The position numbers and the translations under genes are program-made. Shown here in pieces: positions 1 through 64,000 of a DNA stretch of 64,000 nucleotides. The notes beneath the pieces are model-generated. The model was given only the letters and a program-made list of their open reading frames with translations. It had not been told where the DNA came from and ran no database searches. Positions within the stretch are counted from its first letter, which is position 1; each line of letters starts with the position of its first letter. The stretch comes from Acanthamoeba castellanii str. Neff (Eukaryota; Discosea; Longamoebia; Acanthamoebidae): NCBI RefSeq assembly GCF_000313135.1, contig NW_004457269.1, positions 190,385-254,384 of the forward strand, written 5' to 3'.

Positions 1-1
1 G

Positions 2-320
2 ACACCCATCACCACCGAGCAGGGCAGGCAACTTGCACGGGAGGTTGGGGCCGAGGGGTATGTGTCACATGTCTCCTAGCTACTACTCGCCAGCTCCTTT
101 GATATGTATGTATTGTGGCCACAACCACACGCACTCACGCACGCCCCTCCCGCCCCTCCGTACACATAGGTACTATGAATGCTCGGCCAAGAAGCACATT
201 GGATTGAAAGAGGTATTCGCTGCAGCCACGGAAGTGATTGAGAAGCATGACCACAAAGATGAGACGGCAGTGAGGGTGAGCGATCCCAAGGCCTCCACTG
301 GTTGTTGCCTTCTGCAGTGA
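2..320 (+). CDS. Rho/Rac-family small GTPase, C-terminal part
   Basis: This is the 3' end of a Rho-type GTPase; the rest lies before the window. Exon parts 2-57 and 170-320 join across a 112-base GT-AG intron (58-169). The joined protein runs through a TTEQGRQLAREVGA helix region and YYECSAK (the G5 'SA' nucleotide-base loop of Rho proteins), then a helix (GLKEVFAAATEVI), a short basic/acidic tail and a C-terminal CCLLQ. The last four residues (CLLQ) form a CAAX prenylation box, so the protein should be a membrane-anchored signalling switch of actin or membrane dynamics. The intron and its clean reading frame mark it as a host gene. The assignment rests on the G5 loop, the spacing to the tail and the CAAX box; the exact subfamily (Rac, Rho, Cdc42) cannot be decided from this fragment. 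Confidence 0.85.
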   Translation, partial: HPSPPSRAGNLHGRLGPRGMCHMSPSYYSPAPLICMYCGHNHTHSRTPLPPLRTHRYYECSAKKHIGLKEVFAAATEVIEKHDHKDETAVRVSDPKASTGCCLLQ

Positions 321-340
321 CTCTGTTCCAAGCCACGGCT

Positions 341-1610
341 TTATTTTCTTTTTTTTAAAGCTGGTATTTTCTCACCACCAGGCATTCTTGGAACACATTT
401 CAGCCCCCTCCCCCGGTAGGTTGTGTTTGTCTCTTGTGGCTCAAGCACAATGAGACAGGATGGCCAAGGAAAATGGAGCACTCCACTAAGCTGGCTGCAC
501 CTCCAAGGTTGCCAGCCCCTCAAAAAAATAAGTAAATAAATAAATACTTAGGGTTAATTTGTTTTTATTTACATTTTTAAGCCATCCAGTTCTTGGACGA
601 CTGCTGAGGGGATGATCATGGTCAACTTATGATGTTCCTTCAGAGATAATATGAACTCAAGTAAATTGTCCTCTTGTTCTGATTTTCATATCCATTGTGT
701 CAAACAAACAAATAATCTCTACAACAAAAGAAGATAAGGAGGGAAAGGACAGTGAATCACTTCATTTGTATTTCTTTCTGTCCACTTGCCATCTCAAACG
801 CTGTTGGTCTTTGGTGGATTTACTCTTTGTCCCATGCAATTTTGTGCATGGTCATGTGTCTCCAACTGGATGAGGAAAGCCTATGTTGCACTGGAGGAAC
901 AATGATCCACACCTACTATTTCAATCCTAGAGGGTACACATAAACCAATCTAACATTTGCAGCATTGTGCACAAAGGGCATGTTCAGAGGCGAAGCTTAT
1001 GCTTGCTGCTCTTTGAGAATCTCATTGAATTCAGTACAGAAGGTCACTTGCCAATCTTTGTCAGTCTTGACAGCATTCCACCCAATCTCTCTGCTCAGAT
1101 CAGCCCTTGTACAAGAACTAAACCAAGTATAGAGAAGTTATATAAGGAGAGAGCATGCTGGAAGCCTATACATACTTGGAAGCAAATGCAGGTTCAGTCA
1201 GGAAGTTGCTTCCAAACCAGCTCACAGCTTCCTCCAGAGTGACACTCTTCACCTCATCAGTCTTCAACACACCCAGTTCATGTCCTGCAGCCACAATGGC
1301 TCAGGAGAGTTCAAGCCAAGTGTGCCTGCCTGTCTCCACAAAGTAGATCCCCCCCAAACAATTGAGCATTCTTGACGTCCCCATCAGTGCTGTTTTGGAG
1401 AGTCATCAAGATCAAGCCTCCACTGAAGAAGAATCACACAAGAGCTAAGAGTAAGTTGCATCAAGAAGAAGAAGAAGACAACAAGGAAGCACTGACTTAC
1501 ATGTAGCCTGTTGCTCCTGTTACCAGAATCTTTGGAGAGGACATGTTGTCAAATATCTGTTATGCTGCTTCTTCTTGATTCTGAGTTATTCCACTGGTCA
1601 AGGAAGCGTA
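341..1610. other. CpG-depleted non-coding tract, probable decayed repeat
   Basis: No convincing gene. The stretch is rich in TG and CA steps, has only about six CpG dinucleotides in roughly 1.25 kb, and contains an A/T-rich patch near 520-720 with a TTAGGGTTAA motif at 548. The CpG-rich coding DNA on both sides makes the edges sharp. It resembles 3.8-5.6 kb and is best read as an old inserted repeat. Short open frames here (for example 752-943 and 967-1242) carry no recognisable domain. Confidence 0.5.
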
Positions 1611-1613
1611 TTT

Positions 1614-1925
1614 ATGCTACACTTGCCAACTTTCTTCAACAAGCTGGCAATGGCTTACGCCAAAAACGACCAGTCCCTCGAGATGATCGTCCGACTCAAC
1701 CAGGCGGTGGCAGCTGGTCACCTCCCAAAGTCGATGGCCAGAGAGTTGGCAGAGAAGGCCGTCGAAATTGTCAAGTTCAACCGCACCCTGCCACAGTCGC
1801 CATACACCACCAGCAGGAGCGAAGCACTGGACAAGTTGCGTCGACAGTTTGCCGGTGGCGAAGGCTTGTCCCATTGCTGTAACTTGATCTCGCTCTTCTG
1901 TGGCGGCAATGCGATTGAAGAGTAA
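1614..1925 (+). CDS. small hypothetical helical protein
   Basis: An open frame of about 103 residues beginning at ATG 1614; ATG 1650 (MAYAKNDQ) is an alternative start. The composition is amphipathic-helical with alternating charged and hydrophobic residues (LAEKAVEIVKFNR). No family is recognised. CpG content rises abruptly exactly where the frame starts to look protein-like (about 1620), so the 5' end may have been replaced by the older CpG-poor DNA upstream and the frame may be a truncated gene. A CT-rich run follows the stop. Confidence 0.4.
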   Translation: MLHLPTFFNKLAMAYAKNDQSLEMIVRLNQAVAAGHLPKSMARELAEKAVEIVKFNRTLPQSPYTTSRSEALDKLRRQFAGGEGLSHCCNLISLFCGGNAIEE

Positions 1926-2117
1926 TGAGTTGCTCTCTCTCTCTTTCTCTCTCTTTAAAAAAACAAACTTCGGCGGCGAGCTGTGGGGTGGCGAGCCAGG
2001 TGGCCGGATGCGGGACGAACCCTCTTTTCTACCATGATGGGCCATACACCAGTAAAAGGGGGGGAGACACTCTCGGCCAAAGAGCGAAAATGGCGTGAGG
2101 ACCAAATTTTTGGTCGT

Positions 2118-2192
2118 CGGCGATTGCTGTCCTTTCGGCGATCGTTGGGTCTATTGCCGATTGCTGCCTTTCGGCGAGCGTTGGGTCTAACG
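2118..2192. repeat. imperfect tandem repeat, two units of about 36 bp
   Basis: Two adjacent near-copies of a unit reading CGATTGCTG..CTTTCGGCGA.CGTTGGGTCT lie directly upstream of the MDR gene start at 2260. The position, 70-140 bases before the start codon, would allow a promoter role, but nothing in the sequence proves it. Confidence 0.6.
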
Positions 2193-2259
2193 ACTGTACA
2201 GACAGACAGCTGCCTGTTGTTACAACTACCACCATCACAATCACAACAGCAACAGCAAC

Positions 2260-3255
2260 ATGCCCAAGATCGTTCGCTTCCATCAGCTTGGCGGCCCTGA
2301 AAACCTCCAGTTCAACGACCTGCCCACACAGCAACCCGCCGAGGGCGAGGTCAGGCTCCAAGTGAAGGCCGTCGGCCTGAACCGAGCCGAGTCCATGTTT
2401 TACCATGGCCAATACCTCCTGAACCCCACCCTGCCCTCGCGACTGGGGTATGAAGCCGCTGGGATCGTCGACGCCGTCGGCCCTGGCGTGGACAAGAGCT
2501 GGATCGGCAAGCGGGTATCCACGATCCCCGCCTTCTTGCTCACCGAGTACGGCGTGCTGGGCGAAGAGGCCATCGTGCCGGTAACGGCGCTGGGCGAATA
2601 CCCCGAGAAGCTCTCCTTCGCCGCCGGCTCGGCCATCTGGATGCAATACCTCACCGCCTGGGGAGCTCTCGTCCACTTCGGCCTCGTCGCCGCGGGCGAC
2701 TTCGTGGTGATCACGGCCTCCTCCAGCAGCGTTGGTCTGGCCGCGATCCAGATCGCGAAAGACGCTGGCGCCGTCACTATCGCCACCACGCGCGGTTCGA
2801 AGAAGCGCAATGATCTGCTTGCCCTGGGCGCAGATCACGTCATCGCCACCGACGAGGAGGACCTCGCGGCCGAGGTGAAGGAGATCACGGCGGGCAAGGG
2901 CGCCCGGATCATCTTCGATCCCATTGGAGGGCCCTTTATCGAGAAACTCGCGGAGGCCGCCGCTCCCGATGGCATCATCTTTGAATACGGAGCGCTCTCC
3001 CCGCATCCGACCCCGTTCCCGCTCTTTCCCGCACTGGGCAAGGGTCTCACCTTCCGCGGCTACACCCTGTGGGAGGTCACAAGGAGGGATCCTCGGCTCC
3101 TCGACGGCGCCAAGAAGTACATCTATGACCGCCTTGCCGATGGCCGGTTCAGCCCCAAGATCGCCAAGACCTTCCCCTTCGCGCAGACCGTCGAGGCCTA
3201 TCAATACTTGGAATCCAACGAGCAGATCGGCAAAGTGGTCATCTCGCTGGAATAG
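2260..3255 (+). CDS. zinc-free quinone-oxidoreductase-like MDR dehydrogenase
   Basis: A complete intronless 331-residue protein of the medium-chain dehydrogenase/reductase superfamily, quinone-oxidoreductase branch, expected to reduce quinones or enones with NADPH in the cytosol. The N-terminal GroES-like half has the family run GEVRLQVKAVGLNRAE (about 28-44) and GYEAAGIV.AVGPGV. The Rossmann half has a nucleotide loop ASSSSVGLAAIQIAK (about 153-168), then ALGADHVI and FDPIGG, and the C-terminus ends in GKVVISLE as usual. No structural-zinc cysteine cluster is seen, in line with the zinc-free branch. Its bacterial-like style and lack of introns beside intron-bearing genes could mean lateral transfer. 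The tandem repeat at 2118-2192 lies just upstream. AATAAA and a TTAGGG-type motif follow the stop. Confidence 0.9.
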   Translation: MPKIVRFHQLGGPENLQFNDLPTQQPAEGEVRLQVKAVGLNRAESMFYHGQYLLNPTLPSRLGYEAAGIVDAVGPGVDKSWIGKRVSTIPAFLLTEYGVLGEEAIVPVTALGEYPEKLSFAAGSAIWMQYLTAWGALVHFGLVAAGDFVVITASSSSVGLAAIQIAKDAGAVTIATTRGSKKRNDLLALGADHVIATDEEDLAAEVKEITAGKGARIIFDPIGGPFIEKLAEAAAPDGIIFEYGALSPHPTPFPLFPALGKGLTFRGYTLWEVTRRDPRLLDGAKKYIYDRLADGRFSPKIAKTFPFAQTVEAYQYLESNEQIGKVVISLE

Positions 3256-3262
3256 TGTGTCT

Positions 3263-3275
3263 CTAACCCTAACCC
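3263..3275. repeat. interstitial telomere-like motif (CTAACCCTAACCC)
   Basis: About two units of the TTAGGG-type motif lie eight bases after the MDR stop codon and next to an AATAAA. It is too short to be a chromosome end. Similar motifs occur at 8709, 48121, 59211, 63273 and 63897. Confidence 0.8.
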
Positions 3276-3543
3276 AGTAAATAAACCATCATCTTCGCAG
3301 CCCTAGTTTTCTTTGTCTTTTTATCATTGCTGCGCACCATCACGAACCGCTACAACCATCCACACATGGAAAGACAAGACAGTTCCAAGACCGTTGACGC
3401 TGCCGCGTGCAGCCCTCTCAATGTAAACGATATCGCCAGCGTCAGCGTTCGTGGAACCGATCAACAGTTCATCAGATTCCATCATCCACACCATCTTCAC
3501 GCATGTGGGATCTTCTGTTACAAAACAACCTCCCATTACTGGA

Positions 3544-4567
3544 CTATAACACTTCAAAGGTTGAGCGGTTCCCAAACACGGAGACAGGGACCCACCCGGT
3601 CACCTTGTGTCTGGCTAAGTCCCATGAATTAATCTTGAAGCGTATCGCCCGACCAGAAGCATCCATGATTGGTTCGGTCTTGGAGAGATCTATGAAGGTC
3701 AGATCGGCCATGATGAAAAAGTGTTGCAGGAACTGGATCAGGTGCTCACGTGTGTCACCGTCCTGGCGTGAGAGATAGTGCTGCTGCTTGAGGTGTCTGT
3801 ACACACTGGGATCTGGGGCCAGTACCATGTAACCAGGCGGCGATTCGGCTGTCAGGTGCATGAACAGTCCAGCGTTGATGAGGTTGACCAGCTGATCCAT
3901 GTCCTTGATGTCACTCCAGAACTCTGACACCTCTGGATTGGATGCCAACTCCTTGGCCGCGTTCCCCTTGATGTTCCCACTCTTGCACATGGCATCATCC
4001 TTAATCCCAGGGAGATGACATGTGAGAGCCATGGTGATGGCCCATGTCTGTTGGGCAGAAGCTTCCATGTTTCCCATGGTGCCTTCGAATTGGGCCACGC
4101 TCATGGTGATCCATTTGCTCATGAAGAAGGGCAACTTGGCCCACCTGTACTCCATGTTGTCAAGCTTCTTGAAGAATTGCTCACATCTCAAGTGGATGGT
4201 GCTGACTCCAGCACTGCTGAATAGGATTGTGTTGCATAAGTCTGCTGGTATCTGCACCAGAGTGTCCTGGAAGAGTGACACCCATCATGTGGCCACAGCC
4301 CATGTCTCATAGACACTATTGGAAGCATTGGCGATCTGCTTGTAGGCTTCACCAGCAGAAGTCACTAGATATTCCCAGTTCCCACCAGTGGTGTACACTT
4401 GCTGCTGCTTCTCTTGCTCCTTCCTAGCCTCTTGTGAGGCTTTGTCTAATCCCAGTTTGGCTTGTCACTTGTTGTGTTGACTTTCATGCATGGTGCTGGT
4501 GGCATCATGTGTGAGCTTGGTCAGATTGTTGAAGGTGGACACTGTCCCTGGTGTGTCGCTTGCCATT
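3544..4567 (-). pseudogene. decayed unknown protein gene with two in-frame TGA codons
   Basis: Reading the minus strand from ATG 4567 (MASDTPGTVSTFNNLTKL) gives one continuous protein-like frame of about 340 residues broken only by TGA at 4465-4467 (after SQHNK) and TGA at 4285-4287 (between ETWAVAT and WVSLFQDT). It has a Gln/Lys/Glu-rich likely coiled coil (ARKEQEKQQQ) followed by a globular part with Trp-rich segments and ends at 3544. No family is recognised. The DNA is CpG-depleted over most of its length. It follows the related-looking broken gene at 4575-5720 on the same strand, so the two probably belong to one repeat element. Confidence 0.5.
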
Positions 4568-4574
4568 GCTGCAA

Positions 4575-5720
4575 CTAGCTCAGAGGGATAGTGAACATGT
4601 ACTCCACCTCATTCCTGTTCAGACAGTAGTAGCTGCTGGGATCAGTGGCACAGATGATGGCCACCATCATGTTGTTGATGTCACAGGTCAGGTCTCCTTC
4701 CTCAGGCCAGCAGGTGTGTGTCAATGAGACTACACCATTCTCCCAAGACCAGAAGAGCACTTGGAACATGGTGCCAAGGATTGTGTGCAGACTGGTCATG
4801 CCTCCCATGAAGCGCAGGACAAAGGCCAGCCCCAGGATGTGGTATGATGCAAGGCCCACGCAGGTTGCTATGGAGAATGCAGAGAACCTCAGACTGAGGG
4901 TGCATATGGCCCTGTAGAGTTTGATGGCAATGGGCTCAGTCATACACTCCTTGGGTACTACCTCTCCTGTCATCTCACTGATTATGACAATATGACCTCT
5001 GTGTTCAGTCTTGACACAAAGAGGCCCCATGAATGACACACACCTGAGACCTCCTGTCAGTGGATTAATGTCCTTGATGGCATTCAGTGCACTCTCCACC
5101 CCATTCTTCCAATCATCCAGCCCATCCTGTAGAAGGCCAATCTCACCTGGTGTGACTTCAGCACTGGATGCCTGAGCCATCTTGGTCATGAATGTGTGCA
5201 TGGTGCTGGTCTTGGTAGTTTGTGCTAAGGCGATCTGTTCCACTATCACTTGCAAGTTGGTTTGCAAGGTGTCAATCATCTGCAGGTGCTTGTGTGTCAT
5301 CCTGGGCCTTGCACTGGCTTGTGAATGTGTGCCATCTCAGGTGTCCTCTGTGGGACATGGACAGTGCTTGGTAGTTCCAAATTGGCAACAGCCAGGAGCA
5401 AATTGAACCACACCATGTTGATACTCACCACAACAGGACTGCTGGGCCTCTTGCCTTCAATCCAAGACTGCATCAGATCTGTGAGAACAAAGACCACACT
5501 GTCAATCTTGCCCTGAAGTCCATTGAGAGTATCTTCTAGAACCTTGTGCCTGTTGTTCAATTTGGTTTCCTCTTCCATGACAGCATCCAGTGGTTTCAGC
5601 AGGAACTCCTGCTTGATGTATATTTAACTCCTTGATGATCTTATGATCCATGCCTGCATTGACGGCGGCCTGGGCGAGATTTGAGTTCAAGCTTAGGTTC
5701 AGGTCAGCGGTGAGAATCAA
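4575..5720 (-). pseudogene. decayed unknown coiled-coil/membrane protein gene
   Basis: Three overlapping minus-strand frames (5502-5720, 5297-5578, 4575-5300) read as one protein interrupted by two frameshifts. The N-terminal parts look coiled-coil (KVLEDTLNGLQGKIDSVVF; QMIDTLQTNLQVIVEQIALA). The C-terminal part has a hydrophobic, Cys-containing region (ATCVGLASYHILGLAFVLRF) that could span a membrane, then Cys-rich extracellular-looking sequence. I do not recognise the family. The region has about 11 CpG in roughly 1.9 kb (3781-5640) against dozens per 300 bases in neighbouring genes. That and the broken frames suggest an ancient mobile or viral insertion rather than a working host gene. Confidence 0.45.
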
Positions 5721-5739
5721 CCACGTCAGATCAACAACA

Positions 5740-8211
5740 GGAACATCTTGTCACCCCTCCACACCACCATCTAAACACCGATTCATATGCCTCGCGCCAC
5801 TCTGCGTTCAAATCTGGGTCTTGGGAAGCATCACTGGCGATAGAGCGCAGTTGCTCCAACCACTGCTCGCCTTCACCTAGACTCTTTTGTTTCAACTTGT
5901 CTTCTAAAGCTTGATCTTCGCTCTCTGCGGTGAAGCAGTTGACCCTCCTTGATGCTCTTGTTGGGTTCCACCTTGTAAACTACGTCTTCACGTCCCTCGA
6001 CATCGGTCTTGGCCTTGAGCACGGCCCCACTCAGCGCGCGCTTGATGCTGATCAAGCCAACGCGCGCGTCACATAACGTGGAAGCAAAGAGCACATGGAA
6101 AGCATGAACGCTGTGCGAAAGGTGGTGGACACACGTACAGCGCGGTGTCACTGGTGTTGAAGAAGGAGGCAATGACGCATTCGCCCTCGACCACGGCTGG
6201 CAGAGGGTCAGGCGTGTGCGCCTGCACCACGACGCCGTCGTCCTTGCCCTCGCCCTTGGCCGCCGAGCCGTACTCGATGACCGGCTGTTCAACACCGGTT
6301 GGAGGGCGCGCTTCAGCTGGCGCAGGACCTTGGCCTCCAGCCTCTCCCCCGACACCACGTACTCGGCCTGTGTATGCGGCCATCATCAGCCTCGCCGGTG
6401 ATCCGAAAGGCGGAGGAATACACGTACGTAGCCCCGGCCTGCCTTGGCGAGGCCGTTGACGAGTTCCATTGACACATTCGAGCCGATGCCAAGCGCGAAT
6501 ACGCGCGTGTCTCTTGCGTGCTTGCGCACACATTCGATCACCTCGTTCGTGTTGCCCACCTCGCCGTCAGTCTACGAGGATTCGATTCATCGGAATAATC
6601 AGACTACTCCAGGCTTCCAAGCCTGAGGGAATGCGCACCAAAACAAAGACTTGCCTCGGGTACTTGGGGTCGGAGGGCGACGATAGCACATCCCTGAGTG
6701 GCTCGAGAAGCTGCGTGCCTCCGAGGTCGGCCCGGATGGCAGCCACATGCTGGTTGGCTTGCTCGAGGGTCTCGTCGTCGTAGACTCGGGACGATGGGAA
6801 CAGCTTCACGTAGTGGCTCCCAAACCCGATCACTGCATACACACGCACGCCAAAGACCCAGTTGGCGCCCGTCGTTGCACTGCAACTGCTGTGGGGTTAT
6901 GGAATGGGAATGGGGACCATTGAAGCGGGTGCCGACGGGGAGCGAATGGAAGAAGAGGGCCAAGGCGTTCTTGGCTTGGTCGATGCGTCCACCCGACATG
7001 GATCCACTTCGGTCGACCACGAAGAGGAGCTCGGCGATGACGTCGGCGTCGCGCAGGTGGTCGAGCTGCGGCACAATGCTGACCATGGCCACAGCGGACC
7101 CGGCCACAGGGTCCACCTCAGCCACGGCCTGTGGCTCGCCCCGCGACTCAAGCTGACCCAGCAGGACCACGAGGCCCGTGCTCGATGCGTGCGTCTTAGA
7201 GTCAAACTGCACCTCAAGAAGAACGAACCGGCCAACAACTCTTGAGTGTCATCCTTTGGGCACGGGTGTGAGACCATGAGCCGCACCTGCAGGCGCGCAG
7301 TGTTGCCGGTTATGGTCGACGTCAGCTGGTGGCCTGAGGGACACTCGACGGCATGCACGGGTGCTGGCATGTCGGCGGAGATGGTCACGTGTAGGCCGTC
7401 CTTGACGGCTGCTTTGGGCTGGGCTCTGCCGAATGACAAATAACAAAAAAATGATGAGCATGGCAAACATAGCGGTGGGATCATTGATTGGTTATCGGCG
7501 CACTCATCAGATTGGTGGCCGGTGGGCGTGGTGGTGGTGGTCGCATTGCCAAAGATGGGGAGACGGGTGATCGGCAGATTCATGCGCACGAATTCGCCCT
7601 CGATCGTCAGTTCGCTCACATACCGGAATGTGATGACGCACTCCTGCGCGCGGAACGGGCGGATGGCGGTGAGCGAAGCTGGACAGGCAAACGGAACGAC
7701 ACCTTGGGTGGGTAGGGTAGACACCTTGCCAGGAGGTAGGTTGCCAACGTTAAGCAAGAAGGCGCCTGCGATCTTGTCGTCCTGCGCTAGCAGGAACCCA
7801 CGACCGCCAGAGCTGATCGCGTCATCGTACCTGTGGTTGCGGTGATCTCGTGCGTGTTTTAAAATGAAAGAGAAAAAATAGAAGGAAGGTCATCCAGGAA
7901 AGACACGTACGCATTGAGAGCCTCCTCCTTCTCCTTGATTTCACCGACGATCAGTTGGTCATCCACGATGGCCTCAAAGCCGTAGAGCGAGCACTCTTCT
8001 TGTTTGAACTTGAACCTGGCGGTTCCATTCATGAGGACCGCTGAAATGGTAGACACTTCTTGAGAGAAGTAGAGAGAGCATCGTACACGGCCTCAATGGG
8101 CACATAATCGGAGTTGGTGTATCGCTGGCTGACCTCCACCTGTGCTACCATGCCCACCACCTTTGCGTTCACCGCCAGACCACGCAAAGGCACCAACTCA
8201 TGTGTTTCCAC
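5740..8211 (-). CDS. VIT and von Willebrand A domain protein (VWA5A-like)
   Basis: A multi-exon minus-strand gene. The N-terminal VIT domain begins near 8211 (THELVPLRGLAVNAKVVG) and continues in exons at about 8050-7920 and 7850-7500. The VWA domain carries the metal-binding MIDAS motif VVDRSGSMSGG (near 7010), then GFGSHYVKLFPSS and FVLTDGEVGNT. Introns I can place exactly are 6833-6917, 6572-6638 and 6368-6427, all GT-AG and 60-85 bases. After the VWA domain come RQLKRALQP and a less conserved C-terminus rich in charged residues to about 5740. Proteins with this architecture are large cytosolic or vault/ITI-related adhesion-type proteins. Two one-base frame slips (near 7245 and 6300) and a 19-base GT-AG segment near 5925 need checking; they may be assembly errors. 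The first exon may lie upstream of 8211. Confidence 0.8.
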
Positions 8212-8913
8212 GCCTCCTACGCGAGAGCACGCACAGGCAGGTCAGTTGTACCATGCGCCTCGCATAGCCCCGCAGGATGGACCAGGTTTGTGTTGGTACC
8301 AGCGTTGTTCTTCTTCTTCGGAAAGAGACCACACAGTACTGGTGTGGAGTCACAGTACTGTGGCACCACTGCACCAGCACTTTCAGGAGGTTTTGAGACG
8401 GCAGTCGGACGGCGCCACCTGGCGAAAGAAGGCAGCCAACGCGGCCTTGACGCGTTCTCCATGTGGTCCGCTAGCTCTTCCCATGTGCTGAATGCAAAGG
8501 AAAATTATTTTCTTTGCCTGAACAATTTTAATTGTTTCCCTCCCTCAGGGAAGGCACGGGGAGCGAGTTTTTTTCTGAGTTTTCTTTTTGGCCCTTCACA
8601 GAAGGAACATGCTGAACCGTTGCAAACCAATACCACAGATGTTAAACTTTACGGGGTGGGCAGTTTACCACAACACAATTAAGGAGTTAAGACGACAATA
8701 CATGGAAAGTTAGGGTTAACTTTCAATCCATTATCACTCCCTCGGCGTCAGCTGAAAACACATGATATTTCATTGGGTGCCTAACAGAGAGTCGGTCAGC
8801 GAACCCGACCTCCCAGGTCGCACCACCAAAAAACTCGAGAAAAACAACCACTTGTATTTTCTCGAGCGTCACCACCGTGACGACGACAAGGTCGCCTGCA
8901 GCACCTACACGCG

Positions 8914-9858
8914 CTACAGGCCCATGCGCCGTGAGACCGCCATACTTGGCAGCTCGCGCGCCCGCAGGTAGCTGTTGACGGCGTCGCTCCGCCACCCGCC
9001 AATGGTCATGACCTGCTCCGTTGTCATGCCACCCTCGATGGTGGCCGTTGCGCCGCTGATGCGCAGAGAGTGCGATGAGACCTGCGTGCTGAGCCCAGCT
9101 GCCATGACCATGCGCTGGCACACTGCGCTGATCGTGCTTGACGACATCACACCGCTGCCAACTGTCATGAAGAGCAGGCCAGGCGCATGGCCCCTCCACT
9201 GGATGAACAGCTGGAACAGCCACACCAGGTGCGTAGCACGCCCTGTCGGCTCGATGAACACCAGCTGGCCCTTGCTGAGCTGGTCGTTCTTGGCCTTGTG
9301 AATGCACATGCGCAGCCCGCCGTCGCCAAGCTTGACGTCCTCCAGGCGAAGCCCCGCCAGCTCCAACGCCTGTTGCATTGCTCACAAGCCAAGCGCCACA
9401 AGGAATGCATCACGCTCCCACGTGTCGCCACGCCTCTGGCTTGTGACCCACGCCTGCAAGGCCGCCACTGGAAACGGATCATGACGCCGCCGCACAGCTC
9501 TCTGGCTCCACTTGTGCACCACGCTGGCAACCAGATCCCGCATACGTGCACTCTTGCACAGATCCACATGACCCGCCCACGTGTGATGCATCAAGACCAC
9601 CACCACTGCCGCACGAACTCCACTGCCCCACCTGGCCACCTCGAGGGCCACGACGAAGCGCTCCACCATCACCTCCGCCGCCGGCAACGGGCAGGCATCC
9701 CGTGCCAGCACGAAGGCTCGAAACTCGTCCCACCACCTATCATACACGCGCATGGTCGACGGCGCCCTGGCGGCCGCCAAGAGCTCTGCCGCCCGCTGCT
9801 CTAACTGCGCCAGCTCTGCGCTTGGGACCTGTTGACCTCGTGGGCCTCCCACAGCCAC
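8914..9858 (-). pseudogene. DIRS tyrosine recombinase with one in-frame stop
   Basis: The N-terminal part (9858-9385) has a SAM-like core-binding domain (STMRVYDRWWDEFRAFV). After TGA 9382-9384 the same frame continues into the catalytic domain with HSLRISGATA, which supplies the H-x-x-R pair, and a downstream NSYLRA that supplies the likely nucleophilic tyrosine. Such enzymes insert the circular cDNA of DIRS elements by strand exchange. Reading TGA as the ancestral CGA would restore an arginine between LGL and AMQQAL. The enzyme is therefore probably inactive in this copy. Confidence 0.8.
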
Positions 9859-9983
9859 TCGTGGCGTTGACCCAGCTTGAACACCCCCGACAGGCCACGC
9901 CTGGCGAAGTCACTGCCATGCCCCAGGCCATGCCACCAAACGGAGACCAGGAGCAGCAGCAGCCACCAATCCTGCCCAGTCCA

Positions 9984-12026
9984 TCACAGCACCACCAGGA
10001 TGCCCATCACTCCAGCCTCAACAAGGTGCGCCAACACATGTGCAATGAGCAGCACTGGCAGCACCAGAAGGTTGCACATGCCACTCCACAACTGCGTGAA
10101 CGCGTCCACGGCCTCCACGCCTGGACAGCCAAACAGGCTGTTGAAACAAGGAGCCTTGGCGTTCAGGTTGTTGGTGAAGTGGTCAACGTCCCAGCCCCCA
10201 AACTGCTGCTCCAGCTCAGCGACAATGTCCCAGGAGAGCTCCCAATTGTTGGTGTTGGAGTAGTGTGACAGCCAATCAGCCTCCCTGTTGTCCATGCTCC
10301 CATGAATCCACTGCACATTGTAGACTCCACAACCCTTGGCCACCGCCCTCAGCCACACACGCCACATGACGTCAGTCATCCACAGATCAGGGCCACCACC
10401 ATCACACAGGTACACAACCACCATGATGTTGTCACTTTCAAATTCAACCCACCAGCCAGCAACATAGTGCCCCAGCATCTCAACAGCTAGCTTGACCGCT
10501 TTCATCTCCTTGTGGTGGATTGGCCATGCCAGTTCGTCCACCATGAACGCGCCACGTGCCTGGAGGCCGACCTTGGGAATGCAAGCTCCCCACCCCGTGT
10601 CGCAGGCATCTGTCTGGAATACCATGACATGTGACGGGCGCCAGAGCGGTGACCCCGCCACCAAGCGAATGTTGCTCCCGATCCACGCGATGTCGCCGCA
10701 CGTCGCCACATCCATCAGGACACGCCGATTCCACCCGCGCCAGTTGTGCCCAATCAGCTGATAGACACTGTGCAGGTAGAGGTGCAGGACCAGCGCTGCC
10801 CTGGAAACTGCTGTCACTGACCCCACCAGCTCAGCCAGCTGGCGTCTGGTCCGGTGGTCGCACACGTTGCGCAGGCACAGGCCCTCGAGCGCCTCGACCT
10901 TTGGCTCTGGCACCCGAAGCAGGCCCATGCCCAGGTCGACGACAAGCCCCAGCACCTCCGCACACTGGGTCAGCTCCCACTCACCCTTGGTGGGCTCGCG
11001 CAGCCACCCGAGCCGGTCCAGTGTCAGGGTAATGACTGTGTCATGGATCTGCTGCAGGGCCTCACAGTCTGGCGCCATCACAACAAAATCGTCCAGGTAG
11101 GACATCACAATGATGCCCTGACGCCGCCAGTCCCACACCATGGCACACACCACTTTCATGAACACCCACAGTGAGATTCATAGGCCGAAGGGGAGGACGT
11201 GGTAGTGGAACCAGCAGTTGCCCACCCAGAAGCCCAGCAGCTGGCGCAACTCTTCCTCCACCAGGAGGTGCTGGTAGCCTTGTGCTAGATTGAAAGTGAT
11301 CATCCACCACCCCCTCCCAGCCACTCAGGCCACCAACAACAGCCCTTCAAACCGCACCCTCCACTCAGCTATCCCCAAGTTGATGCGGTGCATGTCAATG
11401 ACCAGCCGCCATTTTTTCGGTCCCTTCTTCGGCACGCAGAACACTGGCAACACATAGCAAATGCCAGTGGGTTTGGATGGGCCAATGCCCATGAGCTCCA
11501 CCACTCCTGTGGTGACCAGGCGTTCCACCTCGGTGAGCAGCCAGGTCTGCTGCGCTGGGGTCACCAGGAAGATGCGCCAGTCCTCCAAGACCTCGGCCCA
11601 CAACTCAAACGCCACACCGTGGGCAATCCATGAATGGACCTGGTCAGATGCCCCAATCTGGACCCACGCCGCTGCCCAAGCTTGCAGGCGGCCGACCACC
11701 AACAGCTCTGCCAGATCCGTCACTGGCACCACGCCCGCCCCAGGGGTGCCCAGGTGGCGTGGACTGGTCTCGCCCAGTCCATCACTCTCATAGTGCTCGT
11801 CCCACCTGGGCTCCCGCCAGCGCCACGTTGAGAGTGGCACTGCCCCCTCCCCCTGCAGCAGCCCCTCCTCGCCATCCACCTCCACTGACTCGCTCTCCAG
11901 CCACCACTCGTCCTCCCCCTCCTCCTCGCTGTCACTTTCATCCTTGATCAGCGCCAGCAGGTCGCCCAGATTGTCCTCCTGCTCCTCCACCACTGCCATC
12001 TCCTCCGCGCAGACACTTCCCAACAC
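9984..12026 (-). pseudogene. DIRS reverse transcriptase / RNase H, broken
   Basis: The 5' half (12026-11325) has an acidic leader, then RT motifs PKKGPKKWRLVIDMHRIN. It continues through FNLAQGYQHLLVEEE and HYHVLPFGL to TGA 11178-11180. The next frame section (11165-9984) carries the catalytic YLDDFVV box, then QLAELVGSVTAVSRA, an RNase H-like segment (VFQTDACDTGWGA; ELAWPIHHKEMKAV) and NREADWLSHYSN. This order is usual for DIRS polymerases. A frame change near 11310 adds to the stop, so the copy is not functional. The 3' end is followed by the recombinase region on the same strand. Confidence 0.8.
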
Positions 12027-12057
12027 CCGTCCACCAGCTCACTCAACGGGGGCAGGC

Positions 12058-13047
12058 TCACGCAGCCAGCTGATCCCATTTCTTGGGACACTCCTTGGTG
12101 TAGTGGCTGCCACTGCACATGTAACAGGTGATGCTCCTCCCCACCAGTTGCTGGCTCCACGGCTCCACCGTTGAAGCAGGGGGGTCCCCAGTCGCAGGCA
12201 TGCCACGGTCGTCCCTGGCAGGTGCAGGATATCTTGTACCCCCACAACCACGCCCTGCCCAGCCTGACCAAAAAAGTGAGTCTGCTGGGGCCGCCTTACA
12301 GACCTTCTTGTGGCTCTCAGCCTTCTTCCAAGCCTCAGTGAGCTTGTCCTGCCGCCTGGCGATGAAGCTGCCCTTGTCCTCTTTGAGGCAGCCTGCTGTC
12401 TCCCAGCCCTCCTCCTCGCCCACAACAACAATGTGGGCATGGCTCTTGATGTCCTCCTGGAGCTCTGTGATCAGCTTGAGGACCTTGCCAGGCGCATCAC
12501 AGTAGACCGCCATGACCTTCCACCTGATCTTCTTGAGAAAATCGTACTTGTGTTGACCATGCACTGTAGTAAGACTATGATCAGGGAACCAGACCGCCAC
12601 CTTAGCCAGGCGCCGAAAACCATGCACCTCATGCACTGCGGCAAGCATGGCCGCCGCCACACCAGCCCGCCCCGGCGACAAGCCCTGGCCAGCCACATCC
12701 TCGCTGAACTCGCCACCACTTCCGCCACCACTGTCTTCATCCTCCTCATCCTCGTCGTCGTCGTCCTCAGCCTCCTCCTCGTCGACAGCCGGCCGGCCTC
12801 GCTTCCCGCCGGTCGGAGACGCCCGCCGGCCACTGGCACGACTGGAAACGCCCTGGGCCTCGCGCCACACCTTGAGATGGACCAGCTGGTCGATCCTCGA
12901 CTTCGACCTCGTAACGCCAACAAGCCCGCAGAGCTGCCCCAACTCCTTGAAGGGGAGCTTCTGAATCGAGCTCCACTCGCCAAGCAAACGCTCCCTAGCC
13001 TCCGCGCGCTCATCCCGCATCTCAGTCTCGTCCTCGCCGCGAATCAT
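12058..13047 (-). CDS. DIRS Gag-like protein with CCHC zinc knuckle
   Basis: An intact 329-residue frame starting at ATG 13047. The first 60 residues look like a SAP-type helix pair (LPFKELGQLCGLVGVTRSKSRIDQL). An acidic linker (about residues 85-108) and a globular middle follow. The C-terminus carries a zinc knuckle CYMCSGSHYTKEC (C-x2-C-x3-H-x4-C) suited to binding element RNA. It precedes the reverse transcriptase on the same strand, as Gag does. It is the best preserved ORF of the element. Confidence 0.75.
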   Translation of the reverse strand: MIRGEDETEMRDERAEARERLLGEWSSIQKLPFKELGQLCGLVGVTRSKSRIDQLVHLKVWREAQGVSSRASGRRASPTGGKRGRPAVDEEEAEDDDDEDEEDEDSGGGSGGEFSEDVAGQGLSPGRAGVAAAMLAAVHEVHGFRRLAKVAVWFPDHSLTTVHGQHKYDFLKKIRWKVMAVYCDAPGKVLKLITELQEDIKSHAHIVVVGEEEGWETAGCLKEDKGSFIARRQDKLTEAWKKAESHKKVCKAAPADSLFWSGWAGRGCGGTRYPAPARDDRGMPATGDPPASTVEPWSQQLVGRSITCYMCSGSHYTKECPKKWDQLAA

Positions 13048-13109
13048 CGTGTGTGTACAGTGTGCTCTCTCCTAACCTGACGCTCAGAGAAAGAAAAAAC
13101 ATGCTGAAC

Positions 13110-13676
13110 ACATCCCTCCACCAGCGTTTTGTTGCCCTTGTCAATTGCCACTCCAACAGCACTTGTTTCAGGCCATAGAGGCTCTTCTGCAGGCGGCATA
13201 CATAGTCCAGATGGTCACAGTCCTCAAAGCCTTCAGGCTGTTCGACGTAGATCTCCTCCATGAGCTCCATGTTCAGGAACGCGTTGTCTATGTCCATCTG
13301 GTGGATGGTGAGGCCAAGGTTGGTGGCGATGGCGAGGAGGAGTCAGAGATTCTCAAGGCAGATGACAGGTGAGAACATCTCATCAAAGTTGATCCCAAAG
13401 AGCTGGGAGTATCCTTTTGTGACCCAGTGTGCTTTAAGCCAATTGATGAGGCTGTTGGCCTTGCATTTTACTTTGAATAGCCAATGCGTGCCAATTGCCA
13501 TCCAGCCTTTAGGAAGGCAGACAAGCCAGAACATCCCATTCCTGGTGATCACATTGATCTCCTCAGTCATGGCTTCCAGCCATAGGTGCACCTCTGGGCT
13601 GGCCATGGCTTCGCGGTATGAGTTCAGTGTGCTGATCAGCGTGGACTTGAGATCTGCAGCTGCAAATGCTCAGTAG
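13110..13676 (-). pseudogene. copia reverse transcriptase fragment
   Basis: Frames at 13606-13343 and 13297-13110 give the N-terminal half of a copia RT: EAMTEEINVITRNGMFWLV, AIGTHWLFKVKCKA, INFDEMFSPVI, then, after a frameshift, MDIDNAFLNMELMEEIYVEQ and CRLQKSLYGLKQVLLEWQ. The catalytic YVDD box and RNase H are absent. The sequence becomes unrelated at about 13140-13110, where the DIRS element begins. Confidence 0.85.
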
Positions 13677-13711
13677 TTGCGGTTGTAGATGTTTTTATTG
13701 GGTCAGTGAGT

Positions 13712-16366
13712 TCAGACTGGCGGCTTCTTTGGCGAGGGCCATGGTCTTGGGCGCTTGGCAGGTGGTTGTGGTGCTGGCTTGTTGTCTTTGTTGTCAGCTG
13801 GCTCAGTGTTGGTGATGATCTGTGATGTTGCAGGCAGCGTGGTCGGCGGCGACGCGGGCGGCGTGGTCAGCAGTGACACAGGCGGTGTGGTTGGCGGCAA
13901 CACAGGCGGCATGGTCAGCGGCGACACAGGCAGCGTGGTCAGCGGCGACGCAGGCAGCATGGTCAGCGGCAACACAGGCAGCGTGGTGGTTGCCTTGTCC
14001 CATGGGGCGCGCCTTGTGCTGTAGGGGAGATGATGGATCAGGTCGTCTGCTGTTGTGGGAGTGTTGCTGTTGTTGTGTTGTTCTCTGGCCAGCTGGAGTG
14101 GCATGTTGGACGGTGGGCGCTGGCTGTCGTCATGGTCGCTGAATGTGACGTTCCTCATTTCGATGATGCGGCCCTGCACCAGGACGCGGTGATGAGTGGC
14201 GTTCTCGCGGGCTGGGCCGAGGTAGACGCCGTCCCTGGTACGTGGGCCAAGCTTCGATTGCTGATCAGGCGGTATCAGCACCTGTACCGGGGCTCCAAAG
14301 CGGTGCAGATGCGTGATCGACGGCTGGAGAGTGGCGTCCCACTTGACGATCGGTGCGACGTTGCTGTTGGCGCTCGTGGGGAGTCGATTGTTGACTGCGA
14401 CGGCCAGGGAGAGCGCTTCGCCCCACAGGTTCTTGGGCAGGCTGCTGTCGAGTAGCATGCAGCGCACCATGTCGATGATCGTGCGGTTGAAGCGCTCGGC
14501 GACTCCATTGTGCTCTGGCGTGTGCGATGACGTAGTCTCGTGTGTGATGCCGTGGTCGAACAGTAGCTTGGCGACGTCGTCGTTCTTGTACTCGCCTCCT
14601 TGGTCGGTGTGCAGGAAGCGGCATCTGCGTCCCGATGGCGCGGACCGTAGGTGATGCTGTAGCGCGTCCTTGACTTCACTCTTGGCGCGCAGCAGGTAGA
14701 CTGTGGCGTAGCGGCTGTGGTCATCGACGAAGGACACGAAGTAGCGCTTGCCGTCTCTTGTGGAGACCGAGACCGGCCCACACACGTCGCTGTGTAGGCG
14801 TTCCATCGGCGCGGCGGCTCGCGGCATCGGCGTCTTGTGGATGGGCTTGCGTGTGGCCTTGCCACGTAGGCATACGGCGCACTCGGCCAGTCCGGCCGCA
14901 GGCCACTTGAGGCCTTGCTCCTTGAGCACAGCACGTAGGCGCTTCTCGCGGGCGTGGCCGAGTCGTCGGTGTAGCTCGTTGACGTCGACCATGGGCTCCT
15001 TCGCCGTGAATGCTTGTGCGGGCGCGGGTGGCGGCGGAATCGGCTTGATCGGCAGGCGAAGCATGTTGCCGCTGAGGTGTGCCTGCATCACGGTTTTGCC
15101 AGACGCAGAGATGACGCTGCAACCGTGGCTGTCGATTCGCACCTGATGGCCGTTGCGCGCGATGAGGGCCGTGGACAGGAGGTTCTTGGCCAGCTCTGGC
15201 GCGTAGAGGACGCGATGAATGGCGATCCGTCGTGTTGCCCCGTTGACGGTGATGGTGGCCTTGATGGTGCCACGGCCGAGGATTGGGCATCGGTAGTTGT
15301 TGCCGAGTAGTAGGCCGCGGTCCTTGTGGCTGTAGTCGACGAAGTCGTGGAGGAGATCTTTCCTGCAGGTGACGTGTCGTGTCGCACCGGAGTCGAGGTA
15401 CCAATGGCCAGTCTCGTCGCTGACAACGTTCACCTGATCGGTGATGGAGAGGATGGTCTCGTCTTCGCTGCTGCTGTCGGCGTCGTCCATGGCAACGTTG
15501 GCGCGCGATCCGTCCCGCTTGGCGGCACGTAGTTTGGGGCAGTCCGGTCGTACGTGGCCCGGCTCGTGACAGTAGTAACAGACAGGCTCGTCCTGTGACC
15601 TGTCGCTCTTGCGCTGGCTGCGCTCGTCCCTGCGGCTTCGTCTGCCTGACGGGCGGCCGTTGCTGTCGTCGCGCGGGCGGTCGGTTCTGAGCCGGCGATC
15701 TCGACCTCGGTCCCTGTTGCGCGGTCTGTCTCGCGAGAAGCTGGCGGCGTTGACCGACGTAACTAGGCTGCGCGCGGTGAACACACCATCCTGCTGGCGT
15801 ATCAGACGCTTGGCGCGCTCCACGTCGATCCTATCTTCCGACTCGATGACGGTGCGGACGGCGTCGTACTCGGGCGGCAGGCCGTCCAGGATGGCCAGTA
15901 GTTGGTACGCTGGATTGGCCACCATGCCGCTCTCCTCCAGCTCGGCTTGCGCGGCTTCGATGCGCGCGAAGAAGACCTCGATCTCCTCGTCCGGCTTGCG
16001 GCGAATGCTGACGAAGTGTCGCAGGAGGTCCATGCGCGTGGCGTTCGTCTTGGGCCGCAGCTCCTTGTCGAGGTGCCGCATGATGGCCCGGGGGTCGTCC
16101 TCCTTTCCCTTGATCAGGGATCGGAAGTGAGGACCCAGCGACAGGCCGATGTAGCCGGCGGTCTGCTGTCGCTTTTGGTGGTACTCCTCGATTCGGTTGA
16201 AGAGGTGGACCGCTGTCTCGTCCTGGAGCGCGACCGGCTCCTTGACGTCGTCGAACGCGAAGTTCCACAAGCCTCGAGCTCGAAGTGACATGGCAATGTG
16301 CTCACGCCACTGCATGTAGTGCACGGTGGACTTAAGAACGTATGGGTTTTTGTCGTGTGTGGTCAT
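13712..16366 (-). CDS. copia Gag-protease-integrase polyprotein
   Basis: An intact frame. I prefer ATG 16366 (MTTHDKNPYVLKSTVHYMQW) to the longer frame from 16423 because the primer-binding site lies between them. Domains in order: Gag (DEEIEVFFARIEAAQAELEE), zinc knuckle CYYCHEPGHVRPDC, aspartic protease DSGATRH, GAG-pre-integrase HRRLGHAREKR, and a DDE integrase core with HSDVCGPVS, FVDDHSRYA, LHTDQGGEYKND and HTPEHNGVAERFNRT. The C-terminal tail contains an eight-residue repeat encoded by the 24-bp minisatellite at 13833-13994. The protein packages and cuts element RNA and inserts cDNA. The pol part that should follow is broken. Confidence 0.92.
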   Translation of the reverse strand: MTTHDKNPYVLKSTVHYMQWREHIAMSLRARGLWNFAFDDVKEPVALQDETAVHLFNRIEEYHQKRQQTAGYIGLSLGPHFRSLIKGKEDDPRAIMRHLDKELRPKTNATRMDLLRHFVSIRRKPDEEIEVFFARIEAAQAELEESGMVANPAYQLLAILDGLPPEYDAVRTVIESEDRIDVERAKRLIRQQDGVFTARSLVTSVNAASFSRDRPRNRDRGRDRRLRTDRPRDDSNGRPSGRRSRRDERSQRKSDRSQDEPVCYYCHEPGHVRPDCPKLRAAKRDGSRANVAMDDADSSSEDETILSITDQVNVVSDETGHWYLDSGATRHVTCRKDLLHDFVDYSHKDRGLLLGNNYRCPILGRGTIKATITVNGATRRIAIHRVLYAPELAKNLLSTALIARNGHQVRIDSHGCSVISASGKTVMQAHLSGNMLRLPIKPIPPPPAPAQAFTAKEPMVDVNELHRRLGHAREKRLRAVLKEQGLKWPAAGLAECAVCLRGKATRKPIHKTPMPRAAAPMERLHSDVCGPVSVSTRDGKRYFVSFVDDHSRYATVYLLRAKSEVKDALQHHLRSAPSGRRCRFLHTDQGGEYKNDDVAKLLFDHGITHETTSSHTPEHNGVAERFNRTIIDMVRCMLLDSSLPKNLWGEALSLAVAVNNRLPTSANSNVAPIVKWDATLQPSITHLHRFGAPVQVLIPPDQQSKLGPRTRDGVYLGPARENATHHRVLVQGRIIEMRNVTFSDHDDSQRPPSNMPLQLAREQHNNSNTPTTADDLIHHLPYSTRRAPWDKATTTLPVLPLTMLPASPLTTLPVSPLTMPPVLPPTTPPVSLLTTPPASPPTTLPATSQIITNTEPADNKDNKPAPQPPAKRPRPWPSPKKPPV
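13833..13994. repeat. 24-bp minisatellite, about 6.8 units
   Basis: Units of the form GGCAGCGTGGTCAGCGGCGA + CACA recur in frame within the copia polyprotein and encode an eight-residue Thr/Pro/Leu repeat on the minus strand. Copies differ by a few transitions. Confidence 0.85.
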
Positions 16367-16377
16367 GGTTAGGGCTG

Positions 16378-16390
16378 TGGGCCCATAACC
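16378..16390 (-). promoter_or_regulatory. copia primer-binding site, initiator tRNA-Met internal type
   Basis: The plus strand reads TGGGCCCATAACC, identical to the anticodon stem-loop region of eukaryotic initiator tRNA-Met as I know it, so the element strand is complementary to it for 13 bases. Drosophila copia is primed from an internal tRNA-iMet fragment in the same way. The site lies directly beside the LTR end and just before the polyprotein ATG, exactly where a primer-binding site belongs. Confidence 0.75.
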
Positions 16391-16521
16391 TGTTGAGCAG
16401 AGCGAGTGTGGACGTGTGGACAAGAGAGGGTAGAAGAAGAGACAGAGTGCAGTGGTGCACTGTGCTCTGTTTTATTGGAGCAGGTGGGGAAACACGTGTT
16501 CTTTGTCGTCAGACTCCAACA
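16391..16521 (-). repeat. copia 5' LTR, 131 bp
   Basis: On the element strand the segment starts TGTTGGAGTC and ends CTGCTCAACA, giving 5-bp TGTTG/CAACA inverted ends with the canonical TG..CA. It contains CCAATAAAACAGAGC, a possible promoter or poly(A) signal, and CT-rich sequence. It abuts the primer-binding site. No second LTR copy was found in the window, so the boundaries are inferred from ends and position. Confidence 0.65.
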
Positions 16522-17151
16522 GGAAAATTCCGTCGCACGCCAAGGGCAGCTCAGCCCGTGAGAAGGTGACTCCTTCTCACACAACAGGGCTCTCATGCGC
16601 TTTTCTCCCCTTCGTCCCGGCGAGGCACAGCGCGACAGGTAGGGCGCCGGTGGCACCGCGCCACTCAGCATGCCGCGCCGTGCGTGTGGTGACGGCGTGC
16701 GCAGAGTGGTCAGGCGAGTGGGAGAGCATATCCTATGGGGCGATGATGAGGAGGATGCCAGCAACGACGCTGACGGTGACGATAGCGAAGTGGTGGTGGT
16801 GGTGGACGCCATGTATGCTGCGAAAAAGGGAAACGTCATTAGGGGCGAGGGTGGCCGAATGGTACGCTGGAGTGTGGCGGAGGTGATCTCAAGCAAGTGA
16901 AGGTGGGAGACAAAGAGGATGGGGGGGACGGGCTCGTATCTTAATACTCTGGATCTGCCAGTGTTTGCTCTCTCTACCGCTGCGGCCAGCCGCCAGAGGC
17001 TGCCGTTGTGTTTTGGCTCCCTCTCGCTCGTCCATCATCATTCTCTAGACTTTCCGTGGTCTCTGCATTTAATTTTTTGTGCCGCTGGCTGCTCGAGCCC
17101 TGTGCCACCACCTGCCTTGCCCTGCGCCAACAGCCAAGAGAACGGGAAGAC
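16522..17151. other. intergenic, no supported gene
   Basis: Open frames exist on both strands (for example 16670-16900 plus with an acidic stretch, and a Ser-rich minus frame), but none shows a domain. They are low-complexity and mutually overlapping. Confidence 0.4.
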
Positions 17152-18055
17152 ATGTCGCGGCAGGAGATCGACAGTCTCTGGTACTGGTTGAACGAAGACT
17201 GCGTGATCGTTCTCGCGGGTTGGTTGGCCCCTCGCGACTACATGTGCCTGGCGTTGGCCTGTTGCAAGCACCACTTGCTGCTACGCCACTGCGCCCGATG
17301 GCAGAGCTCTCCTGGCGCAGGCTCTCGACGACACCAACATGAGGGAGCCCTATCGGGGGGCTGCTCCTGCCTCGCCGCGAGTGCGTCGACCCGCGCCTCC
17401 GCTCGCAGGTTGGCGGGCCACTTGCTGGTGGTCTACCAGATCGCCTCTCTTGTCTGCGGCAGCAACATGGACCGCAAGGCGCCCGCTGGGCGGTCTTCCT
17501 TGGGGCTGGGGCTGCGCATCGCAGAGGCCATGTCGTCGTGGAGGGCAAGAACGTTAACGCTGTTCTGCTCCAAATTTGCTCGCCAGAATTGCCCCCTTTC
17601 GGCCGCTGGCTCTTTGGGGAGATGAGCCAATGCTCAGGTCTGCTCTGACCTGCCTCCCAACAGAGGCACTGCCGACCCTTCTTCTTTGCACGCGTCAATG
17701 CCCCACACGCAAACTCCAACAGTCGGTGTCCACGCGCATCAGCAAATCCCACCATCGCTTCCACCTCGACCCCGCGGAGCAAGACGCCGAGTTTCAGAGC
17801 CGTATCGCCGCGGCCCATACGACTCGGACTGCGTTGGCTTGCGTGCTCTCTTAGTGCGACCGCCCGAGCCTGACCTCATTCGGCCAAAACGTGTTGCACA
17901 CGTTGGACAGCATCATCGCCATCGCTGCGGACCTGCTTTGCGAGGATGATGACGACAACGACGATGTAGACCATCGCCACTATTGTTCCAGCGACGACAA
18001 TGACAGCGAGGGCGACAACTCTTACTATCATTATGATGAAGAAGATTTTGCTTAA
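17152..18055 (+). pseudogene. F-box-like protein with acidic tail, frame-broken
   Basis: ATG 17152 starts an F-box-like segment (EIDSLWYWLNEDCVIVLAGWL then PRDYMCLALACCKHHLLLRH), the substrate-adaptor motif of SCF ubiquitin ligases that is very common in large amoebal viruses. The frame then slips at least twice (near 17290 and 17560). It continues in the frame of 17576-18055 with TAG at 17852-17854, and ends in an acidic tail (CEDDDDNDD; SSDDNDSEGDN) with TAA 18053-18055. The TAG is one transition from CAG. The ordered remains of one gene of about 300 codons are visible, but not an intact product. Confidence 0.5.
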
Positions 18056-18156
18056 TGGCGCCAACAGCACCAGAGAGCGGGGGATTTCTTATGGACAATG
18101 TACAAACAGAAGGAAAGAGATAGGTCGCTTAGCGGGGCAGTGAGTGGCAACCCTCT

Positions 18157-18519
18157 TCACGATCGTCGTCCGCATTCGACTCTTACGCCGGCATAGTCGG
18201 CATACGGGTCTCTGATGGCGCGGTTTTGTAAGATGCGGATCTCGCGTAGACTCTCTGACGCCGCCTGGTGCGCGTGGTTCCACTGTGGCATGCCAGGGTC
18301 GTGCTGGGTAAGACTTTCCCACTTGGCGAGCGCGCGCGACTTGTTCCCTTCCGCTGTCTGGCGTCTTGCAGGCCGCAACTTGCCGGTACATCGCGTGAGG
18401 ACCGACTTTCGCCTGTTGAGCGGTCCATACTGGCGCGCAAAGTAATGTAGTTGTTGCAGCGAGTCATCCGAGACCTGTGGCCTGAGAAGGTCGGTGTCGG
18501 TGTTGGTCTGATGTTCCAT
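18157..18519 (-). CDS. hypothetical protein, 120 aa
   Basis: A minus-strand frame from ATG 18519 (MEHQTNTDTDLLRPQVSDD). It is basic and helical (SLREIRILQNRAIRDPYADY) and ends in CGRRS. The longer upstream frame to 18768 is Ser/Thr/Pro low-complexity and is probably 5' untranslated sequence. No family is recognised. It is convergent with the F-box remnant, with about 100 bases between their ends. Confidence 0.4.
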   Translation of the reverse strand: MEHQTNTDTDLLRPQVSDDSLQQLHYFARQYGPLNRRKSVLTRCTGKLRPARRQTAEGNKSRALAKWESLTQHDPGMPQWNHAHQAASESLREIRILQNRAIRDPYADYAGVRVECGRRS

Positions 18520-18784
18520 GGTCTTTGGTCTGAAGGCAAGGGGCGGCTGGTTTTTTTGTGAATAAGCCAGGAGGGTGTTCGTCGTCGTGGTCGGTCTTCG
18601 GGTGGACAGTGGCAACCGTAGGGAAGGCGGAGCAAGAGACGTGAGGTCGAGGTGGGTGATATACAAGGATATCTGTGCGCTCGACTCGGTTTTTAGGGAC
18701 GCTAGTTTGTTTCGGCCAAGAGCAGGAAATATCCTAGAGTTGTATGGCCGCTGGACATTAATGGGCAAGTGACCCTCAGGGCCG

Positions 18785-19110
18785 TTTCAGAGGGGCCGCC
18801 AGAACTGGCGAGGGAGGAGAGCGGTAGATGGCTGCACTATGATGCAGACACTCCCAAATCTTCTGTGCCACCTTGTTCTGCATGCGAGCGGACATCTTCT
18901 TGACACACAAATACGCTGGGGCGGTACACACTCCACACGGTGACTTTGCCACCCTTGCCTTGGCTGACAGAACCCACAAGCGGGGTCCCTTGCGCGACGG
19001 TCGCGGCCTGCTCTGAAGACGCCGAAATGACGTTGACCTTGCCTCTCTTCCCTTGCGTGATGCTGCCCACAAGTGAATCCAAAACTAAATGCTTTTGTTC
19101 GTGTGTTGGT
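18785..19110 (-). pseudogene. short protein with a two-fold internal repeat, frame-broken
   Basis: The minus frame contains two copies of a motif, LVGSITQGKRGKVNV and LVGSVSQGKGGKVTV, about 33 residues apart, then YRPSVFVCQ. One base later the alternative frame gives a better C-terminus (KKMSARMQNKVAQKIWECL). I read it as one small gene with a frame slip near 18900. Function unknown. Confidence 0.3.
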
Positions 19111-19156
19111 CGCTGTGATGCTGGTTTGTCTATTCCAACAATCGCTTGGCGCCGGA

Positions 19157-19166
19157 TATAAAAGGG
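19157..19166 (+). promoter_or_regulatory. TATA-box-like site
   Basis: The plus strand has GATATAAAAGGGG, a near-perfect TATA box. The next plausible plus-strand frames start about 0.2-0.5 kb downstream and are broken, so its gene is uncertain. Confidence 0.3.
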
Positions 19167-19629
19167 GCTCAGGGTCCCACGACTGACAAGCGTAGATATT
19201 GTTGTTGGTGGCGTGTGGCTCGCGCCCAGTGAAAGATGTAGCGTTCCCGCTGGCCGTGCGCCGCTGGTGCGAGCAACATATCCAGCCACCCTTTTCCCTA
19301 CGAATCCTCGGAACAGACACCTCGTGGAGAGATATTGCTCCCAATAAACAACACCCACCGTGGATCTTTGGCTTCGCCAACTCCCTACCGCTCCATTGGG
19401 TCTGTCACCTGTGGCGCCGCTGCCGCCTGGATGGGGCCAAGGTCGAGGCCAAGCCTTTGGTTGCGCGCAACCGTCGCGAGGAGTACGCCACATGGCTCGC
19501 CGCCACCTCGACGTGCTCAGGTGGGCCAAGGCCAACTGCTGCCCGTGTCACGGTGCGTCGACCCTGCCAGTCCAGGCCCGTGGGTAATCGCGAAACGTTG
19601 CACTCCCCTCGAACAAGGAACAAGACTTC

Positions 19630-20009
19630 TTGTTGACCAAACATCATCCACTTTCGGAATGGCAGGGAGTGACGAGAGGGAATCTGTCCCGTTTGCAGCC
19701 CGTTGTTTGGCGATCTGGCCATTGCGATGATACCGCAGCCAACTGCTCGCGCTCGCTTCCACAACCAGCAGGCGACCATGCCGATTCCCTGACGCTGAAG
19801 GAAATCGTGCTCATCCTCACCCGGTGCATCAACAGGCCCGACATGGCGGGCTATTACCGCGGCGACCTTTGAAAACACGCGAAACACGCCATCGCCGCCC
19901 CGACGACAAACGACTGCCTGGCCTACTACTTGCAAATCATGGCCAAGGCCGTCGCAACGATGCAGGCCAGCGGTGGTCGCACTCTCATCCCCATTACCCA
20001 TCTGCTGTG
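19630..20009 (+). pseudogene. small hypothetical gene with one in-frame TGA
   Basis: One frame reads through DSLTLKEIVLILTRCI, DMAGYYRGDL, TGA 19870-19872, then KHAKHAIAAPTTNDCLAYYL and ends PITHLL. Both sides of the stop are protein-like and in register; CGA to TGA would explain it. An AATAAA lies about 25 bases after the final stop. Upstream coding seems to continue in other frames back to about 19380. Function unknown. Confidence 0.45.
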
Positions 20010-20071
20010 ATCGCACCCGCCGCGAGCAACAACAACAATAAACACGGTCCTCTTTGGTGACAACTTTTATT

Positions 20072-20548
20072 GTCGTCGCGCATGATGTTGGCAAAGGGAG
20101 GACCGGGCACCAGGACGGCCTGGCCGTTGCCAGCCGAGCGCTCGACATGCACAGACACGAGAAACGAGATCCATGTCTCGGTTGGTTGCTTGGGGGTGGC
20201 GCGGCCAGTGCGGTCTTCCTTCGCCCTCGAGACGATGTCTTGGAGCGCTAGGCAAAGTTGCCCAAAGGTAAATGGTCAGCCCTCGGATGCCGAGGGCGAG
20301 GGCGGGACGCGCACTAAGAAGTGGTACATACTGCCCAGCGCAAAAAGTGCCCTTTTGGCGTTCGTGATCTGCTGCAGTTGCCGGACGTGCTTTGAGGGGG
20401 GAGGTAAATCGTGGGCGCTTCCGTTGGCTGCCTTCGTCTTCCTCTGTCGGCGGACTATCCCAACGGCCGGGTCTACAGCGAGCATTGCCGACCAGTCCAC
20501 AACAACTTTGGCCGCGATGAGCCCAGGTGTGGACACGTTGCGGGGCAT
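20072..20548 (-). pseudogene. hypothetical gene with one in-frame TGA
   Basis: From ATG 20548 the frame reads PGLIAAKVVVDWSAMLAVDP and SKHVRQLQQITNAKRALFAL. TGA 20276-20278 follows PSASEG, then the same frame continues FTFGQLCLALQDIVSRAKED and TWISFLVSVHVERSAG to about 20072, where an AATAAA on the minus strand may end the transcript. CGA to TGA (EG-R-PF) is the simplest explanation. It is convergent with the 19630-20009 remnant. No family recognised. Confidence 0.45.
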
Positions 20549-20557
20549 GAACCAGGT

Positions 20558-20626
20558 CTGGCACTACTGCCGCCCGATGCCACCTTCAACGGTCTCCTCT
20601 TTGGCGAGCGCAAGGAGCTTCTAGAA
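20558..20626 (+). pseudogene. carbonyl-reductase C-terminal fragment, inverted
   Basis: The plus strand encodes LALLPPDATFNGLLFGERKE, clearly the last part of a carbonyl-reductase-like SDR. It matches LALLPHDSHYNGLFFAKRQQ, the end of the intact gene on the opposite strand 63 bases away. Only the final-exon tail is present. It is diverged, so the duplication is not recent. Confidence 0.7.
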
Positions 20627-20688
20627 GCAACAGAAGTTACATACATCGACCAAGGAATGTGTGTTATTATTTATTTTTCTATTCGCAT

Positions 20689-21960
20689 TCAGTAGTCGAT
20701 CTGCTGACGTTTGGCGAAGAAGAGGCCGTTGTAGTGCGAGTCGTGGGGCAGGAGGGCGAGGTAGACGGCCACGTCGGCTTCCGGGCAGCATGCGTTGATC
20801 AACACGCCCTTCCTGATAACACGAATCAAGTCAGCAATTGCGCGTGTGTCGTGTGTGTCGTGGGTACCGGGAGGTGTTCTTGGCTTCCTCTCGAGCAACG
20901 ATGCGGGTGAGGGCATTCACGGCAATCTTGGAAACGCCGTAGGTGGTGGACGGCCAGCCCTCTGCGGTGAACGTGTCCTTGGCCACGTCGCTCACAAACT
21001 TGTCTGCCAGCGTGTCGAGCTCCTCCTACATATAACACCAGAGCGGACATGTCAGAGTCACACGCCACGCTCGCACCCATACAAATTGTAGGAGGAGGGA
21101 GAGGAGAACGTACACGCGTGAGGTCCTCACGGGTGAAGGCCTGTTTCAGAGCGTCGGAGGAGAGCTTGGAGAGCAAGCCGGCTCGCGAGGACACGTTCAC
21201 CACACGTCCTGTGATGTCGACGCCATGAAGAAGGCATAGAGTAAGAATTGGATGTGACCATTTGACTTGAAAGCAAGATGTACAATGGCATCGCGTGTAG
21301 GAGGTGATGATGAGGCAATGTGTGTGTTTGCTTCGCACCATAGTCCCTGATGAGCGGCAGGAAGTAGGTGGTCACGTTCTTTGGGCCGTAGTAATGGGTG
21401 GCCAGCGTGGCCCTCGCTACGTCCACATTGAACCCCTTGAAGGCCATGCCAGCATTGTTCACCAACACGTCCAGCCCTGCTCGCCAGCAAATAAAATAAA
21501 TAGATGAGCAAATAACAATGCATAATAAGAAGTAATAAAGAAAATAAAAATACCAAATATAAAGATTTGATCAATTCTCACCTCCATAGGTCTTGGCAAC
21601 GGTGTCGGCGGCAGTGGTGATGGAGGACTGCGCACCGCCGTTGATACCGTTGCCAAAACCTATGTCGTCGATGTCCAGATGCAGCACGCCCACGTTGGCC
21701 ACACCGTCGGCCTTCAGTTGGGCCACCGCCTCCTCACCCCTCGCCAAATCTCTGCTGCCCACCAACACCTGCAGGCCACGCAGCACCACCACTCTCTTCA
21801 GCCCACCAAATCTCTTGGAATTCAAGGGGGAGAATTGGGGGCGTACGTGGAAGTCGGGGCGAGCGCGGGCGAGTTGGGTAGCGATGGCAAATCCGATGCC
21901 CTGGAAGGCTCCCGTCACCAGCGCCACATGGCCCGCCTTCTGTCCTGCTGCTGTGGCCAT
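20689..21960 (-). CDS. carbonyl-reductase-like short-chain dehydrogenase, six exons
   Basis: Exons on the minus strand: 21960-21847, 21768-21582, 21476-21339, 21208-21114, 21025-20868, 20812-20689, all with GT-AG introns of 54-130 bases. They sum to 816 bases, a 271-residue protein, close to human CBR1 (277). The Rossmann TGAFQGIGFAIA site lies at about residues 16-27, NNAG in the middle, the catalytic serine in VVNVSSRAG, and the YGVSKIAVNAL active-site Tyr/Lys in exon 5. It should reduce ketones and quinones with NADPH in the cytosol. One oddity: after LINACCP the usual GWVRTDMAG-type segment of about 20 residues is missing before the VYLALLP tail. The splicing makes it a host gene. Confidence 0.93.
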
Positions 21961-22010
21961 TTTGTTGGCGGTGGGGGTCTGTATGCGAAAAGTCAGAAAA
22001 TTGTTTCGCT

Positions 22011-22702
22011 CTAACTTTCCGTAAACGAAAAAAATGTGATGTGGTCAAGAGAAGGTGTTGGTTTGTGGGGGACTGCAGTCCCGAGCACGTGTATTAAATT
22101 GTCTCCGTAACTTGCTTCACCAGACAAGAAAGTCGACATTTTTGTTTTCGATGTACGTGCGTTGAATTGGCCAGCACTGTCTTTGCAACATGTTGTCGCG
22201 CACCCGATCGAGGGCCGAGCGCCGTCAGCTACGGCTGGTGGGACGTATGCTCGCGGCTCACCGGTGTGAACGCTGAATTCTGGCGCGCGGGGTCGGTCCC
22301 AAGCGCTCTGGATGAAAGTCGATGTCGGCTTGCTGCGCTCCGGGTAGGCTGTAGGACGCACGGCAGCATTGGGCAGTTACTCGATGGCAATATGCTGTTC
22401 TCCGGCCGTCGGCAGTCGTAGCGTGGTTGAGATTGCTGGTGAAGCCAAAGACAACGTACAGGACGAAGTCGGTAGAACTGCCTTCGGTTGAGGCTCACTC
22501 AGTGCTTGGGAGAAGTGGCGTTGCGTGCCACGCGACTGGTCCCCCCCAGCAAGCGGCACGAAGGCATAGAAACTCGCTCGCACGTGCTTCAATGACTCTC
22601 TACCCCCTACCACTTACCAGGGCCTATTGAAATGAATCGTTTGGGCCACTCCCTTAGGGTTGTCGACGACGCCAGTGTTCGGTAGTTGGGAATCAAGCGT
22701 GC
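22011..22702. other. intergenic, no supported gene
   Basis: Only short overlapping frames with no domain. It contains the promoter side of the SDR gene (21961 onward) and the 3' flank of the next minus-strand remnant. Confidence 0.4.
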
Positions 22703-23874
22703 CTATGAACAGTCAAAAGTTGCCCGAAGCCGGTCTCGACACAGGACAGAAGACACGCGCGATACAGCCTCGGTTGCCACCTTCTGGATGGCCGGGTTGA
22801 TGACCTCTAGACGCACCCACTCAGTCCTTTCGAGCACCTCCAACAGGGTCTTGGCGGTACCGAGCGAGGCGAGGCAGGGCGCAGTCGGGTCGTGGTCGTC
22901 CTCGATGGCCCGAATGGCATCTTGGAGGGCCAAGATTTGATGGCCGTCGACAGAGGGTCCGTGCTCGAGGATGGCGGTCACCAGTGTGCAAAAGGCGGGC
23001 ACATAGAAACTGGACCCGGCGCCCAGCAGCAGCACATGGATTGCGGTGGTCGGCCTCCAGGATGACCGCGGCCGTCTGTGCCAGTTCTTCGCACGTCCAA
23101 TGCCTTTGTCCCACGGTCGAATAGATGTCGTGGGGCAAAGCGCCAGGTGCCGGTCACATAGTCGAAACGGATGGCGAGGGACCCGATGTGCACGGTTCCA
23201 CCCTTTTCGCCCACCGTGGCACGCAGGAGGCGATCGACAGTCCTGGCGTTGTAGGTCGAGCGCGCCAGAGCAAATGCATCCCGAGGCGTTGACGTACAGT
23301 TCTGGCCCTTGGGCGCCCGGACCAGGAGCGTCAGCCAGTAGGGCATCCCGACGGTGTGCCCGTCGATCAGGGTCAAGAGGGATTCCAGCGTGTCGCAGAG
23401 CGCGGAGAGCGCCCGCCCGTCTGCTCTGAGATCCGGTCTGCCTCTGGCTGCCGCTGAATGCTCGATCTTGTGCTCGCAGTCGCGCAGCAGCCGCGCGACG
23501 ACGCGCGCCCTGACACCGCTCCTGTCCTCCAGACATTCGGCCAACACTTTGGATATGCTCCGCGAGAGGCGATGGGCGTACGTATCTGTCCACTGGACAA
23601 GCGTGCGTCCGTCCACGCACACACAAAAGTCGGGGCTCACCATCATTGCCAGCGCGTGCGGGCAGAAGTCGTCGTCCCACGTCGCCACTGCGTCCTTTTC
23701 GTCGACCCAGCGGTGGGCGTCGCGGCGCCACGTCCTCTTGCCGCACTCGACGCGAAATGTCCCCGTCGGAGGGGAGTCCCAAAGGGAGCGCACACGCCAG
23801 CCGAGGACGGCCAGGTTGTGGGCCTCGTCGTCGAGGTGCGTTACGTTCATGTTGTAAAGTGACAACGCTGCCAT
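22703..23874 (-). pseudogene. large hypothetical gene, two frameshifts
   Basis: ATG 23874 starts a good frame (MAALSLYNMNVTHLDDEAHN; DFCVCVDGRTLVQWTD; AFALARSTYNARTVDRLLRA). Near 23130 it slips to HDIYSTVGQRHWTCEELAQT. Near 23045 it slips again to VLLLGAGSSFYVPAFCTLV and VLERTEWVRLEVINPAIQKV, ending at 22703. The three parts together would be about 390 residues. No family is recognised. Two slips within 90 bases could be sequencing errors in a homopolymer-poor area or genuine decay. Confidence 0.5.
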
Positions 23875-24004
23875 GTGCAGAGAGCTCCCGGGGGTCGTAG
23901 ACGGCCGTTCTTGTACCTGCCTTTTGTGGTGGTCTTACTGCCTGGCATCCTTTAAACACTTCCGTAGGTTGACAAAATCTGGGCGGGCGGCTTTCAAAAT
24001 GGCA

Positions 24005-24225
24005 TCGGCGGCCTGTACCGCTACAGGTTCGTCAAGCCTGTGGGCTTTGCTGGTGGAGACATCATCGTCATCGAGGACGGCTACCCGGTGCACCTCTACG
24101 ACTTAAGGCTAAACAAGTATTGCTCCAACTGGATCTGGCCCAACAATCTGGCCGCCCTGCTGGCCACGCCGCCACCCTTTCGGCTTCAGGCCTTTGAGCC
24201 CCAAGCGGCAAAAAAACAAGACACC
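24005..24225 (+). pseudogene. 3' fragment of the secreted-protein gene at 25787
   Basis: The plus frame reads YRFVKPVGFAGGDII, EDGYPVHLYD and KYCSNWIWPNNLAALL, near-identical to the C-terminal third of the intact protein at 25787-26401. The 5' two thirds are missing. The C-terminus diverges after NLAALL and runs into an A7 tract. It is a partial duplicate 1.8 kb from its parent. Confidence 0.85.
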
Positions 24226-24258
24226 AAACTGACCACTGTTTTTTGTGTTGTTCTTTAT

Positions 24259-24879
24259 CTAGGCAGGATGGGCAATGTCACAATAGGCCAGCAGTGGGAT
24301 TATGGCCTTGGAGTAGGCTAGCGCCATCCTCTCGCTGGCCCTGTGAATGTGCCTCTGCAGCATGCTCTCGGCGTTCATGCGTTCTCTTTGTAGAGAGCGC
24401 ACCAGAATGCATGCCGCGAGAGAACGAGGGATCTCGTATTTCCACCCGGCACGGCTCTTCGTGTCGTCCTCGCCCTTGCCTCCGTTGCCGCCACCACCAT
24501 CCTCCCCATTGGCACAAGGGTGCTCCTCCTCCTGGTCGTGGTCGTCGATGAAGCACAACACTTCCATATTGCGCGCCCACTCGGGCCTGGTCTCAACTTC
24601 GGCAGGCAGGTACTTGATGGTGCTCTGTAGGTCCGACGGTGCCCACAGATCGTCGCACCTGACGCTGCACATGTCCTCGGCGTCCTCGATAAGTGAGTTC
24701 TCCGTTCTGGCATCGATCTTGTTGTTGAAGCGTTCGTAGGCTTCCCTGGCATGCCAGCCCTTGATCAGTTTGCTCACAGCCCGCTTGAGATCGTCAGCGA
24801 GAGGTGGGTAGTTGTCGGCGATGTGCTCGAGTTGGTAGCACAGGCACATCACGGCTTTCTCATCTTCTCGCTTGTTCAT
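24259..24879 (-). CDS. hypothetical protein with Gly/acidic linker, 206 aa
   Basis: From ATG 24879 (MNKREDEKAVMCLCYQLEHI) the frame is complete to 24259. The N-terminal half is helical (DDLKRAVSKLIKGWHAREAY). A low-complexity Gly/Asp/Glu linker follows the sequence NMEVLCFIDDHDQEEE, and a helical C-terminus (RSLQRERMNAESMLQRHIHR) ends the protein. No family recognised. It is intact and intronless like most neighbours. Confidence 0.6.
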   Translation of the reverse strand: MNKREDEKAVMCLCYQLEHIADNYPPLADDLKRAVSKLIKGWHAREAYERFNNKIDARTENSLIEDAEDMCSVRCDDLWAPSDLQSTIKYLPAEVETRPEWARNMEVLCFIDDHDQEEEHPCANGEDGGGGNGGKGEDDTKSRAGWKYEIPRSLAACILVRSLQRERMNAESMLQRHIHRASERMALAYSKAIIPLLAYCDIAHPA

Positions 24880-25786
24880 TGTGGCTCGTTGGCTGGGACT
24901 GGCTATGTTCAACTGTAGACTACCAATCGTCGTTTCACTAGTTATTGGCGGCGGTGGGGGAGTAAATTGACACCTTTGGATTGGTGATGGGCTGGCCGAT
25001 TAGGTTTCCGACTGTTGGATGTCACAGGCCACCCGATGGGAATGAATAGCCACCCCCCAAACCCCAAAACCCTGAGTGCTATTTTTTGCATGCCACCTAA
25101 CAACCACCGAACTCCTCTTCTGCCTTGGCTGCTGCGCCACATCAGTCGCCGTGTCCATCCACACCCCCAACCGAAAGGACTATGAACGCGGGCGCCACGC
25201 TCAACGCCTACAAGCCCTCCACGCGACCAGGGTCGATAGAAAACCCTAATGGGTCCACCAACTACCGCTGTGGGAATGGGAGCTCGGCAGAGGTGACGAA
25301 CTGAATACATAGGCGCAATGGCTGAGAGACAATGGAATCATTTCCTTTTTTTCTTCTAATAAAAAACGGTGCAGAATTACATGCTCGCTGAAGAGGTCCA
25401 TCCGACATTGGCTTTCAAGGACAGACGACGACATTCAAGTGCCATAGCGCGGGCCGTCGATTCCTGGGCGCGTCTCTTTCTTGCAACTGGCGACCTGCGG
25501 TGGGGCAAGCCCCCTCCTCGTTGTCGTCGCCTACACCGGAGCGCAGCCTCGAAACATTCCAAATACGACATACTCTGGCTGTCATGAGGGTGCAGAGTAA
25601 GGTTGGGCATACTCAAAGATCCAGCGAAGTCGATCCAGTTCTCTGTTCTCCGAGTCTTCCACTCCTCCGCAGCGTGTCTCCCTTTTGGTGTTGGCGGTGT
25701 GGCACAGCGGTGGGAGAACATTGGCAAACCCAACACCATAAGAACCAAAGAGCGCTTTGTCACCCTCCTGTGTGATAAGCAAAAGC
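24880..25786. other. intergenic, no supported gene
   Basis: Short frames on both strands (24942-25310 and 25377-25763, minus) lack domains. The right part is the presumed promoter of the secreted-protein gene at 25787. Confidence 0.4.
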
Positions 25787-26401
25787 ATGCGTTCCACCAC
25801 TACCACCTTTGTCGCTGTCACCTTGCTCCTCGCCCTCGCGTGCCACAGCGCATGCGCAGGTCGAACCTGGGCGAGCACGCCGTTCAAGTTGTGGAGCGCC
25901 CACAGCAGGGAATGGATTCGCGTCGACGACTCCTGGTCGCTCGAGGAGATCATGCGCGGCGCTGACGGCACCGACAAGTGGGAGGCCACACCCTTTTCGG
26001 GCTGGGCCTATAACAGCAGCAATGGCCAGGACACCATCCAGTACAACATGCTGTTCGGATTTAAGAGCAACCACTATCACCCGACCGGCACTCTCAACTA
26101 CAACGTGGTGTGGTGCGTGCCGCGCAACATCACCGGCGACACACATACCTGGGCCAAGAACCCACTCCTGTGCAACGGCCACCCTCAAGATGCCGCCAAC
26201 AACTACCGCTTCAAGTTTGTCAAGCCTGCGGGCTTTGCCGGCGGCGACATCATCGAGGACGGCTACCCGGTGCACCTCTACGACACCAAGTTGGACAAGT
26301 ATTGCTCCAATTGGATCTGGCCCAGCAACCAGGCTGCCCTGCTGTGCGACGCCGCCGCCCCGACCTCCTCTGGCCAGCGGTTCAACTTGCACTGGGCCTA
26401 A
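25787..26401 (+). CDS. secreted or surface protein with signal peptide, 204 aa
   Basis: ATG 25787 gives an N-terminal signal peptide (RSTTTTFVAVTLLLALACHS, cleavage probably after SACAG). I prefer it to the upstream in-frame start at 25757 because it sits right before the hydrophobic core. The mature part has aromatic-rich segments (FSGWAYNSSNGQDTIQYNML; YCSNWIWPSNQAALL), several Asn-X-Ser/Thr sites and paired cysteines. No family name is known to me. Its 3' third is duplicated at 24005-24225, and two other secreted proteins of similar build lie at 37732 and 55318, which suggests a small expanded surface-protein set. Confidence 0.75.
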   Translation: MRSTTTTFVAVTLLLALACHSACAGRTWASTPFKLWSAHSREWIRVDDSWSLEEIMRGADGTDKWEATPFSGWAYNSSNGQDTIQYNMLFGFKSNHYHPTGTLNYNVVWCVPRNITGDTHTWAKNPLLCNGHPQDAANNYRFKFVKPAGFAGGDIIEDGYPVHLYDTKLDKYCSNWIWPSNQAALLCDAAAPTSSGQRFNLHWA

Positions 26402-26779
26402 TTTGTGCAATTCTTGACGTTTTGAAAACGAAAGACCTTGCACCTTGCACCTTGACATGGACAAGAGAGGGGGTTTGAGAAACGTAAAGAGAATCACCGT
26501 CTAAATGGATGTATGGGCTTGTTGCAGCAATTCAGACCCACATTGAGCCACGCGCCCACGCCAGAGGTGCCCAAGGGGCAAACGGCAAGGCAATCGCTTG
26601 CAGGAGGTGAAGACGCAGGCTGGTGCGCGCTTAAATGGTCCACGGCCATGAATCGTCGCTCTCTCGGAAAGCGCCAACCAACACTTGAGCCAAACAAAAA
26701 GAAGCACACCATTCAGCCTGGAGAAGAGAAGATAGGGTCGGCACGCCAGGAACTCCCTAATCTTCCACAGGAGCGGAGG

Positions 26780-27109
26780 ATGTCAACCAAAGAAGCCACA
26801 GAGAAGACAGCCCAAGCCCTGGCCGCTCTACACTCGGTTCTCGAGGATGAACTGAAAGACTATGGTCGAGACATACGCAAGCGCCGCCTGGACGACCTTC
26901 GCTCTGCCACGAGCCACCTGCATGTGTGCGAGAAGTTTGCCAAGCAAGGCAACATGAAGTGTGTCATCTACACTCTGATGAAATACCAACTACACCGCGA
27001 CTTTCTGGTGGCTCTCACGCGAAAAGTTGACAAGGTGAGGATGGGCCGGGCCTACGACGACCTGGTGGAGGTTTTGGCGGCCAACAACTACTTTTGCGAC
27101 AAAGACTAG
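26780..27109 (+). CDS. hypothetical helical protein, 109 aa
   Basis: ATG 26780 (MSTKEATEKTAQALAALHSV) to TAG 27107-27109. The frame is open back to 26513, but the upstream part is low-complexity. Predominantly helical with conserved-looking patches (HLHVCEKFAKQGNMKCVIYT and VDKVRMGRAYDDLVEVLAAN). No family recognised. Intact. Confidence 0.55.
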   Translation: MSTKEATEKTAQALAALHSVLEDELKDYGRDIRKRRLDDLRSATSHLHVCEKFAKQGNMKCVIYTLMKYQLHRDFLVALTRKVDKVRMGRAYDDLVEVLAANNYFCDKD

Positions 27110-27315
27110 CGCCCTTCAAATACACAGTGCGTCACTAGTCGCCTGTGGTTGAGATAGCGCTCCTGGTTCGAAGTCTGGCAACTGCCAGCCCCTGCTCTTT
27201 CGAGTCGGCACTGCTGCGCTGCACGCCCTCGGCGCGCGAAGAGGCAGATATCGAGTCTTCATCTTTCTTGTTGAACTGACCGACTGAGAGGAAGAAGAAT
27301 GGCTTATGCCATGAA

Positions 27316-28746
27316 CTAGGATTGTTCTGCTTTCACGGGGACAAGGGGCACGGCGGCGGGTGGTGGGTGGGCTGTTGTGGTGGGCCGGTCTTGCTGGGAC
27401 GCCAAGGCGGGTCTCTTGGCCGGCGGTGCACATGTGGCACTAGGGGCGATATGCTGCCTCTCGGATTCTTCCTGCTGCTGCTGTGGAGGTCGAACGCGCT
27501 TCCTGTATCGCATGCAGCGTATCACGGTCGTCACTGTCTCGTTGCTGCGCGCCACGTCCTCGGCGGCGAACAGCATTGCGGCGTTTAGGCACTCGTTGGA
27601 GTCAAGGGGGCAGCGGTGGTCGGCCAACCACTGGAAGACGCCGGCTCGGCCGTTGCTGCACGCCGCCAGGGCAACCTCGGCGCCGAGCGTCTGTTTGAGC
27701 TCACACAAGAAGAAGGCCAGTATGTCGGTGTGACCGCACGCACCGGCGTAGATGGCCATCTGCCCGACATAGGGGCAGCCCTCGGCAAACATCCATCTGA
27801 CCATCTGGAGGTGGCCTCTCACGATGACTTCGTTGGCCGTCGCATAGTTCCAAGGGATCGGCGGCGCCTTGGCCCTCACCCACTTGGCCGTCTCCACCTT
27901 GTTGTGGATCATGGCGTTGTACAGGGCGCTGGCGGGGATGGCGTGGCCCTCGTCGTGGAGCCATGCGGCCACGTCGTGGCGACCCGCGCCCGCACACTTC
28001 CACATGAGGCGGGCCGCAGAGTAGGGGCAGCGCATATCGACGATGAGACGCTGGAGCGTGTCGAGTTTGCCGTGGAAGCCGGCAGCGTCGGTCACGCGCG
28101 TGTCCCAGGGGCAGCCCACGCTGCGCAGCCAGCGCACGACGTTGATCCTATCGGCGCCGGCGGCCACGGCGCACAGCGATGCTGTCGGCCGTGCCAGCCG
28201 CTTGTTCAGCATCCACTTGAGCACGTTGATGTGTCCGGCGTGGGCGGCGCTCTCGGCGACGGCGCGGTCCATTGTCACGCCGCGCTTGTGGAGCCATCTC
28301 AACACGTGGAGGTTGCCAAATGAGGCGGCGTTGGCCGCCATGCACGTGGGGAGACTCCAGCCCTTGGAGTAAAGGTAGTTGAGGGTGTCGAGCGCCGAAT
28401 CGGCGACCGCCGTCATGCGCACGTCCTTCGGGGCGAGCACCAAGCCGTCGCATGTGCTGGCAAAGTGGGCGTCGGGGTCGTCTTCCTTGGCCGGTTCGTC
28501 TTCTTTGGTTTCAGGGGGGAGGTTTGTCCGTCGGGCCAGGGTCGTCGCCGAGGGCTGTGCGACGGCAGGCAGCAGATTTTCGAACCTGACTCGATCTTCG
28601 TGGCGGGCCACGAGAGGCACCAACGTGCGATTCGGCCAAGCATACGCGCCCGAGTGGCTGCCGCCCATCACGGACGCCAAGGTCACCGACGACGGCGGGG
28701 CTTGGTTGGTGCACACGGCAAGGGAAAACAGTTTGGTGGTGGCCAT
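27316..28746 (-). CDS. ankyrin-repeat protein, giant-virus style, 476 aa
   Basis: A complete frame from ATG 28746. After a 100-residue leader the protein has about eight ankyrin-like units with the pattern seen in amoebal giant viruses, in which the second helix reads 'xxVLRWLxxxG': GNLHVLRWLHKRG, GHINVLKWMLNK, DRINVVRWLRSVGCPW, GHLQMVRWMFAEGCPY. The C-terminal 60 residues are Pro/Gln/Ala-rich and basic. Such proteins probably act as protein-binding adaptors, often with host ubiquitin ligases; no F-box is visible here. Amoebae also have ankyrin proteins, but the intronless frame and 'RWL..GCP' unit style favour viral ancestry. The gene is intact. Confidence 0.85.
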   Translation of the reverse strand: MATTKLFSLAVCTNQAPPSSVTLASVMGGSHSGAYAWPNRTLVPLVARHEDRVRFENLLPAVAQPSATTLARRTNLPPETKEDEPAKEDDPDAHFASTCDGLVLAPKDVRMTAVADSALDTLNYLYSKGWSLPTCMAANAASFGNLHVLRWLHKRGVTMDRAVAESAAHAGHINVLKWMLNKRLARPTASLCAVAAGADRINVVRWLRSVGCPWDTRVTDAAGFHGKLDTLQRLIVDMRCPYSAARLMWKCAGAGRHDVAAWLHDEGHAIPASALYNAMIHNKVETAKWVRAKAPPIPWNYATANEVIVRGHLQMVRWMFAEGCPYVGQMAIYAGACGHTDILAFFLCELKQTLGAEVALAACSNGRAGVFQWLADHRCPLDSNECLNAAMLFAAEDVARSNETVTTVIRCMRYRKRVRPPQQQQEESERQHIAPSATCAPPAKRPALASQQDRPTTTAHPPPAAVPLVPVKAEQS

Positions 28747-28786
28747 GGCTTTTTTGCTGGTTCTGTGAGGTGCAGCGTTGTGCTAT

Positions 28787-28809
28787 AATCTATCTATCTA
28801 TCTATCTAT
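28787..28809. repeat. (TCTA)n microsatellite
   Basis: About five and a half TCTA units lie just upstream of the ankyrin gene start on the minus strand. Confidence 0.9.
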
Positions 28810-29369
28810 GGGTCCCAGGCCCCCTGACACATAAACAGTCGGCGTGGCTGCGCGCAACACTCGCTCTTGTTGTTTTATGTCGACACAGTTTCCGCTTGCT
28901 CGTCCAAGAAAAAGGTGCATTTCCATTAGATTGCCACGGCGACGGCCTCGCTGCCAATCCATCGTCGTGGTCGTGGTCGTCGTCGTTGCCATTGTCACAG
29001 CAAACATCAAACAGAAGAACAACAAAGATGGGAGGGTGATGGCTTGCTTGGCTAAAGGACGAAGATTCGAGGGGGGCGTGTCGCACGCGCCAAGGGCGTG
29101 CCTTGTAACGCGGTTTCAGTAGCAAGTCAATCTTTCCGCCTGGACGGCCACAGAGGCTGGCAAGCCACGGGGGAGAAGTTGATTGGCCCGCGCCTCTCGT
29201 GTACATGCTGGGTCTGTCTTCTCACGCATCCATACGTGCAAACTCCCCACAAGACAAGCCTCTCTGGTCTCTTTCGCCCACCACCACCACGCCGCAAGGT
29301 CGGCTGTCTTTTTGGGCGAGGTCGAGTGGGTCGCCAACGCCAAAAGCACTATCCCTGTCCCGGCGCGAG

Positions 29370-30175
29370 ATGGAGAGAGGACGCAAGAGCTCATTCGCCA
29401 TGTTGAAGGCAACCTTCCCTCGTGTGGCTGACGAGGTGTATCGCACTACGAGAGACCAACGGATGGCCGCCTACATGCAAGCCTCACAGACCCTGGCAGT
29501 CTGTGGCTCCTCTGTCGGCGACAACATCAATCACAGCGATGAGAGCGACAAGGATGAAAGTGACGACAATGACACCAGCGACAGAATCGGTAGTAGTAGC
29601 AGCAGCGATGAGGGGGAGGAGGAGGGCGACACCCATGATACGTTAGGCTTGGCGACTGTCAATCACTTCCATCCTTTCATCGAACGCTACCAACGGATGT
29701 GCGACCTCATCGAGAGGTATGGCCAAGGCCGAACCATCAAGGACGTCGGGCCTTGGGACCTGTCTGGCCTCATCCGCTTGACGTTCGCGCGCGCCTACGA
29801 AGACCAAAAGACCGAATACAACCGGGCCAAGCGGCAAGACGACATCCGCAATACACGGTCGAGGCCGAGGACCTGGCCTTCTTGGATTTGATGCTTATGG
29901 CCGAGCGCAGCGTGACGCAGGCCTTTGCCCTCGAGGTCTACGCCACCCGACACGACATACCCTTTATGACTGTGCTCAAGGACACGCCGCGCCTTTACCG
30001 ACAGTATTGCGAGTACCTGGCCAACTGCATCTACCACCACCATCTGGCGTGCCGCGAAGAGGCCGCCTCTTGCCTCAGAGCCCCTCACACCCATCCGCTC
30101 ACTACAGCCAGCACCAGCAACTATGATCATAAGGACGAAGAAGAAGGAGAAGGAGGCTGCTTTTATACACATTAA
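29370..30175 (+). pseudogene. hypothetical acidic protein, one frameshift
   Basis: ATG 29370 or 29400 (MLKATFPRVADEVYRTTRDQ) starts a frame with an acidic Ser/Asp stretch (SDESDKDESDDNDTSD) and a helical segment (HFHPFIERYQRMCDLIERYG). Near 29855 the reading moves to another frame: VEAEDLAFLDLMLMAERSV, YRQYCEYLANCIYHHHLAC. It ends at 30175 with an acidic tail. The parts would give about 265 residues. The single slip may be a sequencing error. No family recognised. Confidence 0.55.
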
Positions 30176-30240
30176 CTTTCTCACATGTTTACTGCCCTAC
30201 GCGTGGTCTATCTCTGAGGGAGGAGGAGGAGGAAGAGGAA

Positions 30241-30641
30241 CTACAAGAGGAAACCTGGGCGTCTATCAATTTGGCCACTTGAGAAGAGACAAGCGGAGAA
30301 AGGAGTCTGGCCACCGCTGGCGTGAGGCCATCCGGTGAGGCTGCGAGCGGCCAGCCACCTCTGGACACAGTCGCTTCGCTTCTCGGTGTCCGTTCCCGCG
30401 TCGATGCGCCCACTCCTGGTGAGCTCCAAGCAGAGCGTAAAGGCCAAAGGGTCGTGTACGGCCGTGGCGTGGTCGAAGATTACGGTCGAGATCACCGCGA
30501 GGCGCTTCGAATCGATGAATTCGCGCGCAAAAGGCCGCGAGTTGGACAACGAGGCCCGGATGCAATCCGTGTGGCATGAAGGTGCCGTTGTGGCGAGGGC
30601 GAACGCGGCCCAAATGGTGAAGTCTCCGGTGTGCGAAGGGG
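30241..30641 (-). CDS. C-terminal part of a protein running into the assembly gap
   Basis: Minus-strand frame running out of the gap: HTGDFTIWAAFALATTAPS, RAVISTV-type hydrophobic segments (KRLAVISTVIFDHATAVHD) and RSDCVQRWLAARSLTGW, stop at 30241. It may or may not belong to the same gene as 31105-31680 across the gap. No family recognised. Confidence 0.4.
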
Positions 30642-31104
30642 NNNNNNNNNNNNNNNNNNNNNNNNNNNNNNNNNNNNNNNNNNNNNNNNNNNNNNNNNNN
30701 NNNNNNNNNNNNNNNNNNNNNNNNNNNNNNNNNNNNNNNNNNNNNNNNNNNNNNNNNNNNNNNNNNNNNNNNNNNNNNNNNNNNNNNNNNNNNNNNNNNN
30801 NNNNNNNNNNNNNNNNNNNNNNNNNNNNNNNNNNNNNNNNNNNNNNNNNNNNNNNNNNNNNNNNNNNNNNNNNNNNNNNNNNNNNNNNNNNNNNNNNNNN
30901 NNNNNNNNNNNNNNNNNNNNNNNNNNNNNNNNNNNNNNNNNNNNNNNNNNNNNNNNNNNNNNNNNNNNNNNNNNNNNNNNNNNNNNNNNNNNNNNNNNNN
31001 NNNNNNNNNNNNNNNNNNNNNNNNNNNNNNNNNNNNNNNNNNNNNNNNNNNNNNNNNNNNNNNNNNNNNNNNNNNNNNNNNNNNNNNNNNNNNNNNNNNN
31101 NNNN
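30642..31104. other. assembly gap (463 N)
   Basis: All bases are N. The gene structure on either side cannot be joined from this sequence. Confidence 1.
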
Positions 31105-31680
31105 CCCCGAACGACGGGTCGTACGACAGGACCTCGGTCGCGGCGTCGAACGACGGGAAATCGACCAGAATGGAGCCAAAGTCGGCCGACAGGCTCGCGG
31201 TGACGTTGGACGAGCGATGGGCGCCGGTGGGCGCCGTCAGCGAGTCATCGGCCTCCTGCGCGCTGTAGACCAGGGCGAAGCCGTACAGGCCCACGCTGAC
31301 GTCAGCAGTGGAGTTGGCCACGTGTAGGCTCAGGCTGGACGTGGCCGCCGCGGCGTCGTCGACGCGGTCGGCCGAGCCCACCAGGGGGTGGGAGGCCAGG
31401 CTCATCGCGAGCCGCAGGCGGTGGGCCGCGCCGGCAAAGGGCCACCGGCGGGCGTTGAAGGTGTACTTGAGGTGGTTGCGCGGCACTGTGACCGCGATCT
31501 CGCCCCACGGCTGGGTGAAGGCCGAATCGGGCGAGAGCACGTAGGCGATGGCCACCTCGGCGCCGTTGGCCAGCGTGGCCCGGAACGTGATCTCGTCGAC
31601 CGTGGCGCCGTTCGACCGGACCGCCGTGGCCGGCCTGGTCCTGTTGGCGGTGTGGTTCTACCACCACCAGCCGATCGACA
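31105..31680 (-). CDS. extracellular-type domain protein, partial
   Basis: Minus-strand frame entering the gap: EITFRATLANGAEVAIAYVL, EIAVTVPRNHLKYTFNARRW, SLHVANSTADVSVGLYGFAL. The alternating pattern suggests a beta-sandwich, with Asn-X-Ser/Thr sites, so probably secreted or surface-exposed. A TAG stop lies upstream of the start of similarity near 31660, so the true 5' end is probably an intron boundary. It overlaps the first 130 bases of the opposite-strand frame at 31548. Confidence 0.4.
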
Positions 31681-34499
31681 ACGTAACAACAACCACAGCA
31701 CCAGCAGCAGCAACGCCTGTGCACACGACCCCGTCGGCCGCCCATGCACCATCCATGGCCGAGGGTCCCTTTGATCCGCACCACTGGCTGCAGCATTCCT
31801 CGCTGCAGGGCACTCCGTGGCCGCTCCTGCGGGCCAACGCACCTTCCTCCGAAGCGTTGCAGTTTGGCGCCTGCGGCGACATGTACGACGTCCTGCGGCG
31901 CGCCGTGGACGTCATCGACAGCGACCACGAACAAGCGAGCCAAGAGCTCGACGTACAGTCTGCTCGCGTGCGCGCTGAGGTGATAGCGTCCCTTCTCAAC
32001 ATGCGACTCTTGTCTGTTGAGCAGGCACGCGCCTCCAGCATGCACAAGGTGAATTCTGCGTTGGCAGCCGTCATCTTGGCCCTGCGCCTCTCCGATCCCG
32101 CCGGCGAGTGCCGCCTGGCTCGCGGGGCTTGGGACGCCGGCGTGTGGCGCCAGCACGACACCCTTAAAGCCTTCAACCGTGGCTTGGCGCTCATCAGCAC
32201 GTTCCCCTCGCGCTCGCCTTCCAGGTCTCCCGTTGGGATGCGCTCGGCGTCTCCTGTTATCTCCCGCTCTCCTTCGCATACGGGCTCGCCTTCTCCTGGT
32301 TTTGCTTCGGCCACGCCGTCGGTGCCTTTCATCACGCCGTTCCCTTCGCGCAGTCCCTCGTCGTCGGCAGCGCCGTCCAGGTCAGCGACGCCCTCGCGAT
32401 CTCCCGGCTTTTCGGCTTCCGCCAGTCCCACGCTGTCAGCATCCGGCTCGCGCTCGCCCTTCCCCTCGCCTTCAGGATCAGCCTTGCCGTCGCTGGGCGC
32501 CTCGCCGTCTCCTTCGCCGGCCTTGGTATCACCATTCCCATCGCGCTCGCCGTCGCCCACGGCCTTCCCTTCTGTCTCTTCGACATCATCGCCTTCTTTG
32601 GGTTCCAGCCCTTCTTCGAGCCCGACGGTCTCTAGCACTCCGACGGCGTCATCCACCTCCAACCCAACCCCGAGTCCGACCGGAACGACGAGCATCTCTC
32701 CATCTGCGAGCCTTGCACCCTCAACTACACCAAGCACCTCACCGTTGGCCACTCTTTCATCGACCCCTTCACTGTCGCCCAACGTCTCCCCCTCTGGTGA
32801 GTCCGCTCCCCCCCGTGTCTTCTACGTCCATCTGTGCAATACAGCATTGTGCGTGTATCCGTTCCATGTCAAATCTACATCTACATCTACATCTGCCTCC
32901 TCCTCTGCCTCTACAACCACCTCTGCCTCCACTTCAGCATCCATCCACCATCAGCACACTCACTACAACTGCACTTTGATGCCGCGGTGACAGGATTACT
33001 AACTCTTTGTTGTGTGTGTATGGCATTGCTACAGGTACGGCGAGTATCGCCCCGACAACGAGTCCTTCGCCTTCGTCGTCGCTGAGTCCGTCGCCCTCGG
33101 TGACTCCGACCATCTCAGTCACGCCCAGCGTCACTCCCAGCATCTCGCTGAGTCCCTCGCCTTCGGTGACCCCGACCATTTCGGTCACGCCCAGTGTCAC
33201 TCCCAGCATCTCGCTGAGCCCTTCGCCTTCAGTGACCCCGACCATCTCAGTCACGCCCAGCGTCACTCCCAGTATCTCGCTGAGTCCTTCGCCTTCGGTG
33301 ACCCCGACCATTTCGGTCACGCCCAGCACCACTCCCAGTATCTCGCTGAGCCCTTCGCCATCAGTGACCCCGACCATATCGGTCACGCCCAGCATCACTC
33401 CCAGTGTCTCACTGAGCCCTTCCCCCTCGGTGACCCCTACCATCTCGGTCACGCCCAGCGTCACTCCTAGCACTTCGCTGAGTCCCTCGCCTTCAGTCAC
33501 TCCAACCATTTCAGTCACGCCCAGCCTTTCACGGAGCCCTTCGCCTTCGGTGACGTCGACCATGTCTGTTTCAAGGTCTCCCACTCCATCAGGTATGTGT
33601 ACTTTCCGCTTTCTTACATTCACCACCACCATCACCACCATCACTTGCCACATCTACTGCATCTGCCGCCTCCCCCCCACATCGACTGCATCTACCGCCT
33701 CCCCCCTCATCGACTACATCTGCCGACTCAACGTCGACTGCATCTGCTGCCTCTACGGCAGGCGAATATTTATATTGCAACTGCTGTGCCAAACACACTC
33801 ACCGACGCCGCTAAAGCCACGCATCTGGAAGCCCGTGCCTCTACACGCGATCTGACGACAGCCTTTAACGTTGCTTTCATTTGGACAGGCACGCCGACTC
33901 GCAGTCCCACCCCGTCGCGTACTCCATCGCCAAGCCTGTGTACAGCCGTCGGTCAGCCGTGTAGCGCCATCCCTTGCTGTCCCGGCAGCGAATGCTATTT
34001 CAACGGGGTGACGCTGACGTGCCGAGCCCTGCCCAGCCCTTCCGCCACGCCAACGCGCTCGCCAACACCCTCGTCTAGTCCTTCGTTCGGTTCTTCGCGC
34101 ACGCCCACGCCGTCCATCACGCCGACGGCGTCGCCGAGTCCCTACTGCGCGCCGCTCAATGCGTCCTGTTTGAACTTTCCGCCCGTGGTGCCATGCTGCC
34201 TACCGTATCTATGTCAGGAGCAGGGCGTTGGTGGCGCTAGCATTTGCGTCGCACCAAGTCCGTCCCCAAGCATCACGCCTTCGCCCACCTCGACACCGTC
34301 AGCGAGTCCTTCCTTTGGCGCTTCGGTTTCGCCCACACGCTCACCCACGCCGTCGCCCTCCTTCACATGCAGCGCTCCCGGCAACGGGTGCATCGAGCCC
34401 ACCATCGTTTGTTGTCCTGGCTCGGTGTGCGTCTACAGCGGCACATTCGGAACTTGCACAGTGACAACGCCAGACTTGCTCTTTTCTGCCGCATGGTAG
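31548..34499 (+). CDS. mucin-like Ser/Pro-rich surface protein with three six-cysteine modules
   Basis: Three exons, 31548-32796, 33035-33592 and 33889-34499, with GT-AG introns of 238 and 296 bases; both junctions keep frame in a GG/N codon and the total is 2418 bases (805 aa). Exon 1 encodes a possible N-terminal membrane segment (VAGLVLLAVWFYHH), a helical globular domain (about residues 80-220), then a Ser/Pro/Thr stalk. Exon 2 is almost entirely a 22-residue repeat. Exon 3 has three modules of pattern C-x(5-6)-C-x(4-7)-CC-x4-C-x(8-9)-C separated by Ser/Pro linkers, the cysteine order of inhibitor-cystine-knot folds. It is probably heavily O-glycosylated and cell-surface or secreted. The introns suggest a host gene. 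The true start could be later (an ATG occurs at MAEGPFDPHH). Confidence 0.75.
33089..33540. repeat. 66-bp coding minisatellite, about 6.8 units
   Basis: Repeated units of about 66 bases encode a 22-residue Ser/Pro/Thr/Val repeat (for example VTPTISVTPSVTPSISLSPS) in exon 2 of the surface-protein gene. Units differ by synonymous and conservative changes, which points to selection on the amino-acid pattern. Confidence 0.9.
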
Positions 34500-34667
34500 A
34501 TGGGGAAGAATGGGTCATGGTGAATCTGTATATATGCATGTTGGCATTGGAAAAAAACTACATCTCTTGGCCAATCACATCATCTCGTGCTGCCCCCACC
34601 GCGGAGGTTCGCGGGCAAGGAGATCAGCCCGGCGGCACTGTGCTACGCGATCGACCAAGAGCGGGCG

Positions 34668-36155
34668 ATGATCTCAGCCGAAGACCACCAGCGCCCCGGC
34701 GGCTCCCCTTCGCCAGGGGCCGCAAGCCCCTCTGGAGGAGAGCACGACGTGCACTCGCGCCTCTTCCAACTGGTGCTCACGGGAGGCCTCGAGGGCCGCC
34801 ACTTTGGCGACTATTGCATCGTCAGCCGCCAATGCCTCTTGGCCGTGGGCCGCCTGGAGGGGGCCAGGCAGATCGACGAGGACGCCAACGACGGCGAGGA
34901 TGCCTTGGCCGGAGGGGCCGCCGTCGAGAGCATCACCCGCGAGCCTGCCTGGGGCCAAGTGCCCCCGTGGCAGGTCGGCGGAGAGGGAGGTGATGGCGAT
35001 GATGACGCCGACGACGACGATGGCGGCGACGGACACTCCAGAGGGACAACCTATGGCGCGCGAGACAAGCGACTGGCCTACTTGGGATCTGTGCGCCTGT
35101 GCCCGTGCTTCATCGCCTACGAGGACCTCAGCATCGACGTGCGCGTCATCGGCAGCGGCTCCTACGGCCAGGTGCACAAGGGCCGATGGAAGGGCAGCAA
35201 GGTGGCGGTAAAGCGCCTCATCTACATCAACCGCCGGAGCGAGGAAGCCATCCAGCGCCTCCTCTCGGAGACGGCCGTTCTCTCGACCGTCGAACACCGC
35301 AACGTGGTCAGGTTCGTCGGCGCCTGCATCCAGGAGCCCCGTCTCTGCATCGTCACCGAGTACATCTCTGGCGGCAGCCTCCGTAGCCACCTCGACGGCG
35401 GCAGACAAGGAAGTCGCGGCGGTGGCGGCAGCAGCGGCTCGGTGGCGTTTGACATGCGAGCGCGCATCAGCATGCTGCTCGGGGCCGCCAAGGGCCTGCG
35501 CCACCTCCACCGCAAGGGCATCCACCACTGCGATGTCAAGGCAGCCAACCTGCTGGTAGAGCCCGTGGAGAACAGCCTCCCCACCATCAAGGTGTGCGAC
35601 TTTGGCATGGCCCACACCAAGAACCAGGCGCGCACCACCACCCGAGGCGGCACGCCGGCCTGGACGGCGCCAGAGATCATCCGCGGGGGCAAGCGCACCG
35701 ACCGCAGCGACGTCTACTCGTTCGGCATCCTCATGTGGGAGGTGCTCACGAGACGCAGGCCCTTTGCCGGCCTGCCGACCATGTCCATATCGCTGCAGGT
35801 GTTGGAAGGCGAGCGGCCGTCCATCCCTCTGGACACGCCCAACGACTACCGCTCGCTGATGGTGCGATGCTGGGCCGAGGACCCTGCCGACCGCCCCTCG
35901 ATGATAGAAATCGCGAGCCAACTCAAGCGGATGGCCGCCACCCGCAATGCCGCCCACGACAACGTCGGCAGCGACGACTTGGCCCGCCACCGCCTGCCCG
36001 AGTTGAGCGACGACGTCTCTGACGACGACGAGGACGACATCGAGGGCCAGTATGACCAGAGCGACTCCAACTCGGACATCGACGGCGGCAGCCAGCCATG
36101 CCACAGCAAGAGGAAGGGCAAAGGCAAACGCGCCTTGGACACTCTGGTCATTTAG
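34668..36155 (+). CDS. TKL-type protein kinase with long acidic N-terminus, 495 aa
   Basis: From ATG 34668; the frame is open further upstream and similarity-like sequence (SPAALCYAIDQER) may start in an upstream exon. An acidic Asp/Gly linker precedes the kinase domain (about residues 155-420). Visible parts: glycine loop GSGSYGQVHKG, VAVKRL lysine (about 182), VTEYISGGSLRSHL hinge, catalytic loop HHCDVKAANLL, DFGMAH, TPAWTAPEII and DVYSFGILMWEVLT. The HRD arginine is replaced by cysteine (HCD). Overall style (GRWKG.KVAVKR, VGACIQEP.LCIVTE) is that of the TKL kinases abundant in Acanthamoeba and its giant viruses. The tail is acidic then basic (KRKGKGKR). Serine/threonine or dual specificity is likely. 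Confidence 0.88.
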   Translation: MISAEDHQRPGGSPSPGAASPSGGEHDVHSRLFQLVLTGGLEGRHFGDYCIVSRQCLLAVGRLEGARQIDEDANDGEDALAGGAAVESITREPAWGQVPPWQVGGEGGDGDDDADDDDGGDGHSRGTTYGARDKRLAYLGSVRLCPCFIAYEDLSIDVRVIGSGSYGQVHKGRWKGSKVAVKRLIYINRRSEEAIQRLLSETAVLSTVEHRNVVRFVGACIQEPRLCIVTEYISGGSLRSHLDGGRQGSRGGGGSSGSVAFDMRARISMLLGAAKGLRHLHRKGIHHCDVKAANLLVEPVENSLPTIKVCDFGMAHTKNQARTTTRGGTPAWTAPEIIRGGKRTDRSDVYSFGILMWEVLTRRRPFAGLPTMSISLQVLEGERPSIPLDTPNDYRSLMVRCWAEDPADRPSMIEIASQLKRMAATRNAAHDNVGSDDLARHRLPELSDDVSDDDEDDIEGQYDQSDSNSDIDGGSQPCHSKRKGKGKRALDTLVI

Positions 36156-36225
36156 CCACCCCCCCTAAAAGCCAATGTTAATCCATCTTTCTTGAAACCT
36201 GGGCTTGTTAATACGCGAGGAGCAT

Positions 36226-37135
36226 TTATCGCCAAACTTCCAACAGACTCTCTGGTATTGGTGACCTCTGGACAGTGAACGTCGCTCCATTCCCCACTTG
36301 CAGTCGCCCCACGCACACACGACATGTCCGCCAAAGCGCCGTCAAACCTTTCGATCGTCTTGCTGGGGATGGCGACATACTCAACCCGACTCGAGGAGGC
36401 GGTGGCGCAGGGCGCTGAAATCGCCCCAGCAGCAAGGTTTGAGGTGCTACACCAACCGCCGCGAAACAAAAGGGGCATGATTCAACAAATCTAATTAGAC
36501 CTGGCTTATAGTATTCGTTCAAAGGGATGCCGTAGCGAAATGGCCTATCCCACCGAGAGGGGTCACTCTTGCAAGTGTGTGGGGTGCTGCGCTCGTCGAG
36601 ACGAGAATGTCTGATAAGTAGTTTCAGCGTGCTGTCGGCTGTTCCTTGAGGCAACACGGCTTCGAGGGCCTCGCGGTCCACTATGCCTCCCTTGGCGATG
36701 ATCTGGGCGATGGAGCAGCGGTAGTAGCCGTGTGTCACGGCGGTGGCCACCGCGTTCCATTGGCTGAACGGCGCGAAGCCGGCGTCGTGGATATATGTAG
36801 GGTGTGCGGGTGTTTATGATGTCGCCGATCGTGCAAAGCCATCGCACCACATCAAGGTGGCCCCCGCTTACGGCCTTGCCGAGCAACGTTCGCGCCAACA
36901 TAGGCCAGTGGCCGGCCTCGAAGCCATCTTTGTCCTTCAGGTGCTGCAACACACCGAGCGGCGCACCGGCTGCCAGGACGGCCCACGGCTTGCGGTTCTT
37001 GAGGCGTTTGGCGACTTCGACGGCCAACGGCCATGTGAGCACGGCACGGGAAGCGATATACAGAGCAACAACATCGCGAGCACGATCAAGGTGGTCGAAG
37101 ATGGCCGCCCGCATCTCCGATGGAAGGGCGCACAT
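36226..37135 (-). pseudogene. F-box/ankyrin protein, one frameshift
   Basis: ATG 37135 begins with an F-box-like helix (LPSEMRAAIFDHLDRARDVV) followed by an ankyrin-type unit (GHLDVVRWLCTIGDI). Near 36780 the frame slips and continues in the frame of 36750-36226: WNAVATAVTHGYYRCSIAQI, GGIVDREALEAVLPQGTADS. F-box plus ankyrin is a signature combination of amoebal giant viruses (adaptors for host ubiquitin ligase). The part past about 36450 looks less like coding sequence, so the end is uncertain. Confidence 0.6.
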
Positions 37136-37731
37136 GACTCGCGCTGCTCTGTCATTTGCTGACCTGCTTGCTCCTGGTTGAAGAACGGACGAGAGGGAGA
37201 TGGGCAGCGGCGCCAGTCAGAGTCTGCGCCGCCGCACGCGAAAGAGACAGCAATTCCGACGACGAGCGTTTCCTCCCGCACAGCCAACAGCCGAGAGAGG
37301 CCGCCAGAAAACAGTGGCAATGAAAAACCCATACGGGAAGGATAACGCTCCCAGAAGATTAGCGCGACCCCCACGTCTCGGGATTAGATGAAGGGCATCA
37401 GGGCGTCGCCGCTCACAATAGCCATGACGTCATGACGGCAACGTTTTCGGCCAATTGCGAACCAGCGACGAACTTAGCCTCCACTGGCGTTCGTCCGCGC
37501 CATTGCAAGGGGGAGGGTTGTCTCGGATCAACTGAACGTATCCAGATCACCCTCTCTCCTTACACGAGCCCGCCTCATCCATAAGTAGCGACGACGTGCG
37601 ATAGTGCTCTTCATACCGCCACACCACCAAACCACCAAACTATCAGCCTCGCTTCTCTGCACATTCCTCCCCTCCACCGACCCATCCGTCACCGCCTCTG
37701 CCCACGCCTTTGTCACGGTCAACCGAACACA
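37136..37731. other. intergenic, divergent promoter region
   Basis: No gene supported. It lies between divergent transcription units (F-box/ankyrin remnant leftward, secreted protein rightward) and contains short CCACCAAA repeats near 37620. Confidence 0.4.
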
Positions 37732-38370
37732 ATGACTGGACTAGACCTCAAGTTTGGCGCCGTGATCGCCGTCGCCCTTCTGTGCGTCTTTGTCGGCCTC
37801 GGTGCTGCTGGTGCTGCTCCTGGTCCCGGCCCCGCCTTCTCCAAGAGAACCGAGATGCCGCTCAAGTACCAGTACACGTGGAAACTCTACAGCCTCAACG
37901 TGTCGGGCTATTGCAACATCGACTACAGCGACCCCGTCAACCGTCCGCTCAAGTGCGGCGCCGCGACCGCCAACACCACCTTTGCCCTCACGGGCACCGA
38001 TCCGTCCATCGTGTCGCAGGATTGGGTCCAGACCCCGTCGATCCCCGCCATCCTCAACCCGCTGTCGGCCTACAACTGGTGCATCCCGAACGCCAAGGCA
38101 GGCTAAACCAACTGGACCACGTTCTGCGCCGGCAGCCGAAGCACCAGCGGCTGGTTCTCCATGCTCAAGGTTGAAGGCACGGGCAGCGGCGACAGCACGC
38201 AATACTATTATAGCGGCCAACCCATCAAGTTGCTCGATGCGCGCCTCAGCCCCACCACCTATGCGCGCGTCAACCCGGCCACCGGCTACGTCGTCTTTGA
38301 CTCGACCGACCCCGCCACCACTGGAAGCGGCCCCACCATCTTCCGTATCGACGCAGTGCAGCAGCCCTAG
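37732..38370 (+). pseudogene. secreted protein gene with one in-frame TAA
   Basis: ATG 37732 encodes a signal peptide (FGAVIAVALLCVFVGLGAAG). The frame runs 124 residues to TAA 38104-38106 and then continues in the same frame as clean protein-like sequence (TNWTTFCAGSRSTSGWFSML; KLLDARLSPTTYARVNPATG) to TAG at 38368-38370. CAA to TAA, a single transition, would explain the stop. The full frame would give 212 residues with several Asn-X-Ser/Thr sites and cysteines, similar in build to the secreted proteins at 25787 and 55318. Alternatively the gene is read through or the stop is a sequencing error. Confidence 0.65.
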
Positions 38371-38552
38371 AGCCGCCGTTCCCGTTTTTTTGGCATAGCG
38401 CTTAGCAGCCAACTCCTTCCACCGCCCTTATTTGTCACAAACTCCTTGTTAGCATAAATCAATCCCCCCCCGCCCTCCAACCTTTCGCCACCATCAATAG
38501 CAACGACAAGAGGAGATCCTTGCCATCCTCGTATTGCGGACACAGAGACAAC

Positions 38553-38805
38553 ATGACGAAACCACGACGCGGACAATCCAGGAGCCGGTCCTCGGAGGCA
38601 AGTTGAAGACCTCACATGCGTCGCCGCGATCCGCCAAAGGCTGGAGGAGGATTGCGACCTCTTTGTGCCCACAACCGATGACGACGAGGACGACGTCAGG
38701 TTGATCATGGATATGACCGGAGCCACCAGAAGCATCACGTTGCAAGTATTTGCCGCCGCGGGTGAAGACCTTCGTGACACCATACTGTTTTTGAACGATG
38801 ATTGA
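38553..38805 (+). pseudogene. small protein with UBA-like C-terminal domain, frame-broken
   Basis: A basic/Ser-Arg start (ATG 38553, MTKPRRGQSRSRSSEA) is followed by a slip near 38600 into CVAAIRQRLEEDCDLFV, an acidic DDDEDD segment and VRLIMDMTGATRSITLQVFA..GEDLRDTILFLND. The last 38 residues fit a three-helix UBA-like fold as at the end of NAC-alpha. Such domains bind ubiquitin or nascent-chain factors. The call is from the helix pattern only. Confidence 0.4.
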
Positions 38806-39089
38806 CCTCGAACAAACGCCAGGCGGTTTGCTTGCATCCAAATATCTTGAGGACCTCAACGTTAGTCGTACCAGGGGAGAGAGCGAGGGGACTGCTGCCG
38901 CTGCGCTGCTCCAATGTCAACGCGGAAAGCATTTACCTTCGCCAAACAGCCACAGCAGTGGTGAATAAACAAACTCGTCCGCTCATCTCTAGCACAAGAA
39001 GAGAACCAAGTGTTGTTGGTGGGCTTCATTTGGTTCCGCTTCTTCTTCTTCTTCTTTCGCCACGTCAGTCCCAAGTAAAAGGACCCAAC

Positions 39090-40184
39090 ATGCGGCCAAC
39101 TCCGACCATCATCGTGGGCCGCAAGAACGACCACGTCGAATCCTTCCTCGCAGCCACCTTGGTCGCGGCGGACAAGGATCGCACACGCTTCTCCATCGTC
39201 CTCACGCCGGATCTCAATGAGGCGTCGGCCCTTGTGGACCAGTTGGCCTACCACGCCACCATCCCCATGTACCACTGGGAGACGACGCAGTTGGTGGTCA
39301 TCGGCGAGCACTATCTGCCGTCGTCCACCTACCAGCACCTGGAGACGCGCTTTAAGAACGTCGTGTGCGTGTGCTCCCGCGACAATGTCGAAAGGCTGGC
39401 GGTGCAGCACCGACCGCGCAACACCCGGTTGGTGCCCACAAACAGCGTGCTGGAACTGGCGTCCCTAGGCTGGCGCAAGGCCATCATAGACGAAATCGTG
39501 GGCCGGCTCGAGTCGCTAGATTGCGACTTCCCCAATGCCGACATGAAGGACTTTTACTACGGCATTGTGGACAACGACCACGAGCGCACCTTCCACAGGT
39601 TCTATGCCGTGCTCATGGGGCAGATCGACATTGCTGCGGTCAAGAAGCGTGGCCGGCAGATACGCGACTTCCACTTTCCCCTTGTTGATGCACGCGTGCG
39701 CGAGGCCAAACTCGTGCGGATCGTGCTGCCGGGTTCGACCTGGCGGCCTTTGTTGCCTCGCATCGACGACTTTGCGGCCTCCCGAGGCGGCGACAAATCC
39801 TCCTCTTGTGGCAGCAGCGGCGCACCTCGAGAGGACCACTATGACCACCAGCAGGAAGAACCCACAGAGATCCTCATGGGTTGCTGCTACACGCCAGGTT
39901 TAGACACCGTGTGCGCCCTGGCCGACAAAAGCCTATCCGGTGTAGGGCTGGTGGTGACCTTCTGGCCCCTGTTCAACCGCACCATCGTCACCGTGTGCTG
40001 CCGGCCAGAATCGCGCATCGACGCCTATCGCCTCATCCGTCACCTCTTTGATCACGTGCCAGGAACCGCCTTTCGCGGATCGCCCTACTACAGCGAGGCC
40101 AATGTGCCCTCTCTGTGCTTCCCTTGGACAGATCAATACATTGCGGATGCGGGATGGACAGTGGCCTCTCCCAGCACGACTTAA
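39090..40184 (+). CDS. hypothetical conserved-looking enzyme, 364 aa
   Basis: ATG 39090 (MRPTPTIIVGRKNDHVESFL) to TAA. An alpha/beta pattern is visible: TIIVGRKNDHVESFLAATLV, FSIVLTPDLNEASALVDQLA, QLVVIGEHYLPSSTYQHL, VVCVCSRDNVERLA. A C-terminal part follows with VGLVVTFWPLFNRTIVTVCC and a VPGTAFRGSPYYSEANVPSL segment. The layout loosely recalls DHH-type phosphoesterases (N-terminal Rossmann half, C-terminal substrate half with a Gly-rich loop), but the DHH motif is not seen, so I do not assign a function. It is intact, intronless and adjacent to the capsid gene, from whose stop it is separated by about 150 bases on the opposite strand. Confidence 0.6.
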   Translation: MRPTPTIIVGRKNDHVESFLAATLVAADKDRTRFSIVLTPDLNEASALVDQLAYHATIPMYHWETTQLVVIGEHYLPSSTYQHLETRFKNVVCVCSRDNVERLAVQHRPRNTRLVPTNSVLELASLGWRKAIIDEIVGRLESLDCDFPNADMKDFYYGIVDNDHERTFHRFYAVLMGQIDIAAVKKRGRQIRDFHFPLVDARVREAKLVRIVLPGSTWRPLLPRIDDFAASRGGDKSSSCGSSGAPREDHYDHQQEEPTEILMGCCYTPGLDTVCALADKSLSGVGLVVTFWPLFNRTIVTVCCRPESRIDAYRLIRHLFDHVPGTAFRGSPYYSEANVPSLCFPWTDQYIADAGWTVASPSTT

Positions 40185-40331
40185 TCCTCTCGCCGCACCA
40201 CCCCTGAGAAACGGCCCACCATGGCGTGGGGAGGGGGGAGACAGTAAAGATTTTGGTTTTGTTGTTTTTTTCTTGACCAACCATGCTCGTTCTGGAAAGG
40301 GGACAGCAGGGCAAAGAGCGGGCCGGCAACC

Positions 40332-42008
40332 TTACGCCTGGCACACAACGTCGTCGCCCAGCAGGCTAGGGTGGTGGTTGTCAAAGACGGCGACGTCGAA
40401 ACTGCGGCCCATCATGATGAACTCGACCTCCTCGGCGACCAGCGCCTGCTGGAGGATGAGGCGCATGAAGGCGCGGCGGTCCTTGAGGCTGAGCATGCCG
40501 TTGGGCACCACGGCCGTGCCGTCGCAGGCAAAGGACTTGACATAGATGTAGCCCTTGGGCGTCTTGCGGAACGACTGCAGCGGCTCCAGCATGCGGTAGA
40601 CCCGCGCCTCGTCGCCCTCTCCAAAGAGAGGCTTGTTGTCAACGTAGAACACGTTGGACAGCAGCGGGTCGCGCCCGTTGACGCCGGCGAAGTTAAAGTG
40701 CGAGTTCTGCTCGACGCTGGCCTTGCGCCGCAGCATCCACATGAGGCTGATGAGCGGACCCCCGAGCGGCACCGGCACGTCGACGCGCTGCTGGCCGCGC
40801 GGCAGCGTGACGATGTTGTGCTGCACGCGCGTGATGACCAGGATCTGGTTGCCGTTGGTGAAGGTGCGCGCGTCGTTCTCGTTGAGGTGCACGTAGGTGA
40901 CGCGCAGGTGGGCGGCGAGGTCCTTGGCCGTGAGGCGGTGGCCGTCGGCCTTGACCGGCACGATGTCGTGGCCCGATGTGACGATGCACCGGTTGAGCGC
41001 GGCGAACTTGACCTCAATCTTGACCACGCTGCTGGCGTTGTGCTTGTTCATCTGGCCGTAGGGGAACACGCACCCGGCGCACAGGGTGTAGAAGAAGGGC
41101 AGCGGCGTGTAGAGGCGCTGGCGGTCGGCCGAGTCGAGCACCAACTGCTTCCAGTTCTCGCGCTTGCCGATGTGCTCGTTGAGCTCCTTGCCGGCGTAGC
41201 CGGCCACCTCCTCCCAGCCGTAGAGCCACAGGTTGATAAGGCTGTTCCAGTTCTTGTCCTCGACGATCATGGTCGTCATCTCCGGCAGGTACTGGCCGAT
41301 GGCATTACACCAGCGCACCCAGCCGCGCACCCTCTTCTCCGGGGAGCGCGACGAGGACTTCTTGTCGACGGGCCGCGACTGCTCGAAGGAGCGGTCGAAC
41401 CCCAGGATGGACTGCTCGACGGGATCGAACGAGGTGGCGGCGTCGCCCACGCCCTTGTTGCTGCCGTAGGCCTCGGCGTTGTAGATCTTCTTGCCCGCCC
41501 TGGCCGTGGCGGCCTTGCCCGTGCGCTCGGCGGCGTAGCGGGCAAAGGCCTTCTCGTCGGCGCGCTTGAGGATCTCGCCCTCGACGGGGTACTCGGACGG
41601 GTAGTCGAGCGAGCAGTCGCCGGTGCCCGCGCCGGCCGCGCGCCGCGCCGCCTTGATGCCTGGAAGGTCGATCACCAGGTAGGTGTGGTAGATCATGTGG
41701 CCCAGGCGCTTGAGCGTGCACGTGGCGGTGCCGCCAAAGGCCACCTCGCCCTCGTTGAAGGCCTGGTTGTGCGATGACATCATGAAGTCGCCCACCTTGC
41801 AGAACCGCAGGCGAAAGAGGTTGGACTTGTAGCCCTCGCTGAGGATCTTGGCCACCTTGTCGCCGCCGCCCTGCGCCGCCGCCGCCGCACCCGGAACCGC
41901 CCCCGCCGAGGAGGACGACGACCGGAGCATGTCGACCAGGCTCACGGCGCTGTCGTTGATCACATTGTTGTAGTGGTGCGACGCGGAGGACAGGATGTGG
42001 TCCGTCAT
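40332..42008 (-). CDS. MCP: NCLDV major capsid protein (double jelly-roll), 558 aa
   Basis: ATG 42008 to stop 40332. The core matches the order of NCLDV major capsid proteins: SNLFRLRFCKVGDFMM and GTATCTLKRLGHMIYHTYLV near the start; LYTPLPFFYTLCAGCVFPYG at the end of jelly-roll 1; ISLMWMLRRKASVEQNSHFN (the 'W..R' linker), NGRDPLLSNVFYVDN, VYRMLEPLQSFRKTPKGYIY and SFACDGTAVVPNGMLSLKD in jelly-roll 2. This protein forms the trimeric capsomers of icosahedral giant viruses. The first 50 residues include an Ala/Ser/Gly-rich linker. About 100 extra residues sit in the first jelly-roll after the YLVIDLPGI strand. The frame is intact, CpG-rich and intronless. It is divergent from the classic mimivirus/phycodnavirus type; a relation to mollivirus- or pandoravirus-side lineages is only inference. 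Confidence 0.9.
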   Translation of the reverse strand: MTDHILSSASHHYNNVINDSAVSLVDMLRSSSSSAGAVPGAAAAAQGGGDKVAKILSEGYKSNLFRLRFCKVGDFMMSSHNQAFNEGEVAFGGTATCTLKRLGHMIYHTYLVIDLPGIKAARRAAGAGTGDCSLDYPSEYPVEGEILKRADEKAFARYAAERTGKAATARAGKKIYNAEAYGSNKGVGDAATSFDPVEQSILGFDRSFEQSRPVDKKSSSRSPEKRVRGWVRWCNAIGQYLPEMTTMIVEDKNWNSLINLWLYGWEEVAGYAGKELNEHIGKRENWKQLVLDSADRQRLYTPLPFFYTLCAGCVFPYGQMNKHNASSVVKIEVKFAALNRCIVTSGHDIVPVKADGHRLTAKDLAAHLRVTYVHLNENDARTFTNGNQILVITRVQHNIVTLPRGQQRVDVPVPLGGPLISLMWMLRRKASVEQNSHFNFAGVNGRDPLLSNVFYVDNKPLFGEGDEARVYRMLEPLQSFRKTPKGYIYVKSFACDGTAVVPNGMLSLKDRRAFMRLILQQALVAEEVEFIMMGRSFDVAVFDNHHPSLLGDDVVCQA

Positions 42009-42585
42009 CGTGTGCTTTGAAAGTAGATCACGGGCGTGTGTTTGACTACTACCTTGTTGTAGAACGAGGGGTCAACCCTCCGGTGAGTGGTGGGGGAGGT
42101 GGATGCGTGGGTGGTGAGGAGCAGAGGAGCAGAGGAGAACGCGAGGGCACGGTTGCGGAGGTGGGCAAGAGGGAGAAGGGGGAGGCGCAAGCGCCAAGTC
42201 GATGGGCGGGCAAGGAGACGGGTGGGGGAGGACGAGAGAAACCGAATACACTCAGGCGGCAAACAGCCCTTGCGCTTTGGTGTGTCTCTCGCTATGGCAT
42301 CTTTGGCCAGCACATGGTACCCCCGCCAACTGGTACACGCGCACGCGCGAGAGCATCGGGGGCGGAGGTGTGCTTGTGTCCATCGACACCGCCGTCCCCC
42401 GCCCGCACAGGCGACTCGTACGCTCCCACTCGCCTTCCTTCTCTCTGTTGGGTCGGATGTCGACATAGCCCGTCGCCGCCGAGGAGCTCGCCGTCGTGAC
42501 CGCGGTCGTGACGGCGGCATGGACTTTTTCATTCGCCGACTCACGGAAAGGACTGGAAGTAGGAAACACTTCCCCCTTTCGCGCT
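42009..42585. other. divergent promoter region between capsid gene and next gene
   Basis: No gene supported. Purine-rich on the plus strand (GGGAGAAGGGGGAGG). It must hold the capsid gene's promoter if that gene is expressed; no known late-promoter motif is recognised. Confidence 0.4.
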
Positions 42586-44052
42586 ATGGGCGCTAGAACA
42601 AGACATCCTCGCGAATTTGGTCCAACCATGGTTCTACTTCATGGCGGGACTTTGCCCGCCTCTCTCTCTCTCTCTTTTTCTGTGTTTCTCAGTTGGATCT
42701 GCTGGCACGCCATATCATCACTTCCCCTGCTGTCACCGCTGTGGGAACTACAGACGACGACGCCATCGCTCGACGCCATTGCCACTCTGAAGGGCTCACC
42801 GGACAACAACACCGCCACCGGCCACAAGCAAGAGCAACGACGAAAATTCTGGGACTGGACTGAGGGGTACTCACGCGCCACCAAGTTGACCGGCATTCTT
42901 CTACGCCGTGTCATCGCCAGGACCTCGGATGCCGACTTCGCCGACTACGTGGATTCCACACAGGCCCTTGACCTTCTGCTGCGTGTCCTTGAGAGGGCCT
43001 TGCGGGCTGCCAAAACCGTCGCCATCTTTGCACCTCGTCTGCCTCCCAGCCTGCTTCCACAATGGCACGCTCGCAGGCCCCGGTCTGACGCCAGCGACGA
43101 CACCCTCGACCAAGTGCGGCGCGAGCACGGCACCTGCTCCACGGTGGAGGCCCTCGCCATCGAGTGCGTGCGCGGACAAGGCCACCCCTTGGCCCTGGAG
43201 GCCATAGCCAGGCACATCCGCAACCTCCGGCACGAGGCCACGGCCTGTTTCAACGTCCGCGATCATTCGTGTGTCTTCATATCGCACCACTCCATGCTCG
43301 GCGCGCTCGACTGCGGAGCCGACACGCGCGCCTGCCTCCGGCCGGATCTTCACCAGTACCACGCCGACATTCACGGGCGCATCGCGTCCCTGGCGGATTG
43401 TGGGACGCACGCTACGACAAGCATGGGGCACGAGTATGTCCTCGCTGTGACCTGCGTCCAGCACATCGTCAGTGCACTGGAGCAGGACCAAGGCAGCACC
43501 TCGCCGCCGCCTGGCGTCGTTGATTGCCTTGCGGTCGTGGCAAGAAGGCCGCTTCGCCCTGGCGAGCTCATGTGCCCCACGAGTCTGGAGCAGCGCTTGA
43601 GGCCGCCCACCGGCTACGACTTGGTCGCGAGATCCGCCGCTCTCATCGAACGCCACCACACTCTGGGCGAACCCGGCTGGCGAAAGTCACTCTTCATCAT
43701 TTGCCTGACCATGCTCGGCGTGTTCGAAAGCATGCAGCGACTGTCTGATGCCGAAGCGTGGGCCGCGGATGACGACGACGATGACCAGGACCCCTTCACC
43801 CTTCGAGACCGGTTAAAGGACGAGGGCTCACAGGCGTTCGCGGCCGTGGCTCGCTTGTTGGGTTTGTCGTGGTGCGACAGCAACGAGGACGGCGAGGATG
43901 GCGCCACCAACAACGACAAGATGTCCTGGCCTCGGGCGTGCATCAACAAGTTCCTGGCTAGTGGTGACCCCACGGCATCCGTGTTACAGTGTCGTTTGTC
44001 GGCGACAAAGTGGTTTCAATTTCGCTCGGAGACGCTCGCCACTCTCCCTTGA
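42586..44052 (+). CDS. large hypothetical protein, about 488 aa
   Basis: ATG 42586, with ATG 42628 as an alternative. A hydrophobic stretch (SLSLSFSVFLSWICWHAISS) near the N-terminus could be a signal or anchor. The body is helical: RKFWDWTEGYSRATKLTGIL, ALEAIARHIRNLRHEATACF, GHEYVLAVTCVQHIVSALEQ. An acidic run (AADDDDDDQD) lies near residue 400. Intact and intronless. No family recognised. Size and helical build recall the broken gene at 49404-50949, but I see no direct alignment. Confidence 0.6.
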   Translation: MGARTRHPREFGPTMVLLHGGTLPASLSLSFSVFLSWICWHAISSLPLLSPLWELQTTTPSLDAIATLKGSPDNNTATGHKQEQRRKFWDWTEGYSRATKLTGILLRRVIARTSDADFADYVDSTQALDLLLRVLERALRAAKTVAIFAPRLPPSLLPQWHARRPRSDASDDTLDQVRREHGTCSTVEALAIECVRGQGHPLALEAIARHIRNLRHEATACFNVRDHSCVFISHHSMLGALDCGADTRACLRPDLHQYHADIHGRIASLADCGTHATTSMGHEYVLAVTCVQHIVSALEQDQGSTSPPPGVVDCLAVVARRPLRPGELMCPTSLEQRLRPPTGYDLVARSAALIERHHTLGEPGWRKSLFIICLTMLGVFESMQRLSDAEAWAADDDDDDQDPFTLRDRLKDEGSQAFAAVARLLGLSWCDSNEDGEDGATNNDKMSWPRACINKFLASGDPTASVLQCRLSATKWFQFRSETLATLP

Positions 44053-44469
44053 TGTCAATGTTGGCGACGCACACTGTTACACGAGGAACTGGGGCAAGCG
44101 AGATCGTCTTCTCAATGTAGAACAGAACAGTCTTCACAACTCAATAGAAAAGTTTGGCAACATGTTGGGTGGGGGACAGGTGGTGGCGGTGGTAGGGGCG
44201 AGGGCAAACGAATGCTGGCCGCTGCGGCGACGCTTCTTGGAGGGAGCGACATTTGACTACTTGAGGGACGAGAATCCGGATGGACAGATTGCCACGTCAG
44301 GATGCGGTTGCCCACTGCACGCGAGAAGATGGCGGCCAACGGGTAGGATTCCATTGTGCAAGTCAACCAATACTTCGACGAGGGGCGGAGGGTGGGCCTA
44401 CAATGATGAACCAGGAGGTTGTGGCGCCGACCGCTGGGAGGCAAGCGAGAGAGAACCACTTTGGGAGAG

Positions 44470-44774
44470 TTTCGGGGTCGAAAGGGCCTATCGCTTCTTC
44501 GGGTTTCGCGACAAGCACTCCAACAGCGTCAGACCCACCTTCGACGGCGCATACAACACTCTACCTATGAGACTTAGCGGCCGAGGTGGCGGGCGCCGAA
44601 ATCATCGTCGCCAGGATCGCGCTCTACTATGTCAAAGGCAACTACCACCACAGCAGAGCATGTTCGATCGTGGACGCCTATGTGGCCGAGTACCACGACA
44701 CCCTCTCTCGCGAAGACATGGGGACATTGCTGGAAGCCTCGCGTTCCACCACCATGGCTAGCACAACAGGGTGA
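44470..44774 (+). pseudogene. fragment of an unknown gene
   Basis: Protein-like sequence in one frame (SFGVERAYRFFGFRDKHSNS; RPTFDGAYNTLP) then, after a slip near 44575, AGAEIIVARIALYYVKGNYH and AYVAEYHDTLSREDMGTLLE to 44774. Both ends are undefined. Unknown function. Confidence 0.35.
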
Positions 44775-45640
44775 GCGGGACTCCACGACATCCTCTGTTG
44801 GGCTGCACAAGACAGGAGAACCACAGGAAGGAGTTTGACGCCTAAGTCCCAACTGCGGCCCGCCGCGGCCGCTAAGTCCTACACGGTGGCCAACTATGGC
44901 GAGATGGAGGCCTCAAGTTCTGTAGGAGTTGCGCCGGTTGAACGGCAAAGACCACACCACCGAAGCCAAGTTGACTTCAGCCAGTACCATTCACGACCTC
45001 GTCGTCCTGGCGGTCAGTTCCCTCGAGCCGCTGCACCACGTGCCATGTGAATCCAACCCGACCGCAACGCCCGGCGCCTCTATCGACGGTCGGACCGTCT
45101 TCGTCGCTTGGAGGTTTCGACGCGGCCTGTGCTAGTAATATCTACAGCAACGACGACGAAGACGATCTCGCGGATGGCAATGCAACCATCTTCGCTGACG
45201 GTTTCTCTTCTGCCCAAGGAACTGCCGACCGCCGCACCATTATATGCCAACTGTGTCGGCATCGTGCAAACTCGCCATCTCCCCGTGACCCTGCGTCCGT
45301 TGCTCCTCATGCTACAATGAAGTTGCATCCGTCCTCCCGTTATGCTGAATCCCGCTGGCAAACAGATGGCCTGGGCGGTTGGGAAGGGGAGAGGGAGAAC
45401 AGGGATGCACAGTAGAGAGGGCAAAGTGGTGGGTTCGGGTTTAGGTGTAGGGTTGGGTTTAGGCCCGACAGGCTGCCACGTTTCTTTGTGCCTCTCTTGC
45501 CTCACTTCCGGCAACACCGAGAAGTAGGACACCTTCGTGGTCTGACATTGGGCGGCGTTGGCTTCGGTTGGCCATGTGCTTGCGGAAGGTGTTGTACAAC
45601 CCCAGAAGGAGCCCAGTTGGTACTGGTTGTGATAACGGCA
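44775..45640. other. scrambled coding remnants
   Basis: Short protein-like pieces in changing frames (for example HTTEAKLTSASTIHDLVVLA near 44960), no intact gene. A TTAGG-like run lies near 45440 (GGTTTAGGTGTAGGGTTGGG). Confidence 0.35.
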
Positions 45641-46412
45641 CGTCGCGCTTCCCCAAAGGTGCTGGTGCTGTCCGCCGACCTTTGGTCACCAAGCCCAGGG
45701 AGGTAGTTTTGGTCCAACTTCGTCTACCGCACTCGCGCGCGCACACGCATGACGACTGAAAGCGAGGAGGTGTGGAAGTTTACGGCCTTGGGTTCTTGGG
45801 TCCAGACGGACAAGGCAGCGGTCGCGACGACCCTCCCCTCGTGGCCCTCCAAGAAGGGCATACTTTCGCAAGCCTATATGATCTCGTCGGCATGACGTGG
45901 CGCGCTGGTATGTCCTGCCCCTGATGACGAGGATGCCGACGGTGTGCCACGAACTGCGGCAGCACCTGTGTGCTTCCATCCCTCCCCTCGGGAGAGACCA
46001 AGACAACTACCGCCTGTGCCACCGGTTCACGAGGACGGTGTGCTATTGCGAGCCTCGGCGGGTGTCTGACCAAGGCTGGAGAGACCCGCGCGCCAAGGGA
46101 GGAACACTCGAGTAAGGAAAGGAAGAAGAGGAGGCGCCAGTTGGCGGAGTGGAAGCATTCGGACTGACTGGCGCTCATGTCTGCCGTACCGGCCAGACCC
46201 TACAAGGACGACTTCATCGGTGCGACCCACGAATGGTCAGACAGATACGCCCGCCCGATGGCCGGAGCTGACCAACACGCCGGACATGGCCCACACCAAG
46301 CGACTGGCCTTCGCATCCTGGGTGATGGCGACCTACTTGCCCATCTGCGACGACATCATGGAAGCCAACAACGCCCCTGCCTGGGCCTTTGCGTGACGGC
46401 GACCCTTCGGGC
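45640..46412 (+). pseudogene. decayed copy of the 49404-50949 gene (block A)
   Basis: Piecewise matches to the right-hand copy: DVARWYVLPLMTRMPT (right copy DVARWYLFPLITTMPT), RPYKDDFIGATHEWSDRYAR (RPYKDDFLGAAHEWIDRYMR) and, after a slip, KRLAFASWVMATYLPICDD (KRLAFGEWVLSTYLPACDQ). The frame changes at least three times and the 3' part is lost after about 46410. It is the first element of the left-hand duplicated block. Confidence 0.75.
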
Positions 46413-46573
46413 CTCCAATGCCTACGGGGCGGCCTCAGCGACCACCGAGAGCGCGGAGGTCGCGGGTGGCCTTGGTGTTGGCAAAGACCATCTTGCACAG
46501 TCGGCGTCCAAGGGCAGTGGACCTGGCTGCTGTGACATAAAGACCATATCGATCAAGTTTCTGCTGTTTATTG

Positions 46574-46894
46574 TTAGGCTTCCGGGGTGACGGTCCAGTT
46601 AATGCCTTCTTCGACCTCTACGTGGTAGTTTTTACCTCGCAAATGACCCAGGGCACGCTGACGGACTGTCTCCTGGTAGGGGTCGCACGCACTAACCAAT
46701 TCAGCATAGCTCTCCAAGACCTTCTCGAATTGCATGCCAGAAGTAGACTGCGGTACTTGGCGGGGGGTTCGTGGGGTAGGTTGCTGCAACTCGAGCACGT
46801 TGAACTTGGTTGGCTGGCGCTGTTTATCATTCTGATTCATTAGTTCTTCTATCTTGTCGATCAACCTATCGACAGCCTCCACAGTGGCTGCCTC
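46574..46894 (-). CDS. small hypothetical protein, probable second exon
   Basis: Minus frame EAVDRLIDKIEELMNQNDKQ, RQVPQSTSGMQFEKVLESYA, VRQRALGHLRGKNYHVEVEE, stop at 46574. There is no ATG at the start of similarity; the open frame begins right after TTTGGACAG, a good 3' splice site ending at 46895, so an upstream exon is likely. Its lower GC and the intron signal suggest a host gene lying inside the left-hand duplicated block. Function unknown. Confidence 0.5.
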   Translation of the reverse strand, partial: EAATVEAVDRLIDKIEELMNQNDKQRQPTKFNVLELQQPTPRTPRQVPQSTSGMQFEKVLESYAELVSACDPYQETVRQRALGHLRGKNYHVEVEEGINWTVTPEA

Positions 46895-47211
46895 CTGTCC
46901 AAATCAAAACATCAGACCGCAGCAAAAACAATAACGATAGAGGAGGCATGAATGACCTGGCGCTGCTGTTACCGACCACCATGTCCCTCACTGACGGGAA
47001 GGAGAGACAGGTGTCAAAAACCCCATAGAATCCTATTCGTTGCTATTTACTATTATTACTGGTGACTCCAAGCACATGGTCGCGACTCCTTCAGGCCAGT
47101 TGCCAAGGGCTTTTGTTATTAATAACCACCGCAGAAATGCTGCCAAGTTGGCGCTATGAATATTCAGCCGCGGTACCTCAACTGCTCTAGTCAATATGCT
47201 CACGCAACCCG

Positions 47212-47745
47212 ATGGATGTCAGCCTGGCGGCCATCCGTCTGCTTCGTCCTGCGCGGGCACGGGCACGCACCGTTGATAAAGGCCGTAGAGTAGAGGAGGT
47301 TACGTTGCTGGCTCGTGACGGCGGCCGGGTCCTGCATGGCGGTCGATCATGCCCGGAACACGTCGACCAGGATGGACGTCCTCAGGGGACCGGAGTAGGG
47401 CTCCACGTCGTACTTGGCGAGGACGGCACCCGCGATGGCGACCTCGGCTCCGGCGGCACAGAGGAAGGCGGGGTTGGCCGTCGCCATGGCGTCTGCATCC
47501 TCTATCCCGAGTACGGAGGGCATGGACGTCTCCCCCGTCAGGGGCTTGTTCTTGGCACATTCTTGCCGCCAGGTGCGGGCGGCGTCCAACACGGCTGACC
47601 TCAGCCACGCCTCCGGCATGTAGAGGCTGTCGGTCACCAGCGCAACATCCGACGGCACATCGCTCCAGTCCATCGACAGCATCATCTCTGCGATGGTCTG
47701 GACACCAGGGCCAGGGTCAGAGCCATTGGGGGCGACCTTGTCCCC
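47212..47745 (-). pseudogene. decayed copy of the 51698-52801 gene (block A)
   Basis: Matches the intact paralogue through PGVQTIAEMMLSMDWSDVPS, SLYMPEAW, LDAARTWRQECAKNKPLT and PAFLCAAGAEVAIAGAVL. About 54 codons in the middle are deleted. At 47347-47349 a TGA stands exactly where the paralogue has TGG (VFRA-stop-STAMQD against VFQAWSVAMQD), and the frame then continues to about 47212 with a further slip. The paralogue comparison proves the stop is derived. Confidence 0.85.
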
Positions 47746-47840
47746 CTTCTTCCATGTACCAGTGTGAACGCCTCGACGGTTGCCAGACTAGTGAACAGCG
47801 TCACAGCCGACTGATTTCGACGGAAATAACCAACCTCAAC

Positions 47841-47996
47841 GGCGCCTTTGGCACTCCTGACCAGAAGGAGGACACCCCACGCAAAACCTTCCTCAGTAAC
47901 TACCGCGAGGTGCGCCACATCAGCGAGTTCAAGGAGACCTTTGACGCCGGCAAGTTCAGGCTGCCCGTGAGCATGCTGCACAACCACGCCCGCTAA
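47841..47996 (+). pseudogene. 3' fragment of the secreted-protein gene at 55318 (block A)
   Basis: Encodes GAFGTPDQKEDTPRKTFLSN then YREVRHISEFKETFDAGKFR, nearly identical to the C-terminus of the intact protein at 55318-56175. The 5' four fifths are gone and the last 14 residues differ. Third element of the left-hand block. Confidence 0.85.
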
Positions 47997-48120
47997 CTCT
48001 TTGTCAAAGGTCGTTGCTTAGGCCCAAGCATGTCTCTCTCGCCTTTTTACAATCACAAACTGCTTCCCCCCTCCGCCGCGCTCAACCTTAGTTCTCCTCG
48101 CGCGCCGCTGGATCTTAACT

Positions 48121-48131
48121 CTAACCCTAAC
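48121..48131. repeat. interstitial telomere-like motif
   Basis: CTAACCCTAAC directly at the 3' end of the F-box remnant. Confidence 0.7.
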
Positions 48132-48693
48132 TATGAGAAGTGTATAGTGCCAAGAGGAGGAGAGCCTTTCGGCTGTCGGCTAAGTGAGAAGATTCCAAGG
48201 CCATGACCTCGTTTAGCCACATGAGATCGACGCGCACACGGCCCTAGCGATGCACCCGTGCCTACGGCGAACGACTCGAGGTCCACCAGGAGAAGGATGG
48301 AGTCCTGTCTGTTCCCCAGCAGAGATTTGATGGTGTTGCTATTGAAGGTGGCAAGGAGTTGGCCCATGAAGATGTCGTCGCCGCCGTCGTAGGTCGGTAC
48401 ACCGTTGGTTGCGAGGTGGCTCCTCCGGCCAGAGGTCGGCCGTCTCCATGACTACGGTCCAAAACCGGTTGCGAGGCGCGGCCAGTGTTGTGGCGTAGCC
48501 CAACGCTAGTTGCAGACGATGATCGTCCTCCTTCGCGTGGCTGAGGAGGAGGAGTTAGCATCTTGCCCCCGTGCTCCGATGGCGCCGTCGAACGGTGGAG
48601 CCTACGCAGCGGTCTGCTAGTTGAGGCGAGGTCTCGCGGCGAGAGGAAGGAAAGCATACAGAGACCGGCAGTGGGCGCGACGGTGTTCAGCAC
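48131..48693 (-). pseudogene. F-box-type protein remnant (family of 56356), copy 1
   Basis: The N-terminal frame has an F-box-like LCMLSFLSPRDLASTSRPLR. After a slip, GQLLATFNSNTIKSLLGNRQ and ILLLVDLESFAVG follow. After another slip comes NEVMALESSHLADSRKALLL, related to the C-termini at 49020 and 56356. At least two frame breaks. Fourth element of the left-hand block. Confidence 0.55.
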
Positions 48694-49019
48694 CAGAGGC
48701 CGGATCTCCTCCCGGAGACAGGCGCGCTTGCCTTGGCCGCACGCCTCCTCCTTTTCTCGTATGACTGGCGCTTCTCTTCACGGTAGGCCACGGCGGTGGT
48801 GGACAACCTTAGCAGAGTGGATTCAACTCAACACTACACCTTGTCTGCTCCTCCCTCCCACATTCAAGGCGGAGGCGGAGGACGGAAACGGTACCACGCC
48901 CTCGCCAGGAGCACGAGCCTCTCTTGCACACGAAATACCTGAGCCTCCTCGATCTCCTTGGACGACATATAGACACCCTGCTGTCTCCCTCCTTCTGCTT
49001 CATTTCATTCCCAAATCTA

Positions 49020-49300
49020 TTGCGCCAAGAGGAGACGCCCCTTCTGGCCGGCGGCAAAGTGGGAAGGGAAGAAGGTCATGACTTCAGCGAACCACGTCTT
49101 CTCCTCGCCATCCTCGAGTCTTTTGCAGTAGGCAAGGCACAGTTGGATCGCAAGGGACAAATGGGCGGCAGTCTCGTCCGGCCTCTGGGGACGTCGAGGC
49201 GAGGGAGGCGAGGTCGCGCGGCGGAAGGAAGGACAGAATGCAGAGTTGAGCGAGAGGGAAAGACAACGGGAGAACGTTCCTATGGCCACTTGCCCCCAGC
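49020..49300 (-). pseudogene. F-box-type protein remnant, copy 2, internally deleted
   Basis: An F-box-like start (LCILSFLPPRDLASLASTSP) is joined after a slip almost directly to a C-terminal tail (KTWFAEVMTFFPSHFAAGQK then GRLLLAQ). The tail matches WLQDVLLTFPSHLASIRRTR in the gene at 56356. The middle of the gene is missing. Confidence 0.6.
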
Positions 49301-49403
49301 ACTAATATACGGAGTTAGTCACACTCGCAGCACTCTGGATTCTCCTTTCTTGACATTCGCCCAGACGTGAGCCCTTGGGTGTGACGGCAGGTTCAACCCA
49401 ACC

Positions 49404-50949
49404 GTGGGTCACATTAATGCTGGTCTGACAGGTGAGAAGCACGCCTGGGCCTTTGTGGCGACCTGCCGCAGCGCGCGCAGGCTTGTCTTGGGCCAGCGAG
49501 AAAGTGTCGATGGCACTGTCAGCCGACGGGTTCTGGCAGCCTATGCGACGGCCAACGGCGTAGCCCACCCCAGGCTCACAAGCGGAGCCGTCAATGGCCT
49601 CGTGCTTTACGCTTCCCTCCTGTGGGCGCGCACCATGCGCAATACTCCTCGCCCTATGGCTGCGTCATGCTTGTGGACCGTGGCTGCCTTGGCCGGGAGG
49701 CGGGCATGGCAATGCTACAAGCGCCACATGGCGCATCCCATCCCAAGAGCCACCCCATCATTTGGCGCTGGTGGGAGCCGACCTTCATACTGACCGACGG
49801 CAGAGTGGAAGGCGATGCGACCGCCGCCGCTGCAAACAACCACATCGGACCCCTGTGTCATGATGATGCTCATGGCTTCGTCGGTGCGAGAGGAGATCGA
49901 CCCTACGGTGGAAACTTGCCTGGCGGAGGTTGCTCAAGACGTGGCGCGCTGGTACCTCTTCCCGCTCATCACGACGATGCCGACGGCGGGCCTTCAACTG
50001 CGGCAGCATCTGACTGGGTCGTGCGGCAATGACGTCGACCAAAACGACTCGGAGTTGTACCATTTTGCGCGGACCGCGTGCTACGTTGCCGTCTTGGCGG
50101 GTGCTTGACCACGGCCCAGCGTCGCGCGAAACAGGTGCCGAGGTACGAAGAACGCGTCCACGAGGACGGGAGGAAGAGGAGGCGCCTCGAGGCTACACGC
50201 CCATGGAGGGGACGGAAGCACGGAGACTTGTTGGCGCCAAGCCGCCCCGCCCCTACAAGGATGACTTCCTCGGTGCTGCCCACGAGTGGATTGACAGATA
50301 CATGCGTCGGCTGGCCGGGTCGGACCAGCACTCGGCCATGTCGCCCGTCAAGCGTCTGGCCTTTGGCGAGTGGGTGTTGTCCACCTACCTACCTGCATGT
50401 GACCAAGTCATGGAGGCCACCACCGACCTCTCGGCACTGAGTATATGCATGCTCGCCAAGGCTCGCGCGGCCAACGCCTACACAACGGCCGTCGCCGATT
50501 ACCGCCACCGCGCACACGGCGGCTATCCTGGCGGAGGGGAAACGGCGGCACCGGACATGCACAGGGCAAAGCACCAATTTCGACATGCTGTCGCGAGCGC
50601 CACGCGCCGACCGTGCGCACTTTGGGCCTACATGCTCCACACGGTGTGCACCTTGTACGACGTTGCCATACACGAGGACGCCGCCAACGGCCCTTCCCAC
50701 TTACATTCCTTCTTGGCTGTCACCTACGAGATGCTGACCGACGAAACCAGCCTCGCCCTGGCCGGGTCTGAACCCGGCGGGTGCCGCGGACAACGAAACC
50801 AAGCCGCCAACATGATCGACGAGTTGCTGCTGCTGGGCAAGGCCCAAGGCGACAAGGCCGGGCACGACAGCCTACACTCGGCTCTGGACAAGGTGGAAGA
50901 CAATCTCGGCCTGGCGGACGCGGAATGCGATGAAACAGAGTCGGACTGA
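49404..50949 (+). pseudogene. large hypothetical gene with several frameshifts (block B)
   Basis: Protein-like pieces follow one another in changing frames: SARRLVLGQRESVDGTVSRR, PIIWRWWEPTFILTDGRVEG, EIDPTVETCLAEVAQDVARW, CLTTAQRRAKQVPRYEERVH, then a long intact 3' part from about 50190 (RPYKDDFLGAAHEWIDRYMR; LWAYMLHTVCTLYDVAIHED) to 50949. If the slips are errors it would be a protein of about 510 residues. The decayed paralogue is at 45640-46412. The intact 3' frame 50190-50949 could still be expressed alone. No family recognised. Confidence 0.6.
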
Positions 50950-51020
50950 GTGGTGTATTGGGCGAGGGGGGAAGGAAGAAAAAAGACAGAGAGCTGGGCT
51001 TGGATACACGCCAGCACAAA

Positions 51021-51584
51021 CTACAGGCGCTGTGTGGTAGGGAGACCGAGGGTGGCTCTGCCGGGCTCATCGACGTCGGCGTGGTAGCACTTGAGTCCGA
51101 CTAGACTCTTGTCGATGAACTTGAGCTCTGCGCGCACCGCGTCCAACGCCGAACCCAACACGCAGTGGATGAGGCGGTTGCGGTCGCGCATGGTCACGCC
51201 GGAAGGGCACGGCGGCAACACCGAGGTGGCGGCTAGGAAGGGAGCCTTGCTGTCGTCGCACCACCGCTGGAGTCGCGAGACGATGCTTTTGCAGGCGCGC
51301 GGACGACGATAGACGTGCTGCCAGCGCGCCGTGCCGGGCATGGTGATGGTCTTGGGGTCGACGCCGCTGGCTTCGGCTTCCGCGACGGCCTTCATGTCGT
51401 CCAACCAGCGGGCGACGTAGGACACGCGATAGTCGGCCATGGCGATGCTGTGGCTCTCGCTGTCCAAACCGGGCATGTGATGTGTTTCAGGCCAACGACG
51501 AGCGATCTCGTCAATGTCCCAGCCCTCGGCCAATTGTGCTAGCGTCTCCTCGTAGGCACTCCTCTCACATCTTTGTCTATGGCT
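51021..51584 (-). CDS. hypothetical protein, about 185 aa
   Basis: Minus frame with ERSAYEETLAQLAEGWDIDE, ARWLDDMKAVAEAEASGVDP, RPRACKSIVSRLQRWCDDSK and LIHCVLGSALDAVRAELKFI, stop at 51021. No ATG is available at the start of the good sequence, so the 5' end may be an exon boundary or use another start. No counterpart is seen in the left-hand block. Function unknown. Confidence 0.5.
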   Translation of the reverse strand, partial: SHRQRCERSAYEETLAQLAEGWDIDEIARRWPETHHMPGLDSESHSIAMADYRVSYVARWLDDMKAVAEAEASGVDPKTITMPGTARWQHVYRRPRACKSIVSRLQRWCDDSKAPFLAATSVLPPCPSGVTMRDRNRLIHCVLGSALDAVRAELKFIDKSLVGLKCYHADVDEPGRATLGLPTTQRL

Positions 51585-51697
51585 CTTTCAAGAGCGCGCA
51601 AGGAACAGAGACTCTTTCTGGTCTTTCTTTCTGCTAGATGGGGGGACGGCAAGGGACTGCATTTCAAGGGTCATGCATACGGAGAACAGGGTTTTGC

Positions 51698-52801
51698 CTA
51701 CTCGTCGATGTGTTCCTGCAAGACGATCGCCGTCAGTCGAGCGGCCATCCTTTCGATGTCGGCTTCGTCTTCGGCGGTCACCGGCACGCCGTTGGTAAAG
51801 GCCGTAAAGTAGAGCAGCCCCCGCTGGTGGCTGGTGGTGGCAGCGGGGTCTTGCATCGCGACCGACCACGCCTGGAAGACGTCGACAGGGATGGATGTCC
51901 TGAGCGGCCCATTGAAGGGCTCCACATGGTACTTGTCGAGCACGGCGCCAGCGAGGGCCGCTTCAGCGCCGGCGGCACACAGGAAGGCGGGACTGGCCAC
52001 AGCCAGGTCTTCTGCGTCCGGCACTCCGAGGACGCGCAGAGCGTGCACCAGGCGGGCCGTGCGCTCGGCCGTCAGGGGCTTGTTCTTGGCACACTCTTCC
52101 TGCCAGGTGCGGGCGGCGTCCAGCACGGGTCGACCGTGCTTCTTTTGACGCTGCCTCTTGTCGGCCCTACTGGGCTTGGCAAAGATGGGCTGCGCGGTGT
52201 TGGCCAGCACATAGGCCCACAGTTGGGCCAGCGCATCGGTCAGGTCGCAGGCCGACACGGTGGCCGTCCTCAGTCGGCGGTCGCGCCACGCCTCTGGCAT
52301 GTAGAGCATGTCGGCCAACCATGCCACCGCCGTCGGCACGTCGTTCCAGTTGACAGGCAACATCATGGCTTCGATGTCCTGCACGCCGGGGCCATCAAAG
52401 GCCTTCTTCTTCCTCCTTTTGTTGTTGTTGTTCTTTGCCTTCTTCGCCTTGCTTGTGCCAGCCATGTCCGCGTGTGGCCACTGAGAGAGACCTGCGAGAA
52501 AGTCGCTGAGCACCCTGCCGTAGGGCGCAAGATCACGAGGCACCTTGGCTTCGTTGCGCTGGATGGGCCTGTAGCAGAGGCCACCGTCCTTCTTGGCAGC
52601 CGGATTGTACTCGATCCTCACGCCGTGGACAAACTGCACGGGAGCACCGGCACTGCCATCGCCGAGGTAGAACAGCGCCACCTCAGAGTAGGTGTTGCCG
52701 TCGGTCTCGAGGATCTGAAAGTAGTGATCCTGGCAGTCGTTCTCTTGCCACTCGTGTTGCTGCTGCTGATCGAATTGGTCATCGAGGGAGAATGGGTCCA
52801 T
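51698..52801 (-). CDS. hypothetical protein, 367 aa (block B, intact copy)
   Basis: ATG 52801 (MDPFSLDDQFDQQQQHEWQE) to stop 51698, uninterrupted. An N-terminal beta-rich part (HYFQILETDGNTYSEVALFY) is followed by a Lys/Asn low-complexity linker (KAKKAKNNNNKRRKKK), possibly a nuclear localisation signal. A helical C-terminal domain follows (MLYMPEAWRDRRLRTATVSA; LDAARTWQEECAKNKPLTAE; DIERMAARLTAIVLQEHIDE). No family recognised. The decayed paralogue at 47212-47745 shows which parts are lost there. Confidence 0.7.
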   Translation of the reverse strand: MDPFSLDDQFDQQQQHEWQENDCQDHYFQILETDGNTYSEVALFYLGDGSAGAPVQFVHGVRIEYNPAAKKDGGLCYRPIQRNEAKVPRDLAPYGRVLSDFLAGLSQWPHADMAGTSKAKKAKNNNNKRRKKKAFDGPGVQDIEAMMLPVNWNDVPTAVAWLADMLYMPEAWRDRRLRTATVSACDLTDALAQLWAYVLANTAQPIFAKPSRADKRQRQKKHGRPVLDAARTWQEECAKNKPLTAERTARLVHALRVLGVPDAEDLAVASPAFLCAAGAEAALAGAVLDKYHVEPFNGPLRTSIPVDVFQAWSVAMQDPAATTSHQRGLLYFTAFTNGVPVTAEDEADIERMAARLTAIVLQEHIDE

Positions 52802-53106
52802 CGGGGCACGAACGCGGGAGGTGATGTCAAGACGCTTTGTCGTTACAGTCCAGATGCTCCGGTCAGGTCAGTCGAGAAAGGGTGAGGCACACCACACAAA
52901 AGGGGATGCCCAAGGGTGCAGGTGTGTACGGAATTGTGGCCTCACCGAGGCCACTGTGCCGGATCATCGCAGAAGCAGGACTGGGTGCCTGATGCGGCTA
53001 TGGTGTGGCTGCCTGGCCGGCAGGGGGGTTCGACGCACCATGCCATGTCTTTGCGCTCCAAAACAAAATAACCCTAAGTACCTCATACTGCCAACATCTC
53101 TCGGCC

Positions 53107-54240
53107 ATGCAATCGCCTCTAGTCAAGATCCGCAGAGTATGCGACACGCTGGACTGCCATGCGTCTACCAGTTGCGCGCACGGCGATGTCTTCTCGTACA
53201 TCGCCACCGATGTGCTTTGCGAAATCCTCTCCTACCTCGCGGCACGAGACGTCCTGAGGCTGTCGCTGACGTGCAGAGCCCTGCGATATGCCGCCGTCAT
53301 TCGGCCCTTGGGCTGCTTCTCCTGCAGCATCGAGCAGATCAAGGACCTAGTGGCAACCTGCCGTGGCCAGCGACAGACCACCACTACCAACGCTCTTGCG
53401 GCCCACTTTGCGTGCGCTTCGTCCTTGGCCGCGGCATTCAACCCCTACGTGCCTGGCGGCGACAACGCACACAACCTCTTCGCGGCTGATAGTCTTTGCC
53501 TCCTCACCGACACTCTGCCTCTGTCGAGCCGCGCCCTCTCCAAGTTTTGCGCAGCGGCTGCTCACCCACTACCACCGCCACTGCAACCACCGGTGGCCAC
53601 AACGGGCACGATCATCATCGCCTCGGGCATGCAGTCCCACCACAAGACGAGGTCGCTGTTGGCTTGCTCGCAAGAGCACATCGCTGCTTTGGAGGGCGAG
53701 CGACCCAGGTTCAACATCGACCTTCTCGTCGACGTCAACCCTTCGGCGGCTTCAGAGAAGGTCCTCGCGTCTCGAAGAGCATGGGTCTACCAGAGTGAAG
53801 CCCGAGACCTCAAGAAGATGCTGACCAAGAACCGACCACGGGACAATCTTCTCATCGACGGCAGCGCCAAAAACCGCAACTTTCACTTTGACGGGCCGAC
53901 CTTGGCCGGCCTTGGCGCATTGGACGCCGGTCTCTCCAGCCTTTGTCTCTTTGTGAGCGCGTCGAGTCGAGGTGCTTTGGACGAAACGGCATCGACAACG
54001 GCAAGTGCGGAGACCACCAAGCCACTGATCACGGCACTGGCTCTTTCGGCCCTCCAGGTAGCGCTCTTGCAACGCACGACGTTGGTCTTGGTGTCAGTGC
54101 ACTGGTATGAACAGGGCCTGAAACTGGCTCACATTATCCGCCAAGACCCGCGTGCCGCGACGCTCAAGATTGCCATGTGCCAGTGCGACGCCTCATCAGC
54201 GATGAACCGGAACGTGGACCTCGATGGTGTGTTAGCATGA
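53107..54240 (+). CDS. F-box protein, 377 aa
   Basis: ATG 53107 (MQSPLVKIRRVCDTLDCHAS). The F-box (IATDVLCEILSYLAARDVLR then LSLTCRALRYAAV) lies at about residues 35-68. The remaining 300 residues form an unknown domain (TTGTIIIASGMQSHHKTRSL; FNIDLLVDVNPSAASEKVLA; RRAWVYQSEARDLKKMLTKN). F-box proteins recruit substrates to SCF ubiquitin ligases; amoebal giant viruses carry many, and the intronless frame fits that source. Intact. Confidence 0.8.
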   Translation: MQSPLVKIRRVCDTLDCHASTSCAHGDVFSYIATDVLCEILSYLAARDVLRLSLTCRALRYAAVIRPLGCFSCSIEQIKDLVATCRGQRQTTTTNALAAHFACASSLAAAFNPYVPGGDNAHNLFAADSLCLLTDTLPLSSRALSKFCAAAAHPLPPPLQPPVATTGTIIIASGMQSHHKTRSLLACSQEHIAALEGERPRFNIDLLVDVNPSAASEKVLASRRAWVYQSEARDLKKMLTKNRPRDNLLIDGSAKNRNFHFDGPTLAGLGALDAGLSSLCLFVSASSRGALDETASTTASAETTKPLITALALSALQVALLQRTTLVLVSVHWYEQGLKLAHIIRQDPRAATLKIAMCQCDASSAMNRNVDLDGVLA

Positions 54241-54480
54241 TGATGGCGACGGCGGACGGCGTCACCGGACGTGAGGAGAGACGAGACCCAGGAGTGCCTT
54301 TGTGCCTTATTTTTCCTCCCTTTTCGTCGTGTCGCAACCTGGGTGTACCTACGGAAAGTCATCGGAGTTTGCTGGCTGTTGGCAAAGCACACATAGTTCG
54401 CCTCCCCAAGCAAACCGTCCCTTTGACCCTTCCTTCCTCCCCTTTGAACACCCATCTCTGTTTGGAGCCAGCCCCCCCAA

Positions 54481-55203
54481 ATGGATTCCTACGCCCAGCG
54501 GTACCAGATTAGCGGCCCGCCCGCTGCCATCCAATACCTCAAGACCTACCACTTCTATCCCAAGGGTAACACGTGGCGGAGTACGGGCCTCTACGACGAC
54601 CCTCTAGCCGACCCACTCGCCAACCAGGATGGAGTGGTGCACATGAGCGACCCTAACCACATCGCCTTCTCGGCTTTCGTGCCCGCCGAGAGCGTCGAAG
54701 AGGACGCGGCGCAGATGGCCCGGCACCTGCCGGCCAACACCACGCTTACCGTGCTCGGGTTCGACGCGGACAACTACGACGATCCGGGCCAGAGTTTGAC
54801 GCTGGAGGGCTCCACTGGCATCTTGCTGGCCCGCGACAACCAATTCCCAGCGCCCATCATCGCCAAGACCTACTTCCCCCAACTCTTTGAGGAACTGTCG
54901 CTCCAGGTGCGCGAGAGGAACGCTATCAAGCACGCCAACGAGATGGCCGGCAACCTGGCCCGCGACGGCCTCATCCCCCGAATCGACTCCATATCGGACG
55001 ACGGATTCGATTGGTTCGTCGAACCAGCACCCTCCATCAAGAGCAAGGCGCAGCAGATCAAGGCCTATACGCGCATCGCGCGACTGCGCGAGTATGATCC
55101 CGACTCGTACCGAGTGCTGGGCGAGAGAGCCAAGTTGGCGCTGGACACCGCTTTAGCCGCTGCTGCTCTTGCGCCGAGGCAACCTCGATACTATGTCTCC
55201 TAG
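54481..55203 (+). CDS. hypothetical protein, 240 aa
   Basis: ATG 54481 (MDSYAQRYQISGPPAAIQYL) to TAG. Contains HIAFSAFVPAESVEEDAAQM, a beta-like LTVLGFDADNYDDPGQSLTL, then PAPIIAKTYFPQLFEELSLQ and a helical C-terminus. Intact, intronless, no family recognised. It lies between the F-box gene and the secreted-protein gene on the same strand. Confidence 0.65.
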   Translation: MDSYAQRYQISGPPAAIQYLKTYHFYPKGNTWRSTGLYDDPLADPLANQDGVVHMSDPNHIAFSAFVPAESVEEDAAQMARHLPANTTLTVLGFDADNYDDPGQSLTLEGSTGILLARDNQFPAPIIAKTYFPQLFEELSLQVRERNAIKHANEMAGNLARDGLIPRIDSISDDGFDWFVEPAPSIKSKAQQIKAYTRIARLREYDPDSYRVLGERAKLALDTALAAAALAPRQPRYYVS

Positions 55204-55317
55204 GCTTCTTGGTTGGGCGTTTCCTTCTCTCTCTCTCCCGGTATTGGCGATCCTCCTCCCTTAATGCCTCTTTGGATGCCTTCCAGTCAATAGAGACAAA
55301 GTCCTTTGCCACCTCGT

Positions 55318-56175
55318 ATGCAGTCCAACTCCGCCGACATGTTCAAGTTCGTCGCCGCGCTCGCGCTGATCCTGGCCTTGGCCGGCACCGCGGCGGCCGC
55401 CATGCCCCCGAGCAACCTGACCTGCCCGCCGCCCACCTCCTACCCCAAGGGCATGCTCGACAACCTGTGGTCGGCCACGGCGGGCTATTACGGCTCCACC
55501 AACGTGACCGGCTACGTGCTAGTCAACACCGGCCGGTACAACTTTGTCCAGGCCAGCAACTTCACCGGCATCTTCGTGCAGTATTACTCGCGAGCCCTCG
55601 GCACCTACGTGGCCGAGTATTACATCGACCTCGGCGCCGGCACCGCCGTCATGGTGCTCAACATCACCTTCACCCTGCTGGCGCACGAGAAGAACGTCAA
55701 CTACAACGAGTTCTGCCTCAACTACAACCCGGCGTCGGCCGTGACCGAGTACCAGCAGGGCAGCCAGATGTCCGACCGCTTCTTCTACGGCACCTACTAC
55801 GAGAAGTATTCGGCCCGCAACCCCAACAACTACGGCACCATCACGCGCTCCGAGTTCTTCAACTTTGACGCCACGGAGCGCTTCTCCTCGAACTGCCTCA
55901 CGACTTTTGCCGGCCACGTCGTCACTGGCATGAGTTGCTTTGAGTACGTCAAGGTGTCCAACATCCCCTCGATCAAGTCGGCGCCGGGTCCCCATGGCGC
56001 CTTTGGCTCGCTCGAGGACAAGCAGGACACGCACGCCTTCCTCAAGAACTACCGCGAGGTGCGCCACATCAGCGAGTTCAAGGAGACCTTTGATGCCGGC
56101 AAGTTCAGGCTGCCCATTAGCATGTTGTATGACGTGTCGCTCAAGCCCTACGTCAACGTCGCCGTTGTGGCCTAA
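55318..56175 (+). CDS. secreted/surface glycoprotein-like protein, 285 aa
   Basis: ATG 55318, or ATG 55339 directly before the signal peptide MFKFVAALALILALAGTAAA. The mature part has many Asn-X-Ser/Thr sites (PSNLTC, STNVTGY, ASNFTGI, VLNITF), Tyr-rich segments (YYSRALGTYVAEYYIDLGAG) and a few cysteines. Its C-terminal YREVRHISEFKETFDAGKFR is duplicated at 47841-47996. Expected to be exported to the surface, or to the virion if viral. No family name known to me. Similar in layout to the proteins at 25787 and 37732. Confidence 0.75.
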   Translation: MQSNSADMFKFVAALALILALAGTAAAAMPPSNLTCPPPTSYPKGMLDNLWSATAGYYGSTNVTGYVLVNTGRYNFVQASNFTGIFVQYYSRALGTYVAEYYIDLGAGTAVMVLNITFTLLAHEKNVNYNEFCLNYNPASAVTEYQQGSQMSDRFFYGTYYEKYSARNPNNYGTITRSEFFNFDATERFSSNCLTTFAGHVVTGMSCFEYVKVSNIPSIKSAPGPHGAFGSLEDKQDTHAFLKNYREVRHISEFKETFDAGKFRLPISMLYDVSLKPYVNVAVVA

Positions 56176-56355
56176 GCCGATCAACCGGAGGGGGGGCGAG
56201 AACAGATGGCGCGCGGGGTGTGTGGGTGTGGTTAGAGGAGGGGGCAAAGTAATAAGAGGCAATTGATCATTTCAAGAAACAAACCCAACCTTCGTGCCCC
56301 GCCGAGTGCTTGTGGTTGTTTGGTCGATCGTACTGAGAGTAAGAGGAGGGTGCAT

Positions 56356-57060
56356 TCATGTCCAAGACAAGAGTGAGCGAGTCCGTCGTATGGACGCGAG
56401 GTGGGAAGGGAAGGTGAGGAGGACGTCTTGCAGCCACGGCTTCTCGCGGTGGCCTTCCGAAAGAGAGGCGTCGTAGCGGCACAGCACCTCAGCGGTGAAG
56501 GACGAGAGGAAGTCCAGGTTCTGCGCGTCGCCGTTGAGCATGTGGTCGCACGCGAACCGCACGAGATGCTTGATGTTGCACAACTCGAGAGCCAAAACCA
56601 GATGGTCGATGGGCTCCTCGTCGGTGCCGCCCTTGGTCCGCCGAGAGCGCACCTTCAGCCATGTGTCCTTGGTTTCCACGACGGCCATCCAAAGGCCGTT
56701 GCCTGGCTCGCTCATCCAACTTGGCGCCTTGTTGAGCGGTCGGACACAAAGCGCCAGGAGTTGTACCGCCAGGGACCGCTGGCTCTCGCTCCCCTCGCGG
56801 CGGTCGACGCTGAGGCGCCGAAGGAGGTCGCGGCTTCCGGCGAGCAGGCGCTGCCAGTTGTGGGCTGCTTCGAAGAACGTGTCGTGGGAGAGGTGGGTCA
56901 CCTGGCGCATCCATTCGATCAACGAGGGGTCGATGGACGCCGGCGTGTCATGCGGAACGCGAGCGACAAACTCGGGGTTGGCCAGACGCTGGACGAGGCG
57001 GACCAGAGTGCAGGTGTGGGAGTCCACAGAGTTCCGACGAGGGGAAATGCATTTGGTAGT
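56356..57060 (-). CDS. hypothetical protein related to the F-box-type remnants, about 230 aa
   Basis: Minus frame LVRLVQRLANPEFVARVPHD, SLIEWMRQVTHLSHDTFFEA, AHNWQRLLAGSRDLLRRLSV, ALELCNIKHLVRFACDHMLN, ending WLQDVLLTFPSHLASIRRTR and a short tail at 56356. The C-terminus matches remnants at 48131 and 49020. No ATG fits the start; the frame opens after a TGA near 57070, so the N-terminus, possibly an F-box, may have been lost or lies in a slipped frame. Last element of the right-hand block. Confidence 0.55.
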   Translation of the reverse strand, partial: TTKCISPRRNSVDSHTCTLVRLVQRLANPEFVARVPHDTPASIDPSLIEWMRQVTHLSHDTFFEAAHNWQRLLAGSRDLLRRLSVDRREGSESQRSLAVQLLALCVRPLNKAPSWMSEPGNGLWMAVVETKDTWLKVRSRRTKGGTDEEPIDHLVLALELCNIKHLVRFACDHMLNGDAQNLDFLSSFTAEVLCRYDASLSEGHREKPWLQDVLLTFPSHLASIRRTRSLLSWT

Positions 57061-57304
57061 TTCCGCAAGTCATGGGCAGCAACGGGGCAGTTGCCCCGCG
57101 AAAGGCTTGGTAGAGCGCACAATGGACGTGTGAATGCCAACTTTGTCTTCGGCGGCGTTCCACAGTAAACACGTAGGGTTGACACAAAAATGGACAAGGC
57201 TTCCTGCACGAGGGCATATGCGTGGATGGACACAGGAGGGCTCGGCGGCTACAAAACAACAAGGCCAACTCCCTTCTGCCTCACTCCCTATCAACGACCG
57301 CAAG

Positions 57305-58330
57305 ATGAACCCCGTTCACCCTCCATCGACTACTGCCAACCTTGGGGTTTGCGTCGGTTGCCCCTCGGACACCAGCGGCGGCAACAGAGAAGAGGACTTG
57401 GTGGCACGCCTTCGTAAGTTCACTACTACTTCGACCGAACACGCGTCCCCAGACGTTCCGCCGGTGTCAAAGAGCCCAAGTGGTAACTTAGCCAAGGTGG
57501 ACCGGCATGCTATCGAAGCCAAGTCGTCGGAGATTGCAGAAACTGTGCGCCAAATGGTGTGCCGTTTCATGACAGATCAGTCCCTCGTTGGCTGCGCCGC
57601 AACTGCCCCCGTCCTCGCGTGCTCTATCGAAACCACCGCTGTGGAGCCCGAGGAGGTCGCAGTTGCGAAGCCCGCCGTCGTGGCCGCGCGGTGGTCGCCG
57701 CAGGTCGCCATCCTACCGGCCGTCAGTTTGATACTGGGCGAGGCCCGCCACCTCCTGCTGGGCCATCTCATCCGGGCGGCCAAGCCAGTGGCACAGTGGA
57801 CAGAGGCTTTCGTGCTCTTCTCGAGAAGCAGTGGGATCTCCGAACGCGCTGTGCCCTACCACACGGTCCAGGACCACGTGGACGGCTATGCCATCTTGGC
57901 CTGGGACAACAGCGCAGCCGAACAGCCGACCGTGAAGATGCTGCTCGGCTACCTGTCCGTCATGGACACCGAGAGCAAGCCCGCGCCAGCGCGCCGCCGC
58001 CTTCTTATCATCGAGATCGACACCTGGGGGCCTTGCATGATGACCAAGGGCCTGGCGTACCTGCTTAAGAACAGTAAGAGGATGAACCTTGATGTCTACC
58101 TCTTGCTGGGCGAGGACCTGGTGGAGATGCCGATCGAATTATACGACCGCCTTTACCTGCCCAAGCGCAGCCAATCCCCCCTCGGTGCCTATGGATGGCC
58201 CGTGAGCGCCGACATACTTGGCGACCTCTTGGACAGCGACCTGGTTTTGAACCACGGATATGTGCTCCTCGACAGGAACAATTCCAAGCCTTGCATCCTC
58301 AACCCGTGGCGTGCATCCACGCCTTTGTAA
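57305..58330 (+). CDS. hypothetical protein with ATPase-like late segment, 341 aa
   Basis: ATG 57305 (MNPVHPPSTTANLGVCVGCP) to TAA. After a Ser/Pro-rich leader, the middle is helical (SSEIAETVRQMVCRFMTDQS). The later part reads RRRLLIIEIDTWGPCMMTKG, LAYLLKNSKRMNLDVYLLLG, EDLVEMPIELYDRLYLPKRS. The hydrophobic strand ending in acidic residues followed by 'LLKNSKRMNLDVYL' loosely recalls the Walker B and post-B region of A32-type packaging ATPases, but no GKS/T P-loop is present upstream. I therefore leave it as unknown. Intact and intronless. Confidence 0.6.
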   Translation: MNPVHPPSTTANLGVCVGCPSDTSGGNREEDLVARLRKFTTTSTEHASPDVPPVSKSPSGNLAKVDRHAIEAKSSEIAETVRQMVCRFMTDQSLVGCAATAPVLACSIETTAVEPEEVAVAKPAVVAARWSPQVAILPAVSLILGEARHLLLGHLIRAAKPVAQWTEAFVLFSRSSGISERAVPYHTVQDHVDGYAILAWDNSAAEQPTVKMLLGYLSVMDTESKPAPARRRLLIIEIDTWGPCMMTKGLAYLLKNSKRMNLDVYLLLGEDLVEMPIELYDRLYLPKRSQSPLGAYGWPVSADILGDLLDSDLVLNHGYVLLDRNNSKPCILNPWRASTPL

Positions 58331-59295
58331 CGTCTCGCGCTTCCCCTTCATGAGAACATGATATCCAAGTTTTCATCGCTTCTCTCGCCCTTTTCGTCGT
58401 CTCTTTCTTGGGCGCCGCCCCACCACGATCCAGCACATGGACGCCATCAGACTTACTATTGGAAGTCGCCCGCACCTCCCTTCATGCGGCACATTTGGAG
58501 TAACTCTCTCTCTCTCCGTGAAAGTCTAACCCCAGCAAGACATGTACATTACTCGGTCGTCGCCACCACTCGCTTTCGAAATACAAAACTGGTGCGCAAA
58601 GCCATCAATCGATGCCCGGAACATCCGCAGTGGTCATAAAGGCGGCTGTGTTCCGGCATAGATCGTTCTCCCAGTTTAGGCCTAGCGCAACTTCACAACA
58701 ACCGGCCGTCCTCGGGTAAAGGCCGGCGGCGGTCAGCGCGAGCCATATGTTGCAAGCATGTTACGAGCAAGGCTCTTTCGCGTTCAAGCCTGGCGAACGG
58801 GACGACATCGGTGGAGTTGACGGGCCGAGACATGGTCGCCGTTTGTGACACACGCACAAGGGGGATTGGGAGTACAATAGCGCACAGGGCCAGGGCAGAC
58901 CGAAGAGCAACCACGGTTGGCGGTTTCCTTGTGTACATTCCGCAACAGGTTTGTGTGTAGCCACCTCTCTTTGGACCTTCAGAGCAAAGTCTGCAAGGCT
59001 AGATGAACGGAAACGTGCTCAGCGGCAAGCAAGGCCACATACCGCTGTTTCTTCGTTGTTGGTCTCTCATTCATTGCCATTGCTGTCGCCACTCTCGGAT
59101 ATCGAGGCCTGCAGCGGCGACAAGGCTATCCAGGGGAAGTTGAGCACGCGAGTCCAAGGGTCGCAAGGCCCAACTGGTCTGTTGCTGTGTTGGTGATAAA
59201 AATTGAAGAACCCTAACCTAAACCGACAGATTCGTCTCACAGAAACATACCGGAGAACAAGACACTACACATCGTCCCCAAGTACACCATCCACC
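58331..59295. other. intergenic, no supported gene
   Basis: Only short frames without domains (for example 58693-58938 minus). A telomere-like CCCTAACCTAAACC lies at 59211-59224, about 70 bases upstream of the next start codon. Confidence 0.4.
59211..59224. repeat. interstitial telomere-like motif
   Basis: CCCTAACCTAAACC, two imperfect TTAGGG-type units. Confidence 0.65.
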
Positions 59296-59891
59296 ATGAA
59301 GAGGGAACGCGACGAGAAGAAGGAGGACCCTACTATTGGAGAGGCGAAGCGAATCAAGAAGCAACCTCCACCCTATGACATTCTCGACAATGGGCGCATA
59401 GAAATCAAGTTTGACGTTGCCTTTGTTCAGGTCGGTGAAGATAAAGAGGAACGAAAGGAGAAAAAACAATGCACATGCCCACTACCCGAAGGCGACAGTG
59501 ATGATGAGTTCGAGTGCGACTGCGGAGCCGAAGACTCGGATGACGATGACGGTGAATGGGACTACGCGCGCGTGATCTGCGATGGAATCTGGTGTCCGCG
59601 AAGGACAAAAGATACCTGGAGAAGCAAGTCACTCGCTTGATCAAGTGGTCCTTCGAGGGTCTTACCCCAGAGTTTCGCAACTACACGGGCGCGAGCGTCG
59701 TGTTGGAGTGCGACATGCCGTCGGAAGAGAAGTGCAACCTCGACAAGGACGAAAAGGAGAAGAAGCGCATCAGCGGGACGATTGCCGAGCGCTCGAGCGT
59801 CGTCAAGTTCATGTCCTTCGACAAAGGAGTGCAATCCAACCCGCCCGACTTTAAGCACACAGTCGAGACACGCGCGTGGTCGAGCAGATAA
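59296..59891 (+). pseudogene. hypothetical acidic/Cys protein, one frameshift
   Basis: ATG 59296 (MKRERDEKKEDPTIGEAKRI) encodes a Lys/Glu-rich start, IEIKFDVAFVQVGEDKEERK and an acidic Cys-containing stretch (CTCPLPEGDSDDEFECDC). Near 59590 the frame slips to LVSAKDKRYLEKQVTRLIKW, GASVVLECDMPSEEKCNLDK and ends at 59891, followed by AATAAA. Together about 197 residues. May be a sequencing slip. Unknown function. Confidence 0.55.
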
Positions 59892-60218
59892 AAATAAACC
59901 CTGAACACTTCGCTTCTATCCTGGCCATGGAGACACATGAAAGTCGCTGCTGAATGGAGGGCAAGTTTGGCCACTGGATGGAAAGGGCACGCAAAAGCGC
60001 GCTTGGTGGGCGTTCTCAAGGGGCAAAAGAGGGAGCACACGTTGGCCTGCGCCTCTGGGTGGCGACGGAAACACAGTTAGGAAACCTCCCGTCGGTTTGC
60101 AGGCCGGCATGACGGAAAACTGGGTCTATCCATCGCGTGGCGAGCCACAACAACGTTTCCGTTTCTCATCCAGACACTACTACAGTTTCTATCGATTCCT
60201 GGCTTGCCACTCCAAGCG

Positions 60219-61187
60219 ATGCAATCCACCGACGTCTACCACACCACGCTGCGCACCACCTCGCTCCTGGGGGTCGCAGGCGAGAACGCCAAGGTCAAGA
60301 GGCGGACGCTCAACATCAACGACGCGGTCGGCGAGGAGAAGGTCCCAGGCTTTGAGTTCAAGAAGCGCTTGCCAGGCATTTTGGGGCTCATTCGAGAGCA
60401 AAAGCCCGACCTGCTGTTCCTGGTCGAAGCCACCCAAGCCGAACACATAAATCTATTGGGCTTTGAGTTGAGCAGCATGGGCTTCAGGGTCGTGTTTGGC
60501 GAGGGGAACGCTTCTCCTGGCTGCACGGCCAACGTGATCGGCTTCAACTCGACGCGCTTCCACCTCACGCACACCGAGAACATTCAACTCCTGTCGGACG
60601 ATCCGCAAGTGCCCGGAGACCAGTCGATGCCCAACGGCTGGGGCGCTAACCTCTTCGTCGCTCGCGTGCTCCTCTGCCACAACAGCAAAGTCGCAGTTCC
60701 GAAAAGGGAGCTCTTGCTCGGCGTTACGCACTTTCCCATCCACGCTGCGTCCGGCGCCGCTTGTACCGAGGCCCTGCGGCTCTGGCTCCAGATTCACGAC
60801 AAACAGCGCTACATCGTATCGGGCGATCTCAACACCTTCCACGACAAGGGCGGACCCGACCAGATCGCCAAGTTGCGCGCCGTCGCCACTGTCGAGGGCG
60901 AATCCAGCATCTGCCACGCCACTGGTCGCAAGGTTCTCAGTACCTACTTTGGCTTCCCCCACGACAAGTTCAAGTTCGACATCGACAAGTTCCTTGATCC
61001 GCTCGACTATGTGATCATCAACCCTGTCTTTGGAATGTTTGACGGCCCTCTCTTCACCGACACACGCTTCATCCCGTCCACGTCCCATAACGACGACGAC
61101 ATCGAGAACGCATCAGCAGAGGCACCGCTTCTGCGCTACACCAGCGATCACTTGCCGTTGTTCGCCAACCTGGAAGTGTTTTTGTGA
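60219..61187 (+). CDS. endonuclease/exonuclease/phosphatase-fold protein, 322 aa
   Basis: ATG 60219 (MQSTDVYHTTLRTTSLLGVA). EEP-family landmarks are in order: KPDLLFLVEAT (catalytic Glu after a beta strand, about residue 72), LLLGVTHFPIHAASGAACTE (His of the family 'THL'), RYIVSGDLNTFHD (GDxN, about 203), LDYVII, and the C-terminal TSDHLPLFANLEV (SDH catalytic pair). These Mg-dependent enzymes cleave phosphodiesters in nucleic acids or inositol phosphates or phospholipids; the substrate cannot be told. Close to family minimum size, intact and intronless. Confidence 0.88.
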   Translation: MQSTDVYHTTLRTTSLLGVAGENAKVKRRTLNINDAVGEEKVPGFEFKKRLPGILGLIREQKPDLLFLVEATQAEHINLLGFELSSMGFRVVFGEGNASPGCTANVIGFNSTRFHLTHTENIQLLSDDPQVPGDQSMPNGWGANLFVARVLLCHNSKVAVPKRELLLGVTHFPIHAASGAACTEALRLWLQIHDKQRYIVSGDLNTFHDKGGPDQIAKLRAVATVEGESSICHATGRKVLSTYFGFPHDKFKFDIDKFLDPLDYVIINPVFGMFDGPLFTDTRFIPSTSHNDDDIENASAEAPLLRYTSDHLPLFANLEVFL

Positions 61188-61374
61188 ACGCCCTAGCGAA
61201 ACAACGAGGCTCTTTTTGTGTTGTCACAGCAGCCATGTCTCTTTTCATTCTTTGCGAATGCGGCCGTGCCCAATGAAAAAAGGAGACTGATGAAGGAGTG
61301 GCATGATCTTAGGGAAGAACTGTGTTTTACGGCACCACGGCCATAGAAGCAAGAGTGAGCACGTCCATCCACCC

Positions 61375-61722
61375 ATGAAGCATCGGGTGAGTGCATCCAC
61401 GTCTTGTAGTGCCCCTCTTGTAATGCGGTCGCGAACCACTTTGCTCCTGCCGTCCTCTGCCCCTCTCACGACATATGCGGCGAGGACCTTGCGTCTCGTG
61501 CCGACGGGATGGTGCAAGACCGAAGCGGATTTGGCCACGCTGTATCCCGACGGCCGACGATACCTCGTTGATTGCGCAACAGGAGACAAGTTATACCTCA
61601 GCGACAAGGCAGCGCGGGAACTGGAAGATTGGATGGCAAAGATTCCCGCAGCCCTTGCGCGTTTAGAAGAACGTCGCCGACGATTTCGGCAGGCGCAGCC
61701 ACCATCGCACCCTGGCTGTTGA
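61375..61722 (+). CDS. small hypothetical protein, 115 aa
   Basis: ATG 61375 or the later ATG at MRSRTTLLLPSSAP. The core reads RLVPTGWCKTEADLATLYPD, RRYLVDCATGDKLYLSDKAA and a helical end ELEDWMAKIPAALARLEERR. Intact. No family recognised. Confidence 0.5.
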   Translation: MKHRVSASTSCSAPLVMRSRTTLLLPSSAPLTTYAARTLRLVPTGWCKTEADLATLYPDGRRYLVDCATGDKLYLSDKAARELEDWMAKIPAALARLEERRRRFRQAQPPSHPGC

Positions 61723-61874
61723 CCCCTGTTTGCAAGTGCTTCAACTTTCGGAAAAGTTGAATTGAAACGGCTGCCACGACCATGTCCTTATAAGTCTCCA
61801 TTTCTTTGGCATCTTCTTTCTTGTACTCTTACACCCACCTGCTCACTTCCACCCTCCCTCCCTCCCGCCACGCC

Positions 61875-62762
61875 ATGCAAGACCTCAAGAAGATTCGCAA
61901 GCGCCTGCGCCAGGAGGTCGACGCTGCCGACGCGCCCATCAAGGCCCTCGAGTATCACGCCGACGATATCAAAAAGGAAGCCAAACGCCGACGTTTGTGC
62001 TTGCTGCAAATCGCGGCCGACTTGCGGAAGGCCACCGAGCTCGTCGAATCGTCCGCCAAGACCAACTTGTATGTCGCCGACCTAATCAATGGGCTGTTCA
62101 ACAGGAACTTCATCGGCGAGGATTTGGCTCTTGGCAGGCTCTTCGACACCATTACGCAAAAAAGGGCCATCGACTTACTGCGTGTCATCAAGAAACACGA
62201 GGAAACGACGTCCTTGCAGCAGGCAGAGGCGCCCTGCGGAGTCGATTCGCGGCTTTACGAACTCATTCGAGGCAAGATCAAGGACATTGTCGACGTGTGC
62301 TACGAGACAACGTTGGAGAGCCATCCCTACCTGGCTACCAACAAGACGGACCACGACGGCGAGTTTGAGTGTTTTGCAGGGGAAAAGGTCTATCTCTTGG
62401 GCTCGGCGCAAGATGGTGCAGTGAAGGCCGTGGAGGAATGGCGGCGACCTGATTACGATGCGTTTGCGCTCCTCAACTGGGCGAACGCGAACCGCGACGG
62501 CTTTCCTGCCGCCGACTTCGAGCTCGCCACGGTCGAGGACAAGAGGAGAAAAGCATACGCCCACGACTCCCTCACTCTGAAGATTCCGGCGGTGCTTGTG
62601 TTTGTCAACCCGCTCGAGCCATTGACCACCGCTGCTGGCGACGACGACGGCGAAAGCGATGACGAAAGCGATGAGAAGGACAGCGACGACGATGACGAAG
62701 AGAAGGACGACCCAGAGATAAGCGATGAAGCGGCAAACACAACAACATCAACGACGGTTTAG
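61875..62762 (+). CDS. hypothetical protein with N-terminal coiled coil and acidic tail, 295 aa
   Basis: ATG 61875 (MQDLKKIRKRLRQEVDAADA), with TATAAG-like sequence about 85 bases upstream. A coiled-coil-like N-terminus is followed by a domain (VDSRLYELIRGKIKDIVDVC; ECFAGEKVYLLGSAQDGAVK; FALLNWANANRDGFPAADFE) and a strongly acidic C-terminus (DDESDEKDSDDDDEEKDD). The middle domain is duplicated directly downstream at 62921-63293. No family recognised. Intact. Confidence 0.65.
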   Translation: MQDLKKIRKRLRQEVDAADAPIKALEYHADDIKKEAKRRRLCLLQIAADLRKATELVESSAKTNLYVADLINGLFNRNFIGEDLALGRLFDTITQKRAIDLLRVIKKHEETTSLQQAEAPCGVDSRLYELIRGKIKDIVDVCYETTLESHPYLATNKTDHDGEFECFAGEKVYLLGSAQDGAVKAVEEWRRPDYDAFALLNWANANRDGFPAADFELATVEDKRRKAYAHDSLTLKIPAVLVFVNPLEPLTTAAGDDDGESDDESDEKDSDDDDEEKDDPEISDEAANTTTSTTV

Positions 62763-62920
62763 ACAACGACAACAAGCACGAGAAGGAGAAGGATCATCCA
62801 GATATGAACGCCGGCGAAGGCGGCAACTACTGCTCTCACAGTTGACGAGGACGCCAGCGTGTTGGCTGTTCTGCCCAAAACCAAATACAGAGATGTGCAA
62901 CTCATACCAACTCATAGCAC

Positions 62921-63293
62921 TAGATGAAACGACGACTCAGGAGGCAGAGGCGCCCGATGGCGTCGGTTCGCGGCTCTACGAACTCATCCGAGGCAAGGTC
63001 AAGAACATCGTCGACGTATGTTACGAGATAACTCTAGAGAGCCATCTATACCTGGCCGCCACAAACACGGACGGCCTCTATGGCGATGTTGCGATACCTG
63101 CGAGCCAAAAAGTCTATCTCTCGGGCTCGACGCAGGACGGTACAGTCGTGCCACAATGGCGGCGACCTGACTCTGATGCGTTTGCGCTCCTTGATTGGGT
63201 AAACACGAACGGCGACGGATTCGCTACCACCGAGCTCGCCACTATCAAGAAGGACGGCTACTCCTACAACAGCCTAACCCTAACCCATTGAAG
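62921..63293 (+). pseudogene. partial tandem duplicate of the 61875 gene
   Basis: Encodes ETTTQEAEAPDGVGSRLYEL, RGKVKNIVDVCYEITLESHL, DSDAFALLDWVNTNGDGFAT and YSYNSLTL, a diverged copy of about 125 codons from the middle of the upstream gene. The coiled-coil start is lacking. The frame ends two codons after SLTL inside a CCTAACCCTAACCC motif, exactly where the parent continues SLTLKI. Confidence 0.85.
63273..63286. repeat. telomere-like motif inside coding duplicate
   Basis: CCTAACCCTAACCC sits within the duplicate's last codons and appears to have shifted its frame; LKI resumes in the next frame just after it. Confidence 0.7.
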
Positions 63294-63308
63294 ATCTCAC
63301 GAACCACG

Positions 63309-63902
63309 ATGGAGAAGGACGAGGCAATGAAAACCAAAGACTTACCATTGACGAAGATGAAGGAGATGATGACGCCTGACAAGCCGAAGAAGAAGAAGGA
63401 GGAGGAGAGGAAGAAGAAGGAGGTGAAGTTTCAGTTGTGCGCCTTCCCCTCCAATATCCGCTGTGGTGACCGCTACCCGCTCGAGGTCGCGTTCCTCAAC
63501 TCTACCAACATCGACCACCCAAAAGAGGGCAAGACCATCAAGTGCTGCCTCACGCACACGTCCGTCGTCCAGGTGCCCCGCGCCGGCTGGTGCCTCGTCA
63601 TCGTGATCACTGCCACCGTGAAGAGTGGTGCACCACACCCCATTTGCCCGGATCTACTGCCGGCGATCGGGCACGAGTGCGGCGCACGCCTCGACAAGCC
63701 GCGCTACTCCTCTGGTCGACTCTCCACGCACATCTCGTTTGCCAAGACACCAACACAGTTGACCGGTGAGAGCTCTTCCCAGTTCTTCCTCCAGGTGTCG
63801 ATCTTCAAGGACGCCGAGGACGTCTTCACCACCACACCCGTATCCTTTGCAAACAATAAACGCGCATTGTTTTTATTTTATTGTTTTGGGTGGCTACCCT
63901 AA
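63309..63902 (+). CDS. hypothetical protein with Lys-rich start and beta-rich body, 197 aa
   Basis: ATG 63309 (MEKDEAMKTKDLPLTKMKEM), Lys/Glu-rich to about residue 40, then VKFQLCAFPSNIRCGDRYPL, TIKCCLTHTSVVQVPRAGWC, IGHECGARLDKPRYSSGRLS and SSSQFFLQVSIFKDAEDVFT, which look like an immunoglobulin-type beta sandwich. AATAAA at about 63855 lies inside the frame and the TAA stop is supplied by the telomere-like motif at 63897, so the true C-terminus may be shorter or altered. The frame is open upstream into the LKI part of the duplicated domain, so it may once have been fused to it. No family recognised. Confidence 0.55.
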   Translation: MEKDEAMKTKDLPLTKMKEMMTPDKPKKKKEEERKKKEVKFQLCAFPSNIRCGDRYPLEVAFLNSTNIDHPKEGKTIKCCLTHTSVVQVPRAGWCLVIVITATVKSGAPHPICPDLLPAIGHECGARLDKPRYSSGRLSTHISFAKTPTQLTGESSSQFFLQVSIFKDAEDVFTTTPVSFANNKRALFLFYCFGWLP

Positions 63903-63913
63903 ACCCTAACCCT
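63897..63913. repeat. telomere-like motif
   Basis: CCCTAAACCCTAACCCT, close to three units, immediately at the 3' end of the last gene. Ordinary sequence follows to the window end, so it is interstitial. Confidence 0.75.
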
Positions 63914-64000
63914 CCTTGTAACCATTGCTTTATGCACAACGATGGCATCCTGCAATTGCTACTGCTTGGCCCCACAACTCAGCACGGGCAACTTGTGATT

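Follow-up and report, generated by a model that had tools for sequence, protein, structure and literature searches.

Giant-virus DNA has already been described in the genome of Acanthamoeba castellanii Neff. Seven major capsid proteins (MCPs) are reported in this strain by Willemsen et al. 2025 (PMC11702301), four of them seemingly intact; in the available excerpts of that article, the match to ACA1_363120 is not specified as one of the four. The same excerpts mention an MCP on Neff contig_164 which resembles the MCP of M. sibericum and is identical to ACA1_363120, the latter being credited to Maumus and Blanc 2016. A mollivirus-like MCP in Neff is also named by Blais et al. 2025 (PMC12210455). 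In the parts of that article at hand, the viral insertions of Neff are methylated, silenced, eroded and disproportionately subtelomeric.

The window studied here is a stretch of 64,000 nucleotides of Neff DNA, C234:190385-254384, in an assembly of 38,447,144 bases and 250 contigs. Its main features are given in Table 1. The capsid gene it contains is almost certainly ACA1_363120 of A. castellanii (A. terricola) Neff, as judged by the strain, the contig and the single full-length copy: The strain is the same, and ACA1_363120 likewise codes for a mollivirus-like MCP. In a literature search, ACA1_363120 and ACA1_362950 lead as locus tags to a single paper, PMC11702301. The case is already known and in print. 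The window resembles the viral insertions of Neff and C3 described in the excerpts of PMC12210455: in both, viral genes are accompanied by duplications, broken gene copies, orphan ORFs and mobile elements. Those excerpts also report methylation, silencing and a largely subtelomeric position of the insertions, which for the locus in the window would be predictions. Very probably, DNA of a Mollivirus relative has entered the nuclear genome of Neff and persists there as a silent, eroding insertion.

Table 1. Features of the window, in order of position (1 is the first base of the window).
Feature	Position	Strand	Remarks
Tyrosine-recombinase retroelement	8729–13154	-	Pieces 87–96% identical to the copy on C200
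Copia-type gag/integrase ORF	13715–16471	-	Domain search
SDR-like pieces	20558–21967	-	Sub-threshold; TGA between them; paralogue on C15 (78% DNA identity)
Second DUF5888 gene, fragment	24016–24177	+	Profile positions 127–174 of 192; 83% DNA identity to 26204–26360
DUF5888 ORF	25742–26398	+	179 residues of ACA1_362950; N-terminal signal-like stretch; ATG at 25787
Ankyrin-repeat ORF	27319–28782	-	Domain search
Run of 463 N	30642–31104		Divides the capsid side from the SDR/retrotransposon side
Copy of C234:111091-111612, 522 bases	31105–31626		99.4%; abuts the N run; no N from here to the capsid gene
Protein kinase ORF	34524–36152	+	PK_Tyr_Ser-Thr, E 9.7e-59
Orphan ORF, 460 codons	38802–40181	+	Convergent with the capsid gene; protein search finds only the window's own protein
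Major capsid protein gene, mollivirus-like	40332–42008	-	Uninterrupted frame, 558 codons (558 amino acids)
Orphan ORF, 527 codons	42469–44049	+	Divergent from the capsid gene; genome search gives a single location
Shortened copies of ORF pieces	45891–47713		65–75% DNA identity to 49935–50428 and 51701–52394
Partial copy, 3' part of the DUF5881 ORF	47841–47978	+	85% DNA identity to 55996–56127
F-box ORF	52993–54237	+	Domain search
DUF5881 ORF	55294–56172	+	E 3.5e-64

The capsid gene and its relatives

The initial annotation described an intact giant-virus capsid gene, and this is confirmed. The frame starts with ATG, ends with TAA and has no internal stops; the plus strand of the same interval is not the capsid gene. 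The profile search which had been proposed as a check gives significant matches to both Pfam capsid domains, Capsid_N (1.3e-10, 41.6 bits, cut-off 24) and Capsid_NCLDV (3.1e-10, 40.5 bits, cut-off 34.8). Both are above their curated cut-offs, as expected of an MCP of the Nucleocytoviricota. A sequence search of the PDB gives 8rbs as the best match, a chain named 'Major capsid protein' (E 6.9e-35). Chance is excluded as the source of these matches. A double jelly-roll fold is predicted from the profile and sequence matches, and the landmark strands of both jelly-rolls named in the initial annotation are putative; a structure model of the protein, built from two sequences only, has a pLDDT of 28.7. 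No strong 3' hairpin was found past the stop codon (z 1.15 and 0.74).

The closest relative of this protein is viral. About 5.8 billion proteins were searched, and 7,989 candidates were scored. Apart from the window's own protein, a single one reaches E<=1e-3, the capsid of Mollivirus kamchatka; it shares 64% identity across 100% of the length (65% in the alignment). The MCPs of M. kamchatka and M. sibericum share 64–65% identity with the window capsid over the whole length, and have the same two Pfam domains. Unlike them, the window capsid is found in amoeba DNA with no surrounding viral genome, and 35% of its residues differ. The MCP of M. kamchatka scores 27.3 bits with Capsid_N and 52.5 bits with Capsid_NCLDV, so that the window capsid is above the virus in one domain and below it in the other, with no sign of uniform erosion. 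Scans of viral contigs with either of the two capsids confirmed no relative, and the M. kamchatka capsid was without a match in a phage collection.

When the genome was searched with the M. kamchatka capsid, the gene in the window matched at 65% (residues 1–555), and it is the one full-length capsid match. Three weaker matches (26–31%) are found on contigs C86, C169 and C153. Aligned jointly, these capsids share only 19–25% identity with the window capsid, and in each case the open frame examined spans just part of a capsid. Two of the three were compared with solved structures. Unlike the window capsid, they score best against 3kk5 and 5tip (PBCV-1), and therefore correspond to another lineage.

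The two ORFs which flank the capsid gene contain no Pfam domain and have no second location in the genome search. Since this is the case, and since the convergent one has no known relative, the viral DNA between 24 and 56 kb may well be discontinuous. Inspection by eye had suggested that the convergent ORF and another one at 57134–58327 might be eroded packaging ATPases. This idea found no support in Pfam (E up to 10), in the PDB or in a comparison of both ORFs with each other.

DUF5888 genes, repeated pieces and neighbouring ORFs

A second gene of the same lineage is found on the other side of the 463-base N run. The longer DUF5888 ORF includes residues 3–181 of ACA1_362950 of A. castellanii str. 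Neff, letter for letter. Its protein is 77.7% identical to the closest protein of M. kamchatka and 75.4% identical to the closest one of M. sibericum, while these two viral proteins are 77.7% identical to one another. The DUF5888 profile gives a slightly lower score for the ORF (232.5 bits) than for the two viral proteins (253.3 and 256.3). As far as sequence comparison goes, then, the nearest relatives of both the MCP and the DUF5888 protein are Mollivirus proteins. Both genes belong to this lineage, they lie in a contig of the amoeba, and they are accompanied by fragments. A third DUF5888 piece is present on contig C200.

Broken copies and mobile elements are found in and around the locus, as expected of an endogenous giant-virus element. 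The region from 45.9 to 48.0 kb contains copies of pieces from 49.9–56.2 kb, with 65–85% DNA identity and shorter open frames. Thus, a duplicated block of orphan ORFs (45891–52394) lies beside the capsid gene, and its left copy is the one with the shorter frames. A scan of viral contigs with the DUF5881 protein gave no relative, and a viral source of this ORF would be speculative. The name 'DUF5881' also appears in PMC7779014, where it is attached to another accession, and we have set that source aside as evidence.

The retrotransposons mentioned in the initial annotation are indeed present: a Copia-type ORF and, at about 8.7–13.2 kb, a tyrosine-recombinase element. The latter is presumably DIRS-like, judged by its domains. 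The same element is found at two sites, each with mollivirus-type DUF5888 fragments: the window and C200:705001-715000, where both lie in the same 10 kb. Mobile elements connect viral regions, according to the parts of PMC12210455 available.

The spliced genes claimed for the contig fared less well. There are two SDR-like pieces in one minus-strand frame, with 384 bases between them for 53 profile positions; an intron at this place is plausible from the sequence. On the other hand, both pieces (25.0 and 14.2 bits) are under the cut-off of 26.6. For the VIT/VWA gene, a VWA_2 piece reaches 27.1 bits (cut-off 27), whereas VIT is absent from the scanned ORFs, which are a subset of all ORFs in the window. 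A Rho gene was not seen in this subset either. An uninterrupted ORF for a zinc-type alcohol dehydrogenase is found at 2191–3252 (+).

Kinase, ankyrin and F-box domains are found in neighbouring ORFs, as had been stated. These neighbours may or may not share the viral source. A DNA search with the query that includes the kinase, with 39 of 64 candidates scored, gave 49 matches elsewhere in the amoeba genome; 48 of them fall in the kinase itself, with identities of 67–76% and one 43-base piece at 91%. Such kinases are a large family common to amoeba and viruses, with several transfers from nuclear genomes to viruses, as described in the excerpts of PMC12210455. The kinase, F-box, ankyrin and EEP-like ORFs may come from the amoeba or from a virus, and the same is true of a Kelch ORF. 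The EEP match itself is below the cut-off (17.3 vs 24.5 bits). The EEP-like ORF (58733–61125) has a 74–84% copy at C112:139008-139773, from which two in-frame stretches (177 and 240 bases) are missing. A reading of these as introns was rejected: The frame stays open across them, their lengths are divisible by three and their edges are not GT-AG. A tandem array with a 66-base unit and about seven copies is located at 33013–33606.

Linkage of the capsid gene to amoeba DNA

The initial annotation overlooked the N run inside the window. To its left we find the SDR pieces, the VWA piece, both retrotransposons and the DUF5888 genes; to its right, the capsid, the kinase, the F-box and the DUF5881 ORFs. 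The argument from spliced neighbours therefore crosses a gap. Another 6,512 N lie directly left of the window, and either run may be an assembly gap or withheld sequence. With these two runs, and with no read-through junction between virus and amoeba seen, we should consider whether DNA from a virus in the culture was misplaced into an amoeba contig during scaffolding. This is highly improbable for several reasons. The stretch 31105–64000 is free of gaps, and joins the capsid gene with a kinase found throughout the genome (48 match pieces), 4.2 kb away with no N between them, and with the 522 bases whose counterpart elsewhere on C234 is 99.4% identical. These bases may have been duplicated recently, or they may reflect an error of the assembly. 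Moreover, the DUF5888 genes are found with retrotransposons across the N run, and a mollivirus-like MCP is present in other Neff assemblies, according to the excerpts of PMC11702301 and PMC12210455. Contamination by M. kamchatka itself is ruled out by the 64% identity.

Integration is the best reading, because the kinase and the copied stretch are gap-free with the capsid gene, the DUF5888 genes lie among retrotransposons and the MCP appears in other Neff assemblies. The claim of an endogenous giant-virus segment in Acanthamoeba DNA was right in its core: A mollivirus-like capsid gene and DUF5888 genes are found in a Neff contig. DNA of an unsampled Mollivirus relative would have entered the nuclear genome of A. 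castellanii Neff, probably by true integration and not through a scaffolding error. It would have stayed there as a silent, eroding insertion, presumably with no present role. Two genes, that of the capsid and one of DUF5888 type, can still be read through; nearby sister pieces are fragments.

A simple count of telomere motifs in the last 28.5 kb of C234 (L009, L010 and L011) gives TTAGGG 2, 7 and 1 times and CCCTAA 0, 0 and 1 times. No telomere array is found in this region, so a subtelomeric position of the locus is unsupported.

Maintenance of the open frame

An intact capsid frame had been taken as a possible sign of recent entry, selection or expression. An open frame alone shows neither selection nor expression, and the first of these deserves to be weighed: The amoeba might maintain the gene by selection, for example as a decoy which becomes part of the virions of an invading mollivirus and spoils them. 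All 558 codons are open, neighbouring ORFs have fragmentary sister pieces, and the GC3 of the capsid gene (0.952) is higher than that of all 48 control ORFs (maximum 0.92). Ten stretches of 10 kb, five of them on C234 itself, were used for this control; nine gave the 48 ORFs, and the tenth, L029, gave none. Nevertheless, values up to 0.93 occur in L007 and L008, two stretches outside this control, in ORFs whose domains are of eukaryote type. For this reason GC3 is not used here to recognise foreign DNA, and it cannot separate selection from recent entry.

The open frame is also weak evidence. A random substitution in the capsid frame creates a stop in 2.5–3.6% of cases, and the chance of an open frame drops to 5% after 82–119 neutral substitutions (4.9–7.1% of sites). 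If one mutation in ten is assumed to be a frameshift, the 5% level is reached at 21–23 mutations. An open frame is therefore expected of a young neutral insertion. Of the 192 replacements with respect to the virus, 70 (36%) are conservative, where random change would give 30%; this weak excess includes evolution on the viral branch. In addition, the available parts of PMC12210455 describe silencing as a general property of viral regions in Neff. Maintenance by selection thus seems very unlikely.

The decoy itself, in which a capsid product made during infection would join and spoil the assembly of the incoming mollivirus and the frame would be kept for that purpose, is less likely still, even with a tagged MCP made in the amoeba entering mollivirus particles in the excerpts of PMC9879987. 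A trans-complementation is also reported in the literature to have failed.

The preferred reading is still that of a silent, eroding insertion. The published picture is unchanged by the window capsid. It is an example of a kind of case already in print: a relic of giant-virus DNA, in this instance from a mollivirus distinct from the two sequenced ones. The capsid frame is readable, and existing Neff data could address whether such relics are expressed.
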